Source: a virus
Reading direction: 5' to 3' (one strand)
Virus record (IMG/VR): IMGVR_UViG_3300036846_000673
Coordinates: 1 to 37,597 of that record
Length of the DNA: 37,597 nt
Shown: one piece after another, positions 1-37,597 of the stretch
Numbering within the stretch: position 1 is the first letter of the stretch
How the letters are laid out: every line of letters starts with the position of its first letter
Translations under genes and position numbers: made by a program
Notes under the pieces: generated by a model
The model's database searches: none
What the model saw: only the letters and a program-made list of their open reading frames with translations
What the model was told of the DNA's origin: nothing

Positions 1-2078
1 GCGTGGCCTCCGCGCCCTGGCCGCCGACCTCGGCCGCCTCCGCCGCCTCCGCCGCCGCGTCGCCTGATGCCGCCTCCGCCGCCACCACCGCCGCCGCCCG
101 GCATGCCGCCGATGCCGCCAATGCCGCCAATGAGGCCGCCCAGGCCGCCAAGCATGCCGCCCAAGCCGCCACCGCCGCCGCCACCACCGCCGCCCAGGAT
201 GCCGCCCAGGAGACCACCCAGGCCACCGCCAGCACCGCCACCGCCGCCGCCTAGGACGCCGCCGAGAAGACCACCCAGGCCACCGCCAGCACCGCCAGCA
301 CCACCCATGAGCCCGCCCAGGATGCCGCCCAAGCCGCCGCCCGCGCCACCACCGCCGCCGCCCATCAGGCCGCCGATGATGTCACCGAGACCAGCACCGC
401 CCGCACCGCCGCCCAGCTGGATCGCGTTAGGCCCAGCGCCCATGCCCAGCGCCGCGGCGATCTGCGCCCTTCCTCCAGCCGCGCGCCTCGCCGCCCCTCC
501 AGCACGCTGTTCCTCTGGCTTGGTCAAGAAATCGTTGAGGCGTCGAAGCTCTTCGGTGTTCTCGCGCAAGAGCTTTCGCTGCTCGCGACCAGCGTCATCG
601 GCTCCCATCGAAGAGAGCGGGATGACGGCTTCTGGGCCAGCCTCGCCTAGCAGGCCCATCATCGGTCGCCTGACGATGCCGCCGTGCTGGAACTTCGGAA
701 CTCCCTCGCCCTCGCCGAGCTTGGGGAGTCCGAGTCCATCGCGTTCTTTATTGAATTGTTCGCGTAAGATGTCCCGACTGCTTTTGCGGGGCTGAACTGT
801 CGGAGCTTCCGGCTTGTCGCCGGGCTTTTCTTCGTCGTGCGACGGCCACGCCTCACCGAGAGGACCGTATGTGAAGCCGGGTGGCGCCGGGGCGTATGGC
901 TTCGCTCCCGTCATTTCATCGAGCTTTTGCTTAAGGGCGTACACTGCCACTGTCAGCCCTATCACCGGTGCTAGCTCGGTGAGGGCCGCGCCGCCGCCCA
1001 GAAGCGGTGCAGCCGCGCCGCCGGCAGCCGGTGCAGCGCCACCGAGTCCGGGGAAGAGAGCCTTCAGCCCTGCGGGGATTGCCCCTAGCGCTTTGGTCGC
1101 GAGATATATTGACGCGCCTAGCGCCACCCACGGAGCATCTGTAACGAACACCGTAAGTCCTTTGAGAAACAGGTCCATCTCAGGCAAGATTTCGATCAGA
1201 ATCTTATCTTTCCATTTCTCCAGCGCGACCGCGAGGTCACCCTCGGTCTTTTTGATGTCTTTGGCCGCATCCTCTCTGGCCTTTGCGTCCGCGATTTCCT
1301 TCTGCGTCACCGCGTGAAGTTTGGCCGCGTCGATTTCGCGCCAATCCGCGGGGAGCCCTATACCGCGCGCGATCTCTTCGGTGAAGGTAGCCGCCTGCGT
1401 CTTTGCGGCCTGCGCCGGCAATCCAGGGCGACCGCCGAAGCCTTGCATCAAATTTTGGCGCTGCCGTTCCTCGCTGGCACGCAGCATGTTGATCACGCCT
1501 TTAATCTGCTCTTCCGGTCCAAGTTGCGATAGTCGGCCGAGGTTCGCCAACACTTCGCCTGGATTCTGGAACATGCGACCGATGTTTGCGCGCTCTGGCG
1601 TTCCCATCCTCTGCGCCCGCGCGATCCAAGTGATCAGGTTGCTTGTTGTTTGCTGCGCCGTCTGCATATTGCCAGTCATCTTAAATATCTGCTGGTTCAA
1701 TGCTTCAAATTCGCCGGTCATGAGCCCAATCGACTCGGCATGGACCTTGAGGCCGCCCATGCGATCAGCGAATTCCTTTAGCGACTCATTAACCTCCCAC
1801 ATGACCAGCGGCACGGCTGCCAGTGCGGTGGTGAATCCGCCGATGCCACGTGTCGCCTCCGCAGCTATTCTGGCAAATTCGCCAAGCGGCAGTCCGACTA
1901 ACTGCGAGCCGAACTTGGTGATGCCCTTGAGCGCCTCGCCGATGCTTCCGCCGGCTTGCTCGCTGACCCGTTTCGAATGCTTCCCGAAATCCTCAAGATC
2001 GCGCTTAGCTTTATCCAGCACGGCCGAAGCATTATCGACCGCGCTGACAATAAGCTGGAGTTCTTGGGTTTCAGCCAT
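1..2078 (-). CDS. Tail tape measure protein, partial (runs off left edge)
   Basis: The minus-strand frame starts at an ATG at 2078 and stays open to base 1, giving about 692 residues without a stop. The N-terminus (MAETQELQLIVSAVDNASA) is typical of tape measure proteins, which set tail length and are threaded through the tube. A central hydrophobic stretch rich in Ala/Gly is followed by HGGIVRRPMMGLLGEAGPEA (about 510-530), the HGG-GEAGPEAVIPL signature common in tape measure proteins. The visible C-terminal part, encoded by about 1-450, is almost pure Gly with Leu-Gly-Gly and Met-Gly-Gly units, and makes long proline-rich shadow frames on the plus strand. Start and upstream stop overlap as TGATG with the frameshifted tail chaperone, which is the usual position for this gene. 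The true C-terminus is outside the window. Confidence 0.9.
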   Translation of the reverse strand, partial: MAETQELQLIVSAVDNASAVLDKAKRDLEDFGKHSKRVSEQAGGSIGEALKGITKFGSQLVGLPLGEFARIAAEATRGIGGFTTALAAVPLVMWEVNESLKEFADRMGGLKVHAESIGLMTGEFEALNQQIFKMTGNMQTAQQTTSNLITWIARAQRMGTPERANIGRMFQNPGEVLANLGRLSQLGPEEQIKGVINMLRASEERQRQNLMQGFGGRPGLPAQAAKTQAATFTEEIARGIGLPADWREIDAAKLHAVTQKEIADAKAREDAAKDIKKTEGDLAVALEKWKDKILIEILPEMDLFLKGLTVFVTDAPWVALGASIYLATKALGAIPAGLKALFPGLGGAAPAAGGAAAPLLGGGAALTELAPVIGLTVAVYALKQKLDEMTGAKPYAPAPPGFTYGPLGEAWPSHDEEKPGDKPEAPTVQPRKSSRDILREQFNKERDGLGLPKLGEGEGVPKFQHGGIVRRPMMGLLGEAGPEAVIPLSSMGADDAGREQRKLLRENTEELRRLNDFLTKPEEQRAGGAARRAAGGRAQIAAALGMGAGPNAIQLGGGAGGAGLGDIIGGLMGGGGGGAGGGLGGILGGLMGGAGGAGGGLGGLLGGVLGGGGGGAGGGLGGLLGGILGGGGGGGGGGLGGMLGGLGGLIGGIGGIGGMPGGGGGGGGGGIRRRGGGGGGGGRGRRPGRGGH

Positions 2079-2664
2079 CAGTCGTCATCCGAATTGTTTT
2101 GTCGCTCCTGCTCCGCAAGACGGCAAGTGTAATACCAGTGTGCGCTGAGTTCGCTGAACAGCGGCATAGCGAGGAAGACCCGAGGATCGCAGCGATAGAA
2201 GCGGGCAAGCCGGTAGCAGTTGAGAACGATTTGCTCGTCCTCGCCGACAATCACCAAGCTTCCGGATCGGGGAGAAAAAAACGGCGAAGCCTATAGGCGC
2301 AGGAATTCCAATCTTGCGGGTGCATGGCTTCGAGAAGCGGGTAGAGGACGCCCGAAAGCTGCGCCATCATCGCCGTCATCTTGCGCTCGTCGAACATGAT
2401 CTCGCCAGCGGTATTGATCCACACCGGATTCCCGAAGCGGATGATATCGGCGCCCGTTGGCTCTCGAAAGGTCAACTCGTCGAGTTGCTCCCGCTTGTTG
2501 CCGAAGATCGGTTTATGCCGCAGCCTCACGACGATCGGCCACTCCGTTTTGGGCTCCAACGGTTCCGGAGGCGGTGGCGGTGGTTGCTGTCGCGCCTGCT
2601 TTTCTGGGTGGCGCGACGCCTCGTCGTCGACGGGTGGGATGAAACCTTCACGTACTGCTGGCAT
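2078..2664 (-). CDS. Tail assembly chaperone, -1 frameshift fusion product (G-T type)
   Basis: This is the predicted long product of the chaperone gene. Ribosomes read from the ATG at 2664, slip back one base on the run of seven T (minus strand, 2281-2275) and continue in the -1 frame to a TGA at 2080-2078. The fusion is about 195 residues: 130 from the base frame and 65 from the extension. The extension reads through RLARFYRCDPRVFLAMPLFS and ends in an acidic QNNSDDD tail, so it has a protein-like composition. It has no start codon of its own near its beginning, and its TGA overlaps the tape measure ATG. Conserved frameshifting in the two genes upstream of the tape measure gene is established for lambda gpG/gpGT and many other tailed phages, including Mu-like ones. 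That the slip occurs here is inferred from the sequence. Confidence 0.75.
2251..2664 (-). CDS. Tail assembly chaperone, base product (Mu gp41-like)
   Basis: A 137-residue protein between the tail tube and the tape measure gene, the canonical slot for the chaperone that coats the tape measure protein during tail assembly. The N-terminal 40 residues contain a poly-proline run. The rest (LRHKPIFGNKREQLDELTFR, then EPTGADIIRFG) resembles the phage tail assembly chaperone family of Mu gp41/E type, in which a short beta unit with L.F.EP.G is followed by a helical part. It ends FFLPDPEAW just after the slippery T run. It starts 8 bases after the stop of the tail tube gene. The short form should be made in excess over the frameshifted form if this behaves like its relatives. 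Confidence 0.8.
   Translation of the reverse strand: MPAVREGFIPPVDDEASRHPEKQARQQPPPPPPEPLEPKTEWPIVVRLRHKPIFGNKREQLDELTFREPTGADIIRFGNPVWINTAGEIMFDERKMTAMMAQLSGVLYPLLEAMHPQDWNSCAYRLRRFFLPDPEAW
2275..2281 (-). promoter_or_regulatory. Programmed -1 ribosomal slippery site (T TTT TTT)
   Basis: Seven consecutive T on the minus strand, read in the zero frame as CGT TTT TTT CTC. This fits the X XXY YYZ heptamer with perfect re-pairing after a -1 slip. The zero frame stops 22 bases later, while the -1 frame stays open for 65 codons to the tape measure start. A plus-strand view shows the complementary run of seven A. Confidence 0.7.
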
Positions 2665-2672
2665 GGTTCATC

Positions 2673-3086
2673 TCACGCTGTCGGAGTGGCGGTGCCCCAC
2701 GGCGCTTGAACGGTCGCCGGGGTTCCCTGCCAAGTATTGACGTTGATGCCTTCCCAGCGCACGCGAACTTGGCCGTCGCGCGTCGTCTGCTCCAGCCCAG
2801 CCTTGCAAATGGCGTCCGTCATTTGGAAGTACCAGCCGTCTGCAAGCTGCGCCAAAACGGTCACGCCCACTTGGCCGTCGAGAGTAGTTATGTCGAAGTC
2901 AGGCGTAGTCGAGATGTCGGCTTCCATAAAAGGCACACGCGGCAATTCTTGGAAGCCGTGAACCCCGTCTTGGCCTGCGAGCATCGTTCGCTCGACCATG
3001 GAGTGGCTCACGGTGAAGTTGCCGCGCAGTCTCATTTGGATGGTGCCCGCCGTAAGATAGGCGACGCCAGCGATCTTCTGTGGCAT
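2673..3086 (-). CDS. Tail tube protein (Mu gpM-like)
   Basis: A 137-residue protein with the features of the Mu-type tail tube family: a start in the style of GVAYLTAGTIQMRLRGNFTV, a central FQELPRVPFMEADISTTPDF, then DGQVGVTVLAQLADGWYFQM. The last of these encodes the beta-hairpin and loop region that stacks into hexameric rings. Family members polymerise inside the contractile sheath to form the tube that conducts DNA. It directly follows the sheath gene and precedes the chaperone, which is the order in Mu and its relatives. The C-terminal WQGTPATVQAPWGTATPTA is low complexity and probably flexible. The start ATG at 3086 has a purine-rich upstream stretch (AGGAGTAACCC). Confidence 0.85.
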   Translation of the reverse strand: MPQKIAGVAYLTAGTIQMRLRGNFTVSHSMVERTMLAGQDGVHGFQELPRVPFMEADISTTPDFDITTLDGQVGVTVLAQLADGWYFQMTDAICKAGLEQTTRDGQVRVRWEGINVNTWQGTPATVQAPWGTATPTA

Positions 3087-3119
3087 GGGTTACTCCTGAT
3101 TTTCGAGTTGAATGATTGC

Positions 3120-4925
3120 TTAGATCGGTACGCCGCCGGCCGGAATGATTCCGGTCACGCCGATCTGAGAGCCGCCGCCGACCGCGTCGATCTGCGCGTT
3201 GTATTGCAGGCGGAATTGCGCCAGCACCGCGAAGACGCGTAGTTGGTTGATAAGGTCTGGAGGGTATAAAACATTGACCCGGTTCGGGTCCATGTCGTCC
3301 CTTTCAACCAACAAGTTCTGAACAAATGCGGCCGTGTTTTCTACGAGACCGTTGAACTGATCCGACATATACTCCGAGATCAGTTCAGCTTTGATGATCG
3401 CAGGCGTCACGATCGCCTGCCCAGGACCGAAGCGCGTGCCGTCGTTGGCGAGCTTCATCCGCGGGAATTTGGTCGTGATGGCCTGCTTCTGAGAACGGAT
3501 CAGCCGCGCGAGCGTCGCCAAGGTCGTCACTAGCTCGTAGGCCGTGTCTGGAGTGCCGTAGAGGTTCAGCTGATAGGTCGTGCTCTCGCGCGAGATCATC
3601 GGCTGATTGTCGCTGCCGGCCTTCTGCGTTGCAAGCCCGTTGCTGGCGAGCGTTTGCAGATCGACCGCGTCGAAGCGCTGATGCAGCGGCGCGAGCTTGA
3701 TCTGGTTCAGGGCGAGTGTTTGCAGCGGCCGTGCCGGATCGTTGATCAGCGCGCGCTGCGCCTTGCCAGTGTAGGCTGCGGTCCACTCGTAGATCGGGGA
3801 CGGGCTCCCTATCTCGACGGCCATTACCGAGGTAACGCCGTCGTTGCGCGTGTTCCCCCAGGTCACGAGATTCGGCATGGTGTCGCGTTTGGCCGAGAAC
3901 AGGTGCCCATAGAGTTGGCGACGATAACCCCAGCGACCAACGTCCTCGAAGCCGTATTCGTCCTCCCACGCCAAGAGGGTCGTGGAATCGGTATATGGCA
4001 GCGCGACGTACTCGAAAATTTTCTCGCCCAGATTCGCGATTGCGTTCGTGAACACAGGAACTCCGACGCCGCCAGTGAGCATGCCGGTTGGCGGCAGCGT
4101 CAACACGAGCCCAGGCGGCGTGATTTCTCCACCGATGGCGCCGAAGTAGTTGAGCATGATGGTGATGTCGTTGCCGGTGGTGCCTTTCCATCGGCACGTC
4201 AGCGTCACAGTAGTCGTCGTCGCGGTCGCGCTCACGGGTAGATCGTCCATCGCGTTGATGGCGTCTTCTATCGCGAGCGCAATGGCTGCGGGGGTATCCG
4301 ATGGCGTAATGTCCACCGGCACCTTCTCGCCTCCGATGTATAGCGCGATCTCGCCTGCATCTGTCGGTGCCGTCGTGATCGTGATGGAACCTGTTGCAGC
4401 CGTTCCCGCGCTCGGCTGGGCGACGCCGAGGCCATAGACGATGTTACCAAAGTTGTTCTGGAAGTACGCCTTGAACATGCGCGATATCTCGCTGCCCTCG
4501 CCATAAGCGCCGTCGGCCTGGGCTTGCGATCCGATCGGAGTCGCAACGTCTTGCGCGCCGGTTGGACCGCTGACGGTGCCACCGGAGACGAAGGCTCCAG
4601 GGGTGGTCGGCATGGCAACGACAATCGTCGATCCGGTCGTGCCGGTAAGGGTGGTGAAAGTCCCGTTGAAGCCGGCTGGACTCATTCCGCTTACTGTTAT
4701 GGGCGCACCGACTGGGAAGCCGTGCGGCGTTGAAGTCGTGTAAGTGGCTTGACCTGTCGCCCACGTAGCCGTTGTGATGGTCGAGGAAACCGCGGTGCCG
4801 AGCATCGTGCCGACGATGAGCGCGGGGAGACCCAACACCGGCAACCCTGCCATGGATGGATCGACCTCGACGTAGTAGAGCGGAATCTTGATGTCGGCAG
4901 GAATTTGCGAAAAACTGATGGGCAT
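3120..4925 (-). CDS. Contractile tail sheath protein (Mu gpL-like)
   Basis: A 601-residue protein. The N-terminus (ISFSQIPADIKIPLYYVEVD) followed by a Gly/Ala-rich segment is characteristic of Mu-type sheath proteins. The C-terminal part has the sheath-family TTYQLNLYGTPDTAYELVTT and the LTTKFPR-like block (AITTKFPRMKLANDG) of the domain that interlocks neighbouring subunits. It also carries an Ig-like inserted segment around residues 50-110, rich in Thr/Ser/Gly (VSGMSPAGFNGTFTTLTGTT), that is not part of the core sheath fold and resembles a surface-exposed decoration. At about 600 residues it is longer than the roughly 490 usual for Mu gpL, and that insert accounts for most of the excess. 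Its presence means the virion has a contractile tail (myovirus morphology). Confidence 0.92.
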   Translation of the reverse strand: MPISFSQIPADIKIPLYYVEVDPSMAGLPVLGLPALIVGTMLGTAVSSTITTATWATGQATYTTSTPHGFPVGAPITVSGMSPAGFNGTFTTLTGTTGSTIVVAMPTTPGAFVSGGTVSGPTGAQDVATPIGSQAQADGAYGEGSEISRMFKAYFQNNFGNIVYGLGVAQPSAGTAATGSITITTAPTDAGEIALYIGGEKVPVDITPSDTPAAIALAIEDAINAMDDLPVSATATTTTVTLTCRWKGTTGNDITIMLNYFGAIGGEITPPGLVLTLPPTGMLTGGVGVPVFTNAIANLGEKIFEYVALPYTDSTTLLAWEDEYGFEDVGRWGYRRQLYGHLFSAKRDTMPNLVTWGNTRNDGVTSVMAVEIGSPSPIYEWTAAYTGKAQRALINDPARPLQTLALNQIKLAPLHQRFDAVDLQTLASNGLATQKAGSDNQPMISRESTTYQLNLYGTPDTAYELVTTLATLARLIRSQKQAITTKFPRMKLANDGTRFGPGQAIVTPAIIKAELISEYMSDQFNGLVENTAAFVQNLLVERDDMDPNRVNVLYPPDLINQLRVFAVLAQFRLQYNAQIDAVGGGSQIGVTGIIPAGGVPI

Positions 4926-4960
4926 TTGGGGCTCCTATCTGTTTGAAGATTGTTGGTTGC

Positions 4961-5269
4961 TTACGCGCCGGGCGAGCCACCGGGAGGGCCGCCCTTTGCT
5001 TGCTGCGGCTCCTGTTGCTTTTCTTCGACGGTGACGGAGCCGTCCGCGATCCGGCGCTGTGTGTACTTGTCGAGCGGCCAATCGACGGAGCCCTTCGACC
5101 GGAACGCCATGCCGCGCGGGTGCTTGAGGACGCGACGGATGTCCTCATTGGCAGGCAGGACCCGCACGCGCGGAACCTCTTTCCCTTTTCGGATGGCTTC
5201 AAGCCGCGCTTGCTTCGCCGCGTTGCGCGTCGCGCGCGGATCGGGACTCGGTGATGCCGGGACGACCAT
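4961..5269 (-). CDS. DUF2635-like small tail protein (Mu gp38-like)
   Basis: A 102-residue, basic protein directly upstream of the sheath gene. The central RVLPANEDIRRVLKHPRGMA and the following DWPLDKYTQRRIADGSVTVE match the layout of DUF2635 proteins (a short beta domain, then a W/Y....RR..DG.V element), found next to the sheath gene in Mu-like phages. The function of the family is not established. The N-terminal 30 residues are Ala/Arg rich and probably helical. The C-terminus is Gln/Gly/Pro rich and disordered. The gene lies 12 bases after the tail-terminator-like gene and 35 bases before the sheath start. Confidence 0.65.
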   Translation of the reverse strand: MVVPASPSPDPRATRNAAKQARLEAIRKGKEVPRVRVLPANEDIRRVLKHPRGMAFRSKGSVDWPLDKYTQRRIADGSVTVEEKQQEPQQAKGGPPGGSPGA

Positions 5270-5281
5270 AGCTTGTCTCCT

Positions 5282-6553
5282 TTACTTGGTTTTGGCTGGG
5301 GTGAATTCGTACTCGTTGATGATCCGCTGCACCTCCGATGCTGGCGGCACGGTACCATCGGGAGCCAGCGGCACCGTCTCCACGTGAAGGTCCCGAAGAT
5401 CGGGGAAGCCGGTCGGATACCAATTGGTGCGAAAGCGGAGCGTGGCGATGTATTCCAACTCTCCGATGGGCATCTCGCCGCTGCCGATCGTGCCCCACAT
5501 AGGCTTGCGCGAACCGCGCTCGACGCCCTCGAAACGGGTGTTGCCGGGCATTCCGCTCGCGATCATGTTGGTCAGATAGTCGTTGTTCCACAATCCGTTC
5601 ATGATAGCCCAGAACGCCGCATCGAGCTTCAATGCTGATGCCACTAAATCGTTGTTTTCGACGATGACTTGAAAGCCGATTTTCAGCGAATGCGTGAAGC
5701 GAATGTCGCCAGCATTTATGTCGCCATCCGGCCCCATTTCTTCGCCGATGAAATAGACCCCGAGATACGGCATGAGCGGTTGTTGGATCGGCAGCTGCTT
5801 CGATCGCCGCGCTTTGAAGCCGGCGAAGAACGGAAGTTGCACAAGCACGTAGAACATGCTGTCAACGATGATTTGCGAATAGCTCTGAACATCCGTGATC
5901 GCCTGCACGCGGAACGAAAGCGTGCCCGCAATGGCGCCGACGCCGCTGCTCGCAGCCGCGATCCAAGTCGGATCGATCTCCCCAGGCCCGGTCAACATCT
6001 GCCAAGCCGCCGCACCGGCCATGGCCGTTCCGCTGGCGTAGGGCGTGTTGTCGGTAATCGCGAAGCCGCTATCGACCGAAACGATGTTCGCCCCGATGCT
6101 CGCGGCCGTGATGACCAGCGCGGGCGACGTTGTCACGACCGGACCGGGCCTGATGCTCGCCGCTGGAGTGGAGATGTAAAACGACGAGGATTGGTCGAAC
6201 GCATCGGTGGTCGCAACGCCAGCAAACGCGAGCACGATCAGCGGCGCTTGCTCGGCCGTGCTGGTGAACGTGTGCCCAGGCCCCACCACGGGCGCACCAT
6301 CGCAATAGTAGATCGCAAGCCCGAGGGCGCCGCTGCCTTCGTTGACGATGAGCGTCCAAGCATTGTTCTTGCTGTCGGTGAGCGCTCCCACCACGGCATA
6401 GTTCGGCACCACGGCAACTAGAAGATTGGCCCCGGTGGTGTCGACCGGCGGCGTCGTGCCGGCGGCGCCCGCATTGCCGGGCATCGAAAGATGCGCAACC
6501 AGGGTCGCGCCGGATGCGGCCTTGGCTTTGCTCAAGGCAATTCCGGCAGCCAC
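5282..6553 (-). CDS. Tail-terminator-like protein with an N-terminal beta-sandwich domain
   Basis: A 423-residue protein in the slot that holds the tail terminator gene in Mu-like phages, just upstream of the sheath genes. The C-terminal 205 residues (from about IIVDSMFYVLVQLPFF) contain PYLGVYFIGEEMGPDGDINA and FTHSLKIGFQVIVENND, which look like a terminator or neck fold capping the tail tube. The N-terminal 200 residues are a separate Thr/Ser/Ala/Val-rich beta domain (LLVAVVPNYAVVGALTDSKN, then GLAIYYCDGAPVVG). That pattern recurs in phage surface and receptor-interacting proteins. The fusion is unusual because a terminator alone is about 200 residues. The start is either GTG at 6553 or TTG at 6535; the TTG would give a 4-base TTGA overlap with the previous stop, as elsewhere in this operon. 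Confidence 0.6.
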   Translation of the reverse strand: MAAGIALSKAKAASGATLVAHLSMPGNAGAAGTTPPVDTTGANLLVAVVPNYAVVGALTDSKNNAWTLIVNEGSGALGLAIYYCDGAPVVGPGHTFTSTAEQAPLIVLAFAGVATTDAFDQSSSFYISTPAASIRPGPVVTTSPALVITAASIGANIVSVDSGFAITDNTPYASGTAMAGAAAWQMLTGPGEIDPTWIAAASSGVGAIAGTLSFRVQAITDVQSYSQIIVDSMFYVLVQLPFFAGFKARRSKQLPIQQPLMPYLGVYFIGEEMGPDGDINAGDIRFTHSLKIGFQVIVENNDLVASALKLDAAFWAIMNGLWNNDYLTNMIASGMPGNTRFEGVERGSRKPMWGTIGSGEMPIGELEYIATLRFRTNWYPTGFPDLRDLHVETVPLAPDGTVPPASEVQRIINEYEFTPAKTK

Positions 6554-6933
6554 TTGCGAAGGACCAACGTCGTTTCACCGCCGCCGTTGCTCGACGTGCT
6601 TACGATCTCGAACTCGAAGATATTCGAACCATCTGGAGCCGTGGCGACCGTTAATCGATCAAGCTGTTGCGGCAATACCGCAAACTCGACCTCGCGGATA
6701 TCGAGGATGGTCTGCTGGTCAACCAGCATCGAACCATCGAGCAACGCCATCTGGATCATGCGCGTATTGTAGATGCCGCGGCCCGGGTAAGCCGCCGCGG
6801 TCGGTTGCGAGACGTAGGGATAGAATGTGACCGGCCGGGCAAACATATCGAACGCCGGCAGATACGGCATCAACGAAAAGTTGACGCCGCCGCCTCCGCC
6901 GAAATCGCCGGTGCTGCGCGATGACCTCACCAT
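6532..6933 (-). CDS. Small neck or head-tail joining protein, function unknown
   Basis: A 133-residue protein between the gp10-like and tail-terminator-like genes. It starts with a Gly-rich segment (DFGGGGGVNFSLMPYLPAFD), then TFYPYVSQPTAAAYPGRGIY, then an acidic beta-rich half (MLVDQQTILDIREVEFAVLP, EFEIVSTSSNGGGETTLVLR). The position and size suit a head-closure or neck protein, which plugs the connector after DNA packaging. The second half alternates hydrophobic residues in strands as in small beta-barrel neck proteins, but I do not see a decisive family motif. Stop and start codons overlap those of both neighbours, so translation is probably coupled. Confidence 0.55.
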   Translation of the reverse strand: MVRSSRSTGDFGGGGGVNFSLMPYLPAFDMFARPVTFYPYVSQPTAAAYPGRGIYNTRMIQMALLDGSMLVDQQTILDIREVEFAVLPQQLDRLTVATAPDGSNIFEFEIVSTSSNGGGETTLVLRKWLPELP

Positions 6934-7271
6934 TTGATCGCCTTCAAGAGAGCGTTCATGCGCGCTTCGAGTTGCTCGACCAATATGGGCCGCAGGATCG
7001 GCCGCGTCGATCGCACCCCCTTAAACGGATGACCGGGATGGCTGAACGGCGACGACCTCTTGAGCAACATCACCATCGGCCGCCCGCGCCGCCAAACCTG
7101 GGTCGCAACGCTCTGGCCTCGCACCTCGGATTCCGGATGCTTGCGGTGCATGTCCTCGCTCTGCCACGTCGTAAATTCCTCCTGTATCTTCGGCGCCATC
7201 CCCGCAATCTGGTCGACCATACTGGTCATCTTGGCTTGCGCCCCAGTCGTGTCGAGCTTCATGGTGATCAA
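6927..7271 (-). CDS. Putative minor tail or neck protein (HK97 gp10-like by position)
   Basis: A 114-residue basic protein that follows the head-tail connector gene. The N-terminal part (AKMTSMVDQIAGMAPKIQEE) is helical, and the rest (SVATQVWRRGRPMVMLLKRS, then HPGHPFKGVRSTRPILRPIL) ends in a helix (VEQLEARMNALLKAIKW). HK97 gp10-type neck proteins have about this size and position, and a comparable helix-strand-helix layout. The assignment rests mostly on synteny. A TTG at 7271 has GGAG at good spacing; an ATG at 7262 is the alternative start. The C-terminus overlaps the next start. Confidence 0.5.
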   Translation of the reverse strand: MITMKLDTTGAQAKMTSMVDQIAGMAPKIQEEFTTWQSEDMHRKHPESEVRGQSVATQVWRRGRPMVMLLKRSSPFSHPGHPFKGVRSTRPILRPILVEQLEARMNALLKAIKW

Positions 7272-7272
7272 G

Positions 7273-7893
7273 TCAGCACTCCAATCTTGTGAAGTGCATC
7301 AACAACGCATTCGCCGTGCCCCATCCGAGACCTTGCCCCTTGGCGAGCATCGCCAGCGGATCGAAGAACATGACGCGAGCTTCTTTGTGGCTGATGGACC
7401 GGACGCCGCCCGCTTCGAGCCGCGCCACCATCGCGCGGTATTCGAGGATCATGAGTTCCATCGCTTGCTTCAGCGCTGGCGGCGCGCCGTCCGGAAGCAG
7501 GTAACCGCCCGTGTACGTGACGACGATCGGATCGGACATTGACGCATAAAGTTCGAGCTTCCCGGATTTTTCTTCGAACTCCCAGGTGCTCGGATCGATG
7601 ACGCTGCCGCGCGGGCACTCTACTGTTTGAATGTCGCTTTCCAACGCGGGGAAGTGCGTGAGGAAAACGCGGTTGCTGGAGATGCCGCGCCACGTCTCGG
7701 CAACGGTCTCCTGGGCGAAGACTCTGTTGCATGTCACCGAGATCACGTCTGAGAATCTGGTGATCTGTACTGCCAATTCCGCATCGGAAGAAGTGTCGGT
7801 CGAAGGAATGTTGAGCACCTCCTTCATCTCGGCGAGCGACATTAGATCGTAAGTCGTCGCTGGCGTGAGCACCTTGACGATCAGATCGGCCAT
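7273..7893 (-). CDS. Head-tail connector protein (HK97 gp6-like)
   Basis: A 206-residue protein starting at the ATG at 7893 (MADLIVKVLTPATTYDLMSL). The N-terminal segment AEMKEVLNIPSTDTSSDAEL followed by ITRFSDVISVTCNRVFAQET is typical of gp6-like DNA-packaging/connector proteins: 'L.E.K..L.I...D..D..L...I..A...I' followed by a beta insert. Members form a ring under the portal and help seat the tail. The middle portion contains Trp/Phe strands and VVTYTGGYLLPDGAPPALKQ, also common in this family (Y.aGY..p..vP..l..A). The last third (MELMILEYRAMVARLEAGGV) is helical. The frame is also open far upstream, but that part is only a shadow of the collagen-like gene, so the ATG at 7893, 5 bases after that gene's stop, is preferred. 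Confidence 0.75.
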   Translation of the reverse strand: MADLIVKVLTPATTYDLMSLAEMKEVLNIPSTDTSSDAELAVQITRFSDVISVTCNRVFAQETVAETWRGISSNRVFLTHFPALESDIQTVECPRGSVIDPSTWEFEEKSGKLELYASMSDPIVVTYTGGYLLPDGAPPALKQAMELMILEYRAMVARLEAGGVRSISHKEARVMFFDPLAMLAKGQGLGWGTANALLMHFTRLEC

Positions 7894-7897
7894 CGAT

Positions 7898-9301
7898 TCA
7901 CCCAGTCTCGTCTTGAAACTTTTCGAAGAGCCCGCGCAGTTCAAGCGCCGGGCCTTGGCTACCGTCCGACATGATCGGCGTTGCGAGATAGGCGTCGCGG
8001 TCGATCTTCCACCCGCTGAGCTTCGCGGCGCGCTCGCCCTGCGGTCCGCGGTCGCCCTGCGCTCCGCGCTCGCCGCGCACGCCCGCGATGCCGCGCTGGC
8101 CCTGCCGCGTGAGCAATTGCCAGCCCTCGCCCGGGCACGGTCCCGGATCGTTGCGGCGCGCGATAAAGCTGCCCCCGTTGAGCGCGACAATGTCTAACGC
8201 GAAATAAGCCGTGTCGGCCTCGAAGGTGCCGCGCGGAATCGGCGTCGCCGCATCGCGCCCGCCGACGGCGAGGCATGCCCATTCATCTGAGTTGCCGGGC
8301 GGACGCCCGGTGTCGCGCAAAGCCTGATAGGTGCCGCCGAGATGAGTCACCACATCGCCAACGTAATGCACCCCGTCTTTCCACGCCTGGGCGATCTTGA
8401 GCTTGCCAACCGGCCCCTCGGCGCCCCGCTCGCCCGGCAGACCGCGCTCGCCCGCCGGACCAGCCTTGCCGATCTCGCCGCGCTCGCCACGCTCGCCACG
8501 CTCTCCCCGCGCTCCTGGGATGCCGCCTTCGCCGCGCGGGCCGATCGGACCGATGTCGCCACGTTCGCCCGATGCACCGGGTGCCCCAGGCAGCCCCCGC
8601 TCGCCACGTTCGCCCGCCGATCCGACGGCACCGGCCTCGCCGCGCGGACCGGCCTCTCCCGTGGCTCCGGAGGCTCCCGGCGCGCCCGTTTCGCCGGGCG
8701 GCCCAGAGGCGCCCGTCGGCCCAATCTCGCCCGCTGGCCCGCGCTCACCCGCCGGGCCGGCCTCTCCTGCCGCGCCGCGCTCGCCGACGGCGCCCGGGTC
8801 GCCAGGACCGCCCGGCGGACCGACAGGTCCGCGCTCGCCGACTGGCCCCGCCGGACCGACGGCACCGGGCTCGCCCTGCATCCCGCGCTCGCCAACCGGA
8901 CCCTGCTTGCCGATAGGACCCTCATCGCCGCGCACGCCCGGAAGTCCACGCAAACCTTGCTGACCTTGCAGCCCCGTCTCGCCGCGCTCGCCGATCGGAC
9001 CGGCTTCGCCGCGCGCGCCCGCCGGGCCGTCCGGACCGCGCGGACCGTCGGCGCCGTTGCGCACCAACGCCAACCGCGATTCCGTCTTGGTCGTCACCAT
9101 CTCGCGCAGCGTCAGCATCTCGGCGCGCATCTCCGCGATCGCCGCGCGCGCCTGGGCCGTGATCAGTTCGCGATCGCGGGCAGCCTGCTCGCGCTCAGTC
9201 TCAAGCAGTTCGCCGAGCGCCTCGCGCCAAGCATCAACTAACGCGTCGGCGGCGGTACCGGGAGGCGGCTGCCATGATGTGCTTGAGTTCTCTTCTAACA
9301 T
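7898..9301 (-). CDS. Collagen-like repeat protein with carbohydrate-binding-like modules
   Basis: A 467-residue protein starting at the ATG at 9301 (MLEENSSTSWQPPPGTAADA). Residues about 25-75 are a helical, Glu/Ala/Arg-rich segment (LGELLETEREQAARDRELIT) that could trimerise as a coiled coil. Residues 80-310 are about 75 uninterrupted Gly-X-Y triplets, mostly GERG, GPAG, GEAG and GAPG. Then follow two aromatic modules, AWKDGVHYVGDVVTHLGGTY and DTAYFALDIVALNGGSFIAR, each with the W/Y...G....GG.....R pattern of type-3 chitin-binding-like (CBM5/12-like) modules, separated by a second short collagen block. The whole resembles a fibrous virion appendage that contacts glycans. It sits between portal and connector, and its start overlaps the portal C-terminus by 68 bases in a different frame. 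The frame stays open upstream of 9301, but there it encodes Arg-rich shadow sequence. Confidence 0.85.
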   Translation of the reverse strand: MLEENSSTSWQPPPGTAADALVDAWREALGELLETEREQAARDRELITAQARAAIAEMRAEMLTLREMVTTKTESRLALVRNGADGPRGPDGPAGARGEAGPIGERGETGLQGQQGLRGLPGVRGDEGPIGKQGPVGERGMQGEPGAVGPAGPVGERGPVGPPGGPGDPGAVGERGAAGEAGPAGERGPAGEIGPTGASGPPGETGAPGASGATGEAGPRGEAGAVGSAGERGERGLPGAPGASGERGDIGPIGPRGEGGIPGARGERGERGERGEIGKAGPAGERGLPGERGAEGPVGKLKIAQAWKDGVHYVGDVVTHLGGTYQALRDTGRPPGNSDEWACLAVGGRDAATPIPRGTFEADTAYFALDIVALNGGSFIARRNDPGPCPGEGWQLLTRQGQRGIAGVRGERGAQGDRGPQGERAAKLSGWKIDRDAYLATPIMSDGSQGPALELRGLFEKFQDETG

Positions 9302-10694
9302 CTTCGCTGGCCTGTTTGGTTGGTACGGGTTCCGCTGGTGGCTTTTCGCCGGGCGGTGGCTTTTCCCCGGGCTTAGGCGCTGGCGGCGCGCCCGGCGGCG
9401 CGCCCGGTCCAGGCGACGCTGGCGCTGGAATCCCGGCCGCAGCGGATAAGGGCACGACCTGTTGTTGGACGCGCGGCTCGTCACCAAATTTAACTTTGTC
9501 GAGACCTTCGAGCGCGCGGGCTTCGTTTGGTGCGTAGATTCCGCCCTGCACGCCGCGCGCCAGCGCCTCGATTCTTTCCTTCTGCGCCGACCGCAACAGC
9601 GCCGCGGTATCGAATTCGCAATATTCTTCGGGCTGGCCCTTGAGCGCGAACAACACGCCAAATGCTTCCTCGATGTGATTGAGCGCAAAGCCCAGGCCGG
9701 TCGCGATCCAGAACTGCATCAGGGCTTCGGTCGATCCGAATGTTGTTCCGCCGAGGCCGAGGATTTGCATCGGGATGCGGAAGGCAAGCGCGATATGCTC
9801 TTCGGATAGCTTCATCATCTCGGCCAGCTGGGCGTCCTTGCCGCCGACCGACCAGGGCTGAACCTTCAGGCCAGCTGTGAGGATCGGCGTTCCGCCAGCG
9901 TTCAATGATCGTGACATCTCATTCCACCGATCACGGAGGCTCTGAACCTGATCTTTATCGAGCACAAGGTCTGTTGTCAGCACCGCGCTCGGCCGCGCTT
10001 GGTTGTTGTAGAAGTTCAATTGTTGCTGGCTGATGGCTTCGCTGACGCCAATGTCGTTGAGCGCCGCCAGCAACGGCGACTGCCCCCAAAGCGGGAATGG
10101 ATAGCGCCGGGTTCGATCGGCGTGCAACTTGATATGCAGCACGTCACGTTGCGGACCTATCAGCGGCTTCTCGTCGAGCCGCCGCGCGATGACTTGATTA
10201 CCATACAGCCGGTAAAACACCTCACCGTCGACGGAAAGCTGCGGGCGCGACAAGTACGAATCCATCAAATGCAATTCGTTGATCTCGTAGCGGTCATTGC
10301 GCAGCGCGAGGGCGTAGGCGTTGCCCTCAAGATATAACAGCCGCGTCGCGTTCAGCAGAAAGTCGGAGATGGATTGATAGTTGTTTGGAACGCGCAGGAC
10401 GCGCGCCAGCGCTGAATTCTTGACGCGTTCGCGGCCACCCTTGTCGTTCGTTCGCCAGTGGCCGCCGGGACACATCGCAACTGTCTGGCTGTAGGCCGAG
10501 ACGCACGCTTCTACCAGGGCCGAGCTTGTCGACCAAGGCTGGACGTTATTGCCGGTCTGCCACCAGTTCGTCGGCGACCCGTCCGGCAGCCAGCCGCCAG
10601 AGTATGGCAGATAGTAGGGGCCGGGCCGAGGGGCGCCCTCGACCGCGCGCAGCACACTTTGCCACGCGCGTGCTACAAGATCGCGAGCGCCCAT
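9234..10694 (-). CDS. Portal protein (HK97 gp3-like)
   Basis: A 486-residue protein starting at the ATG at 10694 (MGARDLVARAWQSVLRAVEG). It carries the layout of HK97-type portal proteins: LVEACVSAYSQTVAMCPGGH, then NATRLLYLEGNAYALALRND, then DVLHIKLHADRTRRYPFPLW (the 'H.....d...G.SPL' region), and ISQQQLNFYNNQARPSAVLT. This is followed by the wing and the crown-like Pro-rich C-terminus. Dodecamers of the portal form the vertex through which TerL pumps DNA. The C-terminal 60 residues are a Pro/Gly/Lys tail (PGPGAPPGAPPAPKPGEKPP). The gene starts 7 bases after the 95-residue gene. Portal lies downstream of the capsid gene here, whereas the common HK97 order is portal-protease-capsid. Confidence 0.9.
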   Translation of the reverse strand: MGARDLVARAWQSVLRAVEGAPRPGPYYLPYSGGWLPDGSPTNWWQTGNNVQPWSTSSALVEACVSAYSQTVAMCPGGHWRTNDKGGRERVKNSALARVLRVPNNYQSISDFLLNATRLLYLEGNAYALALRNDRYEINELHLMDSYLSRPQLSVDGEVFYRLYGNQVIARRLDEKPLIGPQRDVLHIKLHADRTRRYPFPLWGQSPLLAALNDIGVSEAISQQQLNFYNNQARPSAVLTTDLVLDKDQVQSLRDRWNEMSRSLNAGGTPILTAGLKVQPWSVGGKDAQLAEMMKLSEEHIALAFRIPMQILGLGGTTFGSTEALMQFWIATGLGFALNHIEEAFGVLFALKGQPEEYCEFDTAALLRSAQKERIEALARGVQGGIYAPNEARALEGLDKVKFGDEPRVQQQVVPLSAAAGIPAPASPGPGAPPGAPPAPKPGEKPPPGEKPPAEPVPTKQASEDVRRELKHIMAAASRYRRRRVS

Positions 10695-10701
10695 TTCACA
10701 T

Positions 10702-10989
10702 TCAGCCTGTCTTCGCGGGAGTGGCTTGCCGCGTCTGGTATGCAGTGCCAGCGGCCGGTTTCTTGGCCTCCAGCGCCTTGTTCGCAAGCACGCCTGGATC
10801 GAGGTCCGATCCGTCCGGCTCATGCTCGGCAAAGTGCGCGCCGAGCACCGCCAAGTCATTTTCTTCTTGAGTTGGCGTTGGCTTGCCCTTCACCCGTTCG
10901 AGGAATTCCTGCTTGGACTTCTCGCTCACCTTGCGATCTTCAGCAAGCTGCTTCTTCGCAGCTTCGTTTTCGGGAGGTTGGTCAGCCAT
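10702..10989 (-). CDS. Small charged protein between capsid and portal, unknown function
   Basis: A 95-residue, highly charged, hydrophilic protein with no membrane segment. The first half is helical (ENEAAKKQLAEDRKVSEKSK, then QEFLERVKGKPTPTQEENDL). The second half contains AVLGAHFAEHEPDGSDLDPG and ends in a basic tail. I do not recognise a family. The location between the major capsid and portal genes suggests a scaffold-like or head-completion role, as short charged helical proteins are often found there. It has AGGAG 6 bases upstream of its ATG at 10989, so it is well set up for translation. Its stop is 7 bases ahead of the portal start. Confidence 0.6.
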   Translation of the reverse strand: MADQPPENEAAKKQLAEDRKVSEKSKQEFLERVKGKPTPTQEENDLAVLGAHFAEHEPDGSDLDPGVLANKALEAKKPAAGTAYQTRQATPAKTG

Positions 10990-11029
10990 GGGGATTGCTC
11001 CTGTGTGTGGTTACGGGTATATTCGTCGA

Positions 11030-11101
11030 TGAGGCGGCGGTCGGGTGCCAAAGAAGAGATGAAACCCAGAGATCGTTTGCGCTCGAAGCTCCGCCGCCTC
11101 A
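11030..11101 (-). repeat. Inverted repeat between capsid and the small charged gene
   Basis: An 11-base perfect inverted repeat (TGAGGCGGCGG at 11030-11040; CCGCCGCCTCA at 11091-11101) lies in the 129-base gap after the capsid stop, enclosing about 50 bases. There is no T run after it, so it is more likely an mRNA processing or stability element than a terminator. No gene fits this gap convincingly. Confidence 0.45.
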
Positions 11102-11118
11102 CCACTCTCTCAACTCGC

Positions 11119-14100
11119 TTAGCTCCAAGTTGTTGCTTGAGTCCAAGCAATCGTTCCAGCGCGACGCTGAACCCAATTGAGCGGCATCACCATTCTTAGG
11201 GCGATGCTATCTGTTTGGAACAGCGAACGTTGCGGAGCAGCAACAACACCAGGCGACCCAGGACCAACCAAATCAAGCGGGTTCGTGTCTTCCATATGGA
11301 GCGTCGCCTGATCGCTCAATTCCAGACGTGGTGCTTCTCCGCCAACAACAACAAAATCGGCAGCATCGATCAAGATCATCGTATGCGGCGCGACCGTCAC
11401 CGAGTCGATGATCGGAATGGTGTTGAGCGTCCCATTCCTGATCTCATCGCGGAACGGGAAGATACCAGTGTTGGGCGCGGACGCCAGCGATGCAGAAAGA
11501 ATATCGCCGGGGTTCAGGAGCCACGTCGGCTCACGCAGATTGCCGAACGTGCTGGCCACGAGCGCCTGGGTCACCAGCTTTATATCGCCGATGAGCGCCG
11601 GAAGTCCGCCGCCCGCAGTCGGCGTGAGTCCAGCAACACCATTCAACAAACCGGGCGGCCGGATCACGGTCGCCGGATTGGCATCAAGCAAAACGGTGTC
11701 GATCGCGACGGCCGTATCGATCTGCACCGCCTCGCGCAACAGACCTTCGATCGCAGGGATGCTGTGATCATTCATCTCACGGGTCCAAACTGAGATGACC
11801 GCGACCTTCTTAGGCGTGAGCGTCTGTGACGCGAATGCGCCCTGCCGCACGGGGATCGCCATGCCCTCACCAACAAACGAACCGGCGATGGTAGGAGTTC
11901 GCTGGCGCGTCGGGATGATGATGCGCCCGGCGTTCCCAAAGTTGAGCGTCAGTCCTCTGGCAGCTAGCCGCCGCAGGATCGCCTTCGGGTAGAGTAGGTC
12001 CATAAAATCAGTGTAGATTTGTTGGACCAGTTCCGCCGCCCATCCGGTGACGGTGGTCATGGCCGGTGCGGACGCTGCGCGAAGCACGATTTCGCAGATT
12101 CCCTTGGTCGGCTCGTCGTCGCCGTAGATGCGCTGCCGGATTTCATCGGCTTGCCGTCCCGTCGTCTTGACGAAGTACGCCACGACTCCGGCGCGAATGA
12201 TGTAGTCCAAAGAGCTTAGCTCTTCGGCTTTCTTGCGGGCCGGCGGCAGAACGATGTCCTTCTCGCGATCGCGCCGGGACGAGATCGCCAACGTCAGCGC
12301 GCGGCTGCGCGTGCCGCCATTGTCGCCGCTGCCGTTGTCGGCCGTGCGGCCGAGCGCCTTCTCGGAGTCTTTCAGCACCGCGTGCTGCTTCTCAAGTTGC
12401 AGGATCGTCGCGTTGAGATCACTGCTCGTCTGAACGTCGGCGTCACTCACGTTCGAGTCGTCGATCTTATCCAAGTGCGCTTGGAGGGCGTCGCGCTTTT
12501 CAAGCAACGCTGCCTCGATGTCCGTAATTCTTTGAGCGAGCGGCGTCATGGCCGTGCCCTTTCCTTTCGAAGATGTGTCGGCGTGCTTGCCAGTGAGCCC
12601 GCGCTGAATGACCGCGTCTTTTTTGCCGTGCTTGGCGAAGACGATGTCGAGTGTTTGCGGGGAAACCTTTAGCGATTTGGCGATGGCCAGTGCGTTCGCA
12701 TTCGCCGGCACCGCCACCAGCGATGTTTCGATGAGTTCTTGCCGAATGAAGCGCATGCCTGCCCAGGCGCCATCGTCTGACTTGCGCATTTCGCTTTGCA
12801 AGTCTCGGAAGCCGACGCTCACGGCCCGGAGTACGCCCGCCTCGATCAGCTTTCTGATCTCGTCGATGCGAGGTGACGTGCCTTCGGGCGCCAGTTTCAG
12901 CTGGCCGCGCAGGCTGCGATCTTCGACCCGCAGGTTCTTCCACGTGCCGATCGGGAATCCCGGGTTGTGGTTGAACAGGGCGATGGGATTTTTCTGGAAC
13001 GAAACTGTATCCCACCCGTCTTGTTGGATCACATCCCCCATCCGATCGATGCTCTCATCGGACAGGATAAAGTCCATGCCGTGCACTTCTTCCGCGTGCG
13101 TCTTGCGCCGGACTGCGGCCTTGGCCGCGCGATTCTCCCACGCCATTTGACAGGCTTCGAGCGCGTCGTCGTCGTCGACGCTGGCATCGTTGTCGGTGAC
13201 CTGATCAACGCAGCGGTCGAGAAAATCGTCCTGGCCCTCATCGTCGTCCGGATCGGGAATGTCGTCCGGATCAACTTGCTTGCCGGTGTGGTGCGCGTCC
13301 CTCCACATCGTCATACAAGCGGCGACGGCTTGCTCTTGCGGGCGCTCGGTGCCGCCGCCCTGGCCCATTAGATCGGGCACACAGCGGGCCATCCAGTCCT
13401 CTTGCGTCTCTTCTTTTCCTGGCTTGATCGGCATGGCGTTGCCTTTCTCTTCGTTGCTGTCATCGCCGCTCTTGGGCGCTTCGCTCGCCGGCTTCTTACC
13501 GGCGCCGCCCGTCCACTTCTCAGCTTCGGCGATCAGCTTGGTTATCGAGATATCGACGCGGGCGACCTTGACGCTCTTGTCGTCGTGCAGATTGTTGTCC
13601 TTGGCGTCGACGCCCAGCTGTCCGGCCCAGGTGTGATGCCCGTCCAGAATGTAGTCGTCCCGCGAGACGACCAGCCTTTTGTAGAAGCCTTCTTTCTTGA
13701 TGCGCTTCATTGCGGCGGCGACTTTTTCTCCGCTGATCTCGTTCTGGGTCGCGCGCAGGTTGGCCGCGTATTCCTTGTCCTTCTCGACCTTATAACCTTC
13801 GCCCTTCAGATACTTGATGAAGGCCTTTGTTTGCTTGGCCGGAATCACCGGCATTTCGACGCGGGGGATTCCCTTGCTCTCGGCGCAGAACAGGTTGGTG
13901 CCTTCGACCGAGACGTTGCACAGATTGAACACGGGCGGCGTCTTGCCCGACGCTTCCATCTTGGCAGCGGTCTTGCCCAAGAGCTTGATCAGCGTCGAGA
14001 CTTGCTTTGGTTGGTGTAGCTCGACCTTGCGATTCTCGAACAGCGCCCGTTGCGCGTCGTAAACGCTTGGCGTGTGGATGACGCCGTCCTTGACGTAGGC

Positions 14101-14472
14101 GTCCTTCGAGTAGCCCTCGCCCGGGTGCCCGTCGGAGCCGTTGCCGCCGCCGTCGCCACCGCCGTCGGTCCACTTGCCGCTCTCGTCCCGGGGCTCGTCG
14201 GAGACATCGTGGCCACCGCCCGCGCGCAAGGTCGCAAGTCTGGCCAACGTTTGCTGGACTTGCTGCCGCAGCACGGTCCAGGCGGTCGCCTTTTCCTCGG
14301 GCGGCGCTGGCGGCGCGGGCGGCTTGCCCTTATGCGCCGCGCGATGCTTGGCGCGGATCGCCTCGCGGCGCGGGTCGCCCTCAAAGCGCTGCACCGGGCT
14401 CAGCCAGTGCGGCGACTTATCGTCGACCTCCATCTGCAAGATGTCGATCGGTATCCGTTTCGGTTCGGTCAT
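11119..14472 (-). CDS. ParB-like / prohead protease / major capsid fusion protein
   Basis: A 1117-residue reading frame from an ATG at 14472 that overlaps the previous stop as ATGA; an ATG at 14535 is possible but less likely. Domains in order: residues 70-110 hold the shared head tag (QQVQQTLARL, then VSDEPRDESGKWTDGGG). Residues 120-330 hold a module with VSRDDYILDGHHTWAG, the ParB-like 'DG.HR...A' signature. Residues 345-445 are acidic, with two Cys-containing repeats. Residues 463-600 are an HK97-family prohead protease (S78): GMDFILSDESIDRMGDVIQQ, catalytic-type His in LFNHNPGF and Ser in AVSVGFRD. From 642 there is a coiled-coil scaffold-like delta domain, then the HK97-fold capsid (IPVRQGAF, LFQTDSIALRMVMPLNW). 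In-frame ATGs with AG-rich upstream sequence occur at 13434 and 12549, so separate protease and capsid products may also be translated. Maturation would cut the fusion. Confidence 0.8.
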   Translation of the reverse strand: MTEPKRIPIDILQMEVDDKSPHWLSPVQRFEGDPRREAIRAKHRAAHKGKPPAPPAPPEEKATAWTVLRQQVQQTLARLATLRAGGGHDVSDEPRDESGKWTDGGGDGGGNGSDGHPGEGYSKDAYVKDGVIHTPSVYDAQRALFENRKVELHQPKQVSTLIKLLGKTAAKMEASGKTPPVFNLCNVSVEGTNLFCAESKGIPRVEMPVIPAKQTKAFIKYLKGEGYKVEKDKEYAANLRATQNEISGEKVAAAMKRIKKEGFYKRLVVSRDDYILDGHHTWAGQLGVDAKDNNLHDDKSVKVARVDISITKLIAEAEKWTGGAGKKPASEAPKSGDDSNEEKGNAMPIKPGKEETQEDWMARCVPDLMGQGGGTERPQEQAVAACMTMWRDAHHTGKQVDPDDIPDPDDDEGQDDFLDRCVDQVTDNDASVDDDDALEACQMAWENRAAKAAVRRKTHAEEVHGMDFILSDESIDRMGDVIQQDGWDTVSFQKNPIALFNHNPGFPIGTWKNLRVEDRSLRGQLKLAPEGTSPRIDEIRKLIEAGVLRAVSVGFRDLQSEMRKSDDGAWAGMRFIRQELIETSLVAVPANANALAIAKSLKVSPQTLDIVFAKHGKKDAVIQRGLTGKHADTSSKGKGTAMTPLAQRITDIEAALLEKRDALQAHLDKIDDSNVSDADVQTSSDLNATILQLEKQHAVLKDSEKALGRTADNGSGDNGGTRSRALTLAISSRRDREKDIVLPPARKKAEELSSLDYIIRAGVVAYFVKTTGRQADEIRQRIYGDDEPTKGICEIVLRAASAPAMTTVTGWAAELVQQIYTDFMDLLYPKAILRRLAARGLTLNFGNAGRIIIPTRQRTPTIAGSFVGEGMAIPVRQGAFASQTLTPKKVAVISVWTREMNDHSIPAIEGLLREAVQIDTAVAIDTVLLDANPATVIRPPGLLNGVAGLTPTAGGGLPALIGDIKLVTQALVASTFGNLREPTWLLNPGDILSASLASAPNTGIFPFRDEIRNGTLNTIPIIDSVTVAPHTMILIDAADFVVVGGEAPRLELSDQATLHMEDTNPLDLVGPGSPGVVAAPQRSLFQTDSIALRMVMPLNWVQRRAGTIAWTQATTWS

Positions 14473-16247
14473 GCGGCCAACGGGACTTCTTCGAATTCCG
14501 GCGCCTGTTTCGCCCAGGCGTCCCATCCTTTCCACGCGGTGCCAGCCACTACGACCTCTTGCTCGCTGTGGACGTTGATGCCGTAGGCAGGCACCGAGAC
14601 GGCGGCCGTGCGGGGAACCTGGGCGCGCAGCACGACGCGGTTCTTGTCTGCGCCCCAGCCGTTGGCGATGCTAGGCGATACGCTGGTCGAGGCGGCGCCG
14701 TTGCGCACCACGTCGAGCGTCGGCAAATGCTGGTACTTGCCGACCGTGCGGAGCAGTTGCGCCTTCATGTGCGTCATCGCCGCGCTGAATGTTTCCGGCG
14801 TCAATTTGATGCCGCGATAGACATCGAGAGTCTTGATGCCCGCCTTGTCGAGCAGGTATTGCGTCGTCTCCCACTTGGCGCGGACGTATTCCTTGACGCC
14901 ATCATAGCCGCCGACGTTGGCCCAATTGTTGGCGCGAGCGATCAGTTCGGCGCGGTCGATGTCGGTCGATGTCTTGGCGTTGAGCCGTCCGCCCAACTCA
15001 TCAGCGATGGCAACTTGCAACATCTTGCCGCCGTTCGAGGTTGATGAACCCTTCCAATCGCTCCACAAACGATTGTCCATGTCCTTAACCGCTCGCGTCA
15101 ATTCCGGCGTCACTTCACCCTTGAGCACGTTCTTGGCGATCAGCTGGGCGGCGCGCTCGATTGATAGTTGGCGCGCGAGCGCCTGCGTTCGCCTGTAATC
15201 CTCGCCGCTGGTCGCATTGAGCGGATCGAAGGTCTTGGGAAGCGCGACGACTCTCCCCTGCTCGACCGGCGTCTCTTCATTGATCAGTTCGGTGTTGCTC
15301 TTGGTCCACTCGAACTTGCTCTTGTCGGACATGCCGTCGTTCCAGTCGCTTTCCATCATTTCGGTCGCGCTGTCCTCGAAATAGTCGGGCGCATCTAGGC
15401 TATCGCTCTTATGGTCGGACTCCTTGTCGAACGCCTTCTCGATCGCCTTGCTCAACCCGTCGCGCATATCCTCGGTCAGCTGCTCTTCCGGCTTGAGCGG
15501 CTCAATGCCCGGCAGCGTTCCTTGTTCCGGCGGCGGCAGATTGCTCGGCTCCTGCAACTTTTCGTCGTCGAAGTTCACTTCGAACTTGCCTCCGCCGTCG
15601 TACCCATCCTGATAGGTCATCGAGATCGCCGCCATCAGCTGATCTTTGGTGTATGGAATGCGGCCGTCGAACTCGGCGATGAAACCATCGATGGCATCCG
15701 CGGCCCAATCTGTTTCCTTGTTCTCGTTGAAATCGTGGACGACGATTGACTTTGCCTCATCGAGCGCTTGGCCGCTCTCATACCAATTCTGCTTCTCGTT
15801 ATCGATGTAGTTTGACAGGCTTTGCTCTTTGTAGGCTTCGAAGGCGGCCTCTTGGTCAGCTTCGCTGACTTGGTCCCATTCCTCTGGGACGAAATCGCCG
15901 TCCTCATCATCATCAACCGAGCCGCCGCCGATCGTATGGCCGACCGCGTCCGATGCCATCTTGTCCAGCGTCGGCTTCGCGGTCTGGTATTCGCGTTCCA
16001 GCCGTTGCGCGGTGGCCTTGTTCCATTCGTCGCCGCCGACCGAGATCACATGCGGGTCGAGCGCGGGCTCGGCCGCGGGCTTCTCGGCGCCGCCGCCACC
16101 ACCGTCGCCGCCGCCCTCGGTCCATTTGCCCGACTCGTCGCGCGGCTCGTCGGAAACGTCGTGGCCGGCGCCGCGCAAGGCAAGTCGGGCCAGCGTTTGC
16201 TGGACTTGCGACCGCACAACCGCCCAGGACTCCGCCGTTGCTGGCAT
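14469..16247 (-). CDS. Head-tagged protein with a C-terminal ADP-ribosyltransferase domain
   Basis: A 592-residue acidic protein. The N-terminus repeats the tag of the capsid fusion (RSQVQQTLARLA, then DVSDEPRDESGKWTEGGG), the two encoding regions being similar even at the DNA level. Residues 60-330 are an acidic helical region rich in Asp/Glu. The C-terminal 220 residues carry the arrangement of R-S-E-class mono-ADP-ribosyltransferases: Arg in LDVYRGIKL (about 478), Ser-Thr-Ser in GAASTSVSP (about 520), and Glu-Gln-Glu in HSEQEVVV (about 562-564). An E-x-E end is typical of arginine-modifying enzymes. Such enzymes transfer ADP-ribose from NAD to host proteins, and phages are known to carry them (T4 Alt is packaged in the head). 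Packaging here is inferred from the tag and the operon. The gene ends ATGA-coupled to the capsid fusion. Confidence 0.72.
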   Translation of the reverse strand: MPATAESWAVVRSQVQQTLARLALRGAGHDVSDEPRDESGKWTEGGGDGGGGGAEKPAAEPALDPHVISVGGDEWNKATAQRLEREYQTAKPTLDKMASDAVGHTIGGGSVDDDEDGDFVPEEWDQVSEADQEAAFEAYKEQSLSNYIDNEKQNWYESGQALDEAKSIVVHDFNENKETDWAADAIDGFIAEFDGRIPYTKDQLMAAISMTYQDGYDGGGKFEVNFDDEKLQEPSNLPPPEQGTLPGIEPLKPEEQLTEDMRDGLSKAIEKAFDKESDHKSDSLDAPDYFEDSATEMMESDWNDGMSDKSKFEWTKSNTELINEETPVEQGRVVALPKTFDPLNATSGEDYRRTQALARQLSIERAAQLIAKNVLKGEVTPELTRAVKDMDNRLWSDWKGSSTSNGGKMLQVAIADELGGRLNAKTSTDIDRAELIARANNWANVGGYDGVKEYVRAKWETTQYLLDKAGIKTLDVYRGIKLTPETFSAAMTHMKAQLLRTVGKYQHLPTLDVVRNGAASTSVSPSIANGWGADKNRVVLRAQVPRTAAVSVPAYGINVHSEQEVVVAGTAWKGWDAWAKQAPEFEEVPLAA

Positions 16248-16251
16248 CGGC

Positions 16252-16545
16252 CTACATGCAGATGAGCGTGAGGGTGCGATCGGCTTCCTGCTCTATCGGC
16301 GATTCGGCCGAGCCCGATCTGACGGCTACGTAGGTGGCTGCTTGCGTGACCGCCGAGTCGACCATGATCGCGCAGCCGGGCTTTATGGCACCGTTTATGT
16401 TGTCGTCAGAAATCATGAAGCTGACATTGGCAGGCGTCCAATCAATGGGCGCCAGAATCAACAAGACCGATCTGGCCGAGAGATCGCCGGAACTCGATAG
16501 AGATTCCCCGGCCGGGATCGTGAGGTGGAGCGTTAGCTTAGGCAT
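16252..16545 (-). CDS. Small beta-rich head-associated protein, putative decoration protein
   Basis: A 97-residue protein starting MPKLTLHLTIPAGESLSSSG. Alternating hydrophobic strands and the blocks APIDWTPANVSFMISDDN and ATYVAVRSGSAESPIEQEA resemble a widespread small phage protein type with an 'I.aG.slS....' start, an 'dWTpA.vsF.iS.DG' block and a final 'lRSG....p..Q.a.R' block. These appear beside capsid genes and are believed to sit on the head surface, but a specific function is not established. It overlaps the stop of the TPR-glycosyltransferase by 8 bases and ends 4 bases before the ADP-ribosyltransferase protein begins, so all three are likely co-translated. Confidence 0.55.
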   Translation of the reverse strand: MPKLTLHLTIPAGESLSSSGDLSARSVLLILAPIDWTPANVSFMISDDNINGAIKPGCAIMVDSAVTQAATYVAVRSGSAESPIEQEADRTLTLICM

Positions 16546-17737
16546 CGGATGCCTCCAGCTGTGCGAGCGCGCTGTCCCAGTCGCCCGCGATGGTCTGGCG
16601 GCGGACGGTCACGTTGTCGTACCAGGGCGCGAGCCAGCGCCAGCTGGCATAGTGGCTCAGCAGCGCGTCGACGCGCGGATGGCCGATCGCGCCGGCAAGA
16701 TGCAGCGCGGCCGTGTCCACCGTCACGATGCGATCCATGGCCAGCATCAGGGCGGCGCAGTCGGCGAAAGTCTTGAGTTCGTGGAATTGGACGTGGTGTT
16801 CTAGCGCTTCGAGGCCGCCCTGCTTTTGCACGCTATGCAAATTTGCATTACCGAGCGCGCCGACCAGCTGACCGAGCGGAATCGCGCGCTGATAATCTTC
16901 CGGGCGCTGCACCGACGCCGACCACGCGATGCCGACGTGCCGTCCGGGGCCGAGTTGCTCGCGCGCGCGCGCGACCGCGGATGGCTCGATGTGAAGGTAA
17001 GGCCTGCCGCTGACGGTGTCCGGGCTGACGGATAGCATGCCGACGACATGCAGGAGCGGGCAGACGAAATCGCAATCGTCCAGGCCGTCGATCACGGGCG
17101 CGAACTGCGCCGCGAGCGCGGTCAGTTCTTCCGGCACCATCAGAACGACCTCGGCGCCGAGCGACCGGAGCAGCGGCACATAGCGCAGCACCATAATGGC
17201 GTCGCCAAATCCGTGCGTGTGCATCAGCAACAGCCGCTTGCCGGAAATGTCCTCGCCGTTCCACACCTTCAGGCCCGCATCGATGGCGTCGGCGATCCGC
17301 TCCCGCCTGAACGGTGGCCGCATCTCACATGCGCGGTATTCATCGAAGCCTTCGCGCCAGCGGCCGAGCGCCAGCAGGATCATCGCACGGTTGAAGCGGG
17401 CATAGAGCGTTGGCGCCTGCGCGATGACGGCGTCTATTTCGAGCAGCGCTTCGGTGTTCAGATTCTCGCGCGTGAGCGCCAGCGCGCGGTTGAAGCGCGC
17501 CACATAATCGTCGATGCGCAGCTGCTCGCGGATCGAGCGCGTGTGACGGCTGGCGTTCTTGCCGCGCATGATGGTCAGATCACCGTCATCCGGCATCGCG
17601 GCCTTGTGGCCATTGCGGCTGCGCACTTCGAGGATTTCACCCTTCGCCGTCAGCGCACGCCAGCCGTATTCCGTTTCCTCCTGCGCGATGATCGCCTCAC
17701 CATCGGGCAGCGGCTCGACGAAAGTGGACTCCTTCAT
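16538..17737 (-). CDS. TPR repeat protein with a GT9-like glycosyltransferase domain
   Basis: A 399-residue protein starting at the ATG at 17737, which overlaps the stop of the capsid paralogue as ATGA. Residues 76-140 look like tetratricopeptide repeats (ARFNRALALTRENLNTEALL, then YARFNRAMILLALGRWREGF). Residues 160-399 match the GT-B type, heptosyltransferase-like domain often joined to TPRs in bacteria: GKRLLLMHTHGFGDAIMVLR, then VGIAWSASVQRPEDYQRAIP, then the C-terminal DRIVTVDTAALHLAGAIGHP and a Trp-rich WRWLAPWYD block. In that family the first block is the acceptor-side glycine loop and the second half binds the sugar nucleotide. The substrate is unknown. Position inside the head operon suggests glycosylation of capsid, tail or host surface glycan. 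The frame is open upstream but as shadow sequence. Confidence 0.75.
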   Translation of the reverse strand: MKESTFVEPLPDGEAIIAQEETEYGWRALTAKGEILEVRSRNGHKAAMPDDGDLTIMRGKNASRHTRSIREQLRIDDYVARFNRALALTRENLNTEALLEIDAVIAQAPTLYARFNRAMILLALGRWREGFDEYRACEMRPPFRRERIADAIDAGLKVWNGEDISGKRLLLMHTHGFGDAIMVLRYVPLLRSLGAEVVLMVPEELTALAAQFAPVIDGLDDCDFVCPLLHVVGMLSVSPDTVSGRPYLHIEPSAVARAREQLGPGRHVGIAWSASVQRPEDYQRAIPLGQLVGALGNANLHSVQKQGGLEALEHHVQFHELKTFADCAALMLAMDRIVTVDTAALHLAGAIGHPRVDALLSHYASWRWLAPWYDNVTVRRQTIAGDWDSALAQLEASDA

Positions 17738-19716
17738 TTCCAACTCGGCGTCGTCCACGCGACCGCGCGCGGATCGCGGATCGCCCATGACAGGGGCCAC
17801 CGCATTTTCAGCGCGACGGAATCGGTCTGGAACAGGCTGCGCGCGGGCGAGGCCGGTGCACCACCGTTCACGATCGGCAGAGGCGTATCGTTCATATGCA
17901 ATTCGGCCGCCGTCGAAGCCTCGATCTCGGGCTGCGGGCTGATGGCGGCCACCAGCGCCAGCGGTGCCACGCACATGAGGTCGTTGCCCATGGCGTTGCT
18001 TGCGAGCACCGCGACGTTGCCCGCCTGGAGCACGAACCGCATGACCATGGCGGCGATGCGCCCAGGCGAGCCGATGAGCACGAAGGGGCCGTTGCCGCCG
18101 ACGACCGAGACGGCGTTGATGAGCGTGGCGCAGTCCTCGAAGAATGCCTGGAACGCGTCGGGCGACGCGCTCGGAGGCGTCGTCGCGACGCCGCTGCGCA
18201 AGCCAGCTGGCTGGGCAGCCGTCGCCGCCGCGGAACCGAAGAGCGCCACGTCGAGCGCCGCCGAGGCTGCCCGCATGAGCGTGTCGCCGACCAACACTTC
18301 GGCGTTGGACGATTCGATCATCTCGCGGCTCAGCACGCCGATGGCGCCAAGTTTGTACGGCTGCATGAGCGCCGCCGTCGCCGCCAGCTGGCGCACTGGA
18401 ATCGGTGCGCCCTCGGCAACGAAGCCAGCGTTGGCGGCGCCCGCCACGAAGCCGGGCGCGCTGATCAGGCCGTTGCCGTCGAACATCAGGACGAGAGATT
18501 GCATGAGCAAACGCGCGCCCGCCGCCGATGGACCCATGCCCTCAAGCCCGTCATACACAACCTTGTGGGCAAGCTCGGCGGCCCATCCCGCGACGGTCGT
18601 CATGGCCGGTGCCGAAACCGAGCGGGTAAGCAGCTGCGCCAGCACCTTGTCTGATGGCCAGAGATTCCCAGCGACATCGAGCGCCGGGCGCCGCGTGGCG
18701 CTCGCGATGGCGCGCGCGGTGAGCAGGCGCAGGAACAGATTCCCGCCGGGCAACGGCGGCGGCTCGCGATCGCGGCGCGCTTCTGCGCGGGCGCGAAACG
18801 GCTCGACCAGAGCGTTCATGTGATTCGGCTCCCGTGTTAAAGTTTTCTCAGCTTGCATCCGCACCGCTGCCCAGGCCTTCGAGCGGGCGAGCTTTTCGAG
18901 CGCAGCCGTCTGCGCGGCCACGCCCGCGTCGTACGTCGCAATGCGCTCGCCATCGCCCGGCTTGTAGGCCGCCGCGTGTTCTGGGTCGTGGACCATAAAG
19001 ACAACGTCCGGCCGGCCGTTGTTATACAAGCCGTATCTTTCATAATCCCAGTCCGGCGGCGCGTATTCATCATTGAATGGAAGGCGCGCGACCGCGCGAA
19101 ATCCGTTCTCAGCGTAGAGCTTTGGTAGGACCGTATCGAACGCGTCGAGCTTATTGCCGCCAGCTTGGACCGCCATCGCCAGCGCCGAGTCCGCAAAGCG
19201 GCTGGCGCTGGAATCCGGATGTTTGAATACCGAAACGATGTCGCCATCGCTCTTGACCGAGACGCCGGCTTTGCCGTCCGGAGTCGTGAAGGTCCGCATA
19301 CCCGCGTAATCAGCGGCCGGATAGGTCGCCACGGCGGCGCCGAAATTGCCGGCCGTCTTCGCGGCCACTATCGCGTCGTGGAAACGCTGGCCGCCGCCAG
19401 CGGTCTGTTTCAGTTCGTGAAATGTAACTGGTGTGGAACGGGGTAACGCCGTGCGGCCGGCATCGTTTAGATCGTAGACGCCAGCTACATCCCGGCTTCC
19501 CTCAAGTCCCGTAGGGCTACGTCGATCGTAAGCTTGGGATGCTGTTCCAGAACTCCCTGGAGTAGCGCCCGATCCCACTCCGGAAGGTTTTTCGCCTCCG
19601 GATGGTTCGCGATCGCCGCCGCTATCTCCGCCGTCCGTCCATCTGCCTGCGTCATCTCGTGGCTCGTCTGGGTCAAATCCCCGGGCGTATATAGGCGCTC
19701 CGCTGCGGCCTGTCAC
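17734..19716 (-). CDS. Second capsid-like (HK97-fold) protein with N-terminal head tag and GNAT-like domain
   Basis: A 660-residue protein with a GTG start at 19716. Residues 14-30 are the shared tag (FDPDEPRDDAGRWTDGG), followed by a Gly/Ser/Pro linker. Residues 90-260 form a folded-looking domain that ends LPKLYAENGFRAVARLPFN, the 'LY...GF..VAR' element seen in GNAT N-acetyltransferase-like domains; this is a tentative assignment. Residues about 330-660 parallel the major capsid of the neighbouring fusion: SAPAMTTVAGWAAELAHKV, GFVAEGAPIPVRQL and the identical RSLFQTDS near the end, then the 'ALKM..PLsW' strand. The protein lacks the long coiled-coil delta domain and the protease. It is best read as a minor or decorating capsid paralogue. 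The stop overlaps the next ATG as ATGA. Confidence 0.75.
   Translation of the reverse strand: MTGRSGAPIYARGFDPDEPRDDAGRWTDGGDSGGDREPSGGEKPSGVGSGATPGSSGTASQAYDRRSPTGLEGSRDVAGVYDLNDAGRTALPRSTPVTFHELKQTAGGGQRFHDAIVAAKTAGNFGAAVATYPAADYAGMRTFTTPDGKAGVSVKSDGDIVSVFKHPDSSASRFADSALAMAVQAGGNKLDAFDTVLPKLYAENGFRAVARLPFNDEYAPPDWDYERYGLYNNGRPDVVFMVHDPEHAAAYKPGDGERIATYDAGVAAQTAALEKLARSKAWAAVRMQAEKTLTREPNHMNALVEPFRARAEARRDREPPPLPGGNLFLRLLTARAIASATRRPALDVAGNLWPSDKVLAQLLTRSVSAPAMTTVAGWAAELAHKVVYDGLEGMGPSAAGARLLMQSLVLMFDGNGLISAPGFVAGAANAGFVAEGAPIPVRQLAATAALMQPYKLGAIGVLSREMIESSNAEVLVGDTLMRAASAALDVALFGSAAATAAQPAGLRSGVATTPPSASPDAFQAFFEDCATLINAVSVVGGNGPFVLIGSPGRIAAMVMRFVLQAGNVAVLASNAMGNDLMCVAPLALVAAISPQPEIEASTAAELHMNDTPLPIVNGGAPASPARSLFQTDSVALKMRWPLSWAIRDPRAVAWTTPSWK
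19485..19676 (-). CDS. Possible overprinted small gene inside the capsid-paralogue linker
   Basis: A 63-residue frame from a TTG at 19676 (TQTSHEMTQADGRTAEIAAA) to a TAG at 19485, read in a different frame over the Gly/Ser/Pro linker of the larger gene. The predicted protein is helical with an ordered-looking end (LPEWDRALLQGVLEQHPKLT, then IDVALRDLREAGM). Third codon positions in this frame are visibly richer in G/C than in the larger frame over the same bases, which is the coding pattern elsewhere in the operon. However, the overlapping frame carries the conserved tag, so both cannot be freely optimised. It may be a dual-coding region, or the small frame may be the relic of an older gene. 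Confidence 0.3.
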   Translation of the reverse strand: MTQTSHEMTQADGRTAEIAAAIANHPEAKNLPEWDRALLQGVLEQHPKLTIDVALRDLREAGM

Positions 19717-19720
19717 GTTC

Positions 19721-19753
19721 TCAAAGTCCAGCCAACGTTGCGCCGAGGTTCAT
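19721..19753 (-). CDS. Possible 10-codon leader peptide ahead of the capsid paralogue
   Basis: The short frame MNLGATLAGL starts at an ATG at 19753 that has GGAGTCA a few bases upstream, the same ribosome-binding core used by many accessory genes of this window. Its stop is 4 bases before the GTG of the capsid-like gene, close enough for re-initiation. It could be a truncated gene or a translational coupling device. Confidence 0.3.
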   Translation of the reverse strand: MNLGATLAGL

Positions 19754-19790
19754 CGGGTTGACTCCATTCGTGGTGCGGCTAAGGTTTGAA

Positions 19791-19893
19791 CCGTCGGGGC
19801 CAGTATTTCCGTGAAGCCCACCAGGAGGGTGCCCCGATCGCGAGCCCGGCCAGTAAACCGGTGATATCCAACGGCAGCCTGCTGGGCTCGCAC
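19791..19893. repeat. Double-hairpin repeat, copy A1
   Basis: First of two adjacent copies in the gap between TerL and the capsid paralogue. It consists of two stem-loops: outer stem TCGGGG/CCCCGA (about 19794-19838) with loop core GTGAAGCCCA, then stem GCGAGCCCGG/CTGGGCTCGC (about 19840-19891) with loop core GTGATATCCA. The same plan recurs in four more copies in this window. Confidence 0.8.
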
Positions 19894-19897
19894 TAAC

Positions 19898-19997
19898 TCG
19901 GGGCCAGCGGTTCTTTGAAACCCATGATGAAGATGCCCCGATCGCGAGCCCGGCCAGTCCATCTGTGATACCCAGACCAAGGATGCCGGGCTCGCAC
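19898..19997. repeat. Double-hairpin repeat, copy A2
   Basis: Second copy directly after A1 and 5 bases from the TerL stop. Hairpin 1 is closed by TCGGGG/CCCCGA with TTGAAACCCA inside. Hairpin 2 is closed by GCGAGCCCGGC/GCCGGGCTCGC with an inner TCTG/CAGA stem around TGATACC. Located at the 3' end of terL on the transcribed strand, so it would be part of the late mRNA. Confidence 0.8.
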
Positions 19998-20001
19998 CTT
20001 C

Positions 20002-21669
20002 TCACGCGATCAACGTATCCAGATCGATCGGCTTGGCGGTTCGATCCCGCGCGCGAAGTCCGAGCATCATGGCGAGCGCGACCGCGCCGTCGATCCTGAA
20101 CCTCGCTTTGTCCTTGTCGATTTTCCGATTCCCGGCTGGGTCCATCGTGGCCACCGCATTTGCCAGATTCCAATTGAGAACGGGGCTGGAGGGGTGGATG
20201 ATCGTGCGCTCGGTGATGGCAAGTTCGAGCGCATCGATAGCAGGCCCCATATCCTTGTATCCCTGACCCCACGGCAAAATTCGCAAGCCATCTCCGCCTT
20301 TCTCCCCTTCTTTGTATGCTTGGAGTCCGATCCTATCAAACTCTCTCAGCAACTCATCGACGCGCCAGCGATCATAAGCGAGGCCGCGAATTTTCTGCAT
20401 CTGGCCAAGTTGCGCGATGAACGTCGCGATCACGGCCGGATCGATCGAGCGGCCTGGGGTGGTCATCAGATGACCGCTGGCGAGCCATTCCTGATAACGA
20501 TGGCTCCCGCTTCCGAAGTCGCGCACCGAATGTTCCGCCAACAGTTCGCGCGGCTTCCAAAAGAAAGCGCGGATGCGGGTCGGATCGTTGACGGTGCCCA
20601 TAACGAGCGCCGTGAGATCGACCACGCTTGAGAGATCGAGGCCCAGGTAAACCTCTTCGCCTTCCTCAATGCTGACCGAGCCAGCGCACGCCATCCATTC
20701 AGCACGAGAGATCAGCGACGCCGTCGGCGAGACTCGCTGATTGAGAAATAAGTTCCTGACCTTCGGCTCTTCGGCCGGCATGCGCTTGGCCTTGCGCACG
20801 GCGGTGACGAGGTCATCGCGGTCGCGCCACTTGCCGAGCGCAGGGTTGGCCTTCAACCACTGCGCCTCGTCTTCGAGATCGCATTCCTCGTCCGCGGCGT
20901 GCAGATGGCAGACGATCGCCGGATCGTTCTTCGAGAGGCCGTCATCGATGAGCTTGGACAGAATATGCTCTGGATCGTTCGACTGCGTGCTGATGACCAC
21001 GAAGAGTGGTTCGCTGCGCGCACCAAATGAAGTGTCCAGCACGTCGTAGAGATCGCGGCTCTTGGCCTGCGCCAACTCATCGTAGATCGCTACGCTCGGC
21101 AGATAGCCGTGCTTCGTTCCGGCTTCGGCCGAGACTGCGCGAAAGATCGAGCCCGTCGGGTGCGCAATCATGGTCTTGGTCGAGCCAATGATTTCGATCT
21201 GGGGTCGCAGGATCGGCTCGCGCTCGACGATCTGCTTCGCGAACTTGAAGATGATGGACGCCTGATCGCGATCGTTCGCGGCGCTGTAGATTTCCCCGTT
21301 CTGGATCGCCTCGGGGCCGATCAGATGCGCGAGCACGATGGCCGCGATGATCGCTGACTTGCCGTTCTTGCGCGCTACTGACAGGATCGCGCGGCGCACG
21401 ATGCGACGCTTGCCGCGATGAGGCTCGTAAATGTCGCGGATAAAGTCTTTTTCCCATTCGTCGAGAGTGAACAGGCGCCCTTCGCCGATGCCGCTCGGAA
21501 TCGTCAGCGCTTCGATAAACTTGATGACCTCGCGGGCGCGCTTGCGCCCGTATGCGGAGCGCTTAACCGCCGCCGAGGAGTCCCGTGAACTTGTTGGCCT
21601 TCGTGCTGGCGATAGGCCCGGTGGCAATTCGCGCTCTGGCGCTTGGGGTAAGTCCGAATTCGGTGGCAT
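20002..21669 (-). CDS. terL: Terminase large subunit (TerL)
   Basis: A 555-residue protein of the HK97/P27-associated Terminase_1 type. The ATPase half has the Walker A segment SVARKNGKSAII (about 97-108) and Walker B PSVAIYDELA (about 191-200), with VVISTQSNDPEHI following as the coupling motif region. The nuclease half shows the acidic clusters YLGLDLSSVVDLTAL, GLAYDRWRVDELL and RIDGAVALAMMLG. TerL docks on the portal, pumps DNA into the prohead and cuts the concatemer. The annotated ATG at 21669 overlaps TerS by 107 bases, which is long; the first 35 residues are low in family features, so translation might begin later at a non-ATG codon. The stop is followed by the double-hairpin repeats. 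Confidence 0.93.
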   Translation of the reverse strand: MPPNSDLPQAPERELPPGLSPARRPTSSRDSSAAVKRSAYGRKRAREVIKFIEALTIPSGIGEGRLFTLDEWEKDFIRDIYEPHRGKRRIVRRAILSVARKNGKSAIIAAIVLAHLIGPEAIQNGEIYSAANDRDQASIIFKFAKQIVEREPILRPQIEIIGSTKTMIAHPTGSIFRAVSAEAGTKHGYLPSVAIYDELAQAKSRDLYDVLDTSFGARSEPLFVVISTQSNDPEHILSKLIDDGLSKNDPAIVCHLHAADEECDLEDEAQWLKANPALGKWRDRDDLVTAVRKAKRMPAEEPKVRNLFLNQRVSPTASLISRAEWMACAGSVSIEEGEEVYLGLDLSSVVDLTALVMGTVNDPTRIRAFFWKPRELLAEHSVRDFGSGSHRYQEWLASGHLMTTPGRSIDPAVIATFIAQLGQMQKIRGLAYDRWRVDELLREFDRIGLQAYKEGEKGGDGLRILPWGQGYKDMGPAIDALELAITERTIIHPSSPVLNWNLANAVATMDPAGNRKIDKDKARFRIDGAVALAMMLGLRARDRTAKPIDLDTLIA

Positions 21670-22063
21670 ATCGTACCATGTCGTTCGCGGCGTGAGCGGC
21701 CAGCTTGATCAGCGGATTGTTGACCGGCAGCCCGTTGCGCGCCTTGAGAAGCAGTCCGTTCAAGATCGGGTCGCGCCTCGCCATTTCCAGCAGCATTTCC
21801 TCGGCGGTGCGCCAGCGTGCATATGCGATGCAATACGCCGCCAGCGTCGCGGAGTCCACCACCGTCAGCAGGTTCATCCGGACAAGCTCGGCGGCGACCC
21901 GCTCCCATTCGAAACGGGCATAGCCTTGAACGAACGGCGGCGCCTCTGGAACGTCTTCGATCGGCGTCGGCTGGGGCTCGTTCTGCGGCAGCGCGTGCTT
22001 GCCCGGGTTGCCGCGCAGAATCTTCAGGTGCGTGGGGATCGGCTTACGTCCGACGAGCGACAT
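21563..22063 (-). CDS. terS: Terminase small subunit, P27 family (TerS)
   Basis: A 166-residue protein beginning MSLVGRKPIPTHLKILRGNP, which matches the 'G.kp.P..l..l.Gnp' start of P27-type small terminases. The central part (YARFEWERVAAELVRMNLLT, then DSATLAAYCIAYARWRTAEE) is the helical oligomerisation/DNA-recognition part. The C-terminal EFGLTPSARARI is the family's typical 'lGltP.aR.ri' element. TerS recognises the packaging site and recruits TerL. Its start overlaps the stop of the fibre-like gene by 20 bases. Any packaging (cos or pac) site would probably lie in or upstream of this gene, but I cannot identify it by eye. Confidence 0.9.
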   Translation of the reverse strand: MSLVGRKPIPTHLKILRGNPGKHALPQNEPQPTPIEDVPEAPPFVQGYARFEWERVAAELVRMNLLTVVDSATLAAYCIAYARWRTAEEMLLEMARRDPILNGLLLKARNGLPVNNPLIKLAAHAANDMVRYATEFGLTPSARARIATGPIASTKANKFTGLLGGG

Positions 22064-22709
22064 GCTTCGTTCTCCTTACTATCGTTGGCGGCGCCGAGAC
22101 GCCGCCGGTTGTGGGGATCGCGGCGAACGCCGCGTCGATCTCCGCCAGCGTGGTGGTCGTTCCCGCGGTGATGTCAGCCACGACCGTATCATAGGTCGTG
22201 ATGCAGTTGTCGGTGTGGACGGCGACCGCATCCGACATCGCGATGATCGTTGTCGCGTTGACCGCGTAGTGGTTGCCGTCGGTCCCGACCCAGGTCGTCG
22301 TGTAGCTCGAATCCTTCTCGGCATTGACGCGCGCGTCGTTCAGGTTGAGCTTGCCATGGTCATCCGTCGCGACCGGAATTCCCGACGCCGTCATACCGCC
22401 GACGTTGGTGTTGTAGCGCACGGTCGCTGCATAGGCGGTGAGTTGAGTCTCAGTGTAGGCCCCGACCGCTGGCTGCGCGCATATCGTGCCGTCGAACAGC
22501 CACGGCGGTTGAAACTCTTGGACGTAGAACCAAATTTCGGCCTCGTTCGGGATGGGGAACGCGTCGCCGTTCATAGCCTTCCACGCGAGGAACGCCGTAT
22601 CGGTCGTCGGATCAACGTAGATGTTGCGCGCGCTGGCATAGACTTGCGTCGTGCTGGCGCCGACATACCAATACCAATCGCGCCTGTTGAATGTCATCGC
22701 TTGCGGCAT
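22044..22709 (-). CDS. DUF4376-like phage fibre-associated protein
   Basis: A 221-residue protein starting at the ATG at 22709 (MPQAMTFNRRDWYWYVGAST), chosen because CAGGGAA lies just upstream; an ATG at 22760 is the longer alternative but would run through the inverted repeat. The N-terminal part has a Trp/Tyr-rich strand region ending in FLAWKAMNGDAFPIPNEAEI. The C-terminal 110 residues match the DUF4376 type found at the end of many tail fibre and tail fibre assembly proteins: GIPVATDDHGKLNLNDARVN, then TWVGTDGNHYAVNATTIIAM, then DIDAAF-like AEIDAAFAAIP. It is the first gene of the leftward operon, directly upstream of TerS, an unusual place for a fibre-type protein. Confidence 0.6.
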   Translation of the reverse strand: MPQAMTFNRRDWYWYVGASTTQVYASARNIYVDPTTDTAFLAWKAMNGDAFPIPNEAEIWFYVQEFQPPWLFDGTICAQPAVGAYTETQLTAYAATVRYNTNVGGMTASGIPVATDDHGKLNLNDARVNAEKDSSYTTTWVGTDGNHYAVNATTIIAMSDAVAVHTDNCITTYDTVVADITAGTTTTLAEIDAAFAAIPTTGGVSAPPTIVRRTKHVARRT

Positions 22710-22736
22710 GGCGGCTTTCCCTGGTGGCCTGTTTTC

Positions 22737-22799
22737 GACGGTTTTAACCCTAATGGGCAACCCATACGGTTAAAAACGTCAATGATTTCAACCCATTAG
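22737..22799. promoter_or_regulatory. Nested inverted repeat and AACCCAT half-sites, putative operator
   Basis: A 13-base imperfect inverted repeat (GACGGTTTTAACC, 22737-22749; GGTTAAAAACGTC, 22768-22780) encloses a second one (ATGGG CAA CCCAT, 22753-22765). A further direct copy of CAACCCAT follows at 22789-22796. On the minus strand a TTGACG hexamer overlaps the outer arm, so a protein bound here could control the leftward operon, whose first start is 28 bases away. The regulator is not identified. Confidence 0.5.
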
Positions 22800-22815
22800 A
22801 ATGTCGAAAAAGAAC

Positions 22816-22844
22816 TTGCGGAGGTGACGTTTTGGCACTATATA
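22816..22844 (+). promoter_or_regulatory. Putative rightward sigma-70 promoter
   Basis: TTGCGG (22816-22821) and TATATA (22839-22844) are separated by 17 bases, a good fit to a vegetative promoter directed toward the first plus-strand gene at 23159. The predicted transcript would have a leader of about 300 bases. Confidence 0.4.
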
Positions 22845-23090
22845 TCTTGTGTCGGCCGCAGTAGCGAGGTTCCGACTGCGGGTCCGGAACCCTAAGCAGC
22901 CCCAGGTCGAACGGCAACATTCCGGCGGAACGTCAAAAGTAGCTTCTGTGCCCGGTGCCGCTCGCAAATGAGGACGATGGCGGGGTTTAAGTGGAAAGCG
23001 AGGATAGCGACGGTTCGAAACGGGGAAATGCCTAGCGCGGTGTCCGCCAGAGAACGAAGCGCCCCAAACAAATTTTCAGATTGTATCAAA

Positions 23091-23135
23091 GCGCCGCCCC
23101 ATGTGGGCGGCGCCATTGATGCAATCACGCATCAA
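23091..23135 (+). promoter_or_regulatory. Tandem hairpins in the leader of the first accessory gene
   Basis: Hairpin 1: GCGCCGCCC (23091-23099), loop of 5, GGGCGGCGC (23105-23113). Hairpin 2: TTGATGC (23116-23122), loop of 6, GCATCAA (23129-23135). A ribosome-binding site (CCGGAG) and ATG follow at 23145-23161. The same two-hairpin plan with different sequence precedes the gene at 24616. Confidence 0.6.
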
Positions 23136-23158
23136 CACCAACCACCGGAGAACACCAA

Positions 23159-23455
23159 ATGACTCGTGAGATGGCGATACCCTATATCGCCTATTGCATT
23201 GACGACGCGTTATCGGAACGCGTCGTGACCGACATGCCGCCCAACGCCAGATTGGTCGGATGGCAATGCGGCTTCGAACCGATGTTCGTCGCCGTCTGGT
23301 CTTATCTTCCCGACACATCGCTGACCGATGACGAAGCAATCGAGATCGCGACCGACTTTCTGAGAGAAAAGAACTGGTTCAGCGAGAACTCGCGACCTGA
23401 CGGGCGTGTCAGCGCAATCGTCGAAAGTATCCACCAACCCGACTACATCATCTAA
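23159..23455 (+). CDS. Hypothetical small acidic protein, first gene of the rightward arm
   Basis: A 98-residue soluble protein (MTREMAIPYIAYCIDDALSE) with no recognisable family. It has mixed strands and helices, Trp residues in VGWQCGFEPMFVAVWSYLPD, and an acidic helix (LTDDEAIEIATDFLREKNWF) near the C-terminus. The ATG has GGAG 10 bases upstream. It precedes the MoxR ATPase gene and is separated from it by the first CTGCAAA hairpin leader, so it is likely in the same transcript. It may be an early accessory protein; function unknown. Confidence 0.65.
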   Translation: MTREMAIPYIAYCIDDALSERVVTDMPPNARLVGWQCGFEPMFVAVWSYLPDTSLTDDEAIEIATDFLREKNWFSENSRPDGRVSAIVESIHQPDYII

Positions 23456-23462
23456 CCCCACC

Positions 23463-23501
23463 GGCCGCTGCAAACGGCCATCAACAAAACGGAGTCACTA
23501 A
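23463..23501 (+). promoter_or_regulatory. CTGCAAA hairpin plus GGAGTCAC start leader (MoxR gene)
   Basis: Stem GGCCG/CGGCC (23463-23467, 23475-23479) around a 7-base loop CTGCAAA, then an A-rich linker and GGAGTCAC just before the ATG at 23502. Member of a seven-hairpin family with identical loop and different but complementary stems. Confidence 0.8.
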
Positions 23502-24524
23502 ATGTCCAACATTCTTGAACAGTGCGTCACGATCGCGGAAGCGGTCAATCTTCTAAACATGCTGATCGACGGCGACGATCCGGTCATGCTTTGGGGACCG
23601 CCCGGCATCGGCAAGTCGGAAGCGACCCACCAAGTCGGCGCCGAGCGCGGCTGGAAGGTCATCGAATATCGAGCCAACATCCGAGAGCCCGTCGACGTGC
23701 GAGGCATCCCGGTGCCGGACCTAGTCAAGGGCACGACGCGCTGGCTCATCCCTGACGAGTTGCCGAACGCGGAGCGCGACGGCGAGCGAGGCATCTTGTT
23801 CCTCGACGAGATCAACACGGCGAGCCCGCAGATGATGGCCGTGCTTTTCGGCCTCGTCCTCGAACGGCGAGTCGGCGAGTACACGTTGCCCGAAGGCTGG
23901 GTCATCGTCGCCGCCGGCAACCGCGTCTCGGATCGAGCCGCCGCGCAGCGGATGCCGACCGCGTTGCGAAACCGGTTCGCGCACTTGTTCATCACGCCTG
24001 ACGTTGACGCGTGGTGCACCTGGGCGAACCGCAACAACGTCGCGCCAGAGGTTGTCGCGTTCGTGCGGCTGCGACGTGAGCTAATCCACGTCATGCCGAA
24101 AGGCGACGAGAATTCGTTCCCCACTCCGCGGTCACTCACGAAGGCTGCGAAGTATGTGAACGCCCCGAAGGCGCAGCGCCTCCGGTTATTCGCGGCTCAC
24201 ATCGGCGACGCGCCTGCGGCCGAGCTTGATGGCTTCATCGAGCTATACCGCAATCTGGGCTCGCTCGACGACATCATTGCGAGCCCGGACACCGCAACGC
24301 TGCCGACCGACGCCTCTGGCCGGTACGCGGTCTGCACCGGCTTGGGCCGAATGGCGAACCGGAAGACGCTTCCGAATATCATCAAATACGCGAAGCGACT
24401 GCCGCGAGAGAGTCAGGTGCTGGTCGTCCACGATGCGACATCGCGAGACGAGAAGCTCAAGGAAACGACGGCCTACGGAAAGTGGGCCGTCGAAAATCAG
24501 GACATCATCTTACAGATGTCGTGA
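23502..24524 (+). CDS. MoxR-type AAA+ ATPase
   Basis: A 340-residue P-loop ATPase. Walker A is WGPPGIGKSEAT (31-42) and Walker B ILFLDEIN (98-105). A sensor-1-like segment VIVAAGNR and the following PTALRNRFAHLF (arginine finger region) complete the AAA+ core. The GPPGIGKS loop followed by YRANIREPVDVRGIPVPD is the pattern of MoxR-family members, which work with VWA-domain proteins as chaperone-like or metal-insertion (chelatase) machines. CobS-like ATPases are also in this wider group and occur in phages. Genes at 24616 and 25647 supply the DUF3150-like and zincin/VWA partners, so these three probably form one complex. The C-terminal domain is helical (LPNIIKYAKRLPRESQVLVV). Confidence 0.88.
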   Translation: MSNILEQCVTIAEAVNLLNMLIDGDDPVMLWGPPGIGKSEATHQVGAERGWKVIEYRANIREPVDVRGIPVPDLVKGTTRWLIPDELPNAERDGERGILFLDEINTASPQMMAVLFGLVLERRVGEYTLPEGWVIVAAGNRVSDRAAAQRMPTALRNRFAHLFITPDVDAWCTWANRNNVAPEVVAFVRLRRELIHVMPKGDENSFPTPRSLTKAAKYVNAPKAQRLRLFAAHIGDAPAAELDGFIELYRNLGSLDDIIASPDTATLPTDASGRYAVCTGLGRMANRKTLPNIIKYAKRLPRESQVLVVHDATSRDEKLKETTAYGKWAVENQDIILQMS

Positions 24525-24532
24525 TCGCTACC

Positions 24533-24615
24533 GGGCGGCGCACCGTGCGCCGCCCCATAGTGATCATGCGATCACCGGCCACTGCAAGGCCGTCAATCAA
24601 ACAATGGAGTCACCA
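24533..24615 (+). promoter_or_regulatory. Triple-hairpin leader with CTGCAA loop (DUF3150-like gene)
   Basis: Three stem-loops in a row: GGGCGGCGCA/TGCGCCGCCC (24533-24555), GTGATC/GATCAC (24560-24575), and CGGCC-ACTGCAA-GGCCG (24576-24592). They are followed by an A-rich linker and GGAGTCAC before the ATG at 24616. The first could act as a weak attenuator; there is no T run after it. Confidence 0.75.
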
Positions 24616-25506
24616 ATGCTTACCAAGACAAACATCGCCACCCAGCTCGCCCGTAAGGCCGTGCTGGTGTCGGTCAACATCTCACAGTGGACGGCGCGTA
24701 AGCTCGACAAGCGGGTCACTGACGAAGTCAACCGCGAGCACGGCGCTGCGGCCAATGCTGGACGCTACAATAAGCTGCTCGTCGAGGCCGAGCGGTTGGC
24801 CAAGATCACCTCGCTGGTCTCGGCCGCGCGGGCGCTGCACTACGGGATGACGCGACCATGGGCCGATGAAGGTCCGCGAATTCTGCCCAACGCGCTGTTC
24901 GTCAAATTCTCGGACGAATTCCGAAAGATGAAGCGCGAGTTCGAGCAGGCCGCAGACGAATTCGCGGCCGGCTATCCGAGTTTCATTGAAGAGCGAAAGG
25001 CCGCGTTGAATGGGCTGTTCAACGAGTCGGACTATCCGGACGTGTCGGACATCCGGAGCAAGTTCAAGCTCGAAATGACGATCTTACCGTTTCCGGACGC
25101 CGACGATTTCCGGAGCAACCTTGATGAAGACACGGTCGCCGACATCAAGGCCGAGATCGCCGAAACGTCGTCACGTGTGATCGATGACGCAATGCGCCAC
25201 ACCGCCAAGCAGATCATTGATCTGGTTGGCCACATGGGCACCAAGTTGAAAGAGTACAAAACTAACGGCGACGGCAAGCGAAAGTTCTTTCTCAACTCGC
25301 TTGTGGATAACGTGCGCGACCTCGCCGAACTATTGCCAGCCTTCAATCTCACCGAAGACCCGAAGCTCACTCAGATCATCGCGCGTATCCAAAAGGAATT
25401 GTGCACCGAGGACGCGGGCGAGCTTCGTAAGAACGATGCCGCTAGAGAGTCGGTGCAGAAATCAGCCGACGAAATCGTAGCCGCGGTGTCGCAGTTTCTC
25501 GCGTGA
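24616..25506 (+). CDS. DUF3150-like phage protein, partner of the MoxR/VWA pair
   Basis: A 296-residue, mainly helical protein beginning MLTKTNIATQLARKAVLVSV and NISQWTARKLDKRVTDEVNR. The latter is the 'l..S.W..rK.D..vt..v' start of DUF3150 proteins, known in phages next to AAA+ ATPase genes. The middle has a conserved-looking LPNALFVKFSDEFRKMKREF, and the C-terminal half is coiled coil. No catalytic motif is seen. The start at 24616 follows GGAGTCAC. The stop is 140 bases before the zincin/VWA gene. Probably an adaptor or substrate of the ATPase-VWA module; this is inferred from order only. Confidence 0.65.
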   Translation: MLTKTNIATQLARKAVLVSVNISQWTARKLDKRVTDEVNREHGAAANAGRYNKLLVEAERLAKITSLVSAARALHYGMTRPWADEGPRILPNALFVKFSDEFRKMKREFEQAADEFAAGYPSFIEERKAALNGLFNESDYPDVSDIRSKFKLEMTILPFPDADDFRSNLDEDTVADIKAEIAETSSRVIDDAMRHTAKQIIDLVGHMGTKLKEYKTNGDGKRKFFLNSLVDNVRDLAELLPAFNLTEDPKLTQIIARIQKELCTEDAGELRKNDAARESVQKSADEIVAAVSQFLA

Positions 25507-25646
25507 TCGAATTGCGGTCGCCAGTCATCGAGTGCCCAGCAAAGGGCCAAGGCCGCGTTGCGACCGCAAAGGGACCGGGCTTCGGCCCGGTCCCGCCTTC
25601 CCTTCTTGCCGCTGCAAACGGCATCAATCAAACAAGGAGTCACCCA
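25507..25646 (+). promoter_or_regulatory. Structured leader of the zincin/VWA gene with CTGCAAA hairpin
   Basis: An intergenic region of 140 bases with three possible structures: TTGCGGTCGC (25512-25521) pairing with GCGACCGCAA (25560-25569); a 10-bp stem with a TTCG tetraloop, GGGACCGGGC/GCCCGGTCCC (25571-25594); and GCCG-CTGCAAA-CGGC (25608-25622). An A-rich linker and GGAGTCAC then precede the ATG at 25647. Confidence 0.65.
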
Positions 25647-27086
25647 ATGTCCACAGACACAATCACCAAGCTCGCAACCGAGCGCGTGCTCAAGGCGCGA
25701 GCCGAGCTAATCATGGCTCGCCGGTTTTACGGCGTGCTGGTTTCCAACGTCGAGCCGGTGCCGTCGCGGTCGGTCGAGACGATGGCGACCGACTCGAAGC
25801 ATCACTTCTACAATCCGGAATTCATCGCGACGCTGACTCAAACCCAGCTGCTCGCGGTGCAGGCTCACGAATCCGAGCACGACGCGCGGCACCACTCGAC
25901 GCGGCGCCTGGGCCGCGATCCCAAAAAGTGGAACATCGCTTGTGACTACGCGATCAACGTCGACCTGAAGGATGAGGGCTTCGACCTTCCGGAATGGGTT
26001 TATCTCGATCCGAAATATCGAGGCATGTCGGCGGAAGATATCTACCGGACGATGGAACTCGACGAGCAACCGGAGCCGGAGCCGGAAGAGCCCGAAGAGG
26101 GCGACGACGAAGAGTCGCCCGGCTCGAACGAAGGCGACGACGAAACGGAGCCCGGCGAGGAAGCCGGCAACAAGGCCAATAAAGGTGACGACGAGTCAGA
26201 GTCTGGCTCGAACGAAGCCGACGAAGGCGACGAAGCCGCCGCCGACGACAAGGGCCGCAGCGGCGAAGGCGACGAGACCGAGGACGCTGGCGACGAGCCC
26301 GGCGAACCCGGCAAGGGCGGCGAACCCAGCGAAGTCGGCGAGCAGCCCGGCGACGGCGCTCCAACCGAGTCGTGTGACCCGGGCCGGTGCGGCGAGGTCC
26401 TCGATGCGGCCGACGACGCGGCCGATCTCTCGGATGTCGACACAACCTGGGACCGGATCACGCGGCAGGCGGCATCGATGGCGAAAGCGGTCGGGCAGTT
26501 GCCCGGCCACATTACCCGCGAGATCGACCGCGCCAACAACGTGCCTCAAGACTGGCGCGAGGTTCTGCGGTCGTGGTTCGATCAAGGCGCGTTGAAAACC
26601 GAGACGTGGAACCGGCCTAACCGTCGCTTCATCGGATCGGGCCTAATCCTTCCGGGTTCGCAAAGAGATGGCGTCAATAAAGCCGTGTTCGTGATCGACA
26701 CCAGCGGCTCGATGGACGAAATCGCGCTGCGGCTGATCTCGAACGAAGCGCAGGCTGCGCTCGACGACGGCGCGATTGACGAAATCGTAGCCGTGTACGG
26801 CGACACCAGAGTGACTCGAGTCGACACGTACCGCACCGGCGACGAGATCACGTTCGATCCGCGCGGCGGCGGCGGGACCGATCTCCGGCCGCTGTTCAAG
26901 CACGTTGCCGACGAGCACGACGATGCTTCGCTGATCGTGTGCTTCACGGACCTCTATATCGGCGACGCCGGCCCGGAGCCGCATTGCCCCGTGCTGTTCG
27001 CCGTGACGGGCTATCCCGACGAGGTGCGGCGGCTGATCGCGAACGCGCCGTGGGGCTCGCCCGGGATAGACGTTGGCTCGCATTGA
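25647..27086 (+). CDS. VWA-domain protein with N-terminal HExxH zincin domain (DUF2201-like)
   Basis: A 479-residue protein. Residues 74-78 are HESEH, an HExxH zinc-peptidase motif, followed by RHHSTRRLGRDPKKWNIACD, which matches the DUF2201-type 'HE..H..l.H..R...rd...wN.A.Dy.iN' pattern. Residues about 137-270 are an extremely acidic, low-complexity linker built from Glu/Asp/Gly/Pro/Ser. The C-terminal 130 residues form a von Willebrand A domain with an intact metal-ion-dependent adhesion site: DTSGS (about 351-355), a Thr in GGGGTD (about 411) and CFTD (about 435). This fits the VWA partner of MoxR ATPases, similar in layout to CobT-like chelatase subunits with their acidic middle. Role in the phage is unknown; host protein remodelling or metal handling is possible. 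Confidence 0.85.
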   Translation: MSTDTITKLATERVLKARAELIMARRFYGVLVSNVEPVPSRSVETMATDSKHHFYNPEFIATLTQTQLLAVQAHESEHDARHHSTRRLGRDPKKWNIACDYAINVDLKDEGFDLPEWVYLDPKYRGMSAEDIYRTMELDEQPEPEPEEPEEGDDEESPGSNEGDDETEPGEEAGNKANKGDDESESGSNEADEGDEAAADDKGRSGEGDETEDAGDEPGEPGKGGEPSEVGEQPGDGAPTESCDPGRCGEVLDAADDAADLSDVDTTWDRITRQAASMAKAVGQLPGHITREIDRANNVPQDWREVLRSWFDQGALKTETWNRPNRRFIGSGLILPGSQRDGVNKAVFVIDTSGSMDEIALRLISNEAQAALDDGAIDEIVAVYGDTRVTRVDTYRTGDEITFDPRGGGGTDLRPLFKHVADEHDDASLIVCFTDLYIGDAGPEPHCPVLFAVTGYPDEVRRLIANAPWGSPGIDVGSH

Positions 27087-27147
27087 ATCCTACCGGGTGG
27101 CCTACGGGCCGCTCGGACCACCATCAACCAACCAAACGGAGTCACAA

Positions 27148-27492
27148 ATGAGCGCTTGTTATCGCTGCTATCGCGATGTGCATCGCCCCTGCCAGAACGA
27201 CGCTGACACAATGAACTGCCCGAATCTCGATCGGGACAAGACGCATGCCAAGCTACGCAGACTGAAAATGTCCGGTACGCTGTTTGCCGACTTGCGGACG
27301 GCGATCGAGGCGAGCGGCGGCCTTGTCCAGGGAGCGTCAATGCGCACTCGTTGGGACGCCCTTTGGCGGTCCGGCTTTCCGACCCAGCGCCTCTATGCTG
27401 CTGGCCTGAACGATGATCACATCGACACTGCGCTGCGCCTCATTGCGACGCTCAGCAACGCGACAATCACCTACACAAGGGAGTCAAAATGA
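27148..27492 (+). CDS. Small protein with Cys/His cluster, unknown function
   Basis: A 114-residue protein with N-terminal CYRCYRDVHRPCQNDADTMN followed by a further Cys (about 27), enough for one zinc site of mixed Cys/His type. The rest is helical (LRTAIEASGGLVQGASMRTR, then LYAAGLNDDHIDTALRLIAT). No family recognised. The ATG at 27148 is preceded by ACGGAGTCAC. Its stop overlaps the next ATG as ATGA, so it is coupled with the acidic coiled-coil gene. Confidence 0.55.
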   Translation: MSACYRCYRDVHRPCQNDADTMNCPNLDRDKTHAKLRRLKMSGTLFADLRTAIEASGGLVQGASMRTRWDALWRSGFPTQRLYAAGLNDDHIDTALRLIATLSNATITYTRESK

Positions 27493-27839
27493 AGCGGCTA
27501 TCGAAGGAACAACTCGCGGCACGCGACGAGCTTGTGAAGCGGCTGCGCGATGCGGCCGAGAAGATCGAAGATGAAATCGACAACGTCAACGCCATCATCG
27601 AGCAATACAATCACGTCTTGACCGACGTGGAAACGTTTCGCGATGAAGTCGTCGGCGAGATGGAAACGTACTACGACGAGCGCAGCGAGAAATGGCAGGA
27701 GACCGACGCCGGGTCGAGCTATCAGGATTGGAAGAGCCAATTCGAAGCGCTCGATATCGACCAGCTTGAGCAGCTTGAACTCGATGATCTCAGGCTGGCT
27801 GACGACCTCGAAGACTTTCCCGAGGAACCGGAAAAGTAA
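27489..27839 (+). CDS. Acidic coiled-coil protein, unknown function
   Basis: A 116-residue, strongly acidic protein. The first half is a continuous heptad-like helix (RDELVKRLRDAAEKIEDEID, then NVNAIIEQYNHVLTDVETFR). The second half is Asp/Glu/Leu-rich (LEQLELDDLRLADDLEDFPE). Such small acidic phage proteins are often DNA mimics, but nothing in the sequence proves that. It overlaps the previous gene by 4 bases and precedes the next gene by 14 bases. Confidence 0.55.
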   Translation: MKRLSKEQLAARDELVKRLRDAAEKIEDEIDNVNAIIEQYNHVLTDVETFRDEVVGEMETYYDERSEKWQETDAGSSYQDWKSQFEALDIDQLEQLELDDLRLADDLEDFPEEPEK

Positions 27840-27853
27840 ACGGAGGACAAACC

Positions 27854-28123
27854 ATGACGCGCCGTGATCAAGCAGCATCGGAGGTCTGGGAGATCGTGGA
27901 GCGCATCCGCCCGATTCTCGCAGGCCACCAACCGGAGGTCGTCGGCGCCGCGCTCGCCGATCTGTTCGCCATGTTGCTCGCGGGCCATTACGACCCGCGA
28001 GGACCCGCGGAAACGGACAAGATGCGCGAGGAACTGATTGCTGAATGGCTCAAGACTGCGCGCAAACTGATCGAGCCCAACCAGCAGATGATCCTCGCGC
28101 GAGCGCGACACGAAGGTCACTGA
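27854..28123 (+). CDS. Hypothetical helical protein
   Basis: An 89-residue helical protein (MTRRDQAASEVWEIVERIRP, then AALADLFAMLLAGHYDPRGP). The ATG has a good GGAGGAC upstream. The pattern of an N-terminal helix, a hydrophobic middle helix and a basic C-terminal helix is common in small phage accessory proteins of unknown role. It is followed by the zinc-ribbon gene after 17 bases. Confidence 0.55.
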   Translation: MTRRDQAASEVWEIVERIRPILAGHQPEVVGAALADLFAMLLAGHYDPRGPAETDKMREELIAEWLKTARKLIEPNQQMILARARHEGH

Positions 28124-28140
28124 ACCTACAGGAGAGCCTG

Positions 28141-28317
28141 ATGCCTAGACTGCAACGCTGCCCCTGCGGTTCCGGACAGTTCCCGGAAGCGCTCTACGAC
28201 GGACACGGCATTTTCCTCTGCTATGTCTGCCCGAAGTGCAAACGCAAAAAGATCGCGGGCTATCGACCCGACATCTTCGAGCGTTACGTGAGCGAGGAAC
28301 CTATCGAACCGGAATAA
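28141..28317 (+). CDS. Small zinc-ribbon protein
   Basis: A 58-residue protein with two Cys pairs, CPCGSG at the start (8-13) and CYVCPKC in the middle, which together can bind one zinc as a ribbon. The spacer PEALYDGHGIFL and tail GYRPDIFERYVSEEPIEPE match a small phage zinc-ribbon type common in many prophages. Role unknown; zinc ribbons often bind nucleic acid or protein. Preceded by CAGGAGAGCCTG. Confidence 0.65.
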   Translation: MPRLQRCPCGSGQFPEALYDGHGIFLCYVCPKCKRKKIAGYRPDIFERYVSEEPIEPE

Positions 28318-28322
28318 ACCCC

Positions 28323-28363
28323 GCCGCCTGCAAAGCGGCATCAAACAAACAAAGGAGTCACAA
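28323..28363 (+). promoter_or_regulatory. CTGCAAA hairpin plus GGAGTCAC start leader
   Basis: Stem GCCGC/GCGGC (28323-28327, 28335-28339) around CTGCAAA, then ATCAAACAAACAAA and GGAGTCAC before the ATG at 28364. Confidence 0.8.
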
Positions 28364-28813
28364 ATGAAAAATCTAATCACAGGCGCCGTGCTCATAGGCG
28401 TCGCCTTCTACGCGATGAGCCCGCAAGCATTTCACCGATTGGCCGACAGTGTCGTCGCGCAGATCACCACCACCACAACAACAACAACACATGCTGCTAA
28501 CACACACAAATGGCGGATCGAAATTGGCCCAGCGCCCATCTGCGAACACCAAGATGAGTTGGGTTCCAGCGCCACTAAAGTCAGTGAGAGGTTTTTCAAC
28601 GCCTTGGATCATTGCCATAACGCGGCTAAGGGCACCGAGGTCACCATCGTGAAATTCGACGAGCGGTGCCACTCCAATCTCATAAACTTGAGCCCAGCTG
28701 ATGATTGGAACGGCAATGGATGGACGTTCATGTCAACAATCAAGCCCAAAGCGATGGCGACGGACGATTTCATTCAAGCACTGGTCGATGAAGGCATGCC
28801 ATGCAGAAAATGA
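28364..28813 (+). CDS. Putative membrane-anchored or secreted small protein with a Thr tract
   Basis: A 149-residue protein with an N-terminal hydrophobic segment (NLITGAVLIGVAFYAMS) that could be a signal anchor. It is followed by a run of eight Thr encoded by ACC and ACA codons and then a folded-looking domain with four Cys (ICEHQDELG, DHCHNAAK, DERCHSN, GMPCRK), which could form disulphides outside the cytoplasm. No family is recognised. The Thr run is a simple repeat that could vary in length by slippage. The stop overlaps the next ATG as ATGA. Confidence 0.6.
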   Translation: MKNLITGAVLIGVAFYAMSPQAFHRLADSVVAQITTTTTTTTHAANTHKWRIEIGPAPICEHQDELGSSATKVSERFFNALDHCHNAAKGTEVTIVKFDERCHSNLINLSPADDWNGNGWTFMSTIKPKAMATDDFIQALVDEGMPCRK

Positions 28814-29004
28814 CCGCAGCTGAACGCAAGGCGCTGCATCTGCTCGCAGACTGTAGCAGCGGCGCCACCGGGCCGGCCCTCGAAGCGCGCGGCGTGAGCG
28901 CGGCCACGCTCGATCGCCTCGTCGCGCGCGGGCTTGTGGTTTCCCGCCTTCGAACCTTCGCCAATCCGCCTGGGCTCGAAGTCATGCACTACTGGCGGAC
29001 CTAA
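28810..29004 (+). CDS. Small winged-helix-like protein
   Basis: A 64-residue protein starting at the ATG at 28810, which overlaps the previous stop as ATGA; an in-frame ATG at 28801 is the alternative. The sequence MTAAERKALHLLADCSSGAT then VSAATLDRLVARGLVVSRLR has the helix-turn-helix-like pattern of a small winged helix domain (helix, loop, recognition helix, then a wing). DNA binding is likely but unproven. Confidence 0.55.
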   Translation: MTAAERKALHLLADCSSGATGPALEARGVSAATLDRLVARGLVVSRLRTFANPPGLEVMHYWRT

Positions 29005-29012
29005 TCCCGAAC

Positions 29013-29051
29013 GCCGCCTGCAAAGCGGCATCAAACAAACGGAGTCACCAA
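29013..29051 (+). promoter_or_regulatory. CTGCAAA hairpin plus GGAGTCAC start leader
   Basis: Stem GCCGC/GCGGC (29013-29017, 29025-29029) around CTGCAAA, linker ATCAAACAAAC, then GGAGTCAC before the ATG at 29052. Nearly identical to the copy at 28323. Confidence 0.8.
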
Positions 29052-29261
29052 ATGAAAGTTATTGGAAAGGTCATATACTACGCTTTTGCGACCGTCCTGA
29101 TCCTCGTGATGGCGGCTGGCACCCTGGAGGCGATCGCGGAGTGCTGGCAACTCGGAGATGTCTGCGCCGGCACTTCGATTGGAGTCTATGTCTACTGGCA
29201 CAGCATCTTTCGTGTCGTCTACGTGCTCGCGTATTTCGCCGCCACTGGGCACGTGCCATGA
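29052..29261 (+). CDS. Small membrane protein
   Basis: A 69-residue protein with two hydrophobic segments: KVIYYAFATVLILVMAAGTL near the N-terminus and SIFRVVYVLAYFAA near the C-terminus, separated by a short loop with two Cys (ECWQLGDVCAG). Size and layout are compatible with a holin or another inner-membrane accessory protein, but no endolysin gene is nearby. It is the last gene before a strong terminator. Confidence 0.55.
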   Translation: MKVIGKVIYYAFATVLILVMAAGTLEAIAECWQLGDVCAGTSIGVYVYWHSIFRVVYVLAYFAATGHVP

Positions 29262-29278
29262 TTTGATCTGAAAACAAC

Positions 29279-29313
29279 GCCCCGGCATCCGCAAGGACGC
29301 CGGGGCTTTTTTT
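29279..29313 (+). terminator. Rho-independent terminator
   Basis: Stem GCCCCGGC/GCCGGGGC (29279-29286, 29299-29306) followed by seven T. It ends the plus-strand block and faces the convergent minus-strand gene. Confidence 0.8.
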
Positions 29314-29323
29314 GTTTGGAAGC

Positions 29324-29917
29324 TTACTTCGACGGTGCCTGCGACGGCGTCGGCGCTGGCACGTTCGGAATGCCCACGACTACCCATCCAGTCGTCGGCG
29401 TCCATGCCGCGTGCCAGTCGATGATCTCTGGCGGCTCGGCTGGCTTGATCGGATCGCCCCAAATATAGATCGGAGGCATCACCCACGGCGGTAGCGAACC
29501 GGGACCACCGGAAATCTGCGGCGGCAGGATCGGCTCGGACCAGATGCCGAGTGGAGGCTTCGGAGTTCCCGGCGGCAGCACGATCGGATGCTCGGGATGT
29601 GGCTGCGGCCCGGGGCCTCCGATATCGACGTAGTCCGGCGGCGTGCCGCCCCAGATGCCCGGGGGCGGCTTACCGCCCGGCGCGATCGGCGGCATCACCC
29701 ACGGCGGTAGCGAGCCGGGACCGCCAGAGATGCCCGGAGGCTTACCGCCCGGCGCGATCGGGTGTGCGGGCCAGCCCGGCACACCGAAGCCCGGGTCAAC
29801 CGGTGGGTTCGGGCCACCCGGCGCGATCGGATGCGAAGGCCAGCCCGGCACGCCGAAGCCCGGATCGACCGGACCGCCGCCGCTGACTGGCAAGATGTAG
29901 GCGAGGAAACCGCTCAT
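29324..29917 (-). CDS. Proline-rich phage protein with repeats
   Basis: A 197-residue protein starting at the ATG at 29917 (MSGFLAYILPVSGGGPVDPG); TGGAGC precedes it, so this start is preferred to ATGs further upstream. It is dominated by Pro/Gly/Trp repeats of the type DPGFGVPGWPxHPIAPGG and SLPPWVMPPI. The C-terminal 35 residues are a compact strand region (IDWHAAWTPTTGWVVVGIPN). A family of phage proteins with a 'fLAYILPV' start, Pro-rich repeats and a short final strand domain is common in prophages; their function is not known and a virion role is assumed. It is convergent with the preceding plus-strand genes. Confidence 0.65.
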   Translation of the reverse strand: MSGFLAYILPVSGGGPVDPGFGVPGWPSHPIAPGGPNPPVDPGFGVPGWPAHPIAPGGKPPGISGGPGSLPPWVMPPIAPGGKPPPGIWGGTPPDYVDIGGPGPQPHPEHPIVLPPGTPKPPLGIWSEPILPPQISGGPGSLPPWVMPPIYIWGDPIKPAEPPEIIDWHAAWTPTTGWVVVGIPNVPAPTPSQAPSK

Positions 29918-29959
29918 GTTCGTGTGCTCCATTGTTGTGTTGTTGGTCGCGTTCACTTC

Positions 29960-29992
29960 AAAAAGTGAGCCCGGCATCCAAGGCCGGGCTCG
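29960..29992 (-). terminator. Minus-strand terminator candidate after the first VPxPA-CTERM gene
   Basis: On the minus strand, stem GAGCCCGGC/GCCGGGCTC with a 7-base loop is followed by ACTTTTTG. It lies 44 bases after the stop of the gene at 30036-30731. Confidence 0.55.
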
Positions 29993-30035
29993 ACGGTCGC
30001 AACAGATTTACAGGGAGCGGCGACCGCCTCTGGAT

Positions 30036-30731
30036 TTATGCCGCGCTCTTCTTACGACGCCGTGACACCCAGCCCATGAGACCCAGGCCGCCCGCGAACA
30101 GCGGAAGTGCTGCCGGGATCGGGACGGGAGGAACGGCGACTGCCAATATCTGATCGACAGGCACCACGTCCAACAGTTCGAGACTGGCAAGTGGGTCGAA
30201 CAAGGACCCACCCGACGAGGCGTTCGCAGCCAACGCTATCGATGCAGTGATGTCGGCAAGCCCAGCACTGCTACTCGATGAGAACGTAAGCCCCGGACCG
30301 TATTCCAAACGCCAAATCGCCAGCTGCGTGGCGGCCGGATTGTTGTCCAATGCTCCACCGAAATGATCGATGAGGCTTGCGATCTCGGTTACCTGTAGTG
30401 CGGAGATCGACGGGTTGCCATTGCCGACACTGCCGGGGCCGGGGAACGGAACAATATTGTAGGTCCCGGTCGGGTTCAGACCGGTAAGAATATCCACGCA
30501 CCAAGCGGCGATGCTGGTGATGGGCTGCCCCATAAACGTGCCTGTACCGGTCAGCGTGATCTCGCCGACCGATGCCTGAAACGGCGCGTTGAGCAATGTC
30601 GGATCAGTCAACGTGACTGTAACGCCTGGATCGACCGAAAACCCGGTGTAGGTGAAGTTGTCGGCCTTCGCAGGCAAAGCCGCTGCCAAAGACGCAACGG
30701 CAACGCCAGCTAGAAGCGTGCGTTTCATCAT
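30036..30731 (-). CDS. Secreted VPxPA-CTERM protein (exosortase-type sorting signal)
   Basis: A 231-residue protein. Residues 1-24 are a signal peptide (KRTLLAGVAVASLAAALPAKA). The mature part is Thr/Ser/Gly rich, with the block SIAAWCVDILTGLNPTGTY and LAIWRLEYGPGLTF. The last 30 residues contain a sorting motif (VPIPAALP), a hydrophobic stretch (LFAGGLGLMGWV) and an Arg/Lys cluster (SRRRKK), which is the tripartite PEP-CTERM/VPxPA-CTERM tail recognised by exosortase-like systems. These proteins are normally chromosomal and linked to surface polysaccharide or biofilm. Finding it inside a phage region is unusual. A perfect 10-base palindrome (GTTGCGCAAC) lies 26 bases upstream of the start. 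Confidence 0.75.
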   Translation of the reverse strand: MMKRTLLAGVAVASLAAALPAKADNFTYTGFSVDPGVTVTLTDPTLLNAPFQASVGEITLTGTGTFMGQPITSIAAWCVDILTGLNPTGTYNIVPFPGPGSVGNGNPSISALQVTEIASLIDHFGGALDNNPAATQLAIWRLEYGPGLTFSSSSSAGLADITASIALAANASSGGSLFDPLASLELLDVVPVDQILAVAVPPVPIPAALPLFAGGLGLMGWVSRRRKKSAA

Positions 30732-30844
30732 TTTGGATTCCTTGGATGGTGGTTAAGTTGCGCAACGTAACGTTTGGAAGGGTAAACCCGTCGGGAGGTA
30801 GAGTGCAAGCCTTGCCGCTATCATATTAACGGTCTAGGCTTCCG

Positions 30845-30948
30845 GCGTCGGGGCCAGTCGGGTCGTGAAACCCAAACGATGCCTGCCCCGATCGCGAGCC
30901 CGGCCATTTCTCGCTTGGAACCCAATGATGTATTGCTGGGCTCGCACC
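30845..30948. repeat. Double-hairpin repeat, copy B
   Basis: Hairpin 1 is closed by TCGGGG/CCCCGA with an inner TCG/CGA stem around TGAAACCC. Hairpin 2 is closed by GCGAGCCCGGC/GCTGGGCTCGC with TTGGAACCCA inside. Same orientation as the other copies. Confidence 0.8.
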
Positions 30949-30962
30949 CTTTCGCAAACGCC

Positions 30963-31001
30963 AAGCCCCCAGCATCCGCGACGATGCCGGGGGCTTTTTT
31001 G
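30963..31001 (+). terminator. Rho-independent terminator
   Basis: Stem AAGCCCCC/GGGGGCTT extended by GCATC/GATGC, loop of 6, followed by six T (30995-31000). It has an A pair at its 5' edge but no A run long enough for efficient action on the minus strand. Confidence 0.75.
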
Positions 31002-31011
31002 TTCGATAGGC

Positions 31012-31045
31012 CGCGCCTGCAAAGCGCGATCCGGGAGGGGGGAGT
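31012..31045 (+). promoter_or_regulatory. Orphan CTGCAAA hairpin leader without a gene
   Basis: Stem CGCGC/GCGCG (31012-31016, 31024-31028) around CTGCAAA, then a G-rich linker and GGAGTCAC (31041-31048), but no start codon follows within the expected distance. It seems to be the remnant of a lost gene's leader, or a leader whose gene was replaced. Confidence 0.6.
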
Positions 31046-31166
31046 CACTCGCCCCTCAGAATCGAACAGGGGTCCTACGCGCCGATATTGCGCCAGCGCC
31101 GCGCGATCGGCAAGCGGCTTTTCCCGCCCCGCCAAGTCCAGCCAACTCTTTCTGGACGAACTCCAT

Positions 31167-31198
31167 TTGACGGCCCGGTGACAATTTGGCACGTTGCC
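31167..31198 (+). promoter_or_regulatory. Promoter/operator candidate of the XRE regulator
   Basis: TTGACG (31167-31172) followed about 15-18 bases later by the small palindrome GGCA-CGT-TGCC (31188-31198), located 15 bases before the ATG of the XRE gene at 31214. Autoregulation is plausible. Confidence 0.35.
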
Positions 31199-31213
31199 GG
31201 AATGGAGGTCACC

Positions 31214-31414
31214 ATGACTGAATTCACCGACGCGACTTTGGTCCGCGAGGCGCGCGAGCGCCTGGGCCTATCGCAGACCGCATTCGGCAAGCGCCTCGGC
31301 GTCTCGAAGCGCACCGTAATCCGATGGGAACAGGGCGAGAATCTCAAGCGCCGCGACCGAGTCGCGATCACGTCGCTGGTCCAGCACCCGCGAGCAGCAA
31401 AGAAAGTCACATGA
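31214..31414 (+). CDS. Small XRE/Cro-family regulator
   Basis: A 66-residue protein starting at the ATG at 31214 (MTEFTDATLVREARERLGLS), chosen because GGAGGTCACC lies just upstream. The helix-turn-helix is clear: LVREARERLGLSQTAFGKRL (helices 1-2) then GVSKRTVIRWEQGENLKRRD (recognition helix and helix 4). It matches the Cro/C1-type DNA-binding fold. It is too short to have a protease or dimerisation domain, so it resembles Cro or an excisionase-type regulator rather than a lysogenic CI repressor. The stop overlaps the next ATG as ATGA. Confidence 0.85.
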   Translation: MTEFTDATLVREARERLGLSQTAFGKRLGVSKRTVIRWEQGENLKRRDRVAITSLVQHPRAAKKVT

Positions 31415-31917
31415 GCGAACAAAAACTGCGCACATTGCTCGCGAGCGCTTCGCTCGGCTGCGAGCTTTCGTTCGACCAGACCGGCATGGTCGCCCCGACG
31501 TGGTACGCCATCGCGGCGAGCGGCGAGCTTATCGAGTTGACGCCGCCGCATCCCAACAAGAACTTGGCCATCGTGATGGTGCGCGCGTTCTTCGAGCTTC
31601 ACGATGTCATACGCTATGTTTTCGTCGACGAAGCTTGGTCGCTCCGAGGCAAGTCATCAGACAGCGATCTTGCCGTGATCGAAAAGCACGGCGTCGCGGG
31701 GCATGCGGATCGGGTCGAGGTCGTCATGATCATGGGCGAAGATCGCGATGCCGGCATGCTGGCGGCGCATCGCCGCATTATTCGGCCGCCGCATCGTCGC
31801 CCGTATCTCGCGCCGCTCGAAATGCTCTCCGACCTTCCCAACGTTCCGCGCGGCGCCACCTTCCAAACCAGCGGCCGAATGATCGGCTTGCTGCCTCCGC
31901 GCGGTACGCGCCACTAA
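31411..31917 (+). CDS. Hypothetical protein coupled to the XRE gene
   Basis: A 168-residue soluble protein starting at the ATG at 31411, overlapping the XRE stop as ATGA. It has mixed composition with a central KNLAIVMVRAFFELHDVIRY and a C-terminal Arg/His/Pro-rich part (AAHRRIIRPPHRRPYLAPLE). No family recognised. The tight coupling with a DNA-binding regulator suggests a joint role, as in toxin-antitoxin or regulator/co-factor pairs, but no toxin motif is visible. Confidence 0.55.
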   Translation: MSEQKLRTLLASASLGCELSFDQTGMVAPTWYAIAASGELIELTPPHPNKNLAIVMVRAFFELHDVIRYVFVDEAWSLRGKSSDSDLAVIEKHGVAGHADRVEVVMIMGEDRDAGMLAAHRRIIRPPHRRPYLAPLEMLSDLPNVPRGATFQTSGRMIGLLPPRGTRH

Positions 31918-31931
31918 CAGGAGTCACGAGA

Positions 31932-32279
31932 ATGGCAATTCAAGCTCAAGACATTGCGACACTGCACACCTACGCTCAAGGTGTGATGCACCGCGCCAAC
32001 CATCACGCTGGCAATGTGGAAGCGATCGCGCTGGCGTTGATCGGCGGTGTGATCTGGCGCCACAAGCCGGGAACGATTCAGATCAGAGGCTACAACGGCA
32101 GTCCGGCCAACATGCTGTGGTGGACGAGCGCCGCGACCGGCATCTCATACGCATTCGCCTACAACCACCATAGCGACGAGATCGAGCTACGCGACCGCAC
32201 TGTGCGAGGCGCTGTGCTGCACAGCTTCACCAACGCAACGTCGCTTGCCGATGTCCAGCGCACCTTTGCAACACTCTAG
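31932..32279 (+). CDS. Hypothetical soluble protein
   Basis: A 115-residue protein starting MAIQAQDIATLHTYAQGVMH, followed by a His/Asn/Ala-rich helix (RANHHAGNVEAIALALIGGV). The rest is strand-like (TIQIRGYNGSPANMLWWTSA, then ISYAFAYNHHSDEIELRDRT). No family recognised. The start has AGGAGTCACGAG upstream, a variant of the common ribosome-binding site, without a CTGCAAA hairpin. Confidence 0.55.
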   Translation: MAIQAQDIATLHTYAQGVMHRANHHAGNVEAIALALIGGVIWRHKPGTIQIRGYNGSPANMLWWTSAATGISYAFAYNHHSDEIELRDRTVRGAVLHSFTNATSLADVQRTFATL

Positions 32280-32283
32280 ACGA

Positions 32284-32317
32284 CGCCGCTGCAAACGGCG
32301 ATCCAAACGGAGTCACA
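32284..32317 (+). promoter_or_regulatory. CTGCAAA hairpin plus GGAGTCAC start leader
   Basis: Stem CGCCG/CGGCG (32284-32288, 32296-32300) around CTGCAAA, short linker ATCCAAAC, then GGAGTCAC before the ATG at 32318. Confidence 0.8.
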
Positions 32318-32617
32318 ATGGCCATCATCATGAAAGCTGTCTTTGCCGGCACCAAGAGAGAGTGCATCGACATGGAACGCAGGCTGCGACCGCGGCCACG
32401 CGTCGCCTGGAACGTCGAAACCGGCGGCAGGGCGTGGGAGCGGGACGACATGGACACTGCGCCCTGCACGCTCTACTGGATTCACGACAGCAGCCTGCAC
32501 AAGGACATCAATACCGAAGGCTACGTCGGGATCACCACGCAGCCTTTGAGAGTGCGATCTTATGGGTATCGAAAGCGCTGGCCTGATTTAACGATCGTCG
32601 ACGCGGCGGTCCCATGA
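32318..32617 (+). CDS. Small protein with a GIY-YIG-like segment
   Basis: A 99-residue protein. Its second half reads CTLYWIHDSSLHKDINTEGY then VGITTQPLRVRSYGYRKRWP, resembling the first strand, turn and helix of GIY-YIG nucleases (a 'YWI..., GYVGITT.PL..R' pattern). Those need a later Arg/Glu/Asn catalytic part that this short protein lacks, so it may be an inactive fragment or a binding module. The N-terminal half has a Met/Arg-rich strand and a Trp-containing segment (VAWNVETGGRAWERDDMD). The stop overlaps the next ATG as ATGA. Confidence 0.45.
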   Translation: MAIIMKAVFAGTKRECIDMERRLRPRPRVAWNVETGGRAWERDDMDTAPCTLYWIHDSSLHKDINTEGYVGITTQPLRVRSYGYRKRWPDLTIVDAAVP

Positions 32618-32781
32618 GCGAGCAAATTACAGCACTCAAGAACGACATCACCAACGACATCACCAAGCTTGAGGCCAAGATCGATCGTGCTGTGCACACT
32701 CTAACAATCCGCGTGGCCGTCATGCTCGCGGCTGGCGGTATCGTGCTCGCAGCCATCAAATTCTGGAGGGCGAATTGTTGA
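32614..32781 (+). CDS. Small coiled-coil/membrane protein (holin-like)
   Basis: A 55-residue protein starting at the ATG at 32614 (ATGA overlap). The first 30 residues form an amphipathic helix (QITALKNDITNDITKLEAKI). The last 20 are a membrane segment (VAVMLAAGGIVLAAIKFW). This is a frequent phage layout for small helical membrane proteins, some of them holins. The next gene begins at a TTG overlapping its stop. Confidence 0.6.
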   Translation: MSEQITALKNDITNDITKLEAKIDRAVHTLTIRVAVMLAAGGIVLAAIKFWRANC

Positions 32782-32990
32782 AAACCCCACCGAAGACGCT
32801 CACCGATCACCTCTGGAACGAATTGCATCGCATCAGCGCGTCGGCGGTGATTGCCAAATCGTTCATCGAAACGTTGCCCGAGAGCGACGCGAAAATCCGG
32901 CTGGCCATGCTGAACACCCAGATCACGACGGCCACGCACAATGCGATGCAATGCGCCACCGACATCAAGGCGGCGGCGGCCTCGATATGA
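32775..32990 (+). CDS. Small helical protein with a TTG start
   Basis: A 71-residue helical protein starting at a TTG at 32775 (or 32778), with GGAGGG 5 bases upstream. The sequence has two long helices (LWNELHRISASAVIAKSFIE, then IRLAMLNTQITTATHNAMQC). No family recognised. It overlaps the preceding membrane protein by 7 bases. Confidence 0.5.
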   Translation: MLKTPPKTLTDHLWNELHRISASAVIAKSFIETLPESDAKIRLAMLNTQITTATHNAMQCATDIKAAAASI

Positions 32991-33029
32991 GCCCCGATCT
33001 CTGATCGATGAGCAATAAGGAGTCATCAC

Positions 33030-33389
33030 ATGAGCCGGATGAAGGACCTGCTTGGCGACCAACCCTATGAAGATTGGCATGAACCATACGGCGGTGATCC
33101 GCCGTCCGTCAGTCACAGTGAAACCTCGCAAGCGGCGGCGCGCCAGATCAAGAAACGGGTCGGGCCGCTGCATTTGGTCATCATCAAGTTTCTGACAGAT
33201 AATCCGCACGGAGCCACGGACGAGGAAATGCAAATTCGCATTCCGATGCCAGCGAACACGGAGCGCCCGCGGCGGCGTGAGCTAGAGCTACTCGGTCGCG
33301 TGGCGGACAGTGGCAGGCGCAAGCTCACGAGCACGGGGCGCATGGCGGTGGTGTGGGCGCTGATCGCGATACAGAAGCCAGGAACATGA
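33030..33389 (+). CDS. Winged-helix-like phage protein
   Basis: A 119-residue protein. The second half (HLVIIKFLTDNPHGATDEEM, then PANTERPRRRELELLGRVAD) has the winged-helix pattern of a phage protein type in which a helix-turn-helix is followed by 'R.RR.EL...g.v.dsG.rr.T..GR.a.vw'. The C-terminal SGRRKLTSTGRMAVVWAL supplies the wing. DNA binding is likely and the target unknown. The N-terminal 40 residues are acidic and disordered. AAGGAGTCATCAC precedes the ATG. The stop overlaps the next ATG as ATGA. Confidence 0.65.
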   Translation: MSRMKDLLGDQPYEDWHEPYGGDPPSVSHSETSQAAARQIKKRVGPLHLVIIKFLTDNPHGATDEEMQIRIPMPANTERPRRRELELLGRVADSGRRKLTSTGRMAVVWALIAIQKPGT

Positions 33390-33562
33390 GCAACCATCAT
33401 GATCCCGATCTTTTTGACGAGATCGCCGACGCCGTCGCGGAAGTGGCGCGGCTGGCGGCCTTGGCCGATGATCCGCATCGCAACATGCTCGGCGTCACCA
33501 AACCGCAGCTGGACCGCGCCAAGCGCAACCTCGCCGAACTGATACGCAACATGGCGTGGTGA
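33386..33562 (+). CDS. Small helical protein, unknown
   Basis: A 58-residue helical protein (DPDLFDEIADAVAEVARLAA, then TKPQLDRAKRNLAELIRNMA) starting at the ATG at 33386, ATGA-coupled to the winged-helix gene. No family recognised; it may act together with the preceding DNA-binding protein. Confidence 0.5.
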   Translation: MSNHHDPDLFDEIADAVAEVARLAALADDPHRNMLGVTKPQLDRAKRNLAELIRNMAW

Positions 33563-33586
33563 ACCCACCGCTGAAAGGATAGGAAA

Positions 33587-34243
33587 ATGACTCCATCGAT
33601 CCAGACTCCAGGGCCGCCGCCTGAGCGGCATGCTGATCGGCTGGTGGCCGAGATGCTTCGGCATCTCGCCGTCACTCGCGCTCAGCTGACCGAGCGGATA
33701 TCAGATGCGATCATAAAATCTTCGGACGGCTCACCAAAAGCCCAAGGCAAGATGCTGGAGCGCATACAGAGGGCAGGCGCCAGCTACGCCAAACTCTCCC
33801 CGGGTAAGCGCGGCCGATATTCGCTCTGCTACTTTGATTGGACCGGCTGGGACGCGGCTCGTGGCGTTGAAATCAAGCTCAACGATCTGATCCCGCCGAA
33901 GCCGCAGATTGTTTGCTGGCTCAATTCGGTCCGCAGCAATGGCCAAGGTCGCTGCGAAGTCAGCTTCCGGGGCGCGCCTTTTCTCTTCATCACTCATCAT
34001 GTCTTGAGCCGCACCGCCCAGCGCTTTGGTGCCCGCACGCTCGATGACTTATCCGCCGTCGTCGAAAATCTATCAAGCACAACCATTAAACTCTTCGTTG
34101 ATAACGATCTCGGGTTCGTCGGTGACGACAGATGGGCGAAGGTGCCGCCGATGGGCTGGCGCATCCCGCTCGGCGGCGATGCCGTCGTCGTGTTAAAGAA
34201 GCACGAGAACCACCCGGCCTTCGTTGCCGCTACTGTTATTTGA
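33587..34243 (+). CDS. Hypothetical protein of about 24 kDa
   Basis: A 218-residue soluble protein. The first 80 residues are helical (RLVAEMLRHLAVTRAQLTER). The rest is mixed, with RYSLCYFDWTGWDAARGVEI, then EVSFRGAPFLFITHHVLSRT and a final strand region (VPPMGWRIPLGGDAVVVLKK). The HHVLSRTAQRFG segment is a conserved-looking helix in a family I cannot name. No catalytic motif is evident. The start is preceded by AAAGGATAGGAAA. Confidence 0.55.
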   Translation: MTPSIQTPGPPPERHADRLVAEMLRHLAVTRAQLTERISDAIIKSSDGSPKAQGKMLERIQRAGASYAKLSPGKRGRYSLCYFDWTGWDAARGVEIKLNDLIPPKPQIVCWLNSVRSNGQGRCEVSFRGAPFLFITHHVLSRTAQRFGARTLDDLSAVVENLSSTTIKLFVDNDLGFVGDDRWAKVPPMGWRIPLGGDAVVVLKKHENHPAFVAATVI

Positions 34244-34254
34244 AAGGATCACTC

Positions 34255-34539
34255 ATGATCAGGATCGCACCGTGGTTCCCGACCTTGGCCGGGATGGCAA
34301 TCGGAGCCGCCTTGTTCGCGGCTGGCGCCTGTGCAGCGCGGGGCGCCGAGCAGACCCGCCTATACGGACCGGACGGGCGCAGCGTCGGCACGGCCACGAC
34401 CGACAGCGCTGGCAGCACGACCTTCCGCGACGCGCGCGGGCGCACCACCGGCACATCGTCGACGACCAGCGATGGCGCCACGACCTTCCGCGATCCGCGC
34501 GGCAACGTCACCGGCCGCGCCTTCACGCCAAGGAAATGA
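34255..34539 (+). CDS. Small exported protein with two tandem repeats
   Basis: A 94-residue protein beginning with a signal peptide or membrane anchor (TLAGMAIGAALFAAGACAA). The mature part is two near-perfect repeats of a G-x-x-x-G-T-x-T-T-D-x-G-S-T-T-F-R-D-x-R-G unit (SAGSTTFRDARGRTTG and SDGATTFRDPRGNVTG). Such repeats are common in small secreted alphaproteobacterial proteins of unknown role and form beta-hairpin arrays. The stop overlaps the next ATG as ATGA. Confidence 0.6.
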   Translation: MIRIAPWFPTLAGMAIGAALFAAGACAARGAEQTRLYGPDGRSVGTATTDSAGSTTFRDARGRTTGTSSTTSDGATTFRDPRGNVTGRAFTPRK

Positions 34540-34715
34540 CGAGAATGACCGAGCTTGATTTCAATTTCTTGGCGCGCCAGAACGAGCGCATTCTGACCGA
34601 GTTGGGCTCGCTGCGCGACGACATTACGGTCCTCACAGGAATCACGACCCGGCTTGAGGGCGCGGTTGACGGCCTTTCCGTCGAGGTCATGAGCTTCATG
34701 AAGCTATTGCAGTGA
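34536..34715 (+). CDS. Small coiled-coil protein
   Basis: A 59-residue protein whose start is either the ATG at 34536 (ATGA overlap) or the ATG at 34545 (MTELDFNFLARQNERILTEL). It is one continuous heptad helix (LRDDITVLTGITTRLEGAVD). It probably oligomerises. It overlaps the next gene's GTG as GTGA. Confidence 0.5.
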   Translation: MTRMTELDFNFLARQNERILTELGSLRDDITVLTGITTRLEGAVDGLSVEVMSFMKLLQ

Positions 34716-34903
34716 GCGAAGCCGACCAGCGCGCCAAGTGGGACTTGCTGCTACTCGACATCGAACATCGTATCGAGCAGCTGCGCCAACTCAAAAGCCA
34801 TGAACCGCGGCGTTTGATGATCCAGGCCGTAACAGCTTCAGCCGCCCTGCTAGGCGTTGGTGCTGCCCTTGGCGCACTCGTGACAACGTTGTCGTGTCGA
34901 TGA
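34712..34903 (+). CDS. Small membrane protein with N-terminal coiled coil (holin-like)
   Basis: A 63-residue protein with a GTG start at 34712, coupled by a GTGA overlap. An amphipathic helix (LLLDIEHRIEQLRQLKSHEP) is followed by a hydrophobic segment (AVTASAALLGVGAALGALVT). The layout resembles the small membrane protein at 32614 and may represent a second member of a holin-like pair. The stop overlaps the next ATG. Confidence 0.5.
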   Translation: MSEADQRAKWDLLLLDIEHRIEQLRQLKSHEPRRLMIQAVTASAALLGVGAALGALVTTLSCR

Positions 34904-35124
34904 ACGAAGCGCTCCAGCTGTGGACCATCTACGACCATCCATCCGACTTCCCCGATTGCTTCGTAGCGCGGCTCTCGCTGGTCTCGCGCGGCGGCATCAT
35001 CACGACGCGGGAGACGCTCACGGCGCCGACGCTCGAAGCGCTGCGCAGCCAGCTGCCGCCGGGGCTCTATCGGCTCAACCGCGACCCATACGACGACCCT
35101 GTCATCGTCGAAGTTTGGCTCTAG
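34900..35124 (+). CDS. Hypothetical small soluble protein
   Basis: A 74-residue protein starting at the ATG at 34900 (ATGA overlap; GTG at 34894 is an alternative). The sequence MNEALQLWTIYDHPSDFPDC, then SRGGIITTRETLTAPTLEAL, looks like a small strand-helix domain of the type 'lWtIY.hP.DfP..fv.R', a widespread phage hypothetical. Function unknown. Confidence 0.6.
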   Translation: MNEALQLWTIYDHPSDFPDCFVARLSLVSRGGIITTRETLTAPTLEALRSQLPPGLYRLNRDPYDDPVIVEVWL

Positions 35125-35188
35125 CGCCGCCGGCCGGCTTCGTGTAAGGGTAAAACCGTCACAACTCTTGAAACGGAGTCACTTAACG

Positions 35189-35386
35189 ATGGGAGCACTC
35201 GAACACATCATCTTTCAGGTTCTTGATACGCGGCTTACGGTTGGGCAATCCCGCCGTGCACTGCAAGAGCTTTTAGCCGTGGCGCAGAATACCGATGACA
35301 CGCCCGAGCTTGCCGATCTTAATCTAAAACTGATGAGGCGTTGGCAGCACGTATTTCATCCAGAACGGGTCAACTCCGACGTTTGA
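35189..35386 (+). CDS. Hypothetical helical protein
   Basis: A 65-residue protein starting at the ATG at 35189, preceded by ACGGAGTCACTT. Helical throughout (ALEHIIFQVLDTRLTVGQSR, then ELLAVAQNTDDTPELADLNL). No family recognised. Its 3' end overlaps a convergent small frame on the other strand. Confidence 0.5.
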   Translation: MGALEHIIFQVLDTRLTVGQSRRALQELLAVAQNTDDTPELADLNLKLMRRWQHVFHPERVNSDV

Positions 35387-35473
35387 CCACTGATGCAGGA
35401 TCGCAACTGCCCCGATGATCACCGCGAAGATGACGAAGATGAGAACCGGGATCGGGACTTGGTCCATCCGCAT
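35324..35473 (-). CDS. Putative antisense small membrane protein
   Basis: A 49-residue minus-strand frame with an ATG at 35473 (MRMDQVPIPVLIFVIFAVII) and AAGGGG 8-9 bases upstream. It has one clear membrane segment and an aromatic tail (HQWSNVGVDPFWMKYVLPTP). It overlaps the 3' end of the plus-strand gene at 35189-35386 by 63 bases. The start context and hydrophobic pattern argue for a real gene, but size alone keeps confidence low. Confidence 0.4.
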   Translation of the reverse strand: MRMDQVPIPVLIFVIFAVIIGAVAILHQWSNVGVDPFWMKYVLPTPHQF

Positions 35474-35576
35474 CTTTAACACCCCTTGGTAAAATGTTAA
35501 TGACTACGGCCGTGGACAAGGATATAACCGTTTGCGCCGGGATGGTCCCGGGGCAGAAACCGAAAGAGGTGACAAG

Positions 35577-36311
35577 ATGAAATACGCAATACTGGCCGGG
35601 GCCGTCGTGGCCCTCATGGCGGGAGCGCCCGCCTGGGCCGACACGCTCGACCCGCTGCACATCGAGTGCACGGGATGCTCGGACAACGGCACCAATACGC
35701 CGCTGCCGACTGGGACCTCCACGTTCAGCTTTTCCAGTTCGCCTCCGGGCGCCACCGGGACGCTTTATTTGGAAGTCCTCATCCCGAACAACGTCATCAA
35801 CCCGGTGACGTTCACGGCTCCGAGCGTCAGCGGCTTCGCCAACGGCACGCCCAGCATCTTCAACAGTGTCACGGCGTGGACGGGCGGAACGGTCAATGCC
35901 TACCTGGGCGGCGTGTTCAACGTGAACGCCTCGCCCGACAATGGCATCGGCGCTTACCTGCCGGCGACGCAGGCAATCGACTCCGGCGCAACCGGGTTCT
36001 TCGATTTCCTGCTCAACGCTGGCACGGTCAGCGGCGCTGGCCTCGCTGGGCCGGGCGTCACTCCGTTGGTCGATACGTTCACGATCGGCGGCAACCTGCC
36101 GCTCGGAAGCTACGTGATTGCGATGCTGCTATCGACCGACAGCAAAGGCAATCCCATCGTAATCGACACCGCCAACAGCGGCGCCGGTTTCGTCGACGCC
36201 GCGTTAGTAGCGGCCACTCCGCTACCTGCCGCGCTGCCGATGTTCCTCGGCGGCCTCGCTGGGTTCTACGGATTGCTCCGCCGCAAGCGCAAGACTGGGG
36301 TGCCAATCTAA
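35577..36311 (+). CDS. Secreted VPxPA-CTERM-like protein, second copy
   Basis: A 244-residue protein starting at the ATG at 35577 (MKYAILAGAVVALMAGAPAW). Residues 1-21 are a signal peptide. The mature part is a Thr/Asn/Gly-rich beta protein with two Cys (HIECTGCSDNG) near the front. The C-terminus has TPLPAALP, a hydrophobic segment (MFLGGLAGFYGLL) and a basic tail (RRKRK), the same tripartite exosortase-type tail as the protein at 30036-30731. An upstream TATAAC (35523-35528) could be a promoter -10 element. Followed by a terminator and the double-hairpin repeat copy C. Confidence 0.75.
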   Translation: MKYAILAGAVVALMAGAPAWADTLDPLHIECTGCSDNGTNTPLPTGTSTFSFSSSPPGATGTLYLEVLIPNNVINPVTFTAPSVSGFANGTPSIFNSVTAWTGGTVNAYLGGVFNVNASPDNGIGAYLPATQAIDSGATGFFDFLLNAGTVSGAGLAGPGVTPLVDTFTIGGNLPLGSYVIAMLLSTDSKGNPIVIDTANSGAGFVDAALVAATPLPAALPMFLGGLAGFYGLLRRKRKTGVPI

Positions 36312-36424
36312 TTCTCGCAAGGCGTGGTCCCTCCGGAGCGCGTTGGCGTCGGATTTCAGAAAGGTGCCCTGCCGTCCCTTGCGAGGAAGCTTCGTTCGGC
36401 ACAAGGACACCAACCAGCGCAACG

Positions 36425-36451
36425 GGCCGGCCCTTCGGGGCCGGCCTTTTT
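36425..36451 (+). terminator. Strong rho-independent terminator
   Basis: Stem GGCCGGCCC/GGGCCGGCC with a 4-base loop (TTCG) followed by five T. It ends the transcript of the second VPxPA-CTERM gene. Confidence 0.85.
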
Positions 36452-36467
36452 CGTGTTACCGTCCGAG

Positions 36468-36576
36468 CCGTCGGGGCCGTGAGATTGATGGAACCCAGCA
36501 TCGCGATGTCCCGACAACCCAGCGAGCCCGGCCAGTGTGTTGGTGATATCCACAAGGACATTGCCGGGCTCGCACC
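36468..36576. repeat. Double-hairpin repeat, copy C
   Basis: Hairpin 1 contains GATG/CATC around GAACCCAG. Hairpin 2 is closed by GCGAGCCCGGC/GCCGGGCTCGC with GGTGATATCC inside. It lies between a plus-strand terminator and a minus-strand gene and is intergenic. Confidence 0.75.
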
Positions 36577-36578
36577 TT

Positions 36579-36821
36579 TCAGTGCGCCAGCCTGGGGAAG
36601 CTACCCCCAAAGCCGAGCAGGCACGCGAGCAGATCGAACACGATGTAGATCACCAAGATGGCGATCACCGCGTACATCACGATCATGGCGATCTGTCCGA
36701 GAATCGGTATGCCTATGAAAGCAGTAAGCCAGGGCACCAAGAGCCTCACGATCGCGATCACCGCGCCCAGGATCACCAACCACACGAGAAACTGCGCGAG
36801 CCAAGCGAGCGAAAAACACAT
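36579..36821 (-). CDS. Small membrane protein, phage-type
   Basis: An 80-residue protein with two long hydrophobic segments (AWLAQFLVWLVILGAVIAIV and IAMIVMYAVIAILVIYIVFD), ending in a Gly/Ser/Leu-rich tail. The start MCFSLAWLAQFL and two-segment layout match a small membrane protein type common in phages, possibly a holin or a membrane accessory. ATG at 36821 has GGGAGGTTCAAG upstream. Confidence 0.7.
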   Translation of the reverse strand: MCFSLAWLAQFLVWLVILGAVIAIVRLLVPWLTAFIGIPILGQIAMIVMYAVIAILVIYIVFDLLACLLGFGGSFPRLAH

Positions 36822-36864
36822 CTTGAACCTCCCTTGCCTCCGGAGCGCGGAGCGCGTTAGGCTC

Positions 36865-36961
36865 GAACCGTCGGGGCTTCAGTCCCTCCCCGGTGTACGA
36901 AAGCCTCGATCAGAGCCCGGCCATCATGTCTGTGATACCCAGTCGAGCGCTGCCGGGCTCA
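36865..36961. repeat. Double-hairpin repeat, copy D (hairpin 1 degenerate)
   Basis: Hairpin 1 is eroded (TCGGGGCTTCAG start only). Hairpin 2 is well conserved: AGCCCGGC/GCCGGGCT with inner CTG/CAG around TGATACC (about 36914-36959). Confidence 0.65.
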
Positions 36962-37259
36962 TCCCACTGGCGGAACGCGAGCCCCTCTGCCCCGGGGGGC
37001 TCGCAACCCGGCCGGAACCTCGGGCCACTTCGTGCCAACCATCCGCCCAACCCTGCCAGACCATCCATCGATCCGGCCGCAACCACCCCGCAATCGCCCG
37101 TAAACGCCCACCCATGCGTCCGCGCGCAGGGGGCGCTACCACCCCAGCGCCCCAGCTTATGGCCCATCAGCGGCCTTCCTACGGGCGTCCTCTGGGGTTC
37201 CCGTTTCGACCCTGATTTGGACCCGTCGCTATCTAGTTAGCGGCCAGTTTCCGACCTGG

Positions 37260-37394
37260 AAACACCAATGAAACCAAGGCGTTATAGCCGTAATCCGCGC
37301 AGAAAAGGCCGAAATAATCTTCTCTTTTTGGCAAAAAGGCCCGAAATAGCCCGAAAAAGCGCCAAAAACACCAATAAAACCAATGGTTTACAGC
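37260..37394. repeat. Two 29-bp direct repeats near the right edge
   Basis: Copies at 37260-37288 and 37366-37394 agree at 24 of 29 positions (AAACACCAAT, then AAACCAA shared exactly), with about 77 bases of A/G-rich sequence between them. Could be binding sites of a recombinase, partition or replication protein, or an old duplication. Confidence 0.5.
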
Positions 37395-37597
37395 GTAGAA
37401 TAACGTTCCACAGCCGCGCGATCTCAACCACTGCCCCAGGATCGAGCCCGCCAGAGGGCCGCCCGTGCGGTTTTCTGGTCCGGACCGCCAAACCACTGGG
37501 GGGCCTCACGAAAGCGCGCCACCGGCCTCCCCAAGCCCCGCAAACGGCCATTTTTCGCTTTGTGGATTTTGCCAAATGTCGGCCGCCATAATTGGGC

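Follow-up and report, generated by a model that had tools for sequence, protein, structure and literature searches.

Tagged genes in the head operon

We analyzed the whole of an IMG/VR virus record (37.6 kb), further called the window. On its minus strand the genes from terminase to portal are ordered as follows: terminase, GNAT-like/capsid-paralogue, glycosyltransferase-like, small ORF, ART-like, ParB-like/protease/capsid and portal. Three genes inside this head and packaging block encode proteins carrying one short peptide, here called the tag (Table 1). As the initial annotation had claimed, the core DEPRD(E/D)xG(K/R)WT(D/E)GG lies near the N-terminus of each of the three proteins. A six-frame scan of the window identified exactly these three occurrences, all on the minus strand, and no fourth copy.

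Table 1. Coordinates of the features discussed, in window positions.
Feature	Positions	Strand	Remarks
Collagen-repeat protein	7898-9688	-	near the portal, with a CBM_5_12-like stretch
Portal	9234-10859	-	
Fusion ORF	11119-14535	-	tag, ParB-like, S78 prohead protease, HK97-type capsid; omega 0.09-0.14 vs relatives
Major capsid domain	11125-12132	-	Phage_capsid, phrog_617
Prohead protease	12619-13107	-	Peptidase_S78
Internal start MPIKPGKEETQ	13402-13434	-	conserved ribosome-binding site AAGAGAAAGGC; ATG at aa 368
ParB-like (DdrB-like) module	13486-14139	-	DGHHTWAG at 13621-13644
Tag copy 1, DEPRDESGKWTDGG	14158-14199	-	fusion ORF, aa 113-126
Pre-tag segment of fusion ORF, AWTVLRQQVQQTLARL	14236-14283	-	
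Tagged ART-like protein	14469-16247	-	acidic module and C-terminal ART-like domain; omega about 0.2
ART-like domain	14478-15251	-	VYRG...GAASTS...EQE
Acidic module	15279-15935	-	between tag and ART-like domain
Tag copy 2, DEPRDESGKWTEGG	16110-16151	-	ART-like protein, aa 33-46
Pre-tag helix of ART-like protein, SWAVVRSQVQQTLARL	16182-16229	-	predicted helix 5-24, low confidence
Glycosyltransferase-9-like ORF	16538-17974	-	within the head operon
Tagged GNAT-like/capsid-paralogue protein	17734-19716	-	shorter capsid domain; omega 0.14-0.16
Segment resembling the pre-tag helix, AWAAVRMQAEKTLTR	18832-18876	-	from sequence; separates GNAT-like domain from capsid paralogue
Tag copy 3, DEPRDDAGRWTDGG	19627-19668	-	GNAT-like/capsid-paralogue protein, aa 17-30
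Stretch between terminase and GNAT/capsid gene	19721-20002		about 280 nt
Terminase large subunit	20002-21669	-	

Copies 1 and 2 were also alike upstream of the core (QVQQTLARL) and in their DNA. The repeats 14116-14220 / 16068-16172 and 14234-14293 / 16180-16239, about 165 nt in total, were 78% identical, in agreement with the DNA-level duplication that had been proposed. Copy 3 has the core peptide alone in common with the other two, and its codons differ. The tag of the ART-like protein was predicted to be disordered in the structure model. The sequence neighbouring the tags is of low complexity. Values of omega between 0.09 and 0.22 for the three tagged genes, capsid paralogue included, indicate purifying selection on all of them. 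In the closest relative (L105) all three are present in the same order, with approximately 87% nucleotide identity.

The ParB-like module of the fusion ORF matched phrog_8071 (E = 0.0015), which is in line with DdrB-like ParB proteins, and also a protein of phage F116; a tagged module elsewhere in the set matched ParB_N of Pfam at 5e-7. Protease-capsid polyproteins of the D3/PAJU2 type (phrog_617) align to fusion residues ~478-1137, and the matches stop short of the tag-ParB extension. The ParB-like/protease/capsid fusion of the initial annotation does exist as a tagged ORF, but its main protease-capsid product is probably untagged, the tag-ParB part being a read-through extension, as judged from the internal start. 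Both the internal ATG (13434) and the preceding AAGAGAAAGGC are conserved in L066 and L105. Further, the untagged protease-capsid ORF of L310, L312 and L313 starts at or near the methionine equivalent to aa 368 of the window. Therefore the tag is probably absent from most capsid chains. In L090 a gene of its own encodes the ParB module.

The ART-like domain contains the R - STS - ExE catalytic pattern (VYRG/GAASTS/EQE), which is kept in the 10 aligned relatives having the domain. It stands in register with tagged ADPrib_exo_Tox modules, at low probability (hhalign E 5e-4 global, 6e-3 local). No Pfam match and no PDB fold match were obtained for the ART-like protein, and the predicted model was poor in the ART-like region. 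From its sequence, the domain is likely an ADP-ribosyltransferase. The acidic module has a net charge of -44 over 255 aa, was predicted to be mostly helical and recurs beside other partners in many tagged ORFs. It could be a DNA-mimic or an assembly module.

In the third protein, the acetyl-CoA-binding motif (R/Q)xxGxG/A was not found in the GNAT-like domain (SSASRFADSALAMA in the window vs PKGIGAELIAEAI in L069). This KGIG-type motif is gone from the window and its two closest relatives and kept in L069; therefore this domain of the window protein may lack acetyltransferase activity. The predicted model of this protein was too poor to be used as fold evidence.

Recurrence of the tag and the modules beside it

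The wide motif search that the initial annotation had called for revealed that the tag recurs across many unrelated phages and that the three-gene set is one local instance. For this purpose we used a degenerate codon pattern encoding DEPRD(E/D)xG(K/R/Q/H)WT, further called strict. It was found in 104 viral stretches vs 6 stretches of bacterial and archaeal genomes (257 Gb). There were 137 strict tag instances in the viral collection, the window's own copies included, where a back-of-envelope estimate of the chance expectation is below 1. A sister form, DQPRDxxGRF (GRF form), was still more frequent, being present in at least 120 stretches, and the form E-x-HPRDxxGRF (HPRD form) in 48. The reversed DQPRDxxGRF, used as a control, was detected in 3 stretches, none of the 3 in a large ORF. 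These matches ruled out that the tag is peculiar to the present phage.

Positions left unspecified in the pattern were conserved as well: F/Y three residues before the first D, R/K preceding the W, and a run of glycines after it. Synonymous positions of the tag vary freely, so the constraint is on the peptide and selection acts at the protein level; a DNA-level site was ruled out on the same ground. The 16 residues preceding N-terminal tags had a mean net charge of +2.2, compared with -0.3 for random segments (p = 3e-11), and were mildly helix-prone. We rejected a pre-tag helix as an essential element, as it is present on part of the tags and the basic net charge is more general. Of 112 first tags, 45 lay no more than 75 aa from the ORF 5' end, and many tags were internal or repeated. 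The tag was not found in any solved structure.

Isolated phages queried with the tag segment of the window or with the DQPRD form gave no match. A W-type query gave weak matches in phages and plasmids, which were judged spurious without closer inspection. The HPRD form did match isolated phages and phage-like plasmids. In Streptomyces phage Gilgamesh (gp48) and Gordonia phage Sixama (gp73) it was located near the N-terminus of a very large protein encoded just 3' of the portal, and in PhiXhv-5 and a Helicobacter prophage it was located within the C-terminal part of the portal protein itself. The Gilgamesh match had an E value of 2e-3; the others, with E values of 2-10, were accepted by inspecting sequence and position. 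Among plasmids, most matches fell in Streptomyces elements of 125-133 kb; the single plasmid inspected encodes a phage portal upstream of its tagged protein. In L315, L318 and L320, which come from actinobacterial phages and a phage-like plasmid, a very large ORF directly 3' of the portal gene has the HPRD form, or a motif related to it, close to its N-terminus.

The core motif is also present in scaffold-like proteins (L151, L152, L145) whose genes lie beside the portal or major head gene or between the two; its context there differs slightly (DQPRDxxGRFA.K). The homologue of the tagged L151 scaffold in Pam1 is without the motif, which is thus dispensable there. DQPRDxxGRFA-type motifs near the N-terminus were seen in scaffold-like proteins of several apparently unrelated families (L151, L152, L145, L138, L222).

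We searched 93 modules after strict tags and 37 segments before them against Pfam. The structural domains beside strict tags were the S78 and XkdF proteases, MuF, capsid and four portal families. ADP-ribosyltransferase families were ADPrib_exo_Tox, ART, PARP, ART-PolyVal and Tpt1/KptA. Other effector toxins and enzymes included Zeta toxin, ATLF, Topo IB, histidine phosphatase, a 2H-type ligase and Acb1, and further effector domains were SAM lyase, GNAT, ParB_N and InPase. PHROGs matches added an Alt-like ART and a DNA methyltransferase. ORFs with the GRF form were similar: among the matches listed, ADPrib_exo_Tox was found in 13 of 104 and MuF in 7, together with portals, InPase, Zeta toxin and PBECR3; a minority of GRF-form matches fell in other kinds of protein, for example one tape-measure domain.

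The neighbours of tagged ORFs were mainly terminase, portal, major head and head protease genes. A tag occurring mainly in non-virion genes, the outcome named in the initial annotation as speaking against its proposal, was not observed: tagged ORFs mostly encode portal, MuF, protease or capsid domains or lie beside head genes.

To survey shuffling, we iterated HMMs seeded with the window domains over 121 tagged ORFs. The ParB module stands alone behind a tag in L090 and L038. It is followed by a second tag, the acidic module and ART in L081 and L098, and L069 has the order tag-GNAT-tag-ParB-acidic module. The architecture tag-GNAT-capsid paralogue is common to L047, L105 and the window, and tag-ParB-protease-capsid to L021, L066, L105 and the window. 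Another module takes the place of ParB in L009 and L070 (tag-other-protease-capsid). Repeated tags were seen in L027 (tag-ParB-tag-X-tag-Y-protease-capsid) and L040 (protease-tag-tag-tag), and one protein may have up to four. From these varied architectures, the tag marks a module boundary and the modules are interchangeable, which supports the earlier idea of a platform with different, swappable modules behind one tag.

Comparison with known head-delivered proteins

Short N-terminal loading sequences are known from two phages. In T4, a capsid-targeting sequence, a short N-terminal element, suffices for loading cargo into the head (PMC9026906). This element is N-terminal and is removed by gp21, whereas the tag is also internal and repeated. 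The two differ in sequence as well. T4 Alt is a packaged ADP-ribosyltransferase, to which we liken the ART-like protein of the window. In P1, the N-terminal 30 residues of DarB direct a reporter into the head, and DdrB, namesake of the ParB-like family, is present in the head (PMC9024508). That paper (PMC9024508) discusses a consensus among the Dar N-termini, and no tag-like motif is reported there.

Phage polyvalent proteins are multi-domain, encoded in head operons and predicted to be packaged and injected (Iyer et al. 2017, PMC5512222). They combine ART, GNAT, DdrB-like ParB, InPase, PBECR, MuF and portal domains, as tagged proteins do. Several unrelated effector domains in one protein were found in relatives of the window proteins (tag-GNAT-tag-ParB-acidic module, tag-ParB-tag-ART), while the tagged proteins of the window have one to three modules each. 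The head and packaging gene setting of polyvalent proteins was observed for the window genes and likewise for the neighbours of their relatives. The tagged set differs in that one motif marks the boundaries, also on single-module and scaffold-like proteins. In MuF polymorphic toxins, effector domains follow a head protein (Zhang 2012, PMC3482391; Jamet 2017, PMC5576092). Several tagged ORFs elsewhere have the order MuF-tag-effector; the three window proteins gave no Phage_Mu_F match and thus have no N-terminal MuF domain. Packaged phage ARTs were known before (PMC9503650).

By term search, the junction tag is undescribed in PMC5512222, PMC5576092, PMC3482391 and PMC9503650, and spellings of the motif were absent from the literature searched in the same way, subscription papers and supplements lying outside it. 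Head-delivered polyvalent effectors, MuF toxins and packaged ARTs are already known.

Possible roles of the tag and further features of the head operon

We propose that the tag is a portable docking or sorting label of tailed-phage head proteins and at the same time a module seam, and we assign this reading a probability of approximately 0.55. It begins with a lead-in that is basic and in many cases helical, and an aromatic residue, the acidic-PRDxxGR(W/F) core and a spacer rich in glycine follow. The tag would bring the attached module into the growing head via contact with an inner procapsid component, and would double as a seam where modules get added, duplicated or exchanged. The cargo in the window would be the ParB-like module, the acidic module with the ART-like domain, and the GNAT-like domain with the second capsid protein to which it is fused. 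Such cargo would become part of the head and, at least in part, leave it together with the DNA, as do T4 Alt and the P1 Dar proteins. The ParB module would be carried into the head by a minority of protease-capsid chains, those extended by read-through; most chains would start at the internal ATG. In some relatives ParB is a separate tagged protein.

Association with head proteins whatever the module, together with the core motif in scaffold-like proteins, argues for a head-linked function. The scaffold point is suggestive only, as the context differs and the Pam1 scaffold is without the motif. By analogy with the short N-terminal loading sequences of T4 and P1, the tag is most likely a docking or sorting element. 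We infer that the tagged proteins enter the head, dock there, are ejected and modify the host, and the tag may, as the initial annotation had it, direct proteins into the procapsid or anchor them in it. Several observations speak against a docking label. The same docking surface would have to be present in phages whose capsids and portals come from different families. Many tags lie inside a protein, or on the C-terminal side of a portal or MuF domain that would need no help to reach the head, which argues against a pure targeting label. The Pam1 scaffold and the few GRF-form matches in other kinds of protein count against it as well.

The initial annotation further suggested that the prohead protease may release the tagged proteins. 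The tag might be the recognition site of a maturation protease: modules would enter the head fused to structural proteins or led by a targeting helix, and cleavage would free them for ejection, as T4 gp21 trims internal proteins. N-terminal processing has precedents in T4 and P1, a portal or capsid fusion seems to need release before injection, and tags separate structural domains from effectors and successive effectors from one another (in L040 a protease is followed by three tags). We consider this unlikely. The S78 family was detected in 7 of 35 tagged records, where non-detection is not absence, since records may be fragments and other protease families are possible. This count weakens the tag as an S78 cleavage site in general, and so does the core motif of scaffold-like proteins encoded in portal-scaffold-capsid clusters; protease release is left unsupported. 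The conserved span of ~17 residues is long for such a site, and the six-frame scan revealed no second tag-like sequence where protease and capsid of the window polyprotein would have to separate.

The glycine-rich tail and the predicted disorder would also suit a passive flexible seam with no binding role, whose DNA aids recombinational swaps of modules, and both the DNA-level duplication of two copies and the module shuffling fit with it. We judge it improbable: the PRDxxGR(W/F) core is conserved across highly divergent phages while synonymous codons are free, and a linker has no need of fixed aromatic or PRD residues. Moreover, the core is conserved at sites where it joins nothing, ~30-40 residues in from the N-terminal end of large proteins. 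The low-complexity surroundings could even point to a coincidence of charged, glycine-rich disordered sequence. This is extremely improbable, given the scarcity of the reversed pattern and the strong concentration of the strict motif in viral contigs.

As for the docking or sorting label, a broader form of it is put forward tentatively, at somewhat below even odds: that (aromatic)xx(D/E)(Q/E/H)PRDxxGR(F/W) would be a shared head-address and assembly label across tailed phages of different bacterial phyla, borne by scaffolds, by the tails of portal and MuF proteins and by a wide range of injected effectors. If this is true, motif searches would reveal head-delivered effectors of unknown function. 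Head-delivered effectors are usually guessed from the gene neighbourhood, and a label in the sequence would allow many putative injected enzymes to be mined directly, uncharacterised modules included. It would also generalise how head cargo gets chosen outside T4 and P1. The role of the tag is simply testable in any culturable tagged phage.

Two other features of the head operon were observed. Besides the glycosyltransferase-9-like ORF of the window, three genes adjoining tagged ORFs in other records matched a glycosyltransferase family (phrog_8858). The stretch separating the terminase from the GNAT/capsid gene is missing in L105 and holds a 100-nt unit in two tandem copies, 76% identical, with short peptides.

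What the first reader, a model, noticed from the sequence alone, without database searches (positions are those of the whole stretch)
14469..16247. Putative mono-ADP-ribosyltransferase encoded between decoration and capsid genes
The C-terminal 220 residues show the R-S-E order expected of arginine-type ADP-ribosyltransferases: Arg in VYRGI, Ser-Thr-Ser, and Glu-x-Glu in SEQEVVV, all at plausible spacing (about 478, 520-522, 562-564). The rest is an acidic helical region of unknown role.
Basis: partly seen in the sequence, partly recalled or inferred. Interest (0 to 1): 0.75.

Follow-up and report, generated by a model that had tools for sequence, protein, structure and literature searches.

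The report
Phage head-gene ADP-ribosyltransferase with partner
This phage gene looks like an enzyme that tags proteins with ADP-ribose, probably carried in the phage head, and it is almost always followed by the same tiny partner protein, which may hold it in check or help load it.

Summary
The ORF is real: 592 aa, under purifying selection, with 63 related IMG/VR loci. In the relatives checked, Arg478 and Glu-x-Glu (562/564) are present in 47 of 47 and the Ser motif in 40 of 47. The isolated domain (335-592) is modelled well (pTM 0.86). All 50 listed solved-structure matches belong, to my knowledge, to the ADP-ribosyltransferase (ART) superfamily, though scores are modest (Z up to 6.0). A DRAT profile aligns all three motifs in register. 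Pfam, PHROGs and NCBIfam do not recognise the protein.

Relatives are fused to phage portals or to Acb1, NUDIX, GNAT-like and ParB-like domains, or sit among head genes. A head-borne, injected effector like T4 Alt is the best reading; injection was not tested.

New here: a ~55-aa partner module follows the ART directly in 56 of 60 loci, usually overlapping by 4 bp. Searching with the module alone found 34 contigs, all with the ART upstream, 6 of them new. In the window it is fused to the N-terminus of the protease-capsid polyprotein. I propose that it inhibits or loads the ART. ART proteins also tend to end in Ala-Ala (31 of 47, against 13 of 438 other ORFs).

The parts
14469..16247 (-). ART effector gene, 592 aa (stop codon 14469-14471)
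16074..16235 (-). N-terminal leader, residues 5-58: predicted helix plus DEPRDESGKWTxGG motif, near-identical to a stretch of the protease-capsid polyprotein
   Evidence: 76% identity, E 1.9e-21 to 14122-14289; helix 8-25 (low pLDDT there); motif recurs at module borders in relatives
15246..16067 (-). Conserved acidic, mainly helical domain, residues 61-334; separable module
   Evidence: found without an ART in L071 and L072
14472..15245 (-). ART catalytic domain, residues 335-592
14814..14816 (-). Arg478, predicted NAD-binding Arg on strand 473-481
14682..14690 (-). Ser520-Thr-Ser motif on strand 518-522
14556..14564 (-). Glu562-x-Glu564 at the start of strand 564-568
14472..14477 (-). C-terminal Ala-Ala, enriched in the ART family
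14290..14472 (-). Partner module (IDILxMExxxxxPHWLSP...AIRxKHR); its ATG overlaps the ART stop by 4 bp; here it is the N-terminus of the capsid polyprotein
11119..14472 (-). Polyprotein of 1117 aa: partner module, leader/tag, ParB-like domain, S78 prohead protease, HK97-type capsid
14122..14289 (-). Second copy of the leader/tag, inside the polyprotein
17734..19716 (-). Second capsid-like protein with a third tag copy (19579-19683) and a phrog_2563 (here called GNAT-like) segment that recurs as a fused module in relatives

Best explanation
The gene encodes an arginine-type mono-ADP-ribosyltransferase effector made with the phage head proteins, most likely packaged in the head and injected with the DNA to modify a host protein early in infection, in the way T4 Alt works. 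Its parts are a leader/tag shared with the capsid polyprotein, a helical module of unknown role and a C-terminal ART domain. It is translated together with a dedicated ~55-aa partner. The most likely role of the partner is to bind the ART and keep it inactive in the producing cell; where it is fused to the capsid precursor it could also draw the ART into the prohead. Shown: motifs, predicted fold, head-gene context, portal fusions in relatives, partner linkage. Inferred: catalysis, arginine as acceptor, packaging, injection, inhibition.
For: Motifs conserved 47/47, 40/47 and 47/47. Domain model pLDDT 86.3, pTM 0.86. All 50 listed rows of the structure comparison are, to my knowledge, ART superfamily members (or anthrax lethal factor, whose domain is ART-like, recalled); best Z 6.0 over 166 residues. 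With the full-length model rows 1-24 are all ARTs, 22 of them aligned within 331-590. DRAT profile match score 33.7 with YRG, S-x-S and ExE in register; none of 200 column shuffles reached it (maximum 28.4). The ART sits in the same ORF as a portal domain in L015, L023, L024 (identical L026-L028), L034 and L044 by Pfam and in L021 by tblastn. 41 of 63 loci hold a terminase, portal or capsid match to my queries; in three of the other 22 the ART lies just downstream of a Mu-type portal (L042) or a DUF4055 protein (L047, L064). Other fused domains include Acb1, NUDIX, ART-PolyVal and an oxidoreductase. Leader shared with the capsid polyprotein. Partner in 56 of 60 loci and ART upstream in 34 of 34 contigs found by the partner alone.
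Against: No experiment. Structure scores are modest: Foldseek found no solved structure at E<=0.001 and Z stays under 8. No member reaches a Pfam ART cut-off (the best is L034 with DRAT, 16.4 bits against 25). Seven divergent relatives lack the usual Ser motif. No virion proteomics: head packaging is inferred from fusions and neighbours. In two relatives (L040, L044) the partner lies in the same ORF as the ART, which is awkward for a simple antitoxin.
Confidence: 0.66

Rival explanations
1. A prophage toxin-immunity pair: the ART kills or arrests competing or superinfected cells, and the downstream small protein is its immunity protein, as for the MuF-ART Bxa with its structural immunity protein Bsi.
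For: Strict, translationally coupled toxin-then-small-ORF order; occurrence in Bradyrhizobium genomes; direct precedent in PMC11699363 (abstract and passages).
Against: No MuF domain was seen in the ORFs scanned; the partner is often fused to other proteins, including the capsid polyprotein, and keeps a conserved core across the family, unlike most immunity proteins (general knowledge); fused Acb1 and NUDIX domains point to counter-defence.
Confidence: 0.3
2. The small partner is not an inhibitor but a structural tether, or a split-off piece of the ART domain that completes or activates the enzyme.
For: Adjacent to the ART wherever found, sometimes in the same ORF (L040, L044) or fused to head proteins; conserved core.
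Against: The isolated ART domain is modelled confidently without it.
Confidence: 0.3
3. The ART acts late in the producing cell, like T4 ModA/ModB, and is not injected.
For: Encoded among late head genes; nothing here measures delivery.
Against: Fusion to portals in several relatives and the leader shared with the capsid polyprotein point into the particle.
Confidence: 0.15
4. A catalytically dead ART fold used as a structural head protein.
For: Head-gene location; modest fold scores.
Against: Arg and ExE present in 47 of 47 relatives; dN/dS 0.11-0.24.
Confidence: 0.06

Closest known systems
T4 Alt and other head-packaged phage ARTs (R-S-E clade, Alt/VIP2 family; PMC9503650, PMC5512222)
   Same: R-S-E catalytic pattern, gene among head and packaging genes, predicted delivery with DNA
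   Different: No sequence family match; here the shared leader, the helical module and the ~55-aa partner are extra
Dinitrogenase reductase ADP-ribosyltransferase, DRAT (PF07357)
   Same: YRG, S-x-S and ExE in register; the preceding helix also aligns
   Different: Below the Pfam cut-off; DRAT is a cellular regulator of nitrogenase (recalled), with no phage head context
Bxa/Bsi: MuF-ART toxin with structural immunity protein (PMC11699363)
   Same: Phage head region, ART toxin with a small neighbouring ORF
   Different: No MuF domain seen here; partner often fused to capsid or other proteins; no sequence comparison with Bxa or Bsi was made
Polyvalent proteins of phages (PMC5512222)
   Same: In relatives the ART is fused to portal, ParB-like, GNAT-like, Acb1 and NUDIX domains
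   Different: In the window the ART stands as its own gene with one unknown helical domain

Membership tests
ART superfamily, R-S-E clade | Arg on first core strand | tested here: met
   47 of 47; strand 473-481
ART superfamily, R-S-E clade | Ser-x-Ser/Thr motif | tested here: met
   In the window protein and 40 of 47 relatives; 7 lack it
ART superfamily, R-S-E clade | ExE motif | tested here: met
   47 of 47
ART superfamily, R-S-E clade | ART fold | tested here: met
   By prediction only: best Z 6.0, all listed rows ART superfamily to my knowledge; Foldseek alone not significant
ART superfamily, R-S-E clade | NAD-dependent ADP-ribosyl transfer | not testable with these tools
   needs an assay
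DRAT (PF07357) | Match over the Pfam gathering score | tested here: not met
   1 of 30 members matches at all; L034 16.4 bits against 25
MuF polymorphic toxins | N-terminal MuF domain | tested here: not met
   No MuF Pfam hit in the window ART or the scanned fusions
Polyvalent proteins | Several unlike effector domains in one polypeptide | tested here: inconclusive
   True of many relatives; the window protein has one recognised activity
Head-packaged, injected effectors (Alt-like) | Presence in virion and injection | not testable with these tools
   only portal fusions and gene context

The most novel reading that the evidence does not exclude
The partner module is an ART inhibitor that doubles as a loading adaptor. 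Fused to the N-terminus of the protease-capsid precursor, it would hold the ART inactive, carry it into the prohead as cargo, and release it when the prohead protease matures the capsid, while unpackaged ART is removed through its C-terminal Ala-Ala acting as a degron. The capsid precursor itself would then be the antitoxin.
Probability: 0.22. Interest if true: 0.85.

Novelty: new variant of a known kind. Interest (0 to 1): 0.62.

Why it matters
Head-packaged ARTs are a known phage strategy, but this family and its partner are absent from the family libraries searched (ART: Pfam, PHROGs, NCBIfam; partner: PHROGs, NCBIfam). The near-strict ART-partner pairing, with the partner free or joined to capsid, ART or other proteins, gives a concrete, testable case of how a phage might make a harmful enzyme safely and load it into particles. 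The Bradyrhizobium copies give a source in sequenced bacteria.

Tried and rejected
No match: Pfam, PHROGs and NCBIfam for the window protein (chance-level matches only for the family, except one sub-threshold DRAT hit); tblastn against 50,697 phage records with three family members; phmmer and profile search of PDB sequences, chance-level hits only. DRAT in the presumed host genus: 0 of 31 Bradyrhizobium genomes, but no control genome rang either, so absence is not shown. A first shuffle control used the wrong hhalign option (the true match scored 1.6 there) and was replaced by local mode, which reproduces the protein comparison score.

Artefact checks. Ala-Ala ends as a by-product of the ATGA overlap: rejected, since non-ART ORFs with that overlap end in AA in 2 of 89 and others in 12 of 398, against ART 16 of 23 and 15 of 24. 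ART C-termini are related sequences, so these counts are not independent. The leader/tag as an ART-only signal: rejected, since it recurs up to four times in one protein and precedes other modules; 1 of the 29 other tagged ORFs listed ends in AA. I considered a programmed frameshift joining ART and partner; the stop-start overlap explains the sequence and no slippery site was sought.

The partner alignment as a whole gave no searchable stretch, so two subsets were used. 66 and 65 stretches matched the patterns and 24 and 25 were confirmed; unconfirmed ones were not examined. Partner missing by profile in L025, L031, L055, L063; L055 and L063 were found by the seed profile, but were in its seed. 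Distribution: A1 matched 4 of 265 Bradyrhizobium genomes (2 full ART, 2 helical domain only); A2 matched 1 of 296 genomes of the family and 1 of 398 of the phylum, the same genome.

Full report
The window is one whole IMG/VR virus record of 37,597 bases with a contractile tail sheath gene at 3120-4925. On the minus strand the order is terminase large subunit (20002-21669), a capsid-like protein (17734-19716), an ORF with a weak glycosyltransferase-9 match (16538-17974), a 97-aa ORF, the finding, a protease-capsid polyprotein and the portal (9234-10859).

The observation. The ORF is as reported. A scan of viral contigs gave 63 related loci. In a 36-row alignment R478, S520, E562 and E564 are invariant. 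Counting every distinct relative that reaches this part, the Arg motif is in 47 of 47, ExE in 47 of 47 and the usual Ser motif in 40 of 47 (six distinct fragments or interrupted copies without the anchor helix were left out of the count: L018, L050, L059, L061, L065, L066). dN/dS is 0.11-0.24 for the ART and 0.10 and 0.31 for the partner (one further comparison there, of the helical part with a fragment that does not contain it, gave 0.88, is meaningless and was dropped).

The fold. Full-length model: mean pLDDT 81.4, pTM 0.58. The domain 335-592 alone: 86.3 and 0.86. Foldseek finds nothing significant among solved structures, but the structural aligner's 50 listed rows for the domain are all, to my knowledge, ART superfamily folds (Listeria ART effector, Vis with NAD, VIP2, C2-I, C3, ExoS, KptA, Scabin and so on, plus anthrax lethal factor), best Z 6.0 over 166 residues. 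Z below 8 can be a common arrangement, so the fold rests on the unanimity of the rows plus the motifs. Four predicted viral proteins match the full-length model at E below 1e-5, one of them named as a phage head morphogenesis protein. Independently, one relative, L034, has a sub-threshold Pfam match to DRAT. Three DRAT proteins found by profile in genomes of the same class as the Bradyrhizobium genome G001 align to the family with the preceding helix, YRG, S-x-S and ExE in register, score 33.7; 200 column-shuffled profiles reached at most 28.4 and the reversed one 17.2. ExE, rather than QxE, suggests arginine as acceptor (general knowledge of the family).

Context and delivery. In five distinct relatives Pfam finds a portal domain in the same ORF as the ART (L015, L023, L024, L034, L044), and tblastn finds one in L021. 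Other fused domains are Acb1 anti-CBASS (L038, L040), NUDIX (L031), ART-PolyVal (L048) and ParB-like and GNAT-like modules. 41 of 63 loci hold a terminase, portal or capsid match to my queries (my count); in three of the remaining 22 the ART follows a Mu-type portal or a DUF4055 protein directly (DUF4055 as portal-like is recalled). Prior work argues that such fusions and neighbourhoods mark head-packaged, injected ARTs (PMC9503650, sections 3.3.1 and 3.7.1 and passages; PMC5512222, passages). Residues 5-58 are 76% identical to a stretch of the capsid polyprotein, and the DEPRDxxGKW motif recurs at module borders, four times in L044. A linker, a processing site or a targeting signal would all fit; I could not separate them. 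The helical domain also occurs without an ART in two Bradyrhizobium genomes, so it is a module of its own.

The partner. Directly after the ART stop, mostly with a 4-bp overlap, begins a ~55-aa module with the core IDILxMExxxxLP[HY]WLxP...IRxKxR. With a profile it is found in 56 of the 60 loci in which the ART end is held (not deduplicated, a few loci are identical copies); the other three of the 63 are truncated. In the loci it was not found elsewhere. Two scans with the module alone returned 34 distinct contigs (my count); all have the ART directly upstream, including six contigs that the ART scan had not returned. In 265 Bradyrhizobium genomes strong partner matches occur only in the two with the full ART; the two with only the helical domain have none, and one further genome has a weak partial match. 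The partner is standalone (52-73 aa) in about 23 distinct loci, N-terminal to a larger protein in about 21 including the window (1117 aa), part of a 116-228-aa ORF in a divergent subgroup, and in the ART ORF itself in L040 and L044 (categories by my reading of its rows). No family match of note. The nearest functional precedent is Bxa, a phage head-region ART whose small neighbour Bsi binds and blocks it (PMC11699363, abstract and passages); MuF toxin genes are also mostly followed by a small ORF (PMC5576092, passages). I therefore favour an inhibitor, possibly also an adaptor when fused to the capsid precursor, over a tether or a split enzyme piece. This is inference.

The C-terminus. ART proteins end in Ala-Ala in 31 of 47 distinct closed C-termini, other ORFs in 13 of 438; overlap with the next start codon does not explain it. 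Ala-Ala ends are recognised by Clp proteases (recalled), so a degron that limits free ART is a reasonable guess.

Novelty. The searches of print (listings) gave the general concept and the Bxa precedent but not this family or partner. The class is known; the family, its partner and the partner's fusion to a capsid precursor appear new.

Noticed in passing
17734-19716 and 11119-14472 (-): Two capsid-like paralogues in one phage, each with an N-terminal extension carrying the DEPRDxxG[KR]W tag and a module (phrog_2563 segment or ParB-like domain) that recurs as a fused effector-type module in relatives.
   Followed up: partly
L044, L050, L009, L029 and others: The motif (D/E)xPRDxxG(K/R)W followed by a Gly-rich stretch repeats at borders of fused modules, up to four times in one protein; it may be a processing or targeting site.
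   Followed up: partly
23502-27086 (+): MoxR-type AAA ATPase, DUF3150-like protein and DUF2201 metallopeptidase/VWA protein in a row.
   Followed up: no
7898-9688 (-): Collagen-repeat tail fibre with a weak CBM5/12 match.
   Followed up: no
16538-17974 (-): ORF with a sub-threshold glycosyltransferase family 9 match between the capsid-like gene and the ART.
   Followed up: no
31500-32279 (+): Protein with an integron-cassette domain VCH_CASS (PF18315, E 3.3e-26).
   Followed up: no
L064:3349-5793: Intein splicing domain in an 815-aa ORF upstream of the DUF4055 protein.
   Followed up: no
L048:3391-7920: A second, Pfam-recognised ART (ART-PolyVal) fused N-terminal to this ART in the same ORF.
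   Followed up: no

Follow-up and report, generated by a model that had tools for sequence, protein, structure and literature searches.

A conserved second HK97-fold capsid protein, joined in frame to a GNAT-like module in a small lineage of phages

Bacteriophage T4 carries a major capsid protein, gp23, and a vertex capsid protein, gp24, which are HK97-fold paralogues with about 20% identity, and it removes 10 residues from gp24 by cleavage (PMC9958956). This pair, already on record, speaks against the view of the earlier note on the DNA studied here that two capsid-type proteins in one phage are rare. The T4 protein gp21 has an internal in-frame start at Met45, and the internal proteins of T4 are loaded into the head as cargo by short signals at their N-termini, the capsid targeting sequences (PMC9026906). 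T4 Alt is an ART cargo packaged in the head, and polyvalent phage proteins, in which GNAT and ART domains are combined, are thought to be packaged as well (PMC5512222). Two capsid genes in one phage are known from T4; a capsid subunit with cargo attached to it would be a novelty.

The locus described here lies in a stretch of viral DNA of 37,597 nucleotides that was analysed as a whole (the window; positions 1 to 37,597 of IMG/VR record IMGVR_UViG_3300036846_000673). An open frame on its minus strand runs uninterrupted over 660 amino acids from a GTG at 19716 to a stop at 17734, just as previously described, and comprises a tagged GNAT-like module followed in frame by a second capsid protein, which we call c2 (Table 1). 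We found no family for the 660-aa protein in Pfam or NCBIfam, and phmmer returned no sequence relative among solved structures.

Table 1. Features of the locus, with positions in the window
Feature	Position	Strand	Basis or remark
Whole open frame: tagged GNAT-like module, then in-frame c2 (second capsid protein)	17734..19716	-	660 aa
N-terminal tag FDPDEPRDDAGRWTDGG of the module, with a Gly/Ser-rich linker behind it	19627..19677	-	motif counts
GNAT-fold domain, residues about 96-246	18979..19431	-	AlphaFold, Foldseek, VIA-align
Stretch of 75 nt ahead of the internal ATG that hardly varies among the window, L001 and L002	18820..18894	-	3-genome alignment
Junction helix AWAAVRMQAEKTL	18838..18873	-	by inspection
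Shine-Dalgarno-like GGGAG, 9 nt before the internal ATG	18829..18833	-	comparison with free c2 starts
c2, HK97 fold, 361 aa from the internal ATG	17734..18819	-	profile, structure, dN/dS about 0.08
MCP open frame: tagged ParB-like module, prohead protease, delta domain, major capsid	11119..14535	-	Peptidase_S78, Phage_capsid, PHROG 617 E 4e-81
Likely separate protease-MCP gene, in-frame ATG of MPIKPGKEE with AAAGG upstream	11119..13434	-	relatives' starts
Tagged protein with ADP-ribosyltransferase-like C-terminus (YRG, STS, EQE, by eye)	14469..16247	-	motifs
TPR and glycosyltransferase-9-like protein, overlapping the end of c2	16538..17974	-	weak Glyco_transf_9
Terminase large subunit (TerL), upstream of the c2 open frame	20002..21669	-	
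Portal protein	9234..10859	-	Phage_portal E 3e-66

The open frame ends in a genuine second HK97-fold capsid protein, a paralogue of the major capsid protein (MCP) of the same operon. Homology of c2 to a known family of major head proteins is seen in its match to PHROG 617, 'major head protein' (E 1.3e-10), and in the alignment of the c2 profile with the MCP profile by hhalign (336 columns, E 2.9e-66); Pfam Phage_capsid did not match c2. Over ~420 aa the two proteins of the operon share 31% identity (E 5e-38), the identity of c2 to phage MCP along its length is 31-36%, and the blocks SAPAMTTVxGWAAEL, V(A/G)EGxxIPVRQ and RSLFQTDS, which had been pointed out as parallel to the MCP, were all found in c2. 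A Foldseek search of the PDB with the AlphaFold model of c2 (pLDDT 76.8, pTM 0.73) placed HK97-fold capsids and encapsulins at the top (E 3e-11), in agreement with the HK97 fold (E-loop, spine helix, P and A domains) that had been proposed for the C-terminal half. With a dN/dS of about 0.08, c2 is under strong purifying selection, and on this ground we rejected the possibility that it is a pseudogene; a recent copy of the window's own MCP was rejected too, because c2 and MCP form separate clades across the 153 rows of the tree described below.

The MCP of the window is itself of the HK97-type protease-MCP fusion kind (NCBIfam NF045541, PHROG 617), and c2 shares the capsid domain of these fusions but lacks their protease and delta domain, both of which are missing from the entire 660-aa frame, as the earlier note had reported. 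Like the T4 pair gp23 and gp24, c2 and the MCP are two HK97-fold paralogues in a contractile-tailed phage (a tail sheath gene is present in the window) of which the minor one has diverged (31% identity here), whereas gp24 carries no enzyme-like module.

c2 is an old, conserved gene that the relatives of the window kept beside the MCP. Searches with c2 gave 40, then 80 viral loci and in addition 27 bacterial loci, mostly from Bradyrhizobium and other Alphaproteobacteria. When records were scored with the profiles of both families, c2 and MCP occurred together in 48 of them, including a Bradyrhizobium prophage (this count includes the window and a few near-duplicates), and in being a paralogue kept beside the MCP, c2 agrees with gp24-like vertex proteins. 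In the tree of 153 rows, built by a quick method that leaves its deep branches less sure, a branch with support 85 separates the MCPs from all other rows, and a starred group (support 99) takes in 71 of the 75 c2 rows, the remaining four being long, weakly placed bacterial rows; the core c2 group holds 52 rows (support 100). Pairwise distances in c2 correlate with those in the MCP (r 0.66, 39 records) more strongly than with those in TerL (0.36), and the correlation with the portal is 0.71, although linkage of head genes would correlate the distances anyway. Nearly all relatives carry c2 as a free gene of about 350-380 aa, and the simplest arrangement is that of the Bradyrhizobium stylosanthis BR 446 prophage (L041), with the gene order TerL, c2, protease-MCP, portal, where c2 occupies 10004-11062 and the MCP 11146-13278. 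Retention of c2 by a wide range of alphaproteobacterial phages makes the role of minor HK97-fold subunits a question that can be tested outside T4, for example in this prophage. A literature search in a library with few subscription journals found nothing direct on phages that are not T4-like and have a second HK97 capsid gene.

Some records depart from this pattern. Two c2-type capsid genes per record were observed in L011, L081, L104 and L108, the second type forming a separate clade of 7 rows (support 100), and in L081 and L104 the two types together with the MCP amount to three HK97-fold genes in one head cluster. In three other records (L051, L057 and L064) a c2-type capsid gene adjoins an integrase with no MCP within +-10 kb, and L057 also has a primase and L064 a small terminase; such elements may be phage satellites that have a capsid gene of their own.

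For the N-terminal half, a GNAT-like domain fused to the capsid-like part had been claimed, and a GNAT fold is what the model indicates: AlphaFold predicted the domain with a pLDDT of 88.7, and its listed structural matches are almost throughout GNATs (best Foldseek E 2e-3, VIA-align Z up to 10.3). The description of this N-terminus as enzymatic-looking stands as far as the fold is concerned but not for the canonical acyl-CoA P-loop, [QR]xxGx[GA] between beta-4 and alpha-3, in place of which the window reads HPDSSASRFADSALAMAV by inspection; because this motif is absent, we name the module GNAT-like and not acetyltransferase. The dN/dS of the module, 0.14-0.17, indicates purifying selection, from which we judge that the module is translated, and as no stop separates it from c2, its in-frame translation should yield a module-c2 fusion protein. 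Homologues of the module are found at the C-terminus of the VG15-type minor capsid protein in Microbacterium phages, with UtzChips as an example of such a fusion, at the C-terminus of a protein annotated as minor capsid in a Methanobrevibacter virus, and inside very long polyvalent proteins. The locus thus resembles MuF polymorphic toxins and polyvalent proteins in combining a head protein with exchangeable effector-type domains such as ART and GNAT (PMC5576092, PMC5512222). Unlike in the MuF and portal systems, the head partner here is a paralogue of the capsid shell protein and the module is N-terminal to it; a MuF domain was not found in the 660-aa frame, which sets it apart from MuF polymorphic toxins.

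The modules start with (F)DPDEPRDxxGRWTxGGG. The pattern PRDxxG[RKQ][WF] yielded 81 tags in the open frames of 48 records, out of a set of 144 made up of the window and 143 loci, compared with 0 for the reversed and 1 for the permuted motif, the count being biased upward because some records were recruited by the tag peptide itself. An unrestricted scan with a DNA pattern gave 99 tag stretches in viral contigs, and among the 88 newly fetched tag loci, 39 contain a relative of one of the window's head genes. Phages unrelated to the window bear the tag on proteins with MuF and ADP-ribosyltransferase domains, with a Mu-type portal and MuF, or with a prohead protease. The tag might serve as a linker, act as a loading signal or mark a recombination seam; a loading role like that of the capsid targeting sequences of T4 is no more than an idea. 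Searches for this sequence could lead to effector domains associated with phage heads. The tag with its Gly-rich linker was also seen in two further frames of the window (14469-16247 and 11119-14535) and in L157, L170, L186, L188 and L203, and L021 has a single open frame of 1938 aa (775-6588) with three tags and with the protease and MCP at its end.

Among the records compared, the in-frame fusion of module and c2 occurs only in the window and in L001 and L002, which are ~90% identical to it; the same open frame is present in both, and sequencing error was thereby ruled out as its source. In L003, whose c2 is 86% identical to the window's, c2 directly follows TerL with no module, and in L008, L009, L019 and L084 a different tagged gene with its own stop lies upstream of c2. 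The fusion is thus local to a small lineage and not the general arrangement, and the enzyme-capsid frame described earlier is confined to three genomes, c2 being free-standing in nearly all relatives. Within the fused frames of these three, c2 has kept its ATG (18819) and an identical GGGAG; the homologous ATG is where free c2 genes begin, usually behind sites of the GGAG/AGGAG type. Because c2 retains its own start codon and ribosome site in the fused frame, it is likely made as a separate product from this internal ATG.

The 75 nt ahead of the ATG are the least variable stretch of the frame, with 2 variable columns where the mean elsewhere is 22. Their dS is 0.06-0.12, compared with 0.43-0.72 for module and capsid, and they contain zero amino-acid changes. 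This low variation fits a constrained initiation region, and a recent recombination tract could look alike. By inspection, the junction helix AWAAVRMQAEKTL is similar to the leader found ahead of the tag in other proteins that bear it, for example TWAAVRAEVERTL in L003. Local RNA folds around the internal start revealed no shared structure, and a frameshift at the junction was considered, where there is a TAA in the +1 frame just ahead of the ribosome site, but by eye we found no slippery site. The module itself starts poorly in the window, with a GTG and a weak ribosome site, the ATG of L001 and L002 having been lost.

The MCP frame repeats the layout of the c2 frame, with a tagged front module, no stop behind it, and a retained MPIKPG start and AAAGG, and it is at the MPIKPG start that the stand-alone protease-MCP genes of relatives begin. 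In several records the MCP gene is preceded in frame by a tagged module. The idea that in the c2 frame a different domain replaces the protease therefore needs correction, because the MCP frame too has a tagged in-frame module, ahead of its protease, and both capsid genes retain their own starts. We also asked whether the MCP junction is another example of conservation at the nucleotide level, which did not hold, its conservation being not unusual.

We consider nested in-frame units, giving a free minor subunit c2 and some module-c2 fusion, the best explanation of these patterns, and somewhat more probably right than wrong. The inner unit, with ATG 18819 and its own ribosome site, would make c2 without delta domain or protease, and by analogy with T4 gp24 this protein would most likely be built into the MCP shell in a minor share, for instance at the vertices. 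The outer unit, starting near GTG 19716, would be the tagged GNAT-fold module without a stop of its own, so that ribosomes on the module would have to run on into c2 and produce some fusion. As in T4 gp21, one head gene would have nested in-frame products, which is a prediction here. In the established HK97 structure, the N-termini of the subunits face the interior of the prohead, where the N-terminal delta domain lies, and because of this orientation the module of an assembled fusion would be placed inside the head, from which it could exit with the DNA. The fusion protein, if produced, would be a naturally occurring capsid subunit with its own cargo, something so far known for MuF and internal proteins and not for the shell. 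More tentatively, and with rather more doubt than confidence, we suggest that the phage builds an enzyme-like cargo into the shell through a native minor-capsid fusion, with the nested starts setting the ratio of free to cargo-bearing subunit, and that the tag marks a general system coupling cargo to head proteins (capsid, protease, portal and MuF).

In favour of nested units we count the HK97 fold of c2 and its paralogy to the MCP, the co-occurrence of c2 and MCP as two clades with correlated distances, the purifying selection on c2 and module, the retained start, the nearly invariant junction with its low dS, the parallel layout of the MCP frame, the module homologues on minor capsid proteins, the joining of head proteins with effector-type domains by the tag, and the precedents of gp24, gp21 and GNAT domains in polyvalent proteins; the firm parts are that the second capsid gene is conserved and that it has kept its start. 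We count against them the poor module start in the window, the confinement of the fusion to three close genomes while other relatives keep module and c2 separate, the recombination tract that could underlie the junction, the ordinary conservation of the MCP junction, and a vertex placement that comes from analogy. Several of these points would equally suit ordinary neighbours that share a frame by chance after a stop was lost in the lineage, with a rare or functionless fusion and c2 alone as the minor capsid protein, and we regard this as possible, if doubtful. It would account for a fusion limited to the window, L001 and L002, for the separate tagged genes upstream of c2 in L008, L009, L019 and L084, and for a retained c2 start next to a weak module start; a missing stop needs little explanation either, since stop-free stretches are common in GC-rich DNA. 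It is harder to reconcile with purifying selection on a module whose in-frame translation necessarily yields the fusion, with a junction that varies less than any other stretch of the frame, and with the tagged modules that are also in frame with the MCP gene in several records.

The remaining alternatives concern what c2 does rather than how it is made. That c2 is an assembly factor outside the mature shell, such as a setter of head size or a competitor of the MCP in prohead assembly, seems unlikely to us; its lack of delta domain and protease is compatible with such a role, and the MCP-less c2-type genes beside integrases (L051, L057 and L064) would fit satellites that remodel the heads of a helper, but that they are satellites is guessed from the surrounding +-10 kb. 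Encapsulins likewise lack the delta domain and carry cargo, and with encapsulins among the top Foldseek matches c2 might build a shell of its own around the GNAT-like module. We hold this to be very improbable, given that c2 is 31-36% identical to the MCP, sits in the head operon and mostly has no in-frame cargo; operon location and paralogy to the MCP speak against membership of the encapsulins.

Around these capsid genes, the tagged ADP-ribosyltransferase-like gene of the window, for which neither Pfam nor PHROG gave a match, is conserved between c2 and MCP in several relatives. The TPR/glycosyltransferase-9-like gene adjoins c2 in many relatives and is absent in the Bradyrhizobium stylosanthis prophage, and a sugar role at the capsid or tail is conceivable. 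Further along, the window encodes a collagen-like tail fibre protein (7898-9688) with a weak match to a carbohydrate-binding module.
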